Virus record (IMG/VR): IMGVR_UViG_3300038629_000237 | Location: 1 to 44,910 of that record | Direction: 5' to 3' (one strand) | Source of the DNA: a virus | Length of the DNA stretch: 44,910 nt | Shown: positions 1 through 44,910 of the stretch, piece after piece | How positions within the stretch are numbered: position 1 is the stretch's first letter | Layout: every line of letters starts with the position of its first letter | Position numbers and translations under genes: made by a program | The notes under the pieces: generated by a model | The model's input: the letters and a program-made list of their open reading frames with translations, nothing else | What the model was told of the DNA's origin: nothing | The model's database searches: none

Positions 1-1
1 G

Positions 2-487
2 TCTTGGGTAAATCACAAGGTTGTTGAACCCGACAAGATCGATATAGACTTGGATAAGGTCAAAAAAGGCGACGTGCAGAAAAACGACATGTTCCGAAAA
101 GCCATTCCCGGGAAAGACGGCGATATTTACGGCCCTTTCCTCACGAACTTGACAGGATCGCAGATTCTTGGGTATCTGCAAGGTCCATCGAGCGTGGAAG
201 CTTTTGCACTGCTAAATAAAGACGATGAGCTCTGGTGGCGTCACCGTGACGCCGGTACAACTGAAGATTTTCAGGTTGGCGCGTTTTTCGATATGGAGGA
301 GTTCTTCATGTACGCGCACGCCGATATGTCGCTTTATTGGGACTGTGTTTTGCGCACCACCGCTGAATTAGCCGACCATAAAACACATTTGATGCCCGCA
401 TTAAAAATTCCCGATATTCGGGCCTTTGTTAAGAAATGGATCGATGATGCCGCAGAGACGAAATTACCAGAACAAGACGGATCGTGA
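2..487 (+). CDS. Hypothetical phage protein, truncated at the left edge
   Basis: The reading frame is already open at base 2 and has no stop before 487, so the real start probably lies outside the window. A TTG at 50 is the first possible internal start, but nothing before it looks like a ribosome binding site. The visible 161 residues are acidic and mixed in character, with a tryptophan-rich centre (LWWRHRD) and a C-terminal amphipathic stretch. No signal peptide or membrane segment is seen. I do not recognise the family. It overlaps the 5' end of the methyltransferase gene in another frame, which suggests co-translation. Confidence 0.6.
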   Translation, partial: SWVNHKVVEPDKIDIDLDKVKKGDVQKNDMFRKAIPGKDGDIYGPFLTNLTGSQILGYLQGPSSVEAFALLNKDDELWWRHRDAGTTEDFQVGAFFDMEEFFMYAHADMSLYWDCVLRTTAELADHKTHLMPALKIPDIRAFVKKWIDDAAETKLPEQDGS

Positions 488-1040
488 GGAATCTCGCCTT
501 GACGATAAATGGCATTGGCCAGCGAATGGTCGTGAGGAAGTTGCACTACTTGCTGCAGCCGGGTCCGTTGGCGCAGAGCTTGGCGTTGATACTGGTCAGC
601 TCTCTCGTCGTTTTATCGAGCTCAATCATTTCTCACATTTTCATTGTGTAGACAAATGGGATGATATTGCGCATTCAGAACATCAATATACAGTGGTTAA
701 TAAACGGCTCTCAGTTTATCCGGAGGTATCTATATGGCGTATGACAGCACAGGATTGGTTGAAGACGATACCGGACCAGAGCCTTGGGTTCATTTATATA
801 GATTGCTATGCGCATACTGGACAAGATGGGGGTTCCGTCTTGGAAGCAGCGTGGCCGAAGCTACAAGATGGAGGAATCTTTTCCGGGGATGACTATGACC
901 GGAAATTCTGGCCCAAAACTTTTTCCGCTGTTAACCAGTTTGCTCACAAACACGGGTATGACGTTAGCGTGCGAGACGAATTCTGCAAAACCGCTAAAGT
1001 CCGAATGGATCGACACCCGACGTGGTGGTGGAGGAAGTGA
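444..1040 (+). CDS. Class I SAM-dependent methyltransferase (Methyltransf_24-like)
   Basis: The protein has the order of a Rossmann-fold methyltransferase. A glycine-bearing SAM-binding loop (VGAELGVDTGQLSRRF) lies at about residues 42-57. An acidic strand end (FHCVDKWDD) follows near residues 66-74. A strand reading FIYIDCYAHTGQDGG near residues 116-130 leads into KLQDGGIFSGDDYD, the usual post-motif pattern of small-molecule or sugar methyltransferases in this family. Substrate cannot be read from sequence. I prefer ATG 444 (or 447), which has AAGAAA about 8 bases upstream; the frame is open back to a TTG at 426. The start lies 44 bases inside the upstream gene. About 198 residues. Confidence 0.72.
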   Translation: MMPQRRNYQNKTDREESRLDDKWHWPANGREEVALLAAAGSVGAELGVDTGQLSRRFIELNHFSHFHCVDKWDDIAHSEHQYTVVNKRLSVYPEVSIWRMTAQDWLKTIPDQSLGFIYIDCYAHTGQDGGSVLEAAWPKLQDGGIFSGDDYDRKFWPKTFSAVNQFAHKHGYDVSVRDEFCKTAKVRMDRHPTWWWRK

Positions 1041-1041
1041 C

Positions 1042-1218
1042 ATGGGGTCGTACGCAATCAATCCGCCGCCGATGGTTGGGACCACGTGTTCCATTATCAA
1101 GACGGGACCGGGTGAGTACGTTATCGCAGGGGACAAAACTCTGCTGCGTGATGTTTTTGAAAATGATCCGGAGCAATGGCTTCGGTGCTTGGCACTAAAA
1201 GAGGATAATAATGGCTAA
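1042..1218 (+). CDS. Small hypothetical protein (58 aa)
   Basis: ATG 1042 is preceded by a good GAGGAAG ribosome binding site at 1031-1037. It begins 2 bases after the methyltransferase stop. The product starts MGSYAINPPPMVGT and ends in a charged helix containing ENDPEQWLRCLALKE. It overlaps the next start by 8 bases, so it fits the operon's spacing. I do not recognise it; small size, the binding site and the coupling are the evidence that it is real. Confidence 0.6.
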   Translation: MGSYAINPPPMVGTTCSIIKTGPGEYVIAGDKTLLRDVFENDPEQWLRCLALKEDNNG

Positions 1219-1432
1219 ACCAAGATCAGGGATGGTAAAGTCCAACCTGTTTATCGATCCGAAAGTGCAGAAGGGGTTGCAGTTCCTTGCCAGACGGCGG
1301 GGTACGTCCTACTCGGCACTTGTGCGCGAAGCTATGCGCGGGTTTTTGATTTCGGCGTTGCGGGAGGAGAAAGACATTGCTTTGGTGGAGGCAGGGGCTG
1401 TAAATAATGACACTACCAGCAACAGTCAGTGA
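1211..1432 (+). CDS. Ribbon-helix-helix (CopG/Arc-like) DNA-binding protein
   Basis: The 73-residue product has a short strand (VKSNLFIDPKV), a first helix (QKGLQFLARRRG), a turn (TSYS) and a second helix (ALVREAMRGFLISAL). That is the strand-helix-turn-helix layout of ribbon-helix-helix repressors, which bind DNA as dimers through the N-terminal strand. The C-terminal 20 residues look disordered. GAGGA lies 6 bases before ATG 1211. Next to the terminase genes it could be a small transcriptional regulator or a packaging accessory factor; which is not clear from sequence. Confidence 0.6.
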   Translation: MAKPRSGMVKSNLFIDPKVQKGLQFLARRRGTSYSALVREAMRGFLISALREEKDIALVEAGAVNNDTTSNSQ

Positions 1433-1880
1433 GTTTAATGCGGTATCTGATACAGATAGTAGATTGGCTATTGAGATTGCGGTTCAGCTTCGCCCAATCA
1501 ACGAGATTCTCGTTGCATATAGCACCACAAGATCTGAGCTTGCTCACAAGCTCAAGGACCCGATGTTTCGGGCTATGGTTAAACAAGCCAAACACATCTG
1601 GTCGTCTGACCTTAGTATCAAGGAACGAATTAGGCTTAAATCACAAATTCTCGTGGAAGACTCTCTGCTATCCCTTTTCTCCATCATACATGCCCCTGAC
1701 AATGCCATTCCCGCAAAACTGGATGCCTTCAAACAGCTCGCTCGCGTCGCTGAGGTCGACACTCCTGAAAGGGCACGCGGCGAAAGCGGCACTAGGTTTA
1801 CCGTGCAAATAAACCTTGGAGAAAGCACTCCCCCGGTTATAATCGATGCAGCAGCAAACGAGGTCTTAGAACATGGCTAA
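1407..1880 (+). CDS. Candidate terminase small subunit
   Basis: The 157-residue protein is mostly helical. An N-terminal segment (INEILVAYSTTRSELAHKL) resembles a helix-turn-helix. A central helical region (WSSDLSIKERIRLKSQILVE, then AKLDAFKQLARVAEV) could mediate oligomerisation, and the tail is beta-like. Size, helical content and position three genes before the large terminase fit a small terminase, which recognises phage DNA for packaging. No motif is diagnostic, so this is context-based inference. It overlaps the upstream gene by 26 bases and the downstream gene by 8. An alternative is a generic phage protein that merely lies in the packaging cluster. Confidence 0.45.
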   Translation: MTLPATVSEFNAVSDTDSRLAIEIAVQLRPINEILVAYSTTRSELAHKLKDPMFRAMVKQAKHIWSSDLSIKERIRLKSQILVEDSLLSLFSIIHAPDNAIPAKLDAFKQLARVAEVDTPERARGESGTRFTVQINLGESTPPVIIDAAANEVLEHG

Positions 1881-2094
1881 ACAAGATAAACCGATTAAGA
1901 AAGATAACCCGATTAAGAAAGTTAAACGGGCTCTCAGCACGCGGGCAAGTGTGATTAACGCCGCCGTGTCAGGAGCTCAAGCAGGAGCTAAGAAGCCTGC
2001 TAAAAAACCGGCGGCGAAGAAGAATCCGTACAAAAAAGGAACAGGACGCTACGCTATGTGGGCACGTAGAGAAGCAAAGAGGAAAGCAAAATGA
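1873..2094 (+). CDS. Small lysine-rich basic protein (73 aa)
   Basis: The product is very rich in lysine and alanine. It has a direct repeat at the N-terminus (KPIKKDNPIKKVK) and a KKPAKKPAAKKNPYKK block in the middle, resembling histone H1-like tails. It probably binds nucleic acid non-specifically, but this is inferred only from charge. It is the first of three consecutive basic proteins. Its stop overlaps the next ATG in an ATGA arrangement. Confidence 0.55.
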   Translation: MAKQDKPIKKDNPIKKVKRALSTRASVINAAVSGAQAGAKKPAKKPAAKKNPYKKGTGRYAMWARREAKRKAK

Positions 2095-2240
2095 AACCAC
2101 CTAAACAGCCTAAAAAACCAATGAAGAAACCCAAAAAGGGTAAGAGAGTAGGTACACCTATCGATGGTTCAAAGGGAGAAGTGCAGCGGAAGAAAATACT
2201 GGCAGCCCGAAAGAAAAAGATGAAGAAAAAGGGGTACTGA
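2091..2240 (+). CDS. Very small lysine/proline-rich protein (49 aa)
   Basis: ATG 2091 overlaps the upstream stop (ATGA) and the frame runs to TGA at 2238. About 40 percent of residues are Lys or Arg, with an initial K/P ladder (KPPKQPKKPMKKPKKGKR) and a basic C-terminal helix (RKKILAARKKKMKKKGY). The coupling to both neighbours and the similar composition of the three-gene set support it as real. No family is recognised; nucleic-acid binding is a charge-based inference. Confidence 0.55.
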   Translation: MKPPKQPKKPMKKPKKGKRVGTPIDGSKGEVQRKKILAARKKKMKKKGY

Positions 2241-2241
2241 G

Positions 2242-2544
2242 ATGGCTGAAGATGGCGAGATTAGGTCGAAGACGGGCCATCGCACTCCGAGTCAGGTTAA
2301 ACGTCATACGAAGACGTACGGCGCTCGACCTGAACAACGCAAAAAGAGAGCTCAACGCAATGCAGCACGAGCTACAGTTGTCAAAAGCAAGGGCAAGTCT
2401 GCGGTGGCAGGTAAGGATGTTGGCCATAAAAAACCTATATCCAAGGGTGGCACGAATACTAAGGGCAACCTTAAGGTTCAAAGTAAAGCGTCGAACCGTG
2501 GACACGGAATGACTAAAGGTAGAAAAGCAAACAGAGGTAAATAA
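2242..2544 (+). CDS. Small basic protein with HNH-like signature
   Basis: The first 58 residues are strongly basic. Residues 59-85 read DVGHKKPISKGG followed by an N-x3-NL step and NRG. That matches the second half of an HNH fold (His, Pro, paired Gly, Asn, Asn-Leu, Asn). The paired zinc-binding cysteines of many HNH proteins are absent, and the residue before the key His62 is Gly rather than the usual Asp, so activity is uncertain. HNH proteins next to terminases assist packaging or end formation in several phages; position here, just before the terminase region, fits such a role. The stop overlaps the next start (TAATG). Confidence 0.55.
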   Translation: MAEDGEIRSKTGHRTPSQVKRHTKTYGARPEQRKKRAQRNAARATVVKSKGKSAVAGKDVGHKKPISKGGTNTKGNLKVQSKASNRGHGMTKGRKANRGK

Positions 2545-3146
2545 TGGCTGTCCAAGGTAATACGCTGACCGGAAGTGCACCGTCGCTTTCGATCCAAAAC
2601 AATGGCACTACTGACTTGGTTTTAACGCCGGGAACGACATGGCTAACAACTCCAAATACTAATGTAATGCCTGTCGAAGTAGGGCAGAACATGGAGACTC
2701 CGCTAAGTCGAAATGCGCTCAGAACGCTTATTACTATCACCAGTAAGCTCGAAGAATTTTTTGAGTACAAGTACCACCTACACCCAGTTGCAAATTCGTA
2801 TTCATCAAACTTGAGTTTTACCTGTGACATACGAAAAGCACAGTTCGTCGTGGATAGTTCTATCCCTGTGGAAGCGTCTTGGTCTGAACCTATTTTTGAG
2901 GACGTGAGAGGCGACATAAATGACGAGCCTAAGGCGTCTGAGTTAATTCAGGCAACCGCGAAAATAATTTACGGCGTCATGTGTTTTCGAAACATAGAAC
3001 CCTCCACAATGTATACCTCTCCCGTACGCGAACCGTTGAAAGATTCAACTCGTGCTTTTTTAATTGCCATAGCAAAAGGATTCGTGATCGAAGATGCCGA
3101 GGTGCCTGAAGAAGCACTAGGTAAGCTCGCACTTTTATCGTTTTGA
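2544..3146 (+). CDS. Hypothetical protein upstream of the large terminase (200 aa)
   Basis: The N-terminal 60 residues are Thr/Asn/Ser-rich and beta-like (a virion-protein style composition). The rest mixes strands and helices (ITSKLEEFFEYKYH, SELIQATAKIIYGVMCF). No known motif, signal peptide or clear membrane segment is visible. It is translationally coupled on both sides: ATG overlaps the previous stop, and its TGA overlaps the TTG start of the terminase. It may be a packaging accessory or minor virion protein, but I cannot assign it. Confidence 0.6.
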   Translation: MAVQGNTLTGSAPSLSIQNNGTTDLVLTPGTTWLTTPNTNVMPVEVGQNMETPLSRNALRTLITITSKLEEFFEYKYHLHPVANSYSSNLSFTCDIRKAQFVVDSSIPVEASWSEPIFEDVRGDINDEPKASELIQATAKIIYGVMCFRNIEPSTMYTSPVREPLKDSTRAFLIAIAKGFVIEDAEVPEEALGKLALLSF

Positions 3147-4567
3147 AAATTGCCTTTACTCCGACGCCAACGTGCAAAGATTTTATGCTCTCCGACAAGA
3201 GAGTACGTTTCCTTGTCGGTGCAGTTGGCTCGTCTAAAACAACAACGTGCCTTTATGAAATCCTCCGTCGAGCTGCCCAACAAGAACCGGCTTCGGATGG
3301 TATACGCTATACACGCTTTGCGATTATTCGGAATACGCTTGCGGCGATCAAGAGTACTGTGCTTAAGGATATTCAGCAGATTTTTGGTCCGATCATTGAT
3401 TACCGTGTCTCAGAATCCACGGTCTACATAAGAAAGGGAGACATACACTGTGAGATATTACTCATCCCTCTGGATACCCCCGACGATCAAAAACGACTAC
3501 TATCGTCACAGCTTACAGGGGCGTACTTTAACGAGTTTGTCGAAGTGGACCCTGTCTTCATCTCTGGCGCTCTTGGAAGGTGCGGAAGATACCCATCACA
3601 GCTCCGTGGTAAACCAACATGGTATGGAGTTTTCGCAGATTCAAACCCGGGCACAGAAGACAGTCCATATTTCCAGATCCTCAAGCTTGAGCTCCCTGAA
3701 ACATATGGATACTTTGAGCAACCCAGTCCCCTGCTTAGAGACCTCGACGGAAATATCAGTGAAAACCCTCTTGCGGAAAATATCAACAATCTCCCAGACG
3801 GTTTCGGATACTACTGGACGCTTTTAGATGGCGCTTCCTCAGAGTGGTCCGAGCGATTTGTATTTGGGCAATGGGGTGAATCTCTGCAGGGCCAAGCCGT
3901 TTTCAAAACTACGTTTTCGGCTGACTTTCATGTTGCGAAGTCTGAGCTCACTCCATCTTCTGGCCATGCACTCATTGTTGGAATGGATTTCGCGAGGGCT
4001 CCTGCAGCGCTTGTCATGCAGATCGATCACACAGGGCGTCTGCTCGTTTTGCAAGAAGTCTACGAAGAAAACATGGGCGTCGAAAAATTTGTTCGCGATC
4101 GGCTTATGCCAGTCATGTTTTCCCCGCGTTTTCAGGGTAAGCCGATGTACATCGTTGGCGACCCTTCGGGCCTACAGCGAAGTCAGATCGGAGAACGTTC
4201 AGTCTTCTCAATGATAAGGGGGATGGGTTTTGAAGCTGTACCTGCGCAAACGAATCATATCAAGCCTCGCCTCGACGCTGTTGAGAAATGGCTTCTTATG
4301 CAGCGCGAAGGAAAGGCAGCTATATTGTTTGACCCAGTCGGATGCCCTGAGCTCATTATTGCGCTCAAAAGCAAATACCGCTATCGTGCTCGCAAAGATG
4401 GAGAACTTGAAGATAAGCCTCATAAGATCAGGCCGTGGGCCGACCTTGCTGACGCGCTTCAATATGGCTGTCTTGGAACAGCTCAAAACCTCATGGGTAA
4501 AGTAATGCGGAGGATGCAACGATCCCGCGCTCCTCGTGAGGCATTGTCTTCTAACGCATGGACGTAA
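3143..4567 (+). CDS. terL: Terminase large subunit (ATPase-nuclease)
   Basis: This motor pumps phage DNA into the prohead and cuts the concatemer. The N-terminal ATPase has Walker A GAVGSSKT at residues 26-33 and Walker B LTGAYFNEF at 124-132 (catalytic E131). A coupling-motif candidate, DSNPG, is at 166-170. The C-terminal RNase H-like nuclease shows Asp282 in GMDF, Asp340 in VGDPSG, and Asp434/Asp437 in WADLADALQY. Length (474 aa) is normal and all catalytic residues are present. The start is a TTG overlapping the upstream TGA; an ATG at 3185 would shorten it by 14 residues but leave the Walker A motif only about 11 residues in, so I keep the TTG. Confidence 0.95.
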   Translation: MKIAFTPTPTCKDFMLSDKRVRFLVGAVGSSKTTTCLYEILRRAAQQEPASDGIRYTRFAIIRNTLAAIKSTVLKDIQQIFGPIIDYRVSESTVYIRKGDIHCEILLIPLDTPDDQKRLLSSQLTGAYFNEFVEVDPVFISGALGRCGRYPSQLRGKPTWYGVFADSNPGTEDSPYFQILKLELPETYGYFEQPSPLLRDLDGNISENPLAENINNLPDGFGYYWTLLDGASSEWSERFVFGQWGESLQGQAVFKTTFSADFHVAKSELTPSSGHALIVGMDFARAPAALVMQIDHTGRLLVLQEVYEENMGVEKFVRDRLMPVMFSPRFQGKPMYIVGDPSGLQRSQIGERSVFSMIRGMGFEAVPAQTNHIKPRLDAVEKWLLMQREGKAAILFDPVGCPELIIALKSKYRYRARKDGELEDKPHKIRPWADLADALQYGCLGTAQNLMGKVMRRMQRSRAPREALSSNAWT

Positions 4568-4568
4568 T

Positions 4569-5015
4569 ATGCTTATTGAACTCAACCGCTTCGCGTACCT
4601 TACCGATTGCACACGTGGGATTTTGAAAATTGGGACTAACTCGTTTCAGACTATCGAGCGGCCTTGGATCACCTTTCCTGATGGACCGGGTGGCACGCCG
4701 TTTGAATCTTGTATACCAGATGCTGAGTATCGCTTGCGTGCTTACACTCGTCCTTCCGGTAAGAAAGCTCTTATCCTATCGAATGAAGAACACGGAGTTT
4801 TTGAACAGGAGAGTGATAGACCTCATGCTCAGGGACGATATTTAATACTCATCCATCCCGGCAACACCGTTGACGATGTCGTAGGATGTATTGCTCCGGG
4901 GCTGACAGGTGGCGATCATTTCGTGAGTGACTCACGTAAGGCCATGTTGAAAATCCTTGAGCTCTTAGAAGGCTTTGAGCATACGATAAGGATCGGCCCC
5001 AAGCGGGCAGTGTAA
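4569..5015 (+). CDS. DUF5675-family protein, possible cell-wall enzyme
   Basis: The 148-residue product has the DUF5675 pattern: TIERPW at 28-33, SCIPDAEYRL at 47-56, and a signature around IHPGN...GCIAPG at 95-111 followed by SRKA. The family has no settled function that I know of. The His96-Pro-Gly and Gly-Cys107 spacing loosely recalls the H-x-G and S-x-GC elements of YkuD L,D-transpeptidases, so peptidoglycan activity is possible but unproven. ATG 4569 begins 1 base after the terminase stop. Its stop TAA abuts, with no gap, the stop of the convergent reverse-strand operon. Confidence 0.7.
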   Translation: MLIELNRFAYLTDCTRGILKIGTNSFQTIERPWITFPDGPGGTPFESCIPDAEYRLRAYTRPSGKKALILSNEEHGVFEQESDRPHAQGRYLILIHPGNTVDDVVGCIAPGLTGGDHFVSDSRKAMLKILELLEGFEHTIRIGPKRAV

Positions 5016-6200
5016 TCACTTAAGCGACAAGAATTTTGTCACTGTTAAGAGTTTCTTGGTTATCCAGCTACCAACAGCAGTCGCCTTCCAAGAATCAACG
5101 TCCGTATCCCACACCTGATTAGTGATTAAAGCGTCAGTGTTGACTGTACTGCCAGCAGACAGGTCTTCGAAGTTACAGCTACCACGAACTGAGATAACAC
5201 CATCAGTGTTCGTAGCGTCTAACTGGAGCCGCCCCATAGCCATTGAGACAGTCACTTCATCGGCAACGTTATCGGTACCAGCGAGTATTAACCCTTCTTT
5301 CCAACCGCTGATGCTTACTGCGCAACCGCCGCCCCCTACATCTATTGTTGGCCTGCCAAGCCCCGCAACAAGTGAATAACAGTCATTCAATTTTGTAATT
5401 GCTGCAGCTCGCAATGTAGTTGAGCCAGAAAACCCACAACCAATAAGCTCACCAGCCAATCCTGATGTACCATTAAGGATGTGGCAATGGTGATAGTGGT
5501 TATCAAACGAACCTCCAATAGCACCATCAACCGATACATCGTGCAGTTCGCACTTTTCAAGAATTTCACCTGCAACATCGATTGTTGGATTGCCAACACC
5601 ACGTATGTTGAAACTCTTTATTTGTCGATCGACTGTTGCATCGGCCAGTAACACTAACGACAAAAGTCCATTTGTCTCAGCGTCATCAACAGCATCGGTC
5701 CAGTTGTTGTAAGGCGTTTGCTGGTAGCCGTCGCCGTTCGTAAGTGCGGACGTGTCGATCCAGATCTCACGCTCCACTTGACCATGAATATTTTCAATCT
5801 GGTTAGATTGCTCAGCAGACAGCCCTGAACCAGTTTCTATTTTGCCACCGGAGTTGTTTGCCAATATGCTTATACCGTTTGCTGCAATGAATGTATCCAG
5901 AAAGTTGTTGTTTTTACCTAACAACGAAACAATAATATTACTGCTATCAACTTCCCAAGTGTAACCATTGATCAGCTTTACGATTGCCGAGTACGATAGA
6001 CCAGACAGTACTTGAGTGTTAACAAACTCAAGTGCTTGTTCGGCATACAAACCTCCATTGTTTGCAGCCGAGGCTTCTAAGCGGCGAATTTCAATCCAGA
6101 AATCATCCGCATCAAGCGTATAGTTAACACCAGAGACAAAGGTCAAATCCCCTACGGGAATCGTAAATACCTTTGTAGTCCAGTTTGGTGTGTACGACAT
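5016..6200 (-). CDS. Phage structural/fibre protein with beta-solenoid-like region
   Basis: Last gene of the reverse-strand operon (394 aa). The N-terminal domain (FTIPVGDLTFVSGVNYTLDADDF, then a KLINGYTWEV step and a LLGKNNN step, residues about 12-95) is a pattern common in phage tail-associated proteins. The region from about residue 145 has IWIDTSALTNGDGYQQTPYNNW, then short repeating strand rungs (CELHDVSVDGAIGG, CHILNGTSGLAG, CGFSGSTTL), as in right-handed beta helices. A C-terminal VSIRG-type rung and amphipathic tail follow. AGGGA lies immediately before ATG 6200, 3 bases from the previous stop. Likely a virion fibre or tail-tip protein; exact position unknown. Confidence 0.6.
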   Translation of the reverse strand: MSYTPNWTTKVFTIPVGDLTFVSGVNYTLDADDFWIEIRRLEASAANNGGLYAEQALEFVNTQVLSGLSYSAIVKLINGYTWEVDSSNIIVSLLGKNNNFLDTFIAANGISILANNSGGKIETGSGLSAEQSNQIENIHGQVEREIWIDTSALTNGDGYQQTPYNNWTDAVDDAETNGLLSLVLLADATVDRQIKSFNIRGVGNPTIDVAGEILEKCELHDVSVDGAIGGSFDNHYHHCHILNGTSGLAGELIGCGFSGSTTLRAAAITKLNDCYSLVAGLGRPTIDVGGGGCAVSISGWKEGLILAGTDNVADEVTVSMAMGRLQLDATNTDGVISVRGSCNFEDLSAGSTVNTDALITNQVWDTDVDSWKATAVGSWITKKLLTVTKFLSLK

Positions 6201-6203
6201 TCC

Positions 6204-7979
6204 CTAGCTCTCATTATCAAGCGTCACTATCAAAGACTGAGAGTTAGAACCCACTGCGTTGTAAGCAATGGCAACAGGTTTGTCCGGTATCGTCGGATCA
6301 CCATGCCTTACCCAACCAACAAAGTCCCGTGTGCCAGCATCAAACACAAAGCTCCGTGACAAAGTTTGGACTGCGCCCGTGCCATCTAGCGGCTCGTAGA
6401 AGTAGGCGATGAACATATTGTCGCCGGCAGTAATGGCAATTGCATCAGTCGTACCGACAAGGGTAAACGTAGAAGCTGTCCACGATGAGTACTCATAGAA
6501 CGTGAAGTACGTTCGACCCGTATGCAGTACTCCGACGTAACCAGTCTGCGGCTCATCAGCTTGAATTGCAGCATCCACAATTATGACACTGACACTTACA
6601 CCCTGAGCTGTACCATCGTAGGTGTTGTAGTCTGGAGCTTCGAGGCCAGTATCTTTCTCGGCAAGGAAGCAGTACGGATCATCCGACACATCACAGTTGA
6701 CCGTGAGACTGAGCGTAACATTCTGCGGTACGCTTGGAGTCTGACCGTCAAGAGCCGTAACCGAATCACCGAAGATTAACTCTGTTGCCTCGAAGCCAGT
6801 ACCCTTCGGTGCGATCCAGTTGGAACCCGTGTACACACCGATATAGTTCGCAGCAGTCGCCAGCTTTTCAGTTGCCGTTACTACGTTGTCGGCTCCGTTC
6901 GTAGTACCTGTAACCGTATCGGTATTAACTGGTGCGACACCCTTGTTCAGATGGATCACCATGCGAGTGATATTATCTTCATCAAGATCGTCAGCGGCCA
7001 TCATCACGCCTTCGCCACCACCCGCCCAAGTTACGATTTCATTCTGGACGTAAAGTTGTGAGCCAGCACCCGGCGTTAGCGTTAGCTGGAAAAGCCTTGC
7101 GGTATATAGATCACCGTCAATTCCCCAGAGGGTGTCACTCGTACCCCGAACAAGATACGCTTTAATGACTTCGTACAATGCGTCCTTAGTCTGGTTGCCA
7201 GTCAACCCACTGTAAGACAAGGTTCCGATAAACGGATCGGCTCCATTGCCATCAACGTCAATGAGATCGTAGCCCTCCACTGTTGCCCCGACTCCTGCAA
7301 AGCCCGTATAAGCCTGTACTGTTCCAATAGCGGTGTTATTGTTCGGGTCATCAGCCGTCGAAATTGCCGCTACCTTCTCGCCCAAGCCTAGTGTGGTTTC
7401 CCATACGGCATAGGAATCATTAAACTCAGAGGCTTTAACAACAACAATCTGCTGGTCAACATCTGCACCAGCTACGATTGTCTTAACCAAGACACGATTC
7501 AAGGTGTTGCTGTCTGTCTGGTTCAGACCTGTACCCCAAAAGGAAGTATAAACTGCAGCATCCTGAATGATCTGTAGTTCAGTCCCCGCTACAGCAGAGC
7601 CAAGTACGATCAAACCAGAATAGCGCTCAGTTTGAGATGAACCGTTTGTTTGCTCAATAGACCCACCGAAATGAGTCTCCGCTACTGTGTCAGTGATGTT
7701 GTACCGCACTGTGTAATCAGTCGTGTGATCCAGCAGTGTGATAATCGTACCAAGAGCCTCAGAAGTACTCGGGTTAGGTTTCGCTAAGTTGAGCAAGTCA
7801 TTACCCGAAGTAGCTAAATCCCAGACCTTTTTCTGCAACGCTCGATGTAGCCACCAAACATGAAAGGTATCTGTACCCGTGTCGTGCGTAATGCTGCCAT
7901 CGGCTGCGATTGCATACTGCGCTAACCAAGCCGTGACCGCATCTGCGGGTGTTGCATAATCTCTGTCATAGACAGTCAT
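6204..7979 (-). CDS. Fibre-like structural protein (591 aa)
   Basis: Beta-rich, low in Lys, high in Thr, Gly, Asp and Val, which is typical of phage fibres and surface proteins. The N-terminus (YATPADAVTAWLAQYAIAADG) is helical. The central region is rich in TLSYSGLTGNQT and VTLSLTVN type strands. The C-terminal 80 residues (SRSFVFDAGTRDFVGWVRHG, ending in IVTLDNES) share the VGW-R motif with the next reverse-strand protein, suggesting a common terminal module. AGAGGA precedes ATG 7979 by about 9 bases, and the gap to the upstream stop is 14 bases. Function is inferred from composition and neighbours only. Confidence 0.6.
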   Translation of the reverse strand: MTVYDRDYATPADAVTAWLAQYAIAADGSITHDTGTDTFHVWWLHRALQKKVWDLATSGNDLLNLAKPNPSTSEALGTIITLLDHTTDYTVRYNITDTVAETHFGGSIEQTNGSSQTERYSGLIVLGSAVAGTELQIIQDAAVYTSFWGTGLNQTDSNTLNRVLVKTIVAGADVDQQIVVVKASEFNDSYAVWETTLGLGEKVAAISTADDPNNNTAIGTVQAYTGFAGVGATVEGYDLIDVDGNGADPFIGTLSYSGLTGNQTKDALYEVIKAYLVRGTSDTLWGIDGDLYTARLFQLTLTPGAGSQLYVQNEIVTWAGGGEGVMMAADDLDEDNITRMVIHLNKGVAPVNTDTVTGTTNGADNVVTATEKLATAANYIGVYTGSNWIAPKGTGFEATELIFGDSVTALDGQTPSVPQNVTLSLTVNCDVSDDPYCFLAEKDTGLEAPDYNTYDGTAQGVSVSVIIVDAAIQADEPQTGYVGVLHTGRTYFTFYEYSSWTASTFTLVGTTDAIAITAGDNMFIAYFYEPLDGTGAVQTLSRSFVFDAGTRDFVGWVRHGDPTIPDKPVAIAYNAVGSNSQSLIVTLDNES

Positions 7980-7993
7980 CTTAACGTCCTCTG

Positions 7994-9622
7994 TTATTCA
8001 GCAGGTTCGAGCCTGATAGTTATGAAAAATCCGTTTATTGTGTATTCACCTGAAAAGTCTTGCTGTGTGTAATCTGTTCCGATCATGTCATGTTCTCGCG
8101 CCCACCCAACAACATCAGTATCCGCATCATAGGGTATTGAAGTTGAAAGGACGCCACTGCCGTTTACTGCACCAGTCATCAAAACGCTCTTGTCCGAGTC
8201 TTTTAATAGATGAACCTTCGCCGTTGTAAGAGGCGTGTCATCAGTAGCATCCAGAACAGTTACTTCTAATGTAATGGTATCGAACACTAGAGTAACCGCG
8301 ATACCAGCTGCATCGTCTTTGAAAAAGTTTGCAGCTGTGGCAGGTACTCCATCAACAGTACAACCGGTAACGCTACAAGTTAGTGAGCCTCCTGTCGCAA
8401 GGAATCGCAGAGCTGCACCGGGTTGGTCTTCACCAGCGGTATCATCGAACCCATTGAACGCAATGTTGGTCAGTGAAATGTCATCGTCGACACCTGTACC
8501 AAAGTCTATTGCGTGATGGTCATTCGTACCTTGAACAAATGTGCAGCCGCTCAACTCAATGATAGGAGTTGTCGCTGTCGTCGTGCGATCATCGAATACC
8601 GCACCTGTATCAGCCGCTACTGTTGATGTCAGGATACTTGACCCTGAGATGTCAGCTTCACCGAGGATGATCTGATTGCAGCTTGTCCATGTAGAATTAG
8701 TACACTCTCCAGTAGAGGCAAAGGTGGTGGTGTCAAATCCATTGAACTGACACAGCAAGCCAGTGAAGGTGCCAACGTCTAGCGTCAGCAGGGACGGAGT
8801 ATTCGTACCTAAGTGACTGATGATGATATTCGTCCACTCGACGTTGGACGATGCGTTCTCTATTACGAACTCATTGAATCCAGCCGGCAGAAACAAGTCA
8901 TCGAGTACGTTGATAACTCTGTCTGAGTCACGGAAGTCTACTGCCGTGCCGCTCTGTCCCATGACGAATGCGCCGTGGAACAAGTAACCTTCCAGCGATG
9001 GGGTAAGTATGCCCCATGCCGAGGATGAATCATCCGCTGATGCGCCGAGGAACGTCCCGTAGGCCGCTGCCTGTCCGTCAATGATCCGTAGTTCTCGGCC
9101 ATGCCTCGCAACGTCTATACCATTCGGGTTGCCCTTTAGTGCTCCTGAGCCAAGAATCTTCCACGCGCCACCAACGTAGTCTGTCGTCGTGGGAGTGCCT
9201 TGAGTATTAGAAGCTGTTTGCGTAGGATCAACTGCATAGTTACGCCAACCGGCTAAGTCAGAACCGGGGGAGTCATCTCCGTCCACATAGAACTGGTCGT
9301 AATCTGAAAGGCCATCGCCAATAAGAACCTGCGTCCCGCCAGCCGCAATCGTATCCATCAGGTTGCGGTTGTTCTGCTTGAGCCAAACAAAGACAGCATC
9401 ACCAGCAGTAATCGTTACAGTGCCTCCAACGTCCTGCATGATGCCTTTTGTATCAGCAGTCCAGCCAGCTTTGGAGATGCACTGAAGGCCCTCGATGAAG
9501 TAATCTGTTTCATCCGCCAAACCAGCACCACCGGCCCCTGTGATGTTTACATGACCATAGTTCGCGACATCCTCTGCATCTTCGATTAGTGCGAGATCAG
9601 TAGCATAAGTCGCAACAGCCAT
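7994..9622 (-). CDS. Beta-solenoid-like structural/fibre protein (542 aa)
   Basis: Residues about 250-430 contain rung-like segments (VEWTNIIISHLG, SLLTLDVGTFTGLLCQFNGF, CNQIILGEADISGSSIL, IIELSGCTFVQGT) expected for a parallel beta-helix spike or fibre. A C-terminal Ig/carboxypeptidase-regulatory-like segment (VTVLDATDDTPLTTAKVHLL) ends in a VVGWAREHD motif shared with the neighbouring 591-residue protein. Its ATG overlaps the upstream stop (TGATG), so it is translationally coupled. Likely a virion appendage; adhesion or depolymerase activity cannot be read from sequence. Confidence 0.6.
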   Translation of the reverse strand: MAVATYATDLALIEDAEDVANYGHVNITGAGGAGLADETDYFIEGLQCISKAGWTADTKGIMQDVGGTVTITAGDAVFVWLKQNNRNLMDTIAAGGTQVLIGDGLSDYDQFYVDGDDSPGSDLAGWRNYAVDPTQTASNTQGTPTTTDYVGGAWKILGSGALKGNPNGIDVARHGRELRIIDGQAAAYGTFLGASADDSSSAWGILTPSLEGYLFHGAFVMGQSGTAVDFRDSDRVINVLDDLFLPAGFNEFVIENASSNVEWTNIIISHLGTNTPSLLTLDVGTFTGLLCQFNGFDTTTFASTGECTNSTWTSCNQIILGEADISGSSILTSTVAADTGAVFDDRTTTATTPIIELSGCTFVQGTNDHHAIDFGTGVDDDISLTNIAFNGFDDTAGEDQPGAALRFLATGGSLTCSVTGCTVDGVPATAANFFKDDAAGIAVTLVFDTITLEVTVLDATDDTPLTTAKVHLLKDSDKSVLMTGAVNGSGVLSTSIPYDADTDVVGWAREHDMIGTDYTQQDFSGEYTINGFFITIRLEPAE

Positions 9623-10077
9623 CAGCTATAACTCAACGCGAGGTGGTTGTCCCAGATGTTGTCCCGATTGCTATTGCCATCGGCCCATGTAGTTGCGGCG
9701 TCAGTATTACCACCGCCATCTACTGTAAAAACAATCTTCTTGATGCTCCACGTAGCAGTACTGGTAACTGTACCGGGGAGAGCGTCACCGATATACAGCG
9801 TATCGCCGTCGTCTTGTTCATCTACTTGCTGAGCGTTTTTCATCTTTTCCACCCCGAAGTCAGTTCGTAACCAAGAACCGGGGGTAGCGTCTGTTGGCTT
9901 GATAACATCAACTGCGTCATCAGAAGCGGCATTAGTGTCATCGAAAACAAACCAACCCTCCTCCGTGCCAACCAGCACTGATGCTAAGTCGTTGTGAATT
10001 GGAACTTCGAGAGCTCGCAATTCTGAATATGTTCGTGCGCGTAGTGTCGCTGAACGCTGTGCACGTTGTATGCCCAC
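9622..10077 (-). CDS. Small virion-associated protein (151 aa)
   Basis: Starts with GTG at 10077, overlapping the TAG of the upstream gene (TAGTG). The N-terminal half (SELRALEVPIHNDLASVLVG, then GWFVFDDTNAASDDAVDVIKP and GSWLRTDFG) matches a segment often seen at the start of phage tail spikes and fibres, where a W-x-R-x-F strand closes a small head domain. The C-terminal half is beta-like with an Asn/Asp-rich end. It may be a connector or head domain used by the following fibre genes. This is inference from pattern. Confidence 0.55.
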   Translation of the reverse strand: MGIQRAQRSATLRARTYSELRALEVPIHNDLASVLVGTEEGWFVFDDTNAASDDAVDVIKPTDATPGSWLRTDFGVEKMKNAQQVDEQDDGDTLYIGDALPGTVTSTATWSIKKIVFTVDGGGNTDAATTWADGNSNRDNIWDNHLALSYS

Positions 10078-10496
10078 TACTCAACTTCCTGCCTACATGA
10101 CTTGCGTATCATCCGCGCAGCTTGACTGTGAATCCAAGTGTTGTCACCGGGATGTATTTTTTTCATGCGGGATTCAAGGAATTTAGTTGGGATGAGTTCA
10201 CCACCGTCGGGGCGGCTAACCTCCCTTGCGAACAGGACAACTGGTATGTGCGTATGACCGAGATGTTTCATAGCCCAAACTCTATTATTCCCCATTGCAA
10301 CTTTTAAGCGGCGTCCGTGTTCAACGATAATTGGATTGGTTAAACCCTTCTTTTCGATGCTGGAAACCAACTTCAAAAACATTTTTGCGCTCATGCCACC
10401 AGTCTTAACGCCGTCTCTTTCAGGGACGTCGAAGGCGTCAAGGGTGTCGATAGGCAGGCTCTCATAGTAGTAAGCTTTGTAGCCGAGCCATCGCAT
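10077..10496 (-). CDS. ParB/sulfiredoxin-like nuclease-fold protein
   Basis: First gene of the reverse-strand operon (139 aa). Residues 46-88 read SSIEKKGLTNPIIVEHG, then LKVAMGNNRVWAMKHLGHTHIPVVL. This is the ParB N-terminal layout: 'I...GL..PI.V', a strand, the G-x-x-R box (G69-N-N-R72) and 'A...LG...IPVV'. There is no centromere-binding helix-turn-helix or dimerisation domain, so it is a stand-alone domain as often found in phages, where roles range from DNA nuclease or CTPase to unknown. AAGGG lies about 10 bases upstream of ATG 10496. A ParB-like gene leading an operon of fibre-type proteins is unexpected. Confidence 0.6.
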   Translation of the reverse strand: MRWLGYKAYYYESLPIDTLDAFDVPERDGVKTGGMSAKMFLKLVSSIEKKGLTNPIIVEHGRRLKVAMGNNRVWAMKHLGHTHIPVVLFAREVSRPDGGELIPTKFLESRMKKIHPGDNTWIHSQAARMIRKSCRQEVE

Positions 10497-10520
10497 GTCG
10501 TCAAACCCTTGTCATTACTG

Positions 10521-10549
10521 TTGACACGAGCTTGTTTATAAACGATATT
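10521..10549 (+). promoter_or_regulatory. Candidate sigma70-type promoter for the portal-led operon
   Basis: TTGACA at 10521-10526 is a perfect -35 match. Seventeen bases later, GATATT (10544-10549) matches four of six -10 positions. It lies in the only divergent intergenic region of the window, between the reverse-strand operon and the portal gene. A start site near 10556 would leave a short leader before ATG 10581. It is a sequence match only. Confidence 0.4.
10534..10543. promoter_or_regulatory. Perfect 10-bp palindrome in the divergent region
   Basis: GTTTATAAAC is a perfect inverted repeat located within the spacer of the candidate forward promoter. It provides a TATAAA-like element on both strands. 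It could be a small operator or contribute a -10-like element to a reverse promoter for the ParB-led operon. Short palindromes arise by chance, so confidence is low. Confidence 0.3.
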
Positions 10550-10580
10550 GCCCGTGGTAGCAACACACTACGGACAACTC

Positions 10581-12620
10581 ATGGCCGGCGTTTTACAGGT
10601 AGTATCACCTCAACAGCTCTCCGATTATGAAGCAGCGCAAGCTGTCGGAGAAGAAACAGTCGACCAATCCCTTGAGAACGAAGGGGTCGTTGCTATTGTC
10701 CGCCGTGAATTCCATGATTCGCGCAACGCCCGATACGTCAACGGTATTTCCCAGCGGCTCATCGAAGCCCAGCGCACTTATCGCGGGGAGTATTCCCCCA
10801 ACAAACTGCGTGACATCAAGTCCTTCGGGGGTTCCGAAGTGTACTCACGTGTTACCCCCACTAAATGTAGAGGTGCTACCAGTGTCCTCAGGGACTTGTA
10901 TCTCAGTGGAACCGAGCCCCCGTGGGAGCTCTTACCAACGCCAGTACCGACGTTGCCAGAAGATATACAGGAAGCTGTGGCTGGGCTGGTTCAGACTGAA
11001 GTCCAAGCAATGCAGGGGCAGGGGAGCTCCATTACTGATGAGATGGTCCGCGATCGTATGGAGCAACTCATGGGGTCGGCTCAGTTAGCGGCTATCCGGA
11101 CGGCCCTTGACGAAGCGAAGCAGTCAAGTCGAGAGCTCAATGATGTGATGATTGAGGGTGGATTTTACCAAGCGCTCAAAGAATTCCTTATTGACCTACC
11201 GATTTTCCCCGTTGCGTGTATCAAAGGACCTGTCGTTAGACAAAAAACAAAGGTCCGATGGGTTAACGGGGTAGCGACTCAAGAGACAACGCCCAAGCTA
11301 TTCTGGGACCGTGTCAGCCCGATGGACCTGTACTTTACTCCTGATGCTTCTAGCATGGATGAGACGTATGTCATTGAACACGTTAGGTATTCTCGACAAG
11401 AGCTGTATAATCTTATTGGTGTTCCGGGATACGACGAAGACGCTATTCGATCTCTTCTCAAGGACTTCAAAGACAAGACACAGACACGTTCTTGGCGAGA
11501 TTGGTTTGACGAGGAGAGGGAAGTCCTTGAGGACAGGGATCATTGGGAGTCCTCCCGTGGCCAGCTGATTGACGCTCTTGAGTGGCATGGTTGCATACAG
11601 GGACAGATGCTGCTGGATCATGGGTTTGGAGAGGACGAGATTGATGACCCAGAACAAGAGTACTTCGTTGATGCGTGGATTGTTGACAGGTACGCGATCA
11701 AAGTTCAAATCGCTCCGGGCCTCACGCAGCGGCCGAAATACTACCTTTCGAGCTTCGAAAAGATCCCCGGCTCCCTCTGGGGCTATGGACTACCGGACAT
11801 CCTTGCGGATATCACTTCTGTCTGCAACTCGACAATGCGAAGTATTGTTAATAATCTGTCTATCAGTTCTGGCCCGCAAGTTGTCGTTAACCTCGATCGA
11901 CTGGCGGATACGGAGGATGGTAACTCCCTCTACCCGTGGAAACGATGGCATGTAGTTGACGACCCGCTTGGTAACAACAGGGATGACCCTGTCACCTTCT
12001 ACCAGCCACAGTCTAATGTGCAGGAACTCATGGCTGTGTATGAGAAGTTCAGCCAAATGGCCGATGAAGCCTCCGCTCTCCCCAAGTACTTGACAGGAAG
12101 TGGGGCAACAGGTGGTGCCGGCAGGACCGCCTCGGGGCTTGCCATGTTGATGGATAACGCATCAAAGGTGATGCAGAACGTCGCTGCTAACGTGGATGAT
12201 GACGTCCTCACACCATTGATTGAAAGCCTTTACGAGATGGTCATGCTTAGTGACGCAGGGCCACGTCTTAAAGGCGATGAAACAATTGTTGTCAAGGGTG
12301 TGACAGTAGCGGTCCAGAAGGAAACGGATCGTATGCGCAAGCTTGAATTCCTCCAGATGACAGCCAACGAGATTGATATGGGCATCATTGGTCCGGAAGG
12401 ACGAGCCGCTGTACTGGAAGATGTTGCCGAAGAACTTGGTATGGATGGTAAAAAGATAGTACCATCTCCTGAAGAACGTGGCAGTATGCCTCCGGGACCT
12501 CCACCTCCGGGTGGGACACCGGGTGGTCCGCAAGCGGCGCAAGCACCATCAGCCGGCCGTGACCCCGCTATGCAGGCGAGGGAAGGGCAGGAAAATGTAA
12601 CTAGAGGAGTAGCGCAATGA
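10581..12620 (+). CDS. Portal protein
   Basis: The portal is the dodecameric ring through which DNA enters and leaves the head. At about 680 residues it is within the range of podovirus portals. Early landmarks are a charged helical N-terminus, then KLRDIKSFGGSEVYSRVTPTK and DLYLSGTEPPWEL. Position GRTASGLAMLMDNASK near residue 514 resembles the conserved portal crown/stem region, followed by a helical barrel and a Pro/Gly-rich tail (PPGPPPPGGTPGG). ATG 10581 is my choice because it lies just after the candidate promoter; the frame is open from TTG 10548 and GTG 10554, neither with a good binding site. The stop overlaps the next ATG. Confidence 0.88.
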   Translation: MAGVLQVVSPQQLSDYEAAQAVGEETVDQSLENEGVVAIVRREFHDSRNARYVNGISQRLIEAQRTYRGEYSPNKLRDIKSFGGSEVYSRVTPTKCRGATSVLRDLYLSGTEPPWELLPTPVPTLPEDIQEAVAGLVQTEVQAMQGQGSSITDEMVRDRMEQLMGSAQLAAIRTALDEAKQSSRELNDVMIEGGFYQALKEFLIDLPIFPVACIKGPVVRQKTKVRWVNGVATQETTPKLFWDRVSPMDLYFTPDASSMDETYVIEHVRYSRQELYNLIGVPGYDEDAIRSLLKDFKDKTQTRSWRDWFDEEREVLEDRDHWESSRGQLIDALEWHGCIQGQMLLDHGFGEDEIDDPEQEYFVDAWIVDRYAIKVQIAPGLTQRPKYYLSSFEKIPGSLWGYGLPDILADITSVCNSTMRSIVNNLSISSGPQVVVNLDRLADTEDGNSLYPWKRWHVVDDPLGNNRDDPVTFYQPQSNVQELMAVYEKFSQMADEASALPKYLTGSGATGGAGRTASGLAMLMDNASKVMQNVAANVDDDVLTPLIESLYEMVMLSDAGPRLKGDETIVVKGVTVAVQKETDRMRKLEFLQMTANEIDMGIIGPEGRAAVLEDVAEELGMDGKKIVPSPEERGSMPPGPPPPGGTPGGPQAAQAPSAGRDPAMQAREGQENVTRGVAQ

Positions 12621-12784
12621 AAGCTGTAAATAAAGGGCTTGCTAGTAAGTATGGTAAGCCATTGTCTTACACGGACGGCGAGCACACCAAAGCTAAGTCA
12701 AGCGCTGGTGGTAAGAATTCGTCCATCATGTCGAACCCTAACACCAAGTCTGACCGGTGTGGCTACGGCGTTAACGGAGTCTGA
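12617..12784 (+). CDS. Small hypothetical protein between portal and scaffold (55 aa)
   Basis: ATG 12617 overlaps the portal stop (ATGA), with AGAGGAG about 7 bases upstream. The product is Gly/Ser/Lys-rich and probably disordered, ending in CGYGVNGV. Its terminal bases AACGGAGTCTGA (12773-12784) recur exactly at the end of the gene stopping at 13315, where they also hold the next gene's GGAG. Function is unknown. Confidence 0.6.
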   Translation: MKAVNKGLASKYGKPLSYTDGEHTKAKSSAGGKNSSIMSNPNTKSDRCGYGVNGV

Positions 12785-12786
12785 TC

Positions 12787-13044
12787 ATGGCTTTCGAAAC
12801 ATTCCCCAAAAGCGGTCAACACGGGAAAGGTAAGAAGTTTGATACTTGCATGTACCCCGCTGGCTGGGACGACGCAGACAACGGCAAGCGAGATCGCATG
12901 AAGTCTGGTCGAAACGAGTACTGCGCTAAGGCTCAGAACAATTACAAGTTCAAGTCTGGCAAAGAAGCTCCGGGCAACACTTCACGCCGAGAGTATCCGA
13001 AACAGGGTAACAAGTACCAGAACGGATTCGGCACAGGAGCCTGA
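12787..13044 (+). CDS. Small basic Gly/Lys-rich protein (85 aa)
   Basis: Starts MAFETFPKSG, similar to the MFETFNKRG start of the next gene, so the two may be diverged paralogues. It is rich in Lys, Gly and Asn and has two cysteines (FDTCMYPAGW and NEYCAKAQNN). It looks weakly folded. GGAG lies about 8 bases before the ATG, inside the end of the preceding gene. Position between portal and scaffold suggests a minor head protein, but I do not recognise it. Confidence 0.6.
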   Translation: MAFETFPKSGQHGKGKKFDTCMYPAGWDDADNGKRDRMKSGRNEYCAKAQNNYKFKSGKEAPGNTSRREYPKQGNKYQNGFGTGA

Positions 13045-13045
13045 C

Positions 13046-13315
13046 ATGTTTGAGACATTCAACAAGCGAGGCAATCGTTCGAAGATTAAAGCCACTGGTA
13101 TGTCCGGTGACGACGATCGAACACCGCGAAATATGTATGCTGCTGTTGAACTGGGCGGAGGTCGCCCTGACGGTTCTCGTCGCCTCACTAACAACTACGG
13201 TAAGACTGCCGGCAAGCGTGCGGAGTATAAGCCTGAAGTTGGTAGAGAGAGCAGCATGACAGGTCGTATGTTTAATTTAGCAAAGGATGGCGCGAGTAGG
13301 TATAACGGAGTCTGA
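13046..13315 (+). CDS. Small hypothetical protein (89 aa), paralogue-like to its neighbour
   Basis: Begins MFETFNKRGNRSKIK, resembling the preceding gene's start, then RTPRNMYAAVELGGGRPDGSRRLTNNYGKTAG and ends SRYNGV. The shared FETF start and NGV end with neighbours suggest this cluster grew by duplication. It begins 1 base after the previous stop, preceded by CAGGAG. Basic and Gly-rich; function unknown, probably a minor head component. Confidence 0.6.
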   Translation: MFETFNKRGNRSKIKATGMSGDDDRTPRNMYAAVELGGGRPDGSRRLTNNYGKTAGKRAEYKPEVGRESSMTGRMFNLAKDGASRYNGV

Positions 13316-13561
13316 ATGAAAATCGATCAAGAGACGGCTGACGCTGTTGTTGAGTTAATGCATAACCCGAAGTTTCAGGTGTTCTGCGATTGGCTCGACA
13401 CGCTCAATACCGGCTTTACCGAGAACGCTATTGCAGGTATGTCCAACGATGTGTCCATTACACCGGATGTTCTTCGCGGACGTGCGCAGGCAATGCAGAT
13501 CATTAAGCAACAGATGGCTAAAGCGCCTGAAGTTTCTAAACGTATTCAACGAGTAAGTTAA
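13316..13561 (+). CDS. Small helical phage protein upstream of scaffold (81 aa)
   Basis: Abuts the upstream stop with no gap. The product is helical: an N-terminal helix (ADAVVELMHNPKFQVFCDWLDTL), then DVLRGRAQAMQIIKQQMA. The VLRGRAQAMQ pattern recurs in short proteins beside phage portals and scaffolds. No catalytic motif. Likely a head-assembly accessory protein by context. Confidence 0.6.
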   Translation: MKIDQETADAVVELMHNPKFQVFCDWLDTLNTGFTENAIAGMSNDVSITPDVLRGRAQAMQIIKQQMAKAPEVSKRIQRVS

Positions 13562-13576
13562 CAGGAGGAATACCCA

Positions 13577-14644
13577 ATGGCTGGGCTCCCTAAGCAGTTA
13601 CAGAAACAGATCAAAGACGGCAAGAAGATTGAGGAACAGATCGAGAAGGAACTTCTTGAGAGAGATGGTCCCGATAAGACTCAAGCTGAAATCGATGCTT
13701 TGATGCTGGAGGTAGACCCTGAAGGGAAAATCCCTAAGGACAAACCGAAAGCTGAAGTAACTGAACTTCACCCGGAGAAGACGGCTGATCCTGAACCAAC
13801 GCCCGAGCCTGAACCTAAGCCTGAGCGTACAGACTGGAAGCAGAAGTACAGTGTCTTACAAGGCAAGTACGATGCCGAAGTACCGAGGTTATCTTCAGAC
13901 CTACGTGATGCGTTAGGACGCATTGGAGACTTGGAGACAAAGTTAACCGCCCCGCCACCGGCACCAGAACCAAAACCGGCGGAGTCAGAAGCATCCGGAA
14001 TCACTGATGAAGAAATCAAGGATTACGGGGAAGACCTGATTGACGTCATTGGACGCAAAGCGAGGGAGATTGCCCAAGCTGAATTCCAACCGATGATCGA
14101 TGGGTTGAAGGCACAAATCAATACTCTGACAGATAAGGTTGGTGCTACTGGACAGAGAGTTGCTAAGCAAGAACAGAACGAAGTCTTCGCCGTGCTTGAC
14201 AGAGATGTTAAAGACTGGCGTGAGGTAAATGTAGACCCAGCCTTCAATGCATGGCTGGAACAAGTTGACCCGTTTTCGGGCCAACCCCGAAAGAGGCTAA
14301 TGCTGGATGGCTTTGAAGCGAAAAACGCCCTTCGCGTCAAATCATTCTTCGATAGCTTCCTGAAGGAAAACGCAGTCGTAACACCAGACCCAACCCCGAC
14401 CCCTGCTGGAGAAGCAGGTGCAGCCGGGACACTGGCTCTTGGCGATTACGTCGCTCCCGGCAAACCAAGTAGTACCCCGGGACAAGCTGGCGCTCCTAAA
14501 GAAAAACGCATCTGGACCAATAAAGAAGTCGGTAAGTTTTATTCTGATAGTCAAAAAGGACATTTTAAGAAACGACCCGACGACAAGGCCAGAATTGAGG
14601 CAGACATAATGGCTGCCATCAACGAAGGGCGAGTGCAACCATAA
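13577..14644 (+). CDS. Scaffolding protein
   Basis: The 355-residue product is acidic, helical and low in aromatic residues, with a Pro/Glu-rich linker (PEPTPEPEPKPE, near residues 71-82). Coiled-coil-like heptads follow (YDAEVPRLSSDLRDALGRIG, then AQAEFQPMIDGLKAQINTL). A basic C-terminal segment (KEKRIWTNKEVGKFY to the end) is as expected for the coat-binding tail of scaffolds. It lies directly before the coat gene, the usual order. Scaffolds guide prohead assembly and then exit or are degraded. A strong AGGAGGAA precedes ATG 13577. No protease domain is seen. Confidence 0.8.
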   Translation: MAGLPKQLQKQIKDGKKIEEQIEKELLERDGPDKTQAEIDALMLEVDPEGKIPKDKPKAEVTELHPEKTADPEPTPEPEPKPERTDWKQKYSVLQGKYDAEVPRLSSDLRDALGRIGDLETKLTAPPPAPEPKPAESEASGITDEEIKDYGEDLIDVIGRKAREIAQAEFQPMIDGLKAQINTLTDKVGATGQRVAKQEQNEVFAVLDRDVKDWREVNVDPAFNAWLEQVDPFSGQPRKRLMLDGFEAKNALRVKSFFDSFLKENAVVTPDPTPTPAGEAGAAGTLALGDYVAPGKPSSTPGQAGAPKEKRIWTNKEVGKFYSDSQKGHFKKRPDDKARIEADIMAAINEGRVQP

Positions 14645-14661
14645 ACTTTAGGAAATAGCTG

Positions 14662-15600
14662 ATGACATACCCAGTACAAAGTGCCGGCGGTACAGTTTTT
14701 GGAACTATACCGTCACCCGCCTACACAGGCGTATTCATTCCCGAACTATGGTCTGGAAAGATCATTGAAAAGTTCTATGACGCAACTGTTTTGGCAGCAA
14801 TTGCGAATACGGACTATGAGGGCGAGATCACAAGCTATGGTGACAAGGTAACCATCCGCACCAAGCCGTCGATCGCAATTAACGACTACCTCGCGTACGA
14901 CACTCTGGTAACAGAGACTCCGTCCAGCACCGTTGTTGAACTACTGATTGACCAAGGTAAGTACTGGTCTACGGTTCTCGATGACGTCATGGAAGTCCAG
15001 TCTGATCTGGATCACCTGAGCATGTGGGCAGATGACGCATCCGAACAGATGAAGATTGAAATCGATACCGACGTTCTCGCAGGTATCAGTGCTGATGTTA
15101 GTGCTGACAACCAAGGCGCTACGGCTGGTGTTCTTTCGAACAACATCGACTTGGGCGTTGCAGGCGCGGAGTTAACACTCACTGCCATCACTGCTATCGA
15201 TAAGATTATCGAAGCAGGGCAGGTACTTGATGAGCAGAACATTCCGGAGACAGGCCGTTGGTTTGTTATCCCGGCGTGGATGGCTGCTCTCATCAAGCGA
15301 TCAGAGTTGCGTGATGCATCGCTGACCGGCGATGGCGTTTCAATGCTTCGCAATGGTCGGCTCGGAATGATTGATCGGTTCACGCTGTACGCTTCCAACT
15401 TGCTGCCTTTCAGCTCGACGGATGGCGCTCACAGCATGTTCTTCGGTCACTCTCACGGCCTGACCTTTGCTTCGCAGTTGACGAAAGTCGAAACGCTGCG
15501 TGCTGAGTCAACCTTCGGAACAATCCTGCGCGGTTTGCAGGTGTTTGGTTTCAAGGTTGTCGACGGCACCTCGATCGGCATTCTCTACGGTAAGAAGTAA
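14662..15600 (+). CDS. Major capsid (coat) protein, HK97-fold type
   Basis: The 312-residue product has the layout of podovirus coat proteins: an N-arm, then FIPELWSGKIIEKFYDATVLAAIANTD, KVTIRTKPSIAINDY near residue 75, a central helix, and a C-terminal beta segment (GLQVFGFKVVDGTSIGILYGKK). It follows the scaffold and precedes a strong hairpin terminator, both typical of a highly expressed coat gene. AGGAA lies about 8 bases before ATG 14662. The HK97 fold is inferred from family habit. Confidence 0.87.
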   Translation: MTYPVQSAGGTVFGTIPSPAYTGVFIPELWSGKIIEKFYDATVLAAIANTDYEGEITSYGDKVTIRTKPSIAINDYLAYDTLVTETPSSTVVELLIDQGKYWSTVLDDVMEVQSDLDHLSMWADDASEQMKIEIDTDVLAGISADVSADNQGATAGVLSNNIDLGVAGAELTLTAITAIDKIIEAGQVLDEQNIPETGRWFVIPAWMAALIKRSELRDASLTGDGVSMLRNGRLGMIDRFTLYASNLLPFSSTDGAHSMFFGHSHGLTFASQLTKVETLRAESTFGTILRGLQVFGFKVVDGTSIGILYGKK

Positions 15601-15617
15601 GGGCTGAGCTCTTAAAG

Positions 15618-15641
15618 AGGAGGGGGGTAACTCCCCCTCCT
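15618..15641 (+). terminator. Hairpin terminator after the coat gene
   Basis: A 9-bp perfect stem (AGGAGGGGG / CCCCCTCCT) encloses a 6-base loop GTAACT, 17 bases after the coat stop. The run after it (TCCTTC) is pyrimidine-rich but not a pure T tract, so it may be a partial terminator or processing site that keeps coat mRNA abundant while allowing read-through to the adaptors. Confidence 0.7.
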
Positions 15642-15658
15642 TCCTTCAACTGGAGAAA

Positions 15659-15985
15659 ATGATGGTTGCGAGATATTTGAGATCAACTACCACTGGTGTT
15701 GTATTACCGTACAACGCTAAGTTGACAAAACGCCCGAACATTCAGGCTTTGTCTGATGAGGAAGCAGATGCTTACGATGCAAGTTTAGGCAAAAAGCCTG
15801 AAGTAGCAGCGGCGGCACCAGCTCCCGAACCAGTACCTGAGCCAACACCAGAACCCACTCCGGCAATTGAGACACTTCCTTCAGAAGATGAAGTTGTGTT
15901 TGAACAGCCTGAAGTTGCGGTTTCTGATGTCAGTGCAGGCGAGCCGTCAGCGGACGACTTATTGGCAGCTCTTAAAGTTGACTGA
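15659..15985 (+). CDS. Head-associated protein with Pro/Glu-rich linker (108 aa)
   Basis: First gene after the terminator. An N-terminal beta segment (ARYLRSTTTGVVLPYNAKL) is followed by an acidic helix, then a linker rich in PEP repeats (EPVPEPTPEPTPA) and an acidic C-terminus. Small proteins of this build commonly sit between coat and adaptor genes. TGGAG precedes ATG 15659; a second ATG at 15662 is equally usable. Its stop overlaps the next ATG. Function is not recognised. Confidence 0.62.
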   Translation: MMVARYLRSTTTGVVLPYNAKLTKRPNIQALSDEEADAYDASLGKKPEVAAAAPAPEPVPEPTPEPTPAIETLPSEDEVVFEQPEVAVSDVSAGEPSADDLLAALKVD

Positions 15986-16335
15986 TGCCTAAGTCGATCG
16001 ACAATGCCTTGACCGATGCTCGTGTCATATTGAATGACACGGCAGGGAACAGGTATACCGACGACGATTTGATTTCAGATTTGAACTCCGCTATCGCTCA
16101 AACTAAGGGCATCAGACCTGATGCTTTTATTTTGGGTGAGGCGCTACCGGAATTCACCACGGCTGACTTAGGTCAAATGCCGGAGACTGACTTTCCGTTA
16201 CCGGAGATCTTCTACCAGAGCTTTGTTTACTACCTCGCAGGGAATGCGGAGTTACGTGACGATGAGTTCGCAGTTGATAACAGAGCTATGACTTTACTTG
16301 GCGCTTACCGGAGAAATTTAACAGGATCACCTTAG
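15985..16335 (+). CDS. Head-tail adaptor (DUF6682-like)
   Basis: A helical 116-residue protein beginning with ALTDARVILNDTAGNRYTDDDLISDLNSAIA. The 'LNDT-G-RY-D--L---LN-A' step is the recognised N-terminal signature of phage adaptor proteins that join the portal to the neck. The later segment FYQSFVYYLAGNAELRDDE is the usual second helix bundle. Family length is close to this. Stop-start overlap with the upstream gene. Confidence 0.7.
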   Translation: MPKSIDNALTDARVILNDTAGNRYTDDDLISDLNSAIAQTKGIRPDAFILGEALPEFTTADLGQMPETDFPLPEIFYQSFVYYLAGNAELRDDEFAVDNRAMTLLGAYRRNLTGSP

Positions 16336-16344
16336 GAGACGACC

Positions 16345-17025
16345 ATGCCGCAGAGTGGCTTTGAAGACGGATTTGCAGTTGCCAGTAGCGGGTCTCTCGA
16401 TACGTGGGTTAAGGAGATCCACCCCAAAGTACCGGGGGCTATTGAAGGATACATTTATGACCAGTTGAAGTTGGTCATAAAGGATTTCTTTAAGCGCACA
16501 AAAGCATGGCGGACTTTCACTGGTCCGTACACGATTCTCGCAAACGACGGGACGATTTGTCTAAACCCGATCGATGCGAACTCCGCAGTGATTCAGGTTA
16601 TCTCGGTTACTAAGAATGGTACGCCGATGATACCTACCTCGATTACTGATGTGCCTCGCATCATAATCACTGAACTAAATTCAAAGACCCCATCTCGATA
16701 TTACGTTGAGCCATATGACACGATTCATATGTTGCCAGTACCTACCATTGACGTTGCAGATTTTCTCGTAACGTCAGCACTGACTCCACGACTGCGTGAC
16801 GACAACCGCATAGAGCAGTGGGTTATTGATATGCACTACGAGTCCATCCTTGCTGGAGTACTTCACCGCTTGTACGCTGAGCCGGGGAAGGTATACACCA
16901 ATGTTAAACAGGCTGAGTACTGGGGTAGTAAGTACCGATCAGAAATGACCCGTGCCAGATCAATTGCGGCACAGAATTACAAAGAGGGTCCGCAACCGTG
17001 GGCGTTTCCATCATGGACGAGGTAA
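16345..17025 (+). CDS. Head-tail connector-like protein (226 aa)
   Basis: Preceded by GGAG at 16335 and located directly after the adaptor. The N-terminal helix bundle (GAIEGYIYDQLKLVIKDFFKRTKAW) leads to a beta domain (GTICLNPIDANSAVIQVISVTKNG) and a C-terminal helix pair (HYESILAGVLHRLYA, AEYWGSKYRSEMTRAR). This helix-beta-helix arrangement is typical of phage neck or connector proteins. The assignment rests on architecture and gene order; I cannot name the specific family. Confidence 0.6.
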   Translation: MPQSGFEDGFAVASSGSLDTWVKEIHPKVPGAIEGYIYDQLKLVIKDFFKRTKAWRTFTGPYTILANDGTICLNPIDANSAVIQVISVTKNGTPMIPTSITDVPRIIITELNSKTPSRYYVEPYDTIHMLPVPTIDVADFLVTSALTPRLRDDNRIEQWVIDMHYESILAGVLHRLYAEPGKVYTNVKQAEYWGSKYRSEMTRARSIAAQNYKEGPQPWAFPSWTR

Positions 17026-17565
17026 ATGGCAAATCCAGCATTTATAGATCTGGCGCTATACCTGCCAGCGGGGGGCGTCAATGGATTCGAAGTTAATGGG
17101 CACGCCGTTAACGGAGCAGGTTTCGTGGACTCTCCGTTTGCAGGGATTGTTTTTGCGTTGGACCCGTACAGGTCCATTCTTACAGGAGTGGGCAACACCA
17201 GTGACGTCTTTCCGGTCATGCCGAGCGTTGCTCCACCGGAGCTTACTGTTGTTTGTGAGAGGAGCGAGGACCGCGAAACACCGATACCTGCTAATCGCAA
17301 TCAAGCTGAACTATCGAGTGACCGCGTTTCGTCGGAAGTGGAGACAGAGATGGTTTCAGCAGAGCCAGAGGTTAGTAACATTTCTTACGTGCGCGCCGAG
17401 TATCGTACGGTTGTCATTCCAGCGGGCTGGGGTTCGGATGTGTTTAGCACTCGAACAGTTTCTGTGGAGGCCAACGTGGAGAATTCACGCGGGCCGGATG
17501 AAACGGAAACTTCTTATGTCCGCCGTGAGAATCGGGCTGTTAAAATTCCAAGGGGAGACACATGA
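17026..17565 (+). CDS. Hypothetical structural protein (179 aa)
   Basis: Starts immediately after the connector-like gene. The N-terminus (LALYLPAGGVNGFEVNGHAVNG) is Gly-rich and beta-like. The C-terminal half carries two similar segments, SYVRAEYRTVVIPAG and SYVRRENRAVKIPRG, spaced 50 residues apart, an internal duplication. Position suggests a neck or tail component. ATGA overlap with the next gene. Confidence 0.6.
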   Translation: MANPAFIDLALYLPAGGVNGFEVNGHAVNGAGFVDSPFAGIVFALDPYRSILTGVGNTSDVFPVMPSVAPPELTVVCERSEDRETPIPANRNQAELSSDRVSSEVETEMVSAEPEVSNISYVRAEYRTVVIPAGWGSDVFSTRTVSVEANVENSRGPDETETSYVRRENRAVKIPRGDT

Positions 17566-17873
17566 CGTTACTTGATCGATTTCTTAAACAACCAGATGAG
17601 ATCAAGAAGTACCAGATTGATTACTCGGAGTGGCTCGCTGATGGCGAAACAGTTACTTCTGTGTCTACTGTTGTGACTCTCTTGAACCCTGCCGCTACTG
17701 ATGTTGGTGAGCCCACTCTTACAGTAGGTACCACCGCTATCAATGACGACATCTATGATTACTTTCTCAGTCTTGGTACGGACGCGAAACGTTACAAGAT
17801 CACGTTCCTTGCTGATACCTCTGATTCACAGCGGGTGGAAAGCGAGATTGAATTTAAGGTGAATGACAAATGA
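17562..17873 (+). CDS. Small beta-sandwich (Ig-like) virion protein (103 aa)
   Basis: The sequence alternates strands: KKYQIDYSEWLADGETVTSVSTVV, then TLTVGTTAINDDIYDYFLSLG and RYKITFLADTSDSQRVESEIEFKV. This is a recurrent small phage domain ('DYS-WL-DG-TI') found before tail/fibre genes, probably acting as a head-tail or fibre attachment module. It is coupled at both ends by 4-base ATGA overlaps. Confidence 0.65.
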   Translation: MTLLDRFLKQPDEIKKYQIDYSEWLADGETVTSVSTVVTLLNPAATDVGEPTLTVGTTAINDDIYDYFLSLGTDAKRYKITFLADTSDSQRVESEIEFKVNDK

Positions 17874-18862
17874 CTCAGCTATTTACAAACAATGCTTCTG
17901 GTACGTTATTTGTGCAGGCTGAGATTGTTGACCTCACTCTCACCTTACAGACTAACGAAGGGCAGTTATTCCCTGCTCCCACGGGCGCAGATTTTTTCAT
18001 GTGCAGTATGGAGGACACCTCCGGCAACCTTGAGATTGTGCAGTGTACTGATAATACTGCTGACGTCCTGACTGTCGTACGTGCACAGGAGAGCACCACT
18101 GCACTGGTTTTCCCAACAGGTTCGCGAGTAGAGTTGCGTACCACAGCCGGCACGTTCGGGGAATTCATTCAACAGTCTGGCGACCAGATGGCTGGCGAGC
18201 TGGATATGAATGGCAACGTGCTTCGCGACCCACTCATTACAGATGGTGAAGCGCGTAACCTACCATTACGTGGTACTGATGGCGGCACTGCGAACGAGAT
18301 AGTCGTGCCGACAGCGGCGGGGGCACCAACACTTGGCGGCAACACCATCCTCCATACAGGCAACACGTCTGCTTACGTACAAGACCCACGGGAGGTTAAT
18401 ACTGGTGAAGGCATAACCGGCGGCGGCGACCTATCCACGAACCGGACGCACGATCTTGACATGCCCGGTTTGAATACGATGGATGCATCTACACTGGCTA
18501 ACGACGACGGGATGCTTGTTTACGACGCCGACGCTGCAGAGCATAAGGTGATAACAAATGAGAAGGGGGGCACTCGTATCGTTGCAGTGACGTCGACCCG
18601 CGACTTCGCTTTGACTGACAGCAACGCTTTCTTACATTGCGATGCGACTGACAGAACACTGACTCTCGTTGATTCAATTTTTCATATAGGCACGGAGATT
18701 GCTCTCGGATGCCCCGGGGCTGGCAGTATTACTGTTGCGGTGGGTGGAGCCCAGTCGATTACTTCCTTAGCGAGCGACCTCGATATAAAACCTAATGGTG
18801 GCGGGGCGTACCTCGTACAGTACGCAGCAAATACATGGCTGCTAGTGGGGGACCTTCAGTAA
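17870..18862 (+). CDS. Fibre-like protein with shared N-terminal attachment module (330 aa)
   Basis: Residues about 4-101 (LFTNNASGTLFV to GTFGEFIQ) form a module that recurs in the 202-residue protein starting at 19275, including the 'P-P--G--F' and 'LTVVRAQ' landmarks. Residues 102-190 resemble fibre shafts (ELDMNGNVLRDPLI, NTILHTGNTSAYV, GEGITGGGDLSTNRTHDL). The C-terminal end is a small beta domain ending YLVQYAANTWLLVGDL, a pattern seen in many tail fibres. Likely a short tail or neck fibre. Confidence 0.65.
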   Translation: MTQLFTNNASGTLFVQAEIVDLTLTLQTNEGQLFPAPTGADFFMCSMEDTSGNLEIVQCTDNTADVLTVVRAQESTTALVFPTGSRVELRTTAGTFGEFIQQSGDQMAGELDMNGNVLRDPLITDGEARNLPLRGTDGGTANEIVVPTAAGAPTLGGNTILHTGNTSAYVQDPREVNTGEGITGGGDLSTNRTHDLDMPGLNTMDASTLANDDGMLVYDADAAEHKVITNEKGGTRIVAVTSTRDFALTDSNAFLHCDATDRTLTLVDSIFHIGTEIALGCPGAGSITVAVGGAQSITSLASDLDIKPNGGGAYLVQYAANTWLLVGDLQ

Positions 18863-19275
18863 TGTTTTCTAAGAAGCGCTTCATTGGTGGTGGTGGCCGA
18901 GGGGTTGATAACGTCACCTTCGTTGGCGGATCGAAATCATCTGGTAGCCCCGGCGTATTCACCATCTCCGCTAACGGAAACCATAGTAACCTCACAGTAC
19001 AGGGCAGCAAGTGGGAGACCGCCAACAATCCCAATCCTGTCGACACGTACCACATCAAGTACGAAAATCATGACACACTGGCTCAATTTCCTACAACGCC
19101 GTTTGTTATAAGTACGTGGACGCAGCTCACTGGTGCTGGACCGTTTACTTGGTCGTTCACAGTGTCGCCTCCTAATATATCAACTCGCGGCGCAAAGCTA
19201 TTTATATCAAACGACGGCGGGTCTACGACGTTAGCAAGCGCTGACTTTTCAGTAACAGCGGACGAGACTCCATAA
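18862..19275 (+). CDS. Hypothetical beta-rich structural protein (137 aa)
   Basis: ATG 18862 overlaps the upstream TAA. After a Gly-rich start (FIGGGGRGVDNVTFVGG), the sequence reads as alternating strands rich in Ser, Thr and Asn (GVFTISANGNHSNLTVQG, FTWSFTVSPPNIS). It lies between two proteins sharing an attachment module, so a fibre or decoration role is plausible. No family recognised. Confidence 0.6.
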   Translation: MFSKKRFIGGGGRGVDNVTFVGGSKSSGSPGVFTISANGNHSNLTVQGSKWETANNPNPVDTYHIKYENHDTLAQFPTTPFVISTWTQLTGAGPFTWSFTVSPPNISTRGAKLFISNDGGSTTLASADFSVTADETP

Positions 19276-19883
19276 TGGCTTTAGTCTTATTTGAAAACAA
19301 TGCCAATGCGACCTTATCGGTAAACATAGACAATATTGTTACGTCGATAACGGTTTCGGCTGGGCAGGGTAGTAACTTCCCCAGCCCCGGCGCAGGTGAG
19401 ATTTTCTACATTACGTTGCAGAACTATGCAGCGCAGCTCGTTGAGATATGTCAGGTAACAGACCGGACAGGCGACACGTTTACTGTTGTGCGTGGGCAGG
19501 ATGGAACGACAGCACTCTCATGGACGGTAGCGGATACAGCTATCCAACTTCGTCTTACTAAAGAGACGTTGGATAGGTTTATTCAGGTGAGTGCTACAGC
19601 AGCACCGCCGGCAGGATCGATATTGACGTTGGATAGTCAGGGGCAGCTTATAGAACGGCTTGGCTCTTTGCTTACCGGCATAACGTACGAATCATATACA
19701 GCAACTGAAGGACAGGACGTCTTCAATACTACTGTTGATTTACCAGTGATCGCGACGGGAATTCTTCTCACCATAAATGGAGTGAAGCAATACCCGCCCG
19801 CTAATTTTACACGGACAGGGCTTAATCAGATAACGATTGATGAGACGCTGGCCGTTGGTGACCAATTAGTAATAGGAGCTTGA
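19275..19883 (+). CDS. Fibre-like protein, paralogue of the 330-aa protein's N-terminus (202 aa)
   Basis: Residues 5-104 (LFENNANATLSV ... GDTFTVVRGQDGTTAL ... ETLDRFIQ) match the N-terminal module of the protein starting at 17870 position by position. The remainder (SYTATEGQDVFNTTV, LLTINGVKQYPPANFT, and LVIGA at the end) is a common C-terminal phage fibre tip module. Stop-start overlap with the upstream gene. Probably a virion fibre or fibre adaptor. Confidence 0.62.
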   Translation: MALVLFENNANATLSVNIDNIVTSITVSAGQGSNFPSPGAGEIFYITLQNYAAQLVEICQVTDRTGDTFTVVRGQDGTTALSWTVADTAIQLRLTKETLDRFIQVSATAAPPAGSILTLDSQGQLIERLGSLLTGITYESYTATEGQDVFNTTVDLPVIATGILLTINGVKQYPPANFTRTGLNQITIDETLAVGDQLVIGA

Positions 19884-19884
19884 T

Positions 19885-20037
19885 ATGTTGACTTTGAATA
19901 ATCCCCTCGTGCTGGTATCAGCAAAACTGCTTGGCGTAGGTGTAGAGCTGAGAGTGGAACACGTTGATGACGTGTGGCATCTCTGCTTGGACATAGAGGC
20001 CATCGCATGGAGCTACTGTAAGGCATGGGGGAAGTAG
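19885..20037 (+). CDS. Very small hypothetical protein (50 aa)
   Basis: ATG 19885 follows AGGAG at 19874 with good spacing, and starts one base after the upstream stop. The product (MLTLNNPLVLVSAKLLGVGVELRVEH, ending AWSYCKAWGK) has a short hydrophobic N-terminal half but no convincing membrane span, and two cysteines. It directly precedes the holin gene, so a lysis-associated function is possible but unsupported. Confidence 0.5.
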   Translation: MLTLNNPLVLVSAKLLGVGVELRVEHVDDVWHLCLDIEAIAWSYCKAWGK

Positions 20038-20038
20038 A

Positions 20039-20491
20039 ATGGCCATCCCAATATTGGGTGCCTTGTGGGAGAAGATTGTCGACAAGGGCGGCTCGATTAT
20101 ATCCGAGCTCGTTACTGACAAAGACCTTGCCAAGAGGCTTGAGCATGAGTTCCGTTCACAGATGGAAGGGAACGCTGCTGAGTTCAAGAAGATGGAGCTC
20201 GAAACTGAGACCCGTATTTTTGAAGCGCAGGCGAAAACCATCCAAGCTGAGCTGCATCAAAACGACCAGTACACAAAACGTACTCGACCGAGCATTGCTC
20301 GGAAATCATTCTACGCCGGCCTTGCTTATGCATTGCTTACCTCTTTACCAGAGCTTGGGGTAGACCTTAAATACATTGTCATCATGCCGTGGCAGTTTCA
20401 GTGGTCAGTGTTGATGTTGTTGTATTCCCCTGCACTTACATACATGGGTGTACGCGGCGCTGAAAAATGGAAGAGTGGTGGGGCAGTATGA
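20039..20491 (+). CDS. Holin (3TM/GTA-holin-like)
   Basis: Residues 1-80 form a charged amphipathic region (LAKRLEHEFRSQMEG, ETRIFEAQAKTIQAELHQN). A conserved-looking basic turn RTRPSIARK follows at 81-89. Membrane segments then occur at about 90-108 (SFYAGLAYALLTSLPELGV) and 119-138 (QFQWSVLMLLYSPALTYMGV). This is the layout of the holin family used for lysis or gene-transfer-agent release. Holins form inner-membrane lesions that time lysis. It starts 1 base after the upstream stop and overlaps the next gene by ATGA. Confidence 0.75.
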   Translation: MAIPILGALWEKIVDKGGSIISELVTDKDLAKRLEHEFRSQMEGNAAEFKKMELETETRIFEAQAKTIQAELHQNDQYTKRTRPSIARKSFYAGLAYALLTSLPELGVDLKYIVIMPWQFQWSVLMLLYSPALTYMGVRGAEKWKSGGAV

Positions 20492-20862
20492 GTGTTAAAA
20501 CAAAGATTCAGGAGAATCCTATGGTTAGCTCAGTGACAGGGTTTTTGCTAATTGTGGGGCTGGTCATGGGCACTATAAAAGCCGTCGACGATATCGATGG
20601 TCTTGTCATGACGGAGGTTGAAGCATCGGAAGCTCATGAAACAATCGATGGCCGTATTGATACCCTTGAAGTAGGGTTCTCAACGGAAGCCGCACTCAGC
20701 AAATGCAGGTGGTTATCAGACAAGATAGATCGTATCCGGTACGAGGTTTATACCTTGGAGAAAGATGGAGCGAGTCCTGATTTCATTCAATCGAAAGAAA
20801 GAGAGCTACGCAATGTAGAGAGAGATTTTAACGCTCTTGGTTGCGCAGCAATTTTAGCATAG
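20488..20862 (+). CDS. Membrane-anchored coiled-coil protein, possible spanin/accessory lysis protein
   Basis: ATG 20488 overlaps the holin stop. One N-terminal membrane segment lies at about 13-31 (VSSVTGFLLIVGLVMGTIK). A helical periplasmic-type domain follows (IDGRIDTLEVGF, WLSDKIDRIRYEVYTLEKDG, KERELRNVERDF) with cysteines at 73 and 119. This resembles an inner-membrane spanin (Rz-like), but no lipoprotein partner is visible and coiled-coil content alone is not diagnostic. A second holin-like role is possible. Confidence 0.5.
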   Translation: MSVKTKIQENPMVSSVTGFLLIVGLVMGTIKAVDDIDGLVMTEVEASEAHETIDGRIDTLEVGFSTEAALSKCRWLSDKIDRIRYEVYTLEKDGASPDFIQSKERELRNVERDFNALGCAAILA

Positions 20863-20871
20863 GAGAAGGAT

Positions 20872-21231
20872 GTGAGAGCTAGTCAATTACATAAGTTAAA
20901 CACACATGGTGAGAACTCAGCGGGGCAGGTAGCGCCGAGTGTCAAGTCATTAACCCAGCACGGCACTGATACTGTTAGCGCAGTTATCATCGTCAGTGGC
21001 TTCGGTAACATCGGGGACAACCTCGATGCCACTACTGATATTGGCGGCGGCAATGTCGTGAGTCAGTACACCGTTGTCGGGGCCAGAGAAGACCCCAACA
21101 CAATGGCTACTGGTCTTGCCTTGGATATCAACGGGCAGACTGACCACACTGCAGTAGCTGCAGAGAACCTCGTACAGATCGTGAAGACGACTGCAGGCAC
21201 CGTGGAAGTAGTTAGTACTGGCATCAGCTAA
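20872..21231 (+). CDS. Small beta-rich structural protein (119 aa)
   Basis: Starts with GTG at 20872; the ATG two bases earlier is immediately followed by a stop, and AGGAGAAGGA at 20861-20870 is a strong binding site. The product is Thr/Val/Gly-rich with alternating strands (DTVSAVIIVSGFGN, GGNVVSQYTVVGA, VQIVKTTAGTVEVVSTG). Likely a minor tail/neck protein from context; TAATG coupling to the next gene. Confidence 0.6.
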   Translation: MRASQLHKLNTHGENSAGQVAPSVKSLTQHGTDTVSAVIIVSGFGNIGDNLDATTDIGGGNVVSQYTVVGAREDPNTMATGLALDINGQTDHTAVAAENLVQIVKTTAGTVEVVSTGIS

Positions 21232-23075
21232 TGCTGATTAACCTGCAGCAGTTTGCAGGGCTGGTTCCGAAGGTATCTGATCGACAGTTGCCAGCGAACT
21301 ACGCAGCGCAAGCGGACAACACCCAGCTTTACTCTGGGGAGGTTCGAGGCTTACGTGAGCCTGAAACAGTTGCAGATTTATCTGCAGAAATTTTCACTGT
21401 ACGCAGAGCTTACCGTCTCGAAGACGGGGCTACTTCCATTGCCGATACATTAGGGGATTGGGTTCCTTTTGATGAGGCAGAGGTAAACTTCATAAGAGGG
21501 GCCTTAGTCAATGACCAGTTCGACAGATACTATGCGGCAGGTGGCACACTTGATCCAGTGGTGGATACAGCAGTTAATTGGGCTGCTGGGGGCGGTGGTA
21601 TTGACCTTGGCGTTCCCGCTCCTACTACCCCTCCTACTGTAGTCCCACCCGCTTCAGGCACAGTCGATGAGACTCGTGCATATGTTTACACTTTCGTCAA
21701 TGAGTGGGGGGAAGAATCTGCTCCTTCTCCAGCATCAGACCCCGCCACTGGTGATGTAACGTTAACGTGGGTGTTGTCTGCTATGCAGATAGCTTACCCA
21801 GTAGCGGGCAACCACAATGCTATTGATAAAACTCGAATCTACAGGACCGTCACTGGTACAAGCTCTGTTAACTATAGGTTCGTCGCTGAAGTTGATCCTC
21901 CAAACGCTGGTTACAACGACGATCAATCAAATGACACTGTTTCTCTTAACGAGTCTTTGTCTAGCCTTGGTTGGGACCTGCCTCCTGCTGGGTTACAAGG
22001 CATCGTTAATATGGCGAACGGAATCATGGCTGGCTTTGTGGGCAGGGATTTATATTTTTGTGAACCTTATCGCCCTCATGCTTGGCCTGCTAACTATATT
22101 ATCTCTACAGAAAATAATGTTGTAGGTATAGGAGTTTATCAGTCAGGCATTGTTGTATGTACTACTTCTAATCCCTACGTAGCAACTGGTTCACATCCAT
22201 CCAGTATCACGTTGACTAAGTTGGATGATGTTGAACCTTGCCAATCATTCAGGAGCATCGTTAACGGGTTGAATGGCGTTGTCTATGCTTCTCAAAACGG
22301 ATTGGTTCTTGTTAACCAAACAGGCGCACAAAACATAACCTCTCCTTTGATGACTCGTAATGAGTGGCGAGATGGCTACTCCCCCGAGACAACGGTAGCT
22401 GCTGCTGACGGTTCCCGCACGTTGGCATTCACCTCCCTCAGTAGTGGCTACCTTTTTAATCCAGTAGAGCAACTCGGCTATCTGGTAAACCTTACCGGGT
22501 TTGCTGACATAACCGCTGTGCAAACAGATCAGTTCACGGGTGAGGCTTACATCATAGCGAGAGACGTAGTCTTTTTGTGGAACCCCACAACTACTGTCCC
22601 ATTGTCATACGTATGGAAGTCAAAAGTATTTGAACTTCCATTCCCTGTGAATATGGGTGCATACCGACTTCAGTATGAAGACGTAGTATCTGATCCTGAT
22701 CTAGTCCCGGGGTTTGACTACACCAACTACAACGCCAGTCGAATTACTCTGCCGTTGGATACATTAAATTTACAACCTCTTAATGGGGTAAGAACCGAAA
22801 CAGGCATGACTGACTCTCCTCCTGTTGTACAAAATCGTAACCCGATCGGTGGTAGTCCACTACAACCACTGGAGCCTCTCACTGTTCGAGACAACATACG
22901 TATTCGAATTTGGGGGGATGGGGTTCTTCGTTATGACGAACAAATTATGAGTCAGCAAATGCAGCGCTTACCCAGTGGGTATAAGGCTGATAAATGGCAG
23001 ATCGAATTCACCAGTGCGCAGAACATCTATTCATTCAAGATGGCTGGCACCGGTAAGGAACTAGCGAAGGCATAA
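21231..23075 (+). CDS. Large tail/neck structural protein (614 aa)
   Basis: The start (INLQQFAGLVPKVSDRQLP, then AAQADNTQLYSGEVRGL) matches a widespread phage protein class ('NL-QF-G--P----R-LP---A--A-N--L-SGEL-P') found in podoviruses next to tail genes. A fibronectin-like strand block (ETRAYVYTFVNEWGEESAPSPAS) lies near residue 150. A propeller-like middle (GLNGVVYASQNGLVLVN) follows, and the C-terminus has IRIWGDGVLRYDEQIMS. Probably a tail or head-stabilisation component; exact site unknown. Normal length for this class. Confidence 0.7.
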   Translation: MLINLQQFAGLVPKVSDRQLPANYAAQADNTQLYSGEVRGLREPETVADLSAEIFTVRRAYRLEDGATSIADTLGDWVPFDEAEVNFIRGALVNDQFDRYYAAGGTLDPVVDTAVNWAAGGGGIDLGVPAPTTPPTVVPPASGTVDETRAYVYTFVNEWGEESAPSPASDPATGDVTLTWVLSAMQIAYPVAGNHNAIDKTRIYRTVTGTSSVNYRFVAEVDPPNAGYNDDQSNDTVSLNESLSSLGWDLPPAGLQGIVNMANGIMAGFVGRDLYFCEPYRPHAWPANYIISTENNVVGIGVYQSGIVVCTTSNPYVATGSHPSSITLTKLDDVEPCQSFRSIVNGLNGVVYASQNGLVLVNQTGAQNITSPLMTRNEWRDGYSPETTVAAADGSRTLAFTSLSSGYLFNPVEQLGYLVNLTGFADITAVQTDQFTGEAYIIARDVVFLWNPTTTVPLSYVWKSKVFELPFPVNMGAYRLQYEDVVSDPDLVPGFDYTNYNASRITLPLDTLNLQPLNGVRTETGMTDSPPVVQNRNPIGGSPLQPLEPLTVRDNIRIRIWGDGVLRYDEQIMSQQMQRLPSGYKADKWQIEFTSAQNIYSFKMAGTGKELAKA

Positions 23076-24454
23076 TGGCTCGTGTACAGAAAGCAATCTC
23101 AATTCCAGAGCCGACTAATGAAGTAGATTCTCTCTGGAAGACAGCTCAATCGTTGAAAGAAGCGGTCGAGATGATCCAAGGCATCCGTGGTACTCGTGAG
23201 TATGCCCTGAAGTGTGACCTTGAGGACCTTGGTAACACTGTCATTACCCAAATTGCTGGCGGTGGCAGCGGCTCCACTACTCTGGATGCGCTGACTGATA
23301 CTGATCTGACTTCACAGGGGCAGTACGATCTTCTGTTCAACGCAGATGGGACAGAGTGGCAGGACACTGATGGTGGGCTGATATGGAACCCTTCTGGGTT
23401 CTTACAGCTGTCGAATGACTTCGCTATAAATTTCCTTAGCAGTACCGCTGCTTCAATTGAGATGATCCATTTCGATCCTGACCTAGCAGGTGATCCTGAC
23501 TTCGGAGAGGTAGAGCTGTTGGCACAGTTTGAAGGGGCCGACACTGACACGTCTTACACTGAACTATCGAGTAATGGGTTCGCTGCAACGTTTGTTGATA
23601 CTGCACAGATTGATACTGCGCAGTTCAACTTCGGCGCATCGTCCATAGTGCTTGATGGCGCAGGGGATATCGTTACGTTCCCTAATGATGCAGCGTTAGA
23701 GATGGGGAGTGGTGACTGGACAGTTGAATTTTTCTTCCGGTCAGTATCTACACTTAGTAACCCTGAACAAGTCCATATCATTAGTCACTACGGCACGGCA
23801 GGTAACCGACCGTGGGCGTTCACACTGCGAGCAGATGGGTTCAGCAATAACAAAGTGTCTACTTATATTGAAGGTGCCCACGAATCATTCGAGATCAACA
23901 ACACAACGTTCGCTGTTGATACGTGGTACCACGGCTGCATCACTCGGGAGGGCAGTGATTATTTCGTTGGCATAAATGGCTTCCGTGAGTTCTCGAATAT
24001 TGGTGTACTCGGTGGTGCATTGGAAACCTCTGATGAGGTATTACGCATTGGCAGTAATCCGAACAGCATTGGTGATGACTATGATGGTCACGTCGATGAT
24101 GTCCGAATTACTATTGGTACGTCTCGATATGATTTAAGTAGCAACGCCACATACACAGTACCAACTTCTTATCCGGCGGGGGGTACCCCCGGGGAGTTTA
24201 CCCTTGGTGACCCCAGCTACCCTACAAATATTGAGGGCACTGAGGTCCTGATCAATGGTGCCCCTATCGAATCAAACGCTACGCATACCGGAGAGGTTAC
24301 CGGTGCCACTGTTCTTACCGTGGAGGTAGAGTCAATAACCAACAAGACAGATGTGGTAGCAGACTCAGCCGATGACGTGGCTATACATGACGACAGTGAT
24401 GGATCAATAAAGAAAGTTAACTTGAGCTCAATTACAGACGCAGGATATTTCTAA
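23075..24454 (+). CDS. LamG/concanavalin-like domain fibre protein (459 aa)
   Basis: A short helical N-terminus (TAQSLKEAVEMIQGIRG) leads to fibre-like sequence. Residues about 146-355 read as a LamG/jelly-roll lectin domain: LLAQFEGADTDTSYTELS, FGASSIVLDGAGDIVTF, a W-x-V-E-F-F-F-R strand, DTWYHGCITREGSDYFVGING, and DDVRITIGTSRYD. The C-terminus has the ATHTGEVTGATVL module also present in the next gene. The lectin-like domain suggests binding to host surface glycans, an inference from fold type. Confidence 0.75.
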   Translation: MARVQKAISIPEPTNEVDSLWKTAQSLKEAVEMIQGIRGTREYALKCDLEDLGNTVITQIAGGGSGSTTLDALTDTDLTSQGQYDLLFNADGTEWQDTDGGLIWNPSGFLQLSNDFAINFLSSTAASIEMIHFDPDLAGDPDFGEVELLAQFEGADTDTSYTELSSNGFAATFVDTAQIDTAQFNFGASSIVLDGAGDIVTFPNDAALEMGSGDWTVEFFFRSVSTLSNPEQVHIISHYGTAGNRPWAFTLRADGFSNNKVSTYIEGAHESFEINNTTFAVDTWYHGCITREGSDYFVGINGFREFSNIGVLGGALETSDEVLRIGSNPNSIGDDYDGHVDDVRITIGTSRYDLSSNATYTVPTSYPAGGTPGEFTLGDPSYPTNIEGTEVLINGAPIESNATHTGEVTGATVLTVEVESITNKTDVVADSADDVAIHDDSDGSIKKVNLSSITDAGYF

Positions 24455-25764
24455 TGGCTAATACAATCAGGATCGCAAGGTCCGTTTCTACTAACACTCC
24501 GCCTTCATTGGCTCAAGGTGAGTTGGCTAACTCTGAAACTGGGTCGCCTAACGGTATCAATGAGCTGTTCATTGGTGAGGCTGGTCCGGGCGTATTCAAG
24601 CTTGTAACTAACACAGGTGGCGCAGCTGCCGAGCCTAATGATTCTGGACAAGACAACCAGACGTTGACAACGGGTACCGGCATCGATGGTGCTGATGGTG
24701 GTGACGACACCTCCTTCACCATGACGTTGGCTCTTGACGAACTTGGCATAACTTCTATGTCCGCTGGCGACTGGATCGCCTTTGATGATGCAGGTTCATC
24801 GAGCAAGGCGCTCATCAGTGCTATCAACCTCAGTCTGTTCAACGATGATCTCGGTCACGTAGAGAACGCGACCCACACAGGGCAGGTGACTGGGGCGACT
24901 GCGTTAATACTTAACCCCGATGCTACTTCGATCACCGCCCAACCAGCTTCGGGAGCAATAATCGCTGCCGACACAATACTCATTAACGATGGTGGTGTTC
25001 TGTCAGAAGCAACCTTCACACAGATGATTACCTTCTTTGATGCCAACTTGAGTTTCGGTACTGTCACCGCCGTCACTGGTGGCACTGGTATCGATTCCTC
25101 TGGTGGTACGACACCTGACATCTCACTTAATTTGTCTGAGTTGGGGGTGTCAGTCCCCGTCACTGGTGACTGGGTAGCCTTCGATGATGCAGGTACATCC
25201 AGTAAGGCACTGTTCAGCTCGATACCCTTGGGCATCATGGACAACTCTGTATCAGAGTTTGTCAGTGAGAACGACACTATGGTAGTTGTCGACTGGAACT
25301 GGGTGCTTGACGAGGACACTATGTCCTCTGACTCCGCTATTCATGTTGCAACTCAGCAGTCGATTAAAGCGTATGTTGATGGCGCAGTTACAGGAGGGGT
25401 TGTCTACAAAGGTGGGTTCGATCCAACCGCTTCAGCAGGAGATGGTGATCCTGATCTGGATACGATTACTTCTGTTACTGGTGACATGTACACCACCACT
25501 GTTGCTGGCACGTATAACTGGACAACCGGCTCCGCTGTTCTTGAGATTGGTGATGTCCTGATCGCAGAGTCTGACGGAGTACTGAACAACGTTGCTGACT
25601 GGACCATCGTACAGAACAATCTCGGTCAGGCAGATGAGACAACTGATGGCTACGTGCGAATTGCAACACAGGTTGAAACTGATCTCACAACATCAACCTT
25701 GGACACCGCAGCTATCACACCAATGAAACTTAACGCTTGGGTTATCGATGGTGGCACCTTCTAA
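24454..25764 (+). CDS. Tail fibre protein with duplicated module (436 aa)
   Basis: The N-terminal residues (SLAQGELANSETGSPNGINELFIGE) resemble the Mtd-type N-terminal domain that anchors receptor-binding proteins. Two copies of a roughly 133-residue unit follow, each with GTGID, a strand, then GDWIAFDDAGSSSKAL (residue 106) or GDWVAFDDAGTSSKAL (239). The ENATHTGQVTGAT segment matches the preceding gene. The C-terminal 100 residues (GGVVYKGGFDPTASAGDGDP) are another typical phage fibre end. TAATG-coupled to the upstream gene. Confidence 0.7.
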   Translation: MANTIRIARSVSTNTPPSLAQGELANSETGSPNGINELFIGEAGPGVFKLVTNTGGAAAEPNDSGQDNQTLTTGTGIDGADGGDDTSFTMTLALDELGITSMSAGDWIAFDDAGSSSKALISAINLSLFNDDLGHVENATHTGQVTGATALILNPDATSITAQPASGAIIAADTILINDGGVLSEATFTQMITFFDANLSFGTVTAVTGGTGIDSSGGTTPDISLNLSELGVSVPVTGDWVAFDDAGTSSKALFSSIPLGIMDNSVSEFVSENDTMVVVDWNWVLDEDTMSSDSAIHVATQQSIKAYVDGAVTGGVVYKGGFDPTASAGDGDPDLDTITSVTGDMYTTTVAGTYNWTTGSAVLEIGDVLIAESDGVLNNVADWTIVQNNLGQADETTDGYVRIATQVETDLTTSTLDTAAITPMKLNAWVIDGGTF

Positions 25765-28700
25765 GTGTCTAACACGATAATAATTAAGAACAACTCCACT
25801 CCGAGTGATGTTCCCGTCCCGGGGGACTTGGAGCAGGGGGAGCTCGCCTTAAATTTAGTCGACGAGAAGCTGTACTCAAAGAACTCATCGGATGTGATCT
25901 TTGAGATTGGTGCGACCCCCGCCGCCTCTGGAGATGGCAGGGGTTCCAGTCTAATCAGGTGGCTGCATGACTCCAGTAATACTATGGCTGATCCGGGGTC
26001 TGGAGATTTCAGAACCAGTTCAGGGCTGGTCACCTCTGTCACGAACATGGCGTTCAGTGCGACCGATGGTGATGGCGGCGACATCAGTAATATATTTGAC
26101 GCTCTGGTTGATGGCAGCCACTTAATACTGCGCAATGTTACCGACGAAACCCAGTACAGGATATACACAATTGATTCCGTTACTGACAACAGTACTTGGT
26201 ATCAAATACAAGTCAATTATGTTGACGGTAACGGCGCGACATCAATGGTCGATACTGACGAGTACGAGATTGATTTCTACAGAGATGGAAAGTTAGAACC
26301 CGGAACGAACAGTACCGATGCTATTAGAGACATCCCAACATGGAGCTTCGACACTAAGGAATGGTTGCCGTCAGGGTCAAATTTCAGACTTAGTTTAGGA
26401 GGGAGTAATACCGGGGGTCGAGTGCAAATTGGTAGCCCCGGCACAGTGACTGTTACTGACCCGCAACTTCTATTTAATGTCGGCGCATTCGCTACCAGAT
26501 ACAACTACTTTATTCAGGGAAGCGGCACCACCGAAGGCGCATACTTGGTCTCGGACTTCGCTGCTGCACCTGATAATGTCAAGTGGGGTATGAGAACAGG
26601 CTCAGTGAACACTGACCTCTTCGAGATGACCATCGACAATGAGATCAAGGTGCAAGCTGCCGCTGGCTGGTACATGGGCGAGCGGGCTTCTGCTGACGGC
26701 AACCTCACAGGCTACGGACAAATTTGGGCTGGCACAGACAACTCGTTGAATTTCACCGATGAGGCGGGCGCGAACACAATTCTCACCGCGTCAGCTGGTG
26801 GTTCACCGTTCGATACGCCTCTGGAGATACTTGGCGACACGGATGTTGAAGATCATATTGCGCTACTGACATTCAAAGATAACCAAGATGTCAATGAGCA
26901 GGCACGATTCGGGTTCGATACCGCATCTGCTGCGTCTGGTGTGCTGCGTTCGCACAACATGTTCCATCACACCGCTGCTGAAATGCACCATGAGTTTGTG
27001 TTTCAGGATTCAGGTGGCACCATCAGACCGTCCTATGAAATGTTTGGTTCCGATCACATTTTCTATGAAGGGGTAGCCGGAGTAGAGGTACTTCGATTCC
27101 AAAATGATGGGATACGCATAAACTCTGATGTTGCTGGTGATAGAGGAATTTTTTGGGACGAGAGTTCGATATCCAGAGCCAAGATAGTATTCGACGAACC
27201 AATTGCGACAATGACGATTGCAGCTGACGATAGCGGCGTTGATAATGTTATAGAGTTTCAGGTTCGTCACTCAGCTACCTACCAGCCATTCACAATATAT
27301 GGTGACTCGTCAGGGCTTGGTTACAACATGCTTTGGGTTTACAGCCAAGCAGCGTCAGCAGACACCGACGCTATGCGGTGTGTCATCGGAACCGCCGGAC
27401 ACATAGAAATAAACAACCTCGTCACGAGTGATGCGTTCGAGCGTGCCCTGACAGTTAATGACTTGGCGTTTTCTGCGTACTGGACATTCAGTACCTTTAT
27501 TACTGACTCCAACATGCACTTCGCTACTGGGCAGTTAAGATTCAACAGCGCAACGCTCGCCTCTGTCACTGAGATGTACATTCACGATCTCCCGGTTGAA
27601 GGGCCGGATATGGATGACACCATGTTAGCTGGGTCGATACAGGTTGGTGATGTCATCACGATTCGTCAGAATGACGATGACACCTTCTGGTGGCGCGGCA
27701 CGGTTGATGCGATCACAGATAATGTTCCGGCAGATGGCGCACACCAGATTGACGTTACCCACATCTCAAGCAACGGTACGTTACCTGTAAGTAGCGACCA
27801 CTTGATGGTTCAGTTCTATCCGCAGGTGGCGGGTGGTAGCGGCAATGTAAGCAACACCGGCACACCGCTGGACAACCAAGTGGCTGTCTGGACTGACGCA
27901 ACGACCATCGAAGGTAATGCAACCTTAACATTTGATGGCGCAACGCTCATAGCCAAGAGCACAGCTAACTCAGCGTCACAGATTACTATTGGTGAACGGG
28001 TAACTCTGCGGGGAGATGCCCAAGATGCAGTCTTTAAGATGTATGGTGAGGATACGGGAGTCATCTACGGCATTCAGATGGATGTTCTCGACTCGAACAT
28101 GCGATTCATAGGTGCTGACGACGCAGCCGATGTTACACACGTTGTTTTCTCTGGCCTTACGCTACGTATAGGTGACGGTGGTGGCACTGACTGGATGGGG
28201 ATGTCACACGATGGCACTGACCTCAATGTACAGTTCACGAACACTGTGGACTACAATCTTCTTGGTCTGACTGGCGATATGATTATCAATCGCCCCATCC
28301 ACATATCTAATCTCAGCGAGCGATTTCTGCTTACGGCTGGCGCTGCAACACCCACAGTTGGTGCGATTGGTATTGGTGCGAGTGCTGATGCGAACAAAGT
28401 AATACAGGTAGAGGGGACCACTGCCGGAGATCAAGCAGGGTTCGTGGCATTCACTTCGGCTGGCAACGATCATCGTGCATTCTTCGGCGTGCATGACGCT
28501 GACACTTGGGGTCTGTCTGCCACGGGCACCGTCAATCCGACTGAGTTCGTCATCGAGTCAGGTGGTGAGCCGATCATAGCAGCGACCTACAACGGCAGCA
28601 CCAGAATCTATGCGAACAATAACTTGGTTGCTACCTTCTTAGAGTCTGCAACAAACGAGCAACTGCTCTTGCCGTTGCAGAACATTCCTGCGCTGCCGAG

Positions 28701-30777
28701 CCTTGGGTTTGGTGATGGTGACACTGGGTTTCATGAGAGTAGTGATGACACGCTCCAAATTGCCATTGGTGGTGCTGACCTTTTCAAGTTTGAGCCTACC
28801 GGCAGCGGGCGCTTTATGGGGGTGGCGACCAGTGCTTTTGGGTTATTAAATGAGGCAGCAAGCGCAACCAACCCGAACATAGTGCCTAACGAGAGCGATG
28901 AAGATACAGGCATAGGCTCTACTACTGCGGACACTGGTCTTGGTTGGACTTCTGCGGATAGAGGGACGCTTATTGCGGGTGGCATAACTATCGCTGAGTT
29001 CTTTGAGAACGCGGGTGATCCGCAGCTTATTCTGCCGCTGAATAATGGTTCAGAAGCCGCTCCTGCACTCGCCTTTGGTGATGGTCAGGATGGCATCTTC
29101 TCAGGAGTAGATGGCGAGCTGTCGTTCACCCTTGACGGCACCACAAGATGGAAGATGGTGCCTAATTTCGATAGTGCTTTAGTCAACGGGCCAGTAATTA
29201 TACGGACGGCTACAAGCGATACCATTCCAAACTTAACTCCGAGACGGCTGGATACCGATACCGGAATAGGTTCTGCTGCTGCTGATCAGCTCTCGCTAAT
29301 AGCAGGTGGAGTTGAAGGCGCACGGATAGAAGCAACCCAGTTCACGATGATCAACTATGTCTTTGACTCAGACCAGACTGTGGGGGTTGGACAGGATAAC
29401 TTTGTACTGACCTATAACGATTCAAGCGGTCAGATTTCACTTGAAGCCTCCGCTGGTGGCGGAGACGTAACTGCAACACCAACTCCCGTTGATAACCAAC
29501 TCGCCATATGGGATGGGGCTACATCCATCGAAGGGGATTCAAACCTTACTTACGATGGCACTACATTCACTCTTGGTGGGGGTAAGAACTGGGTCATCAG
29601 AGACTCAGGTGGATCAGATTTCGCTCAGTATTTTCATGATGGCGTTGACTTCAACACCGTGTTCTTCCAGACAACGGACTGGAACATACGCGATGGCGTA
29701 GTTGTAAAAATCTTTGACGGCACTGATGTTGACTTCATGTCAATGCACCACGATGGTACAGACTTCGACTTTGCATTCGGCGGCACAGGCATCGTCACCT
29801 TTGGCACAGTGGGCAGCTTCTACAACTTTGTAAGTAACGTAGATATAACAGCGGACCTGTTCATTACAGGCGGCAACCAGCTGCAAATCTTCGATACGTC
29901 TGGTGCTGACTCAGTTATCTTCGAGCATGATGGCACTGATTTCATTACCACCTTCGACGGAACAACCGACTGGGACATCATCGGCATTGCTGGCGGAGAC
30001 ATAAACTTACGAGATGGAGTAAACCTCTGGATATGGGACTCCGCTGACTCAAGTGCTTTCTCTATACGTCACGATGGCACCGACATAAACATATTAGGCA
30101 CACTCACCACTGACATAAATATTACTGGTGTCACTAACGTCAACTTGAGTGGCAACCCTCTTTTGACCAGCGTTGCTGTCTCTGATCTTGACAACGGCAC
30201 CGATGGTGAGTTGATTACATGGTCCGCAAGCGCAGTTGCTACTACTGTCCCGGTAGGCACATCAGGACACGTACTCACCTCGGGGGGTACAGGCGTTGCG
30301 CCTACGTTCCAAGCGGCGGCAGGTGGTGGCGGTGGTGAGACAGCCATCAAGACAGCACTTCAAGCAATTGACACCCAGACTACGCTACAGGACGACGACC
30401 ACATCGCGTTCACTGGCCTCGACGCTGACACATGGTACACGGTAGAGGGTTACTTCGAGATACGAAGCACGGCAACACCAGACCTGAAGTCACAGTTTGT
30501 GTTCACTCAGACGCCGGGTGATACAGGTACTATCCATTATGTGGGTAACCACACTACTACACGAAATGTTTACAACGTCCAGACAGAGGCGGCGTTCAAC
30601 GGACTGTCCACATGGGTATGGGGTACTAATCAGACCTTCTCCTTCTTCATGAATGGAGTATTCAAGACGAACGCTTCGACTGGTGGTGACTTACAGTTCA
30701 AATGGGCGCAGGTGGTATCATCAGGTTCGGCAGTAACAATCTACGCAGGGTCGTGGGTAAGAATCGCACCAGTATAA
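25765..30777 (+). CDS. Giant repeat-rich tail fibre (1670 aa)
   Basis: Begins with GTG directly after the upstream TAA. The N-terminus (DLEQGELALNLVDEKLYSKN) is Mtd-N-like. The shaft contains four fibre units at about 974-1191 carrying GFGDGDTGFHESSDDTLQI, DEDTGIGSTTADTG, AFGDGQDGIFSG and DTDTGIGSAAADQLSL. A DNQ-A-W--AT-IEG-----DG module occurs twice (703 and 1243). HDGTD/HDGVD units lie at 815, 1291, 1329, 1388 and 1436. The C-terminal 160 residues form a globular end with a LTSGGTG turn and an Asn/Thr-rich beta sheet. Such proteins form long receptor-binding fibres. No intramolecular chaperone cleavage motif is recognised. Confidence 0.8.
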   Translation: MSNTIIIKNNSTPSDVPVPGDLEQGELALNLVDEKLYSKNSSDVIFEIGATPAASGDGRGSSLIRWLHDSSNTMADPGSGDFRTSSGLVTSVTNMAFSATDGDGGDISNIFDALVDGSHLILRNVTDETQYRIYTIDSVTDNSTWYQIQVNYVDGNGATSMVDTDEYEIDFYRDGKLEPGTNSTDAIRDIPTWSFDTKEWLPSGSNFRLSLGGSNTGGRVQIGSPGTVTVTDPQLLFNVGAFATRYNYFIQGSGTTEGAYLVSDFAAAPDNVKWGMRTGSVNTDLFEMTIDNEIKVQAAAGWYMGERASADGNLTGYGQIWAGTDNSLNFTDEAGANTILTASAGGSPFDTPLEILGDTDVEDHIALLTFKDNQDVNEQARFGFDTASAASGVLRSHNMFHHTAAEMHHEFVFQDSGGTIRPSYEMFGSDHIFYEGVAGVEVLRFQNDGIRINSDVAGDRGIFWDESSISRAKIVFDEPIATMTIAADDSGVDNVIEFQVRHSATYQPFTIYGDSSGLGYNMLWVYSQAASADTDAMRCVIGTAGHIEINNLVTSDAFERALTVNDLAFSAYWTFSTFITDSNMHFATGQLRFNSATLASVTEMYIHDLPVEGPDMDDTMLAGSIQVGDVITIRQNDDDTFWWRGTVDAITDNVPADGAHQIDVTHISSNGTLPVSSDHLMVQFYPQVAGGSGNVSNTGTPLDNQVAVWTDATTIEGNATLTFDGATLIAKSTANSASQITIGERVTLRGDAQDAVFKMYGEDTGVIYGIQMDVLDSNMRFIGADDAADVTHVVFSGLTLRIGDGGGTDWMGMSHDGTDLNVQFTNTVDYNLLGLTGDMIINRPIHISNLSERFLLTAGAATPTVGAIGIGASADANKVIQVEGTTAGDQAGFVAFTSAGNDHRAFFGVHDADTWGLSATGTVNPTEFVIESGGEPIIAATYNGSTRIYANNNLVATFLESATNEQLLLPLQNIPALPSLGFGDGDTGFHESSDDTLQIAIGGADLFKFEPTGSGRFMGVATSAFGLLNEAASATNPNIVPNESDEDTGIGSTTADTGLGWTSADRGTLIAGGITIAEFFENAGDPQLILPLNNGSEAAPALAFGDGQDGIFSGVDGELSFTLDGTTRWKMVPNFDSALVNGPVIIRTATSDTIPNLTPRRLDTDTGIGSAAADQLSLIAGGVEGARIEATQFTMINYVFDSDQTVGVGQDNFVLTYNDSSGQISLEASAGGGDVTATPTPVDNQLAIWDGATSIEGDSNLTYDGTTFTLGGGKNWVIRDSGGSDFAQYFHDGVDFNTVFFQTTDWNIRDGVVVKIFDGTDVDFMSMHHDGTDFDFAFGGTGIVTFGTVGSFYNFVSNVDITADLFITGGNQLQIFDTSGADSVIFEHDGTDFITTFDGTTDWDIIGIAGGDINLRDGVNLWIWDSADSSAFSIRHDGTDINILGTLTTDINITGVTNVNLSGNPLLTSVAVSDLDNGTDGELITWSASAVATTVPVGTSGHVLTSGGTGVAPTFQAAAGGGGGETAIKTALQAIDTQTTLQDDDHIAFTGLDADTWYTVEGYFEIRSTATPDLKSQFVFTQTPGDTGTIHYVGNHTTTRNVYNVQTEAAFNGLSTWVWGTNQTFSFFMNGVFKTNASTGGDLQFKWAQVVSSGSAVTIYAGSWVRIAPV

Positions 30778-30786
30778 GGAATTATT

Positions 30787-31017
30787 ATGGCACAAGTAAC
30801 ATTAGACATATCAGCAGCACATGTTGTTCGCATACAAGATGCTCTAACAGAGACGCTGGGGCTGACAGACATGGATGGGCAACCCCGGCAAGCTACAGTA
30901 CAGGAGTTCAAGGATCACGTCATAGCTGATATCAAGCAACTCGTAGCGGCTTCGGAGAGGCGCGTGATAATCATGCAAGCTAGGCAGAACGCACCTGACG
31001 AAGTGGACATCACATAA
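30787..31017 (+). CDS. Small helical protein after the fibre (76 aa)
   Basis: AAGGA at 30776 precedes ATG 30787. Two strands or short helices (AQVTLDISAAHVVRIQDAL) lead to a longer helix (TVQEFKDHVIADIKQLVAASERR). Small proteins of this type often follow marine-phage fibre genes; role unknown. No signal peptide. Confidence 0.62.
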   Translation: MAQVTLDISAAHVVRIQDALTETLGLTDMDGQPRQATVQEFKDHVIADIKQLVAASERRVIIMQARQNAPDEVDIT

Positions 31018-31056
31018 CAATGGTATAGTTTGCCAGTTAACTTACAGGAGAAAGTA

Positions 31057-31206
31057 ATGGAAATTTTAGGCATCGACATTGCATACGTTATCACTGGAGT
31101 AGTGATTGCGGTTGTTATCTTCCTGATCTACAGGAAGTCACAGAAGCCGGGGAAAGCACCCCGTGTTGGACCGAAGGGTACGCACACAGACCCGAAAGAC
31201 AGATAG
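31057..31206 (+). CDS. Single-span membrane protein (49 aa)
   Basis: CAGGAG at 31044 precedes ATG 31057. One clear membrane segment (IAYVITGVVIAVVIFLIY, residues 8-25) is followed by a basic tail (RKSQKPGKAPRVGPKGTH), which predicts an N-out, C-in inner-membrane protein. It could be an additional lysis or inner-membrane protein; no family recognised. Confidence 0.6.
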   Translation: MEILGIDIAYVITGVVIAVVIFLIYRKSQKPGKAPRVGPKGTHTDPKDR

Positions 31207-31218
31207 GGAGGACAGATA

Positions 31219-31440
31219 ATGAATGCCGAGCAAGTAAAAAATATGGCGCAGCAAAGTTTGAAGGCGCTCAACGACGACCGTGGCATGATGCCTACGGTGT
31301 ACGCATCAGCCATCGCTGACTTGAAGCAAGTGCTGATGGGTCTATTAGGTGGCTCGCTTATCATTGACAACGCGAAGCCGGCGATGGAAGTGCCAACGCT
31401 GGTACCAGCTAAAGATGAAAAGCCTTCAGCTAGTAAGTGA
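31219..31440 (+). CDS. Small hypothetical protein (73 aa)
   Basis: GGGAGG at 31206 precedes ATG 31219. The N-terminal helices (EQVKNMAQQSLKALNDD, YASAIADLKQVLMGLLGG) precede a Pro/Lys-rich tail. The gene overlaps the acetyltransferase start by 26 bases. Not recognised. Confidence 0.58.
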   Translation: MNAEQVKNMAQQSLKALNDDRGMMPTVYASAIADLKQVLMGLLGGSLIIDNAKPAMEVPTLVPAKDEKPSASK

Positions 31441-31879
31441 TGTTGATGTCTTAGGCCCGTGGGCATGGAAGCTCATGGGCAATGGGACGTGGTACCCCGA
31501 GGGTAAGTCAGCTCTCGGGGAGCTTAACGACGCCGGAGATCCTAAATGGGCTGTCGTTTACGATCACTATGAAGAAGGTGGTTCGATCCAGTTACACATA
31601 GCAATTGATAATCCCAAGTACGTGACAAGACAAGCAATCTGTGCTTGTTTCGAGTATCCTTTCTACCAACTTGGTGTCAAGAAAGTACTTGGGATTGTTA
31701 ATAGCACAAACGACAGTGCCCTAACATTTGATATGAGGCTCGGCTTCCGCTTGGAAGCAATCATTTCAGATGCGTATGACATGGGTAGCATGTACATTCT
31801 TTCTATGACACGCGAGCAGTGTCGATGGTTACGAGGAAAAGACAATGGGATCAGCAGCCAGCGCTCCGCCGCCGCCTGA
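31415..31879 (+). CDS. GNAT-like acetyltransferase
   Basis: From ATG 31415 the product is 154 residues. It carries the late GNAT elements: an internal strand (SIQLHIAIDNP), then EYPFYQLGVKKVLGIVNSTNDSALTFDMRLGFRLEAII at about 80-117 (acetyl-CoA-binding region, motif B), and a C-terminal LSMTREQCRWL strand-helix typical of phage copies. The classical V-G-x-G loop is not clear, so the substrate and activity are open. It overlaps the upstream gene by 26 bases and the downstream gene by 35, an unusually long overlap. GNAT copies occur beside ejection-protein genes in several phages. Confidence 0.68.
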   Translation: MKSLQLVSDVDVLGPWAWKLMGNGTWYPEGKSALGELNDAGDPKWAVVYDHYEEGGSIQLHIAIDNPKYVTRQAICACFEYPFYQLGVKKVLGIVNSTNDSALTFDMRLGFRLEAIISDAYDMGSMYILSMTREQCRWLRGKDNGISSQRSAAA

Positions 31880-32900
31880 TACAACTCAATATTCTGACGC
31901 TTTAAGTGGTGATGCTAACACCATGAGAGGATGGGCCCAGTCCATGTGGGACTCCGGCCAAGAGGAGATGCAGAAGATCAGTAGTTATGCCTCTGAGTTT
32001 ATGGGCATGACCCTGCCAGCATCAGAAGCCATGTTCAGTTGGGCTGCTACCCAGAGAGAACGATTCGATGAGTTCGTGCAGCCACAGATGGAGAGCCTGT
32101 TCTCCGAGGCGAATCTATATGCCTCGAAGGGAGAGGAAGATCGCCAACGTGGGGCAGCTATCCAAGATGTGAAAGCTGCTACTGAGGCCCAACGAGAGTC
32201 CCAGTTACGTAAGCTCGAAGGCTATGGTGTCGACCCTTCAATGACACGCTACGCCTCGCTGGACAAGCAGGCCGGGGTTGCAGAGGCAGCTCTGAGTGCT
32301 CTGGCAGCTAACCAAGCCGGCGAGCGCACGAAACAGATCGGCCGCGACCTCCGGAGTGAGGCTATCAACGTGGGCACCGGTTATCTCAACGACGCTAATA
32401 TAAATGCAGTCAACGCTGCCAACGTTGGGGCATCTGGGGCTAACGTCGGTAACGCCGCCGCGAACACAGGCATCGCCCTGCAGAATGCACCAACTCAAAT
32501 GATGAACGCCGCTGGTAACGCCACCAGTGGAGCTGCAGGTATTGTCGACACTAGCTACGGCCGGGACCTTGACTACGCTGAAGATCAGCGAGCCGCTGAA
32601 GCCGCTGATGCTGGAGGCTTGGCGGGGCTGGCGAATATGGCTGGAGCAGGGCTGTCCATGACTCCTTGGGGAGCAGTGGCCGGTGCCGTACTACAAGAAG
32701 CAGCCGAAGGCGGCCCCGTGTCAGCTCCCGGTGGTCCGCAGTCTGATGGCGGTGCCCTGAAAATATCTGATGGTGAGTATGTGGTACCAGCCGATGTTGT
32801 CAGGAGATTGGGGACAAACCATTTCGATAAACTTATTGAGAAAGAAACCGGCCGGCCACCGCCGTCACCGAAGATGGCCATACCAGTGGGAGCAGTCTGA
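31845..32900 (+). CDS. Internal virion / DNA-ejection protein A (351 aa)
   Basis: First of three consecutive genes in the place held by T7 gp14-gp15-gp16 or P22 gp7-gp20-gp16. The Ala/Gly/Asn-rich helical body (AINVGTGYLNDANINAVNAANVGAS) resembles internal virion proteins. The C-terminus at residues 305-334 holds LKISDGEYVVPADVVRRLG followed by NHFDKLIEKE, a widespread phage ejection-protein motif. The overlap of 35 bases with the acetyltransferase is long. Confidence 0.7.
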   Translation: MGSAASAPPPPDTTQYSDALSGDANTMRGWAQSMWDSGQEEMQKISSYASEFMGMTLPASEAMFSWAATQRERFDEFVQPQMESLFSEANLYASKGEEDRQRGAAIQDVKAATEAQRESQLRKLEGYGVDPSMTRYASLDKQAGVAEAALSALAANQAGERTKQIGRDLRSEAINVGTGYLNDANINAVNAANVGASGANVGNAAANTGIALQNAPTQMMNAAGNATSGAAGIVDTSYGRDLDYAEDQRAAEAADAGGLAGLANMAGAGLSMTPWGAVAGAVLQEAAEGGPVSAPGGPQSDGGALKISDGEYVVPADVVRRLGTNHFDKLIEKETGRPPPSPKMAIPVGAV

Positions 32901-34360
32901 TGGGGCTTACATTACAAGGCGCAGGTGCAGCCGCATCAGGTGCAGTATCAGGGTTCCAGAGCCAACGGGCAGACAACCGAGAGCAGGCCGATGAGAACCG
33001 GACGGCTAGGGACGACGCCTACAACCAAACATTCAATGCTATTCAGGCTGAGCGTGCTAAGCTCGATGATGTTGGAGCACCTATCGACGAAGGGCCTACT
33101 CAGACGCAAGCCATCCCTACAGAGGGCGGTACCCCCGGGGCACCAGTGTCACCGGGGGGAGCTGCACCACAAGGGGGAGCCCCTTCCCAACAGTCAACGT
33201 TCGACTCTCGCCGGAGTGCATACAAAGATTGGCACAAGCGCTCGGGTGCTGCAGCAGCTATGGCTGGTGGACTGGAGGGGTTGAAAGCCTTTCAAGATCA
33301 TGAAACTGCCTTATCTCGCAAGCAAATGATGGGGTATGGCATGGCTGGAGTACAAGCTATGGCGGCCGGCTCCACTGGTGATGCTGTCAAGCAGTTGAAC
33401 ACCATGCTTGAGGTGTCTCCTGAAGACACTGGCATGAAGTTCGAAGCCTTCGATGGTCGAGTGCACCTTGTTGGTGCAGACGGGAAGCGAAGTGAGCCAT
33501 ACAACCAAGAACAGGTCATGGCTATGATCGAGTCGAAGCTCAAGACTCCTGAGAATTATCTGGCATTTCAGAAAGAAGCTCGCGATAAGTGGGAAGGTGA
33601 GGAAGCCGCCGCTACCGCCGCCGAAAATGCTGCCGCTGCTACCAGTGTTGCAGGCACAAGGGCAGATGAGTATGAGCTGGACAAGAAATACCGTGGTCGT
33701 GAGACTTCTGTGGAAGAAGCGAAGGCACTGGCTGCATTGATAAATGCCAAGGCTGCCCGGGAACGTGCGGCCGCTGCACTGTCAGCTAAGAGCGGGTGGA
33801 CTGCCGCTCAACAGCTTCAGATATATAAGGACGCTGACAACTGGGCGATGGAGGACCAAGAGCTACTGCCGGGTGTGAACGAGGCGTTTTTAGATGACCC
33901 TGAACAGTGGGGATTGCACAAGTCTGACGTTATGAACCAGATGACAAATAACCCATACGATCAGGGGCCTACCCGTGAGGAAGCATCAATGGTGTCTCAG
34001 TTCTTGAGACAGCCGGGGGGTGTTGACCTTGGCCAGTACATGCAAGATGGCCAGTTCAAAGGGATGCAGGTTGGGCAGGACGACAAGACCGGCATCATCA
34101 TGGTCAATTACAATGGCAAATCTTGGCGGCTACCACACAGCCTTGGCATCTTGGCGTTGGACAAGATACCTGAGGCCCAGCCACCACCGACTGATGCTAC
34201 TGCGGAGGAGGAGGAAGGGCCTCAAGCTGCGCTGCCTGCTCGTGAAGAAGGAGAGGGCATCACCTATCGCGGCAACCAGAAGATGCGTAATGGTATCCCC
34301 GTCGTAGAAACTCCAGACCCAATGGAAGGTATACCTACTCGCTATGGTGGGACCGGTTAA
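32900..34360 (+). CDS. Internal virion / DNA-ejection protein B (486 aa)
   Basis: Start overlaps the upstream stop. The product is highly helical, Ala/Gln/Glu-rich, with Gly/Pro/Gln-rich linker (GGTPGAPVSPGGAAPQGG) near residues 75-92, a middle helical block (SVEEAKALAALINAKAARERAAAAL) and a disordered acidic C-terminus. This suits the second member of a three-protein ejection set. No enzymatic motif is seen. Confidence 0.65.
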   Translation: MGLTLQGAGAAASGAVSGFQSQRADNREQADENRTARDDAYNQTFNAIQAERAKLDDVGAPIDEGPTQTQAIPTEGGTPGAPVSPGGAAPQGGAPSQQSTFDSRRSAYKDWHKRSGAAAAMAGGLEGLKAFQDHETALSRKQMMGYGMAGVQAMAAGSTGDAVKQLNTMLEVSPEDTGMKFEAFDGRVHLVGADGKRSEPYNQEQVMAMIESKLKTPENYLAFQKEARDKWEGEEAAATAAENAAAATSVAGTRADEYELDKKYRGRETSVEEAKALAALINAKAARERAAAALSAKSGWTAAQQLQIYKDADNWAMEDQELLPGVNEAFLDDPEQWGLHKSDVMNQMTNNPYDQGPTREEASMVSQFLRQPGGVDLGQYMQDGQFKGMQVGQDDKTGIIMVNYNGKSWRLPHSLGILALDKIPEAQPPPTDATAEEEEGPQAALPAREEGEGITYRGNQKMRNGIPVVETPDPMEGIPTRYGGTG

Positions 34361-37300
34361 GTGGCAGTCAAGTGGCATGATTTTGTAGCAGCAGCTAAGG
34401 CGCTGCCAGAAGACCCTGAGTACCCTGAGGAGTACCCGGAGGCATTAAAGACGGACCCTGAAGTGAGTGCCCGCCTCGATGCCGAAGCCCCCACTAATGA
34501 GGAGCAGGACCAGCTCGGGGACATCACTAAGGGCCGTGGCTACGCAATGGGCAAAGAAGAAGTCCTGCAGCGAGTGGATGAGGACAATTTCACTTCCCCT
34601 GATCCTGACATAGCTCAGGGTTTCCAAGTTCCTACTGACGAGAGCCTAGACGCTGCGCTGGACGCCTCTTTCAATACGCTTCGACCCGGATTGAAGGACA
34701 GCAAGTTGCTAGGCTCTCTTGAGTGGGAAGAACCTGAGGACATTAGCGCCACTGGTGGTACCGGTGCGCCCATCGATACTGCCGGCGTTAAGTGGCACAA
34801 CGTCGAGGGTGATGAGCCCGAAGATGACGACTACGGGTGGGGCATAAAGAATGCCTTCATGCGTGGCCTCATCCGTGCCGGCTCTCTTATTGATATTGCT
34901 CAAGGCGACGTAGAAGAATTTGCCGAAGGCATGAAGGAGATGGGGAAGTACGGGGTTTCTGAGGAAGACGAAGCCAAGTTAGAAAAGATCAGGGAGGGCG
35001 ATGGCTTCTGGACCACACTGGGGGGCTACATTGCAGAGCCTAGGCTGGCTCTCCAGATCGTTGTGGAAAGCTTGCCCATGTCCACAGCTCCGTTAGTAGG
35101 TGGTGCTGCAGGTGCGGCTATAGGTACAGCTGCCGGTGGCCCGGTTGGTACCATAGCAGGTGGTGCTGTCGGTGCTGGCCTTGGATCGTTTGGTACTGAG
35201 TACCTTGCCAGCATAAGTGAGGCTGTTTCTGAGCACGGTGTTGACACCACTGATGCCAACCAGTTGAGAGCAGCCTTCGCTGATGACAAGTTCATGGCAA
35301 CAGCACGAGAGCACGCTGCAAAGCGGGGCATAGGTGTAGCTGCGTTCGATGCCTTATCAATGGGCATCGCAGGCCGCATATACAAACCGATTAAAGCCTT
35401 AACAGGTGCCGCCAAAAAGACAGGCGGTGCTATCGGTGGCACCTCTGAGCTTCTTGCTCAAGGATTCGCAGGGGCAGGGGGCGAAGGAGCTGGAGCCCTC
35501 TTAGCAGGTGATGAGTTAAGCGGCGCAGCAATGGCTGAAGAATTTGTCGGAGAACTCGTACCGGGCTTGGGCGAGATCGCTATTAACAAGGCACGAGGCC
35601 GTGATGCAGGGGGCAGTAAGCCAGAGCCTACGACGCCGGCAGCTCCTCAAGGAGACATGTTCCCAGATAAAGACCTTGGGCAAGGCACGCTGGACGACCA
35701 GCTTGGCGACCCGGCTGACGTAACAGCAGCCGGGGACGTCCCTGCCGATGTGCTTGACTCTATACCTGAGACTGATGTGGACGCTGAAGGTAAGCCCTAC
35801 ATCGTGCCCGAAGCTATCGAGGCAACGACTAATGTCGACCAGTCTGACATGTTTAATGAGCCTGTCACGGCAGAGCCGACTGAAACTTCCGCACCGGAGC
35901 CTGAAACGGCGACCAAACCAAAACCTTCTGAAGCGCCAGTCGCTCCGGATGCGGAACCTATTACTCAAGAAGAACTTGAGGAGACTGCTGAAACATCGAA
36001 AGAAGAGACCCCTCTGATAAGCGCGAAGGACCTTAAGCCGAAGATCAATGAGCAGTTCAAGGGCACAGCCGAAGAACAGAAGCCTGTCCGCCAAGCGTGG
36101 AAGGGGCTCGTCGACGCTATCAAACAAAGGTATCCAGATGCTGAGCTGCCGACAGTAGGTGGCCGGTTCAGTGGCACTGGTCTTGCCAAGTTCTTCCAGA
36201 CATTGCAAGAGAACGTAGACATTACCAAGGACCTTCCGGACCTTAAGACCTACCTCGAAGAAGTAACCACCGGCACACCGGCTGAGACTATCAAAAGTCT
36301 GGAGCGGGTAACCTCTGGCGTGGTTGCGGGTATCGAGTCAACCACTGTAGGTGCGGGCGGCCCTATCCTCACGCAGCTACGAGCTGTGGTGAACAAGTTC
36401 AGTGAGTCGGTCAAAGCACGGGGGAAAAAGAAGGGGGGTGGCAAGGCTCGGCATCTGATTCAGCACGCTAATGAGGTCGGTGAGCTGGCAACAGGTGTCG
36501 AGGCTGCTGTCTTAGAGGGGGAGAAGTTAGGCGCATTGGAAGGACTACCTGCTGACTTCAACCGCACGATCGCTGCCGCTAAGACTGTCGCCCAAAACGC
36601 ACAGGCACCACGAGAGGTGCGCACCACTGCGGGGGGTAAGCAGCTAAAGGTTGACCGCACCAGCCGCAAGCACCTCACTATGTTGGGCAAGAAGTTAGCG
36701 ATCATTGCCGAGCAGGTATCGGAGGCCATCGCTTCCGCCGAGACAAGTGTAAGTTTCGACGCACTTGATGCCTCGATCGCTGAACTCGATGCTCTTATCG
36801 GTGGCACCACGGTAAAAACTAAAGCCGCTGTGAGCACTTCAAAGGCTAAAAAGCCTAAGGTCAAGGCCAAGGCCCCCTCTAAAAAAGCCGTTACAGAGCC
36901 TGTCAGTGAGCCGAAAACTGAGGAAGCCCCTCATAAACAGCAATCTACCGCTGATTGGGTACGATCCCATGTGCGACCCGCCGGCAAGATGGGCGTCACT
37001 GCCGGTACAGTTGCCGCTATTGAAAAGAATCTTCAAGTACTTGAGGAGTCAGGCCATCCGGAAGCAGCACTGCTACGTAAGCAGGTTGAGAAGACAACTT
37101 ATTCTGAACTGAAACCCGCCGGCAAACTTGAAGCAGGCGCAGAGGTTGTATACAAGCCAAGCAAATGGAAGCTGGTATACACACCAACGAGCAAAGGTAA
37201 GGTCGCACAGTTAGACACTACTCCTTTTGTTTCGGGGCACGACACGAAAGCCGCTGCACTGAAACATGCTCGCGCCTTACGTGAGGAGATGCCCGGTGGT

Positions 37301-40300
37301 AAGACAGACATCGCAAGAGACTCTGACTATGTAACGCCGGAAAAGAAAGTCCCGAAGAAGACAGCGAAGGCAGCGACCAAGTCGAAGGCGAAGACCAAGG
37401 CCAAGAAAGAAGGCAAGGTGAAAGGTGCCAATCCAGATGAGGTATTCGATCCGACAGGGCGACCGCTCTCCGGCCGACGAGCCAACGCAATTGTCGAAGA
37501 TGCCGAAGCCGAGGGAAGTCTAGCTGAAGTTCTTAACGACGCTGGGGTTAGCAAAGCGGCCGCTGATAAGCTGGAGGCCATACGCCGTGCGGTGTCTCCG
37601 GAAGATAGGAAGAAAATCTTCTCCGCAGTGAATGATTTTGTAACCCACAAAGACACGTTGCGTCTCGCTGCTGAGATAGCAGAAGCGGTCGGTAAGGTGC
37701 CCTCACAAAGTGTTGTTGACTCCATCATGGAGTTCGCCAGTGCCATTGACCAGACCACTCGTGACATAGAAGGCAGTGCTCGCGAGGATCAGATCGCTCA
37801 ATACGCGGAGGAAAACAGTGTCTCTCGTGAGGATGCTGAGTCTATCCTTGAGGATACTGGCGCTATTGAATCGGAGGACCCGTACGCATCTTACGAGGAG
37901 CTATCCTTTGATGCACTGTTGGATTACGACGACTCGCTTGATCACCAGAACACCAGCCGTAGTGACCGTCTACTGATCTCGCGTGCGATGGATAAGATCA
38001 GAGTCTTGCTTGACTCAATGAAGCAACACCCCGGGGGCAATCCAGACGCACCTAACATTTCGATGCAGGACATACTGGAGGAGCTGAGTAACGTCCTCCC
38101 CGCCAATCATCGGTACGCCATACTTGTTAAGCGGTTGATGCAGCTCAAGCTACAGGTACCTATTGAGTTGTTTGAAGACAGGCATGATGTAAATTCAGAC
38201 GGGCGTACGAGAGGTAACTACACAACTGGCTGGTTCGGTGGTGTACTTGACCGCGCCCGTGAGAAAATTAAAGTACATTACGACAGTGATAACGTAAGCG
38301 ATGCTCGTTTCCTGCAGGTGCTCCTGCATGAGATGGTTCACGCTGCCACTGTTCACGCATACAACACAGATAATAATTTTTCTCAACATATAAATGAGCT
38401 GTGGCGACAGGCTGTGATTGCCGCGAAAGATAAACTCCCGCTGCACACACTGACCTTAGGTCAGCAGAAGAACATCGCTGCCGTGACTGAGTACGGTACG
38501 CAGTCCATGTTGAATCTGATTGATAAAGCAGGAGAGATTAAAGGGTTGTATGGGTTGGCTAATCCACTTGAGATGATCTCTGAAGCCTACACCAACCCAC
38601 GCTTCCAGAAGTTCTTGGCTACCATCCCAGTGGAGACACCGTCTTACAGTGGAAAATCCCCCATCAAAACTACGCTGGCTAAGGTGGGTAAGGTTAAAAG
38701 TCTACTTGGTAGTTTCTTAAAGGCAGTGAAGCAATTCATCGGCTACTCAACACGTAACTCTGTACTAAATGAAATCTTTTTCATCTCAGATAAATACATG
38801 ATGACTGAGCAGCAGCAAACTGCAATGGCTGAACAAGTAGCCAGTGGTGGCCTCAGGTACCAACCCGGTAGCTTCGCTGAGCTGAGTGCGAAGGCAGCGG
38901 CTAAGAAGAAAGAGCCCACGCCACACTCATCAAAGGTACAGAACATCCTTGACGGTGCCCTGTCCAGCAGGTCAGGCATCGGTAAGATGGCTGACTCTAT
39001 TAAGGAAGCGGTGACCAAGCTCCCCCGTGCTGTCAACCTCGGCTTCATGAACCGTGACGTGATTGAACGTAAGTACCGTGCACTGTTTACTAGAGCAGCG
39101 AAACTAGCAGGCCAACCCTTCAACGCAATGACACAGTATGTGAAGGCGAAGCAGTCAGCGTCAGTGCTAGCACGTAAGTATGAAAAGAAAGCCTACGCCG
39201 TACTGCAGCGGGCAGCCAAGCTTGATGGCAAGACACGTCAGAAGATGTATGCACTGATGCGTGACACTACTATCTCAATGGTGTGGCCAGACAAGGCACT
39301 GAACCACGCTGCCAACAAGCACCTGTGGTCTAAGCCTAACAAGAAGACAGGTGCCACTCGTTTGCTGCCCAAGACAGCGGCCCTCGCAACGCAGGCACGC
39401 AAGGACTTCATCGCACTACAGAAGGAGAGCCCTGACGCAGCGAAGATCATGATGGATATGGCTGCGCTGACTAAAGAGATTCAGGCAGCGAAACAGGCAG
39501 GTGCATTGGGGGCACTGGGTAAGAGCTATGACTTATCAAGTGGACAGATCAACGCACTGCGGAAGTTAACTGACACCAAGAACGTTGACGCCATGTTCCC
39601 TGTGGCTAATGACTCCGTACTCCAAGATCTCCAACCCGTTAAGGGCGACTCAAAAGAGCGAGCGAAAGCAAAGGCTGAGTCACTGGCTAAGATCAAAGAG
39701 AACGGGGCCCTCAACAGTGCGGCGAAGACAATCATACATGGTACCTCTATCAAAGGGCCTTACTTCCCCCTACGTAGGTATGGTGACTATGTAGTGTCCA
39801 CCGCTGATGCTGATGATGGCGAACCAATTGTCACCTTCCACGCTACCCGTGCAGAAGCCCAGCGAGTGTCCGACGCCTTCAACGCAGAGGGCAGGCAGAC
39901 ATATGTATCAAGGAAGTTACAATCACAGGCTGTGTCGGCTGACCTTGAGAGCGTAGCAACTGAGATCACCAAGCGATTGAAAGGGCCTGACTCTGGTGTG
40001 ATGAAGTCACGACTACAGACAGCTCTCATCGAATCACTTGCGGAGAACGCAGCCTACGCCAGCCAGCTAAGACGTAACAACGTGGACGGCATCGCTGGTC
40101 AGGACATGGGTCGTGCCCTTGAGGAGTACGTCCATGTATCCAAGTACACCATCGGTGATCTGACTACATCGCATGAAGTACAGGCAGCACTCACTAACCT
40201 GAAGAAGCTGCAGTCAGCAGAAGAATTGAATACTGACGATCGCATCGAGCTCGGCGCGGTTGTTAATGAGATTGCAAATCAGAACCGGGAAGACGCCAAC

Positions 40301-41839
40301 GACAGGGAGATGAGCTCTGTCCAGACCGCTATCGGTGCCATTGGGTTCTTTAACTTCCTCGGTGCTCCATCATACTGGGCGCTCAATGCCACCCAAACAT
40401 ACACAGTAACTCTCCCGTACTTGACAGCTAAGTGGGGACTGAAAGGACCAGCCGCTCTACTAAGCGCACAAAAAACTGTACTTGCTGCAGCTACCAGTGC
40501 GCTCGCCAGTAAAGATAAATCATACGAAGGGTTCAAAGCACAGCTCCCCCCTGCAGCTCAACGCATTGTGGAACGACTGGAAGATAGCAACATTCTACAG
40601 TCAACCATTGCTCATGAGTTTGGGGACATACTGCACCCGTCAGGTGTTACTAACATGCTGAACAACCTACCTGTTGTGGGTAGGGCAGCAAATTTTGCGC
40701 TTAAGGCAATGGAAAAAGTTCCAGAGTCAGTCGAGCATTTCAATCGTATAAGCACAGCACTTGCTATCTATAATTTGTCTGGCGATATCGTGGCTGTTGA
40801 AGATGGCGTACAAGCAACACAGTTCAACTACGACTCTGCTAACAGAGCACGACTACTCAAGGCATTACCCATGCCGGCAGGTGGTGGTGCCCGTGCAGTT
40901 GTGACACCTGTCATGATGTTCAAAACATATGGCATAGGCATAGCTCGTCTGTTGTACGGGTCTATGGCTGACGTTATATATAAGAAGGGGGGTCGCGCTG
41001 AAGCAGCGAAGATGGCGGGGGGTCTTATCGTATCGCACACGGTATTCGGTGGAGTAGCTGGCGGTTTAATGTTGGCACCTATCGCAGCGATCATCGGTGC
41101 ATTCAACATGGCGTTCCGTGAAGCGGGGGATGAGTTTGATCCAGAAGAAGCAGTCGAAGAATTCTTACGTGACGCAGGCTACGATGCAATGGCTGTGATG
41201 GCTCGACGTGGTGTTTCTGCAGCGGTGCTTGGTATTGATATGTCCAAGTCTATTAACTTGGGCAACCTACTCTGGATGGGTAACGATCGAATCAATCTTG
41301 GTGAGGCAGGTGGTGTTGAGACTGGTCTTACTACTGCACTGGGGCCCGTCGCTCAGTACGGCGTGACTTCAATACGTGAAGGCTATCGACTGTTCAGTGG
41401 TGACAACAAAGGGAACTGGGCTGACTTCCTCGCAGCTATCATCCCTTTGAAGTTGGCGCGGGGCGTAATAAAAGGATCGGTCTACGCAGAAGAAGGCTTG
41501 CATACTGACAGTGACTTACAGTTCCTTGACGCAGATCAACTGTCGTCATGGGGGCGTATGGCTATGGGATTCAGACCAACAGAAGTGTCGTCTGCGATGG
41601 ATGATTACTACGAGGAGCAGGCAAGGGAAGCCAGAAGGTTGGAGCGTAAATCTCAACTGGTAGAGCAGTTGTTACGTGCACCGACCAGTGCTGATTACAA
41701 TAGAATCTGGAGAGATGTACTAGATTACAATGCTTCATTAGAGAAGCGCCGCGACCGAATCAATCGCGGTGATGTTGCTCGACTGAGGTCACGCCGACGT
41801 TCTAATCAGCGGGACTATGATCGAGCGCAACGTCGATAA
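34361..41839 (+). CDS. Giant virion protein with metallopeptidase and PLxRFG motifs (2492 aa)
   Basis: Starts with GTG abutting the upstream stop. Regions in order: acidic N-terminus; a Gly/Ala-rich hydrophobic patch at about 245-280 (GGAAGAAIGTAAGGPVGTI), possibly membrane-interacting; Pro/Thr/Glu and Lys/Ala linkers (about 420-580 and 830-1030); a zinc-metallopeptidase-like site HEMVH at 1323-1327 with a downstream NPLEMISEAYTNPRFQ step (E1408, possible third ligand); a helical region; a PLRRYG motif at 1803-1808, a variant of the phage PLxRFG signature; a late hydrophobic stretch at about 2216-2253; a charged C-terminal coiled coil. It fits a T7 gp16-like ejection protein, but with peptidase in place of a transglycosylase. 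Function is inferred. Confidence 0.8.
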   Translation: MAVKWHDFVAAAKALPEDPEYPEEYPEALKTDPEVSARLDAEAPTNEEQDQLGDITKGRGYAMGKEEVLQRVDEDNFTSPDPDIAQGFQVPTDESLDAALDASFNTLRPGLKDSKLLGSLEWEEPEDISATGGTGAPIDTAGVKWHNVEGDEPEDDDYGWGIKNAFMRGLIRAGSLIDIAQGDVEEFAEGMKEMGKYGVSEEDEAKLEKIREGDGFWTTLGGYIAEPRLALQIVVESLPMSTAPLVGGAAGAAIGTAAGGPVGTIAGGAVGAGLGSFGTEYLASISEAVSEHGVDTTDANQLRAAFADDKFMATAREHAAKRGIGVAAFDALSMGIAGRIYKPIKALTGAAKKTGGAIGGTSELLAQGFAGAGGEGAGALLAGDELSGAAMAEEFVGELVPGLGEIAINKARGRDAGGSKPEPTTPAAPQGDMFPDKDLGQGTLDDQLGDPADVTAAGDVPADVLDSIPETDVDAEGKPYIVPEAIEATTNVDQSDMFNEPVTAEPTETSAPEPETATKPKPSEAPVAPDAEPITQEELEETAETSKEETPLISAKDLKPKINEQFKGTAEEQKPVRQAWKGLVDAIKQRYPDAELPTVGGRFSGTGLAKFFQTLQENVDITKDLPDLKTYLEEVTTGTPAETIKSLERVTSGVVAGIESTTVGAGGPILTQLRAVVNKFSESVKARGKKKGGGKARHLIQHANEVGELATGVEAAVLEGEKLGALEGLPADFNRTIAAAKTVAQNAQAPREVRTTAGGKQLKVDRTSRKHLTMLGKKLAIIAEQVSEAIASAETSVSFDALDASIAELDALIGGTTVKTKAAVSTSKAKKPKVKAKAPSKKAVTEPVSEPKTEEAPHKQQSTADWVRSHVRPAGKMGVTAGTVAAIEKNLQVLEESGHPEAALLRKQVEKTTYSELKPAGKLEAGAEVVYKPSKWKLVYTPTSKGKVAQLDTTPFVSGHDTKAAALKHARALREEMPGGKTDIARDSDYVTPEKKVPKKTAKAATKSKAKTKAKKEGKVKGANPDEVFDPTGRPLSGRRANAIVEDAEAEGSLAEVLNDAGVSKAAADKLEAIRRAVSPEDRKKIFSAVNDFVTHKDTLRLAAEIAEAVGKVPSQSVVDSIMEFASAIDQTTRDIEGSAREDQIAQYAEENSVSREDAESILEDTGAIESEDPYASYEELSFDALLDYDDSLDHQNTSRSDRLLISRAMDKIRVLLDSMKQHPGGNPDAPNISMQDILEELSNVLPANHRYAILVKRLMQLKLQVPIELFEDRHDVNSDGRTRGNYTTGWFGGVLDRAREKIKVHYDSDNVSDARFLQVLLHEMVHAATVHAYNTDNNFSQHINELWRQAVIAAKDKLPLHTLTLGQQKNIAAVTEYGTQSMLNLIDKAGEIKGLYGLANPLEMISEAYTNPRFQKFLATIPVETPSYSGKSPIKTTLAKVGKVKSLLGSFLKAVKQFIGYSTRNSVLNEIFFISDKYMMTEQQQTAMAEQVASGGLRYQPGSFAELSAKAAAKKKEPTPHSSKVQNILDGALSSRSGIGKMADSIKEAVTKLPRAVNLGFMNRDVIERKYRALFTRAAKLAGQPFNAMTQYVKAKQSASVLARKYEKKAYAVLQRAAKLDGKTRQKMYALMRDTTISMVWPDKALNHAANKHLWSKPNKKTGATRLLPKTAALATQARKDFIALQKESPDAAKIMMDMAALTKEIQAAKQAGALGALGKSYDLSSGQINALRKLTDTKNVDAMFPVANDSVLQDLQPVKGDSKERAKAKAESLAKIKENGALNSAAKTIIHGTSIKGPYFPLRRYGDYVVSTADADDGEPIVTFHATRAEAQRVSDAFNAEGRQTYVSRKLQSQAVSADLESVATEITKRLKGPDSGVMKSRLQTALIESLAENAAYASQLRRNNVDGIAGQDMGRALEEYVHVSKYTIGDLTTSHEVQAALTNLKKLQSAEELNTDDRIELGAVVNEIANQNREDANDREMSSVQTAIGAIGFFNFLGAPSYWALNATQTYTVTLPYLTAKWGLKGPAALLSAQKTVLAAATSALASKDKSYEGFKAQLPPAAQRIVERLEDSNILQSTIAHEFGDILHPSGVTNMLNNLPVVGRAANFALKAMEKVPESVEHFNRISTALAIYNLSGDIVAVEDGVQATQFNYDSANRARLLKALPMPAGGGARAVVTPVMMFKTYGIGIARLLYGSMADVIYKKGGRAEAAKMAGGLIVSHTVFGGVAGGLMLAPIAAIIGAFNMAFREAGDEFDPEEAVEEFLRDAGYDAMAVMARRGVSAAVLGIDMSKSINLGNLLWMGNDRINLGEAGGVETGLTTALGPVAQYGVTSIREGYRLFSGDNKGNWADFLAAIIPLKLARGVIKGSVYAEEGLHTDSDLQFLDADQLSSWGRMAMGFRPTEVSSAMDDYYEEQAREARRLERKSQLVEQLLRAPTSADYNRIWRDVLDYNASLEKRRDRINRGDVARLRSRRRSNQRDYDRAQRR

Positions 41840-44570
41840 AGCCTGCGAACGCTGCATCATCCAATGGTATATCAAGTACTGCCGTTCGGGACTGTACTAC
41901 ATTAGTGACTCCACTGGAGACGGACGCCTTTCGTTCGTAACATCCTTGGGTTTTCAGAGCGTCAACCATTTTAGTATGTGGTTCTTTGTGGTATTCGTAT
42001 ACCCAGTTTATAAAGTTTGCTTTCTTTATTCTCACCTTCTTGTCTTCTATCGCATACACACCAAGAATCTCATCTCTCGGTACGGCTGAGTGCATCTTCC
42101 CTACGTCCTTACCACCTTTACTTGACAAGCGATCGAACACTACGATCTGATCCTTGTGCACATCAAGATATTCCAGTACGTATTTCTTGGCGCGTATCTC
42201 AATAGGGTCAAAGTCCATTGTCTGTTCAGCACGGCTGCGGAGAAATTCCTTAACGACCCAGCTCGTGAACTTATCAATGTCGATAGTGGTGAAGCCTAGC
42301 TTGTTACACATAAGGGCGGAGGCGAGCAGCGCAGAGCATGTTGCTACCCAAAATCGCTCGTCAGGGCCAGCGTTGACCCTCCGGGACAGACCGAGCTTGA
42401 CTTTTTCCAACAGAGAAATAGCTTGGGCATGGTTAGAGACTAACCACTGCGCGTACTCCCCTCCAATGTGACCAAAATTTTTATCAAGAGCTTTCGACAT
42501 ATTGTCTATGTCTTTTACCCTTTGCAGGTAAGGAACCGTGACCTCGAACACACGAAGCAGCCCTGCGTCTGTTCCGTGTACCAGATGACGTACGTGATCG
42601 GTGATGGACTCATTCGAAGCCACGGTAATCAGTGTGTTCCACGTACCAACGTGTCGGGTCTGGATTTGTGAGGTCAGTCGTGCCCTCTCCTTACCCTGTG
42701 ATACTTGGAACATAAGTATGACAAACTTTTCGACTTGATCTCTCATCCGAAGTTCGTCCCAAAAAGCAGGAAGATTATTGAGCTTCCCCATACGATTAGC
42801 CACGCTGAGAGGCGTATCATCCAGAGCATTGACGCCCCGGCGGGGGTCACCCCAGACTGCCTGCGCCGTGCGTAAAGCCGTAGACTTGCCCGTGCCTGAC
42901 TTGTCAGAAACCAACGCAAGAACACAACCGTTCACTCCCGTAAATGTAATAAGTGGTGAAGCAAAGGCGGAGAGAATTCCTGCAGTAACTGCGTGTCTGT
43001 TTTCAGCAGTAAGATATCGACTAAGGCTGATCCATGCCTCGCGGCTTCCCTGAGGTGTGAAGTCTTTGACAAATTCCTTGTCCAGAAATGTGACTTCCTT
43101 ATCGCCAGAGCTCTTAGTGATTGTCTTGTTGATAAGGGTAAAAGCTGGTTCATCATTGACATCAGTCCATCCTAGCGCAGAAGTTGGTCGCCCAATTTGC
43201 TTAGCCTGCACCATCTTCGATGCCCATGTAGTCATTAGTCTTTGGAACTCCGGGTACTCATGTGACTGTAGTGGTATCTCACTGTTGGACAACTCGACAA
43301 GTAACTGTCGCTTATCAGATAACTGTTGAGTTGTGAACTCTGCTGGTTTTACACCGTACTTGTTTACTATGAATCTGTAAACCATCCCCGCCTTCGGATC
43401 GGGCGACGCGAATATTTGAAACTCCTCAATAGGGAAAGAGAGAACCTTAACCATCTCCTGTACAACACTGCCATCATCAGCCGTGACTTCTTTTGCGACG
43501 TAGATAGCTTTATCGTCTTGCTTGTAGGGGAAAGGTAGTTCTGCGCCATCCTCCTCACGACCGAGAACGATCGGTGATTTGATGTGACCATTAAATCTGC
43601 ACGCTTGGCACTTTTCAGGAAGGTACATGCCCAACGTCTTACACAACGGCGGGCCATACTTACCTGACTCCTTTGAAGCCAGCCTTTGAGCGTACTTTTT
43701 CTCTGTCCGATTGTAGTCATACCCTTTATGTCCTTCCGATAGCCCATGTATGTACTCAACCCCGTCCATAGCATATGTCATGAGCGATAGCTGCGCCATC
43801 CATAGTGGTTCTTCTTGGTCGGCACCACCCGTCATGTACGTGTGCTTGAGGACATTACAGTTGTCGATGATCTTCGCAGCGAAGAACGGTGTGTCGGTGA
43901 ACTGTCCTACGAACTCAAGGTCTTGTTCATCAGCCAGTGCAGCCAGTGCCTTCATAGCCGCTGACTTTTTTGTGCCCAGTAATGATTTTATTTCATCAAT
44001 ACTAAACTCATTAGCAGTGGAGTGTATGACTCTTACTTTGTGTGGTGCGCTCCCCTTCTGGTTGAACGTGCCGGGGACACGGAGGATTCGTGCTGCGTCA
44101 GCGGTGACTGTAGGATCAGCTTGGAGTCCGTGCATGATACACAGCTCCTTAAGTGCCGCTGCCATTGGGAGCCAAGTCGCGGGCGATACATCATCGTTGA
44201 AAGTCCAGTACGCATGGATACCATTACCTGAGTCTACAATTATATTTGGTTGGGTGAATTGCTCGGCACAAAAAACATGGAGTGCTCGTACAGCAGTTGC
44301 TTTATCAGCGTACGGTTTTCCCACCCCACAGTCGATATCGAGATAGAGTGCGCGCTTGTTTTGACAGTTGTCTGCGGTACGCTGCTCACTAAAGCTACCA
44401 GTCGCAAAGTATACGTCGCATTTTTTTCCTGCAAGTTGACTCGAAAAGTGTACAAGTTTTTCGAAGGATTGTATTTTGTACTGATGAAACTTATTTCTGG
44501 AAACGTAGGCGGCGTAGTAGTTGTTACCGTCATGGGGGAGGACACGCTGCAGGAATTCTTGGGCATTCAT
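41802..44570 (-). CDS. Primase-helicase (AEP primase fused to helicase-type ATPase)
   Basis: Replication enzyme that should prime and unwind phage DNA. The N-terminal primase (AEP/RepB-like) shows LDID at 77-80 (metal ligands), SGNGIHAYW at 114-122 and RILRVPGTFN at 161-170. A four-cysteine set (C238, C310, C321, C324; PPLCKTLGMYLPEKCQAC) may bind zinc or Fe-S. The C-terminal ATPase (DUF927-like) has Walker A SDKSGTGKST at 555-564, Walker B LPAFWDELRM (D605, E606) and a sensor-like TVASNES at about 649-655. GGAG lies about 7 bases before ATG 44570. Its 3' end overlaps the convergent virion gene by 38 bases. Confidence 0.9.
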   Translation of the reverse strand: MNAQEFLQRVLPHDGNNYYAAYVSRNKFHQYKIQSFEKLVHFSSQLAGKKCDVYFATGSFSEQRTADNCQNKRALYLDIDCGVGKPYADKATAVRALHVFCAEQFTQPNIIVDSGNGIHAYWTFNDDVSPATWLPMAAALKELCIMHGLQADPTVTADAARILRVPGTFNQKGSAPHKVRVIHSTANEFSIDEIKSLLGTKKSAAMKALAALADEQDLEFVGQFTDTPFFAAKIIDNCNVLKHTYMTGGADQEEPLWMAQLSLMTYAMDGVEYIHGLSEGHKGYDYNRTEKKYAQRLASKESGKYGPPLCKTLGMYLPEKCQACRFNGHIKSPIVLGREEDGAELPFPYKQDDKAIYVAKEVTADDGSVVQEMVKVLSFPIEEFQIFASPDPKAGMVYRFIVNKYGVKPAEFTTQQLSDKRQLLVELSNSEIPLQSHEYPEFQRLMTTWASKMVQAKQIGRPTSALGWTDVNDEPAFTLINKTITKSSGDKEVTFLDKEFVKDFTPQGSREAWISLSRYLTAENRHAVTAGILSAFASPLITFTGVNGCVLALVSDKSGTGKSTALRTAQAVWGDPRRGVNALDDTPLSVANRMGKLNNLPAFWDELRMRDQVEKFVILMFQVSQGKERARLTSQIQTRHVGTWNTLITVASNESITDHVRHLVHGTDAGLLRVFEVTVPYLQRVKDIDNMSKALDKNFGHIGGEYAQWLVSNHAQAISLLEKVKLGLSRRVNAGPDERFWVATCSALLASALMCNKLGFTTIDIDKFTSWVVKEFLRSRAEQTMDFDPIEIRAKKYVLEYLDVHKDQIVVFDRLSSKGGKDVGKMHSAVPRDEILGVYAIEDKKVRIKKANFINWVYEYHKEPHTKMVDALKTQGCYERKASVSSGVTNVVQSRTAVLDIPLDDAAFAGFIDVALDHSPAD

Positions 44571-44630
44571 TCACCATTCTCCGATGGTTCCGGGGCAGTC
44601 CATCTACCCCGGCCCACCAATTTATAACAA

Positions 44631-44909
44631 TCAATCGAGGTTGTCGAGCGACCCCAAGATATCTTTCAACTCGCTGTCAAGTTCATCATCAGAGGCATCG
44701 GCAGCGACCACCACTACAGGTGCGGCTTCGGTGGCGGTAGGTACTTCGACCACGGGGACGGCGGGAACGGGTACCGGCATCGATGGTGTAGTAGCCGGTG
44801 CAGCCGGGGCAGTAGCCGCCGGAGTAGCTGGTTGTTCAAAGAGATTCTCCTCTGCTGCTGGTGCTTGTGTTGGTACCACTATCTCTAAGTCCTTAGCGAG
44901 TACCGCTTC
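44631..44909 (-). CDS. C-terminal part of a proline/alanine-rich acidic protein (cut by window edge)
   Basis: The frame is open from the right edge to TGA 44631. A GTG at 44879 could start a short version, but no binding site is seen and the open frame continues upstream (EAVLAKDLEIV), so truncation is likelier. The visible part is a long Pro/Ala/Val linker (PATPAATAPAAPATTPSMP) ending in an acidic tail (DDELDSELKDILGSLDNLD). Proteins with such tails next to primases include ssDNA-binding and recombination proteins, but the terminal aromatic residue usual in SSB tips is missing. Upstream of the primase-helicase by 60 bases. Confidence 0.5.
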   Translation of the reverse strand, partial: EAVLAKDLEIVVPTQAPAAEENLFEQPATPAATAPAAPATTPSMPVPVPAVPVVEVPTATEAAPVVVVAADASDDELDSELKDILGSLDNLD

Positions 44910-44910
44910 G

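Follow-up and report, generated by a model that had tools for sequence, protein, structure and literature searches.

A reversed and exchangeable gene cassette, probably encoding virion appendages, between the terminase and portal genes of an IMG/VR phage

In modular RBP and tail-fibre modules, such as those of the Klebsiella phage RBPs (PMC8262889), adhesin-like genes are exchanged between otherwise vertical genomes, and a conserved base or adaptor part carries variable ends. A variable fibre region behind the terminase is found in cobaviruses (PMC6775973), and the long fibres of SU10 (Kuravirus) are two-protein (proximal/distal) trimers mounted on an adaptor (PMC9509320). Among the capsid decoration proteins, T5 pb10 and T4 Hoc possess Ig-like domains and SPP1 gp12 a collagen-like motif (PMC5292684). 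Bidirectional (pseudo-symmetric) bacterial promoters consist of overlapping opposed sigma70-type elements which are never both occupied at once (PMC12825309).

The locus described here lies in IMG/VR record IMGVR_UViG_3300038629_000237, of which positions 1 to 44,910 (the whole stretch analysed, hereafter the window) were studied. It shares the exchange of adhesin-like genes and the conserved base with variable ends with the RBP modules, but here four genes form the set, for which no cultured homologue could be detected; they run opposite to every neighbouring gene and lie in a slot that opens with a ParB-like gene and a candidate bidirectional promoter. The portal protein is of the SU10 type, as is that of SU10 itself, a phage with long and short tail fibres (PMC9509320); no block protein could be linked to any known fibre family by PHROG and Pfam scans. 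Ig-like and collagen-like building blocks, here predicted, are shared with pb10, Hoc and gp12, which are single proteins, whereas this set comprises four genes including a beta-helix protein. The candidate promoter resembles the bacterial ones in its overlapping opposed sigma70-type elements; it differs in residing in a phage, in joining packaging and virion genes to a fibre cassette, in being invariant over 31-34 bp, and in that each candidate has its own -10, none being shared. The nearest cultured portals are those of Rhizobium phage RHph_TM3_14A (45% identity) and the HMO-2011-type phages (26%), which also have a homologous packaging/head order. No D-A-B-C block was detected in either; in HMO-2011 terL and the portal gene are adjacent and co-directional, unlike here.

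The block consists of five tightly coupled reverse ORFs between the terL-DUF5675 pair and the portal gene (Table 1), as reported in an earlier note on this DNA. The ParB-like gene and D, and D and A, overlap by 1 nt each, while A and B are separated by 14 nt and B and C by 3 nt. We also confirmed that the DUF5675 stop (5015) abuts the gene C stop (5016) with zero gap; in relatives the two overlap, by 4-8 nt. A search for an intrinsic terminator at this convergent junction was negative. The portal ORF was listed from 10548; its conserved start, at 10581, is residue 12 of that frame. Since homologues of all five genes occur in identical order on independent contigs, the block is not a chance arrangement. 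The earlier statement that all flanking genes run forward is correct locally; at this junction in many of the wider relatives, the portal gene is already opposed by terL, by a small-terminase-like gene, or by both, and terL is also opposite to it in RHph_TM3_14A.

Table 1. Features of the reverse block, its borders and the divergent gap
Feature	Position	Strand	Remarks
terL, large terminase	3143-4567	+	left-hand context; phrog_2 E 5e-22
DUF5675 gene	4569-5015	+	left border of block; Pfam DUF5675 E 3e-18
Gene C	5016-6200	-	394 aa; last gene of block
Gene B	6204-7979	-	591 aa
Gene A	7994-9622	-	542 aa
Gene D	9622-10077	-	151 aa
ParB-like gene	10077-10496	-	139 aa; promoter-proximal gene of block
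Invariant block TACTGTTGACACGAGCTTGTTTATAAACGATATT	10516-10549	.	34 bp, in divergent gap
PR, candidate rightward promoter for portal operon	10521-10549	+	TTGACA-N17-GATATT, 10/12 sigma70 match
Perfect palindrome GTTTATAAAC	10534-10543	.	inside 34-bp element; from sequence
PL, candidate leftward promoter for reverse block	10535-10563	-	TTGCTA-N17-TATAAA, 9/12
Portal gene	10581-12620	+	right-hand context; SU10_portal E 2e-15, phrog_332 E 3e-54

The region 4569-10581 was compared among IMG/VR contigs, four clade genomes spanning the junction and three more entering it from the portal side. All four of the former carry the reverse block at the same site and in the same direction between DUF5675 and portal, and the latter have the same ParB-like-D start of the block; the DUF5675 gene is kept as its border in L003, L004/L033 and L006/L037. 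TerL is 84-88% identical to that of close relatives. Within the clade the portal proteins are 80-82% identical, as against 28-85% for A and 33-35% for B; D shows 74-91% identity. Protein B is 89% identical to its homologues in L009, whose portal is only 48% identical, and in L018, with which there is no shared core. The clade was supported 100/100 in the portal tree, and as a single group it was rejected in the A tree (AU p = 3.7e-41). The payload alleles are thus discordant with the core genes, as in an exchangeable fibre module. Mere paralogy of B and its reordered form does not account for this, since A, which is found in both orders, is equally discordant. In L246/L247, the closest core relatives (portal 90-91% and MCP 91% identical), D-A-B-C is replaced by a phrog_644 protein, a 117-aa protein and an Ig-repeat-like protein, despite retention of the ParB-like gene (putative ParB/Srx fold, 87% identity). 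It is well supported by these comparisons that alleles in a fixed slot have been exchanged with unrelated phages, and that the payload of the closest relatives has been replaced outright. With the slot kept, its contents swapped and the block far from invariant, the comparison largely bears out the "swappable appendage module" proposed previously.

The product of the first gene had been called ParB-like. Several ParB PHROGs match it (E 1e-5), as does Pfam ParB_N (E 4e-5), the latter falling below threshold (24.0 bits versus a cut-off of 26.3). These models cover only residues ~38-90 of the 139, and no match to an HTH DNA-binding domain behind the N-terminal domain was reported by the Pfam and PHROG scans. 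With this size and no HTH match, it was not assigned as a partition protein.

The four payload proteins had been described as beta-rich. For A this is borne out by an AlphaFold2 model (pLDDT 86), which predicts an N-terminal beta-sandwich, a beta-helix (~205-440) and a C-terminal CnaB/transthyretin-like Ig domain (~445-540); in a Foldseek search of this model the top PDB match was a CnaB2 domain, and tailspikes matched weakly. The model of B (pLDDT 49) was too poor for interpretation and its fold search was discarded; B has its C-terminal domain in common with A. In the alignment of C, ~120 N-terminal residues are conserved and the C-terminal part varies in length (135 to 713 aa in homologues). 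Gene D specifies a C-terminal 'WADGNSNRDNIWDN..LSYS' domain present in about 65 phage loci, which some homologues place behind collagen-like repeats that match tail-fibre PHROGs. The predicted beta-helix and Ig-like domain of A and the collagen-like repeats of D homologues together amount to a fibre-type architecture. Sequence searches of the PDB gave no credible match, and no virion anchor domain of a known type was identified.

Podo-, myo- and other phages also carry the payload, in the order D-A-B-C or D-B-A-C, one of the carriers (L066) having a tail sheath. Outside the clade the module adjoins the packaging genes and is co-directional with them. We consider it likely that this is a cassette for exchangeable virion appendages, which lies reversed in a fixed slot and into which a payload of multi-protein fibre subunits (D, A, B and C) has been recombined, and that the payload would function in virion assembly and host-surface binding. 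This is supported by the constant slot and orientation, the exchange of alleles and payload, the invariant element, and the beta-helix/Ig fold predicted for A. A forward fibre set is already present in the genome at 17870-30777; this counts against the appendage reading, which requires the phage to possess a second such system.

A less likely, though still serious, alternative is that the block specifies head (capsid) fibres or decoration proteins, Ig-like and collagen-like subunits on the capsid or neck which aid sticking to surfaces. Such elements also occur in known capsid decoration proteins (PMC5292684), and in several phages (L009, L014, L018, L020, L022, L024, L066) the module is situated directly after portal or among head genes, whatever the tail type. 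However, the beta-helix of A and exchange at the level of the clade are more typical of receptor-binding appendages, the collagen-like D homologues point to tail fibres through their PHROG matches, and homologues of the phrog_644 replacement gene of L247 lie just behind a tail-adaptor-like gene in portal-family relatives.

The divergent gap between the block and the portal gene is 84 bp long. It contains TACTGTTGACACGAGCTTGTTTATAAACGATATT; across seven genomes aligned over 2721 columns no other invariant run is as long (the next longest being 15), and a search of all IMG/VR found this sequence only in the clade. This 34-bp run, newly described here, can be read as a pair of sigma70 promoters that overlap and face opposite ways. 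PR and PL (the latter read from the sequence, with both hexamers invariant in 10/10 rows) overlap almost completely; opposed -35/-10 pairs with N17 spacing fall within a single RNA polymerase footprint. The outgroup L113 possesses TTGACA-N18-GATATT at the PR position. An overall promoter scan of the region was no richer than shuffles. The element has no second copy in the window, and so is not a phage-specific late promoter repeated within it. The palindrome GTTTATAAAC could possibly be an operator or a symmetric -10. Probably, a single bidirectional promoter is common to the block and the portal operon. The proposal that the block has its own control therefore holds as regards a candidate leftward promoter, but this overlaps the portal promoter, and the control region is shared with the late genes. 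Given the shared candidate promoter, expression "at a different time" is unsupported; coupled or competing expression is suggested instead.

The 34-bp run might instead have no promoter function, being a cos/pac packaging signal or some other DNA-binding site, with the block transcribed from elsewhere. Its location between terL and portal, its single internally palindromic occurrence in the window, and a conservation far exceeding the need of a promoter (even the 17-bp spacer does not vary) would suit such a site. We regard this as improbable in view of the 10/12 sigma70 match with optimal spacing, the opposed 9/12 match with invariant hexamers, and the retention of the PR-like sequence in the same place in L113; moreover, an unsystematic look at contig ends showed none falling consistently at this run. 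On a similarly speculative level, the locus may be a dedicated exchange slot, in which the ParB-like gene and the bidirectional element form a fixed docking/control unit for whole appendage sets repeatedly recombined from unrelated phages, the ParB-like protein perhaps regulating the shared promoter via GTTTATAAAC or acting in the exchange.

The block's reverse orientation, its separate promoter candidate and its leading ParB-like gene, for which no structural role is expected, would suit early host-takeover or defence-related genes lying by chance in the late region with their own promoter. We set this very improbable reading aside because large beta-helix/Ig proteins with collagen-like homologues are structural in type, the same genes occur inside structural operons of other phages, and the candidate block promoter overlaps that of portal. 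Ordinary fast vertical evolution, although surface proteins evolve quickly and D is only moderately variable in the clade, is scarcely credible as the source of the divergence, being already contradicted by a payload that resembles that of unrelated phages more closely than that of core relatives, by the variable gene order (A-B or B-A), by the AU test and by the unrelated genes of L246/L247.

In the appendage cassette that we favour, the slot would be bounded by the DUF5675 stop at one side and by the ParB-like gene with the shared bidirectional promoter at the other. Through recombination, its fibre genes would give way to those of unrelated phages, whereas the promoter and the packaging genes on either side would be inherited vertically. 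D may be a stalk or adaptor, A and B Ig-capped stalk or adhesin subunits, and C a distal or accessory subunit whose base is conserved and whose end is exchangeable. We infer that the overlapping promoters would be used by host RNA polymerase with sigma70, leftward into the block and rightward into the portal operon, late and in competition.

The locus provides a clear instance of appendage exchange in nature, position, strand and candidate promoter remaining fixed while the payload is replaced. A fixed slot with very different versions in related viruses looks like a standing mechanism for altering the target of attachment. It would also be a testable example, in a phage, of a portal/capsid operon and a surface-protein operon on one bidirectional promoter; if true, such sharing would couple fibre number to head number. 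The four-gene appendage module thereby defined crosses phage body plans. When 50,697 cultured-phage records were searched by tblastn with A, B, C, D and the relatives' alleles, no homologue was detected, so that no member is known experimentally, and megablast of 20 kb against cultured phages was likewise negative. Genome contigs were scanned with A and B. A deeper alignment of A (A5) was too divergent for use, and B gave no match; A was found on one MAG contig.

The five reverse-strand genes between the terL-DUF5675 pair and the portal gene are tightly spaced in the window, with a 1-nt overlap, a second 1-nt overlap, 14 nt and 3 nt between successive neighbours, and the stop codons of gene C and the DUF5675 gene abut. 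Judged from its relatives, the portal gene begins at residue 12 of the listed ORF, so the divergent gap between it and the ParB-like gene measures 84 bp.

Features of the window (one virus record, 44,910 bases)
Feature	Position	Strand	Remarks
157-aa gene	1407-1880		phrog_36773, function not known
terL	3143-4567	+	left-hand context of the reverse block
DUF5675 gene	start 4569, stop ends at 5015	+	left border of the block
Gene C	6200-5016	-	fifth reverse gene
Gene B	7979-6204	-	fourth reverse gene
Gene A	9622-7994	-	third reverse gene
Gene D	10077-9622	-	second reverse gene
ParB-like gene	10496-10077	-	first of five reverse genes
Portal gene	start 10581	+	right-hand context of the block
Fibre-like gene set	17870-30777	+	tail-fibre PHROGs, Laminin_G_3, 1670-aa protein
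2492-aa ORF	34361-41839	+	near late-region end; strong Pfam match absent
922-aa protein	41802-44570	-	DUF927 match; converges on the 2492-aa gene

Besides the window, seven distinct genomes with a portal approximately 80% identical to its own were recovered (the clade; L-numbers denote compared contigs, mostly from IMG/VR). All four genomes spanning the junctions (the window, L003, L004/L033 and L006/L037) have terL-DUF5675 forward, C through D and the ParB-like gene reversed, and the portal forward; the portal-side arrangement is identical in L032, L034 and L110, and contig L111 starts just within the divergent gap. Forward-only relatives, against which the earlier note proposed to compare the block, exist at a distance, with terL adjoining the portal and no block (e.g. 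L124, L135, L204, L207 and L210), but among the close relatives recovered none was found to lack a reverse block.

The contents of this slot are not invariant. Relative to the window, clade identities are 80–82% for the portal, 79–82% for the MCP and 74–82% for D, versus 28–85% for A, 33–35% for B (58% in L034, over a fragment of 109 aa) and 34–37% for C where detected. L009 and L026 have portals merely 48–49% identical to that of the window, yet their B and A proteins are 87–89% and 68–72% identical; L018, with an unrelated portal (phrog_1216), has a B protein 89% identical. Two gene orders, D-A-B-C and D-B-A-C, alternate. The clade forms a single group in the portal tree (support 100/100) and is rejected as one in the A tree (AU p 3.7e-41), where partial or long-branched rows leave the fine details rough and the rejection still large. 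There, the window and L110 pair, nested among other phages, and L003 is placed next to L013 and the MAG contig L197.

Scanning IMG/VR for the pattern of the candidate promoter element described below revealed the closest relatives, L246 and L247 (portal 90–91%, MCP 91% and ParB-like protein 87% identical to the window), in which D-A-B-C is replaced behind the ParB-like gene by genes for a phrog_644 protein (146 aa), a second protein of 117 aa and a third, at least 231 aa long, in which 'DAPLTL..G' segments recur. Both contigs stop within this payload, so that genes beyond are out of view. Homologs of the 146-aa protein lie behind a tail-adaptor-like gene (phrog_437 family) or the portal in other portal-family phages, and in L079/L081 one adjoins the D C-terminal domain. 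With the slot fixed, payload alleles traded with unrelated phages and the payload replaced in L246/L247, the swappable appendage module proposed from the sequence alone is right in substance.

D/A/B/C sets co-directional with the packaging genes were found after the portal (L009, L014, L018, L026), after the head genes (L020, L022, L024), before terL (L193, L197) and after terL (L192), and a set, likewise co-directional, occurs in the tail-sheath phage L066, with relatives L068 and L106. The module therefore crosses phage body plans; among the loci found, it is reversed only in the window's clade. A–D had zero matches among the cultured phage records searched. One match lies on contig L197 (JAQYVZ010000022.1), binned with a Desulfuromonadales MAG, with D-B-A-C directly upstream of terL. 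Since L197 has its own terminase and a phrog_1216 portal, it is probably a phage contig, and its bin is at most a weak hint of a Desulfuromonadales host. Exchange of fibre modules is already known as a general phenomenon; the spread over body plans and the absence from the cultured phages searched mark this case as new.

A gave a good predicted model (pLDDT 86), which comprises an N-terminal beta-sandwich, a beta-helix and a C-terminal Ig domain, on our reading of its strand pattern and structural matches. The C-terminal domain matched a CnaB2 domain (E 8e-4), followed by pilin and transthyretin-type domains, the helix gave weak tailspike matches, including Sf6 and Dettilon, and the whole length was matched by a 505-aa viral protein without known function (TM 0.76/0.81). 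Profile cross-matches indicate that A and B have this C-terminal domain in common; the B model was not interpretable. In C the N-terminal ~120 aa are conserved and the remainder is variable, and the D homologs of L066, L088 and L038 contain collagen-like repeats matching tail-fibre PHROGs. Together, these features support D, A, B and C as a multi-subunit fibre, with putative assembly and binding.

Seven genomes, with portal genes 74–88% identical, agree completely over 34 consecutive columns (10516–10549) of the divergent gap, whereas the runner-up among invariant runs in 2,721 aligned columns is 15 long; 31 bp remain invariant upon adding L111 and L246/L247. In IMG/VR the element occurs only in this clade (12 contigs). 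It may be a promoter, an operator or a packaging signal. A rightward candidate promoter, TTGACA-N17-GATATT, lies inside it; the leftward candidate, TTGCTA-N17-TATAAA, uses an invariant TAGCAA eight bases past the stretch, which could instead be part of the portal transcript start. The palindrome GTTTATAAAC sits amid the opposed candidate promoters. A general promoter scan of the region was no richer than shuffles, and the promoter argument is therefore based on conservation rather than on match. The reversed fixed slot and this invariant candidate bidirectional element likewise mark the case as new.

The outgroup L113, a sister-group phage, keeps TTGACA-N18-GATATT and has no palindrome. In the corresponding place (L113 2–1699) a reversed set precedes its portal, comprising a small-terminase-like gene and, by eye, lysis-type genes, with short proteins of membrane type and, again by eye, an M15-like peptidase. 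Many wider relatives likewise have terL, a small-terminase-like gene or both oriented against the portal. From these arrangements, divergent transcription at the portal is old, and the clade appears to have brought its appendage cassette under that control. Where promoters in bacteria are bidirectional, polymerases facing each other cannot bind simultaneously and compete at high activity (PMC12825309). By analogy, expression of the block and the portal operon would be coupled and competing, and is probably late; given overlapping opposed candidate promoters in a shared gap, the suggestion that the block is expressed at a different time from the late genes is unsupported. Many distant portal relatives share a different motif, ~TATACTGTATTTA, that recurs in their divergent gap (upstream of the portal in L123, L151, L153, L156, L164 and L165) and may be another bidirectional promoter or an operator.

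Elsewhere in the window, the 157-aa gene is likely a small terminase; at ~70 loci its homologs lie beside terL or the portal, frequently in reverse orientation immediately ahead of the latter. Counting the forward fibre-like set alongside the reverse block, this virus seems to be equipped with two appendage systems. The position of the 2492-aa ORF suggests a giant internal or ejected virion protein, and the 922-aa DUF927 protein is likely replication-related.
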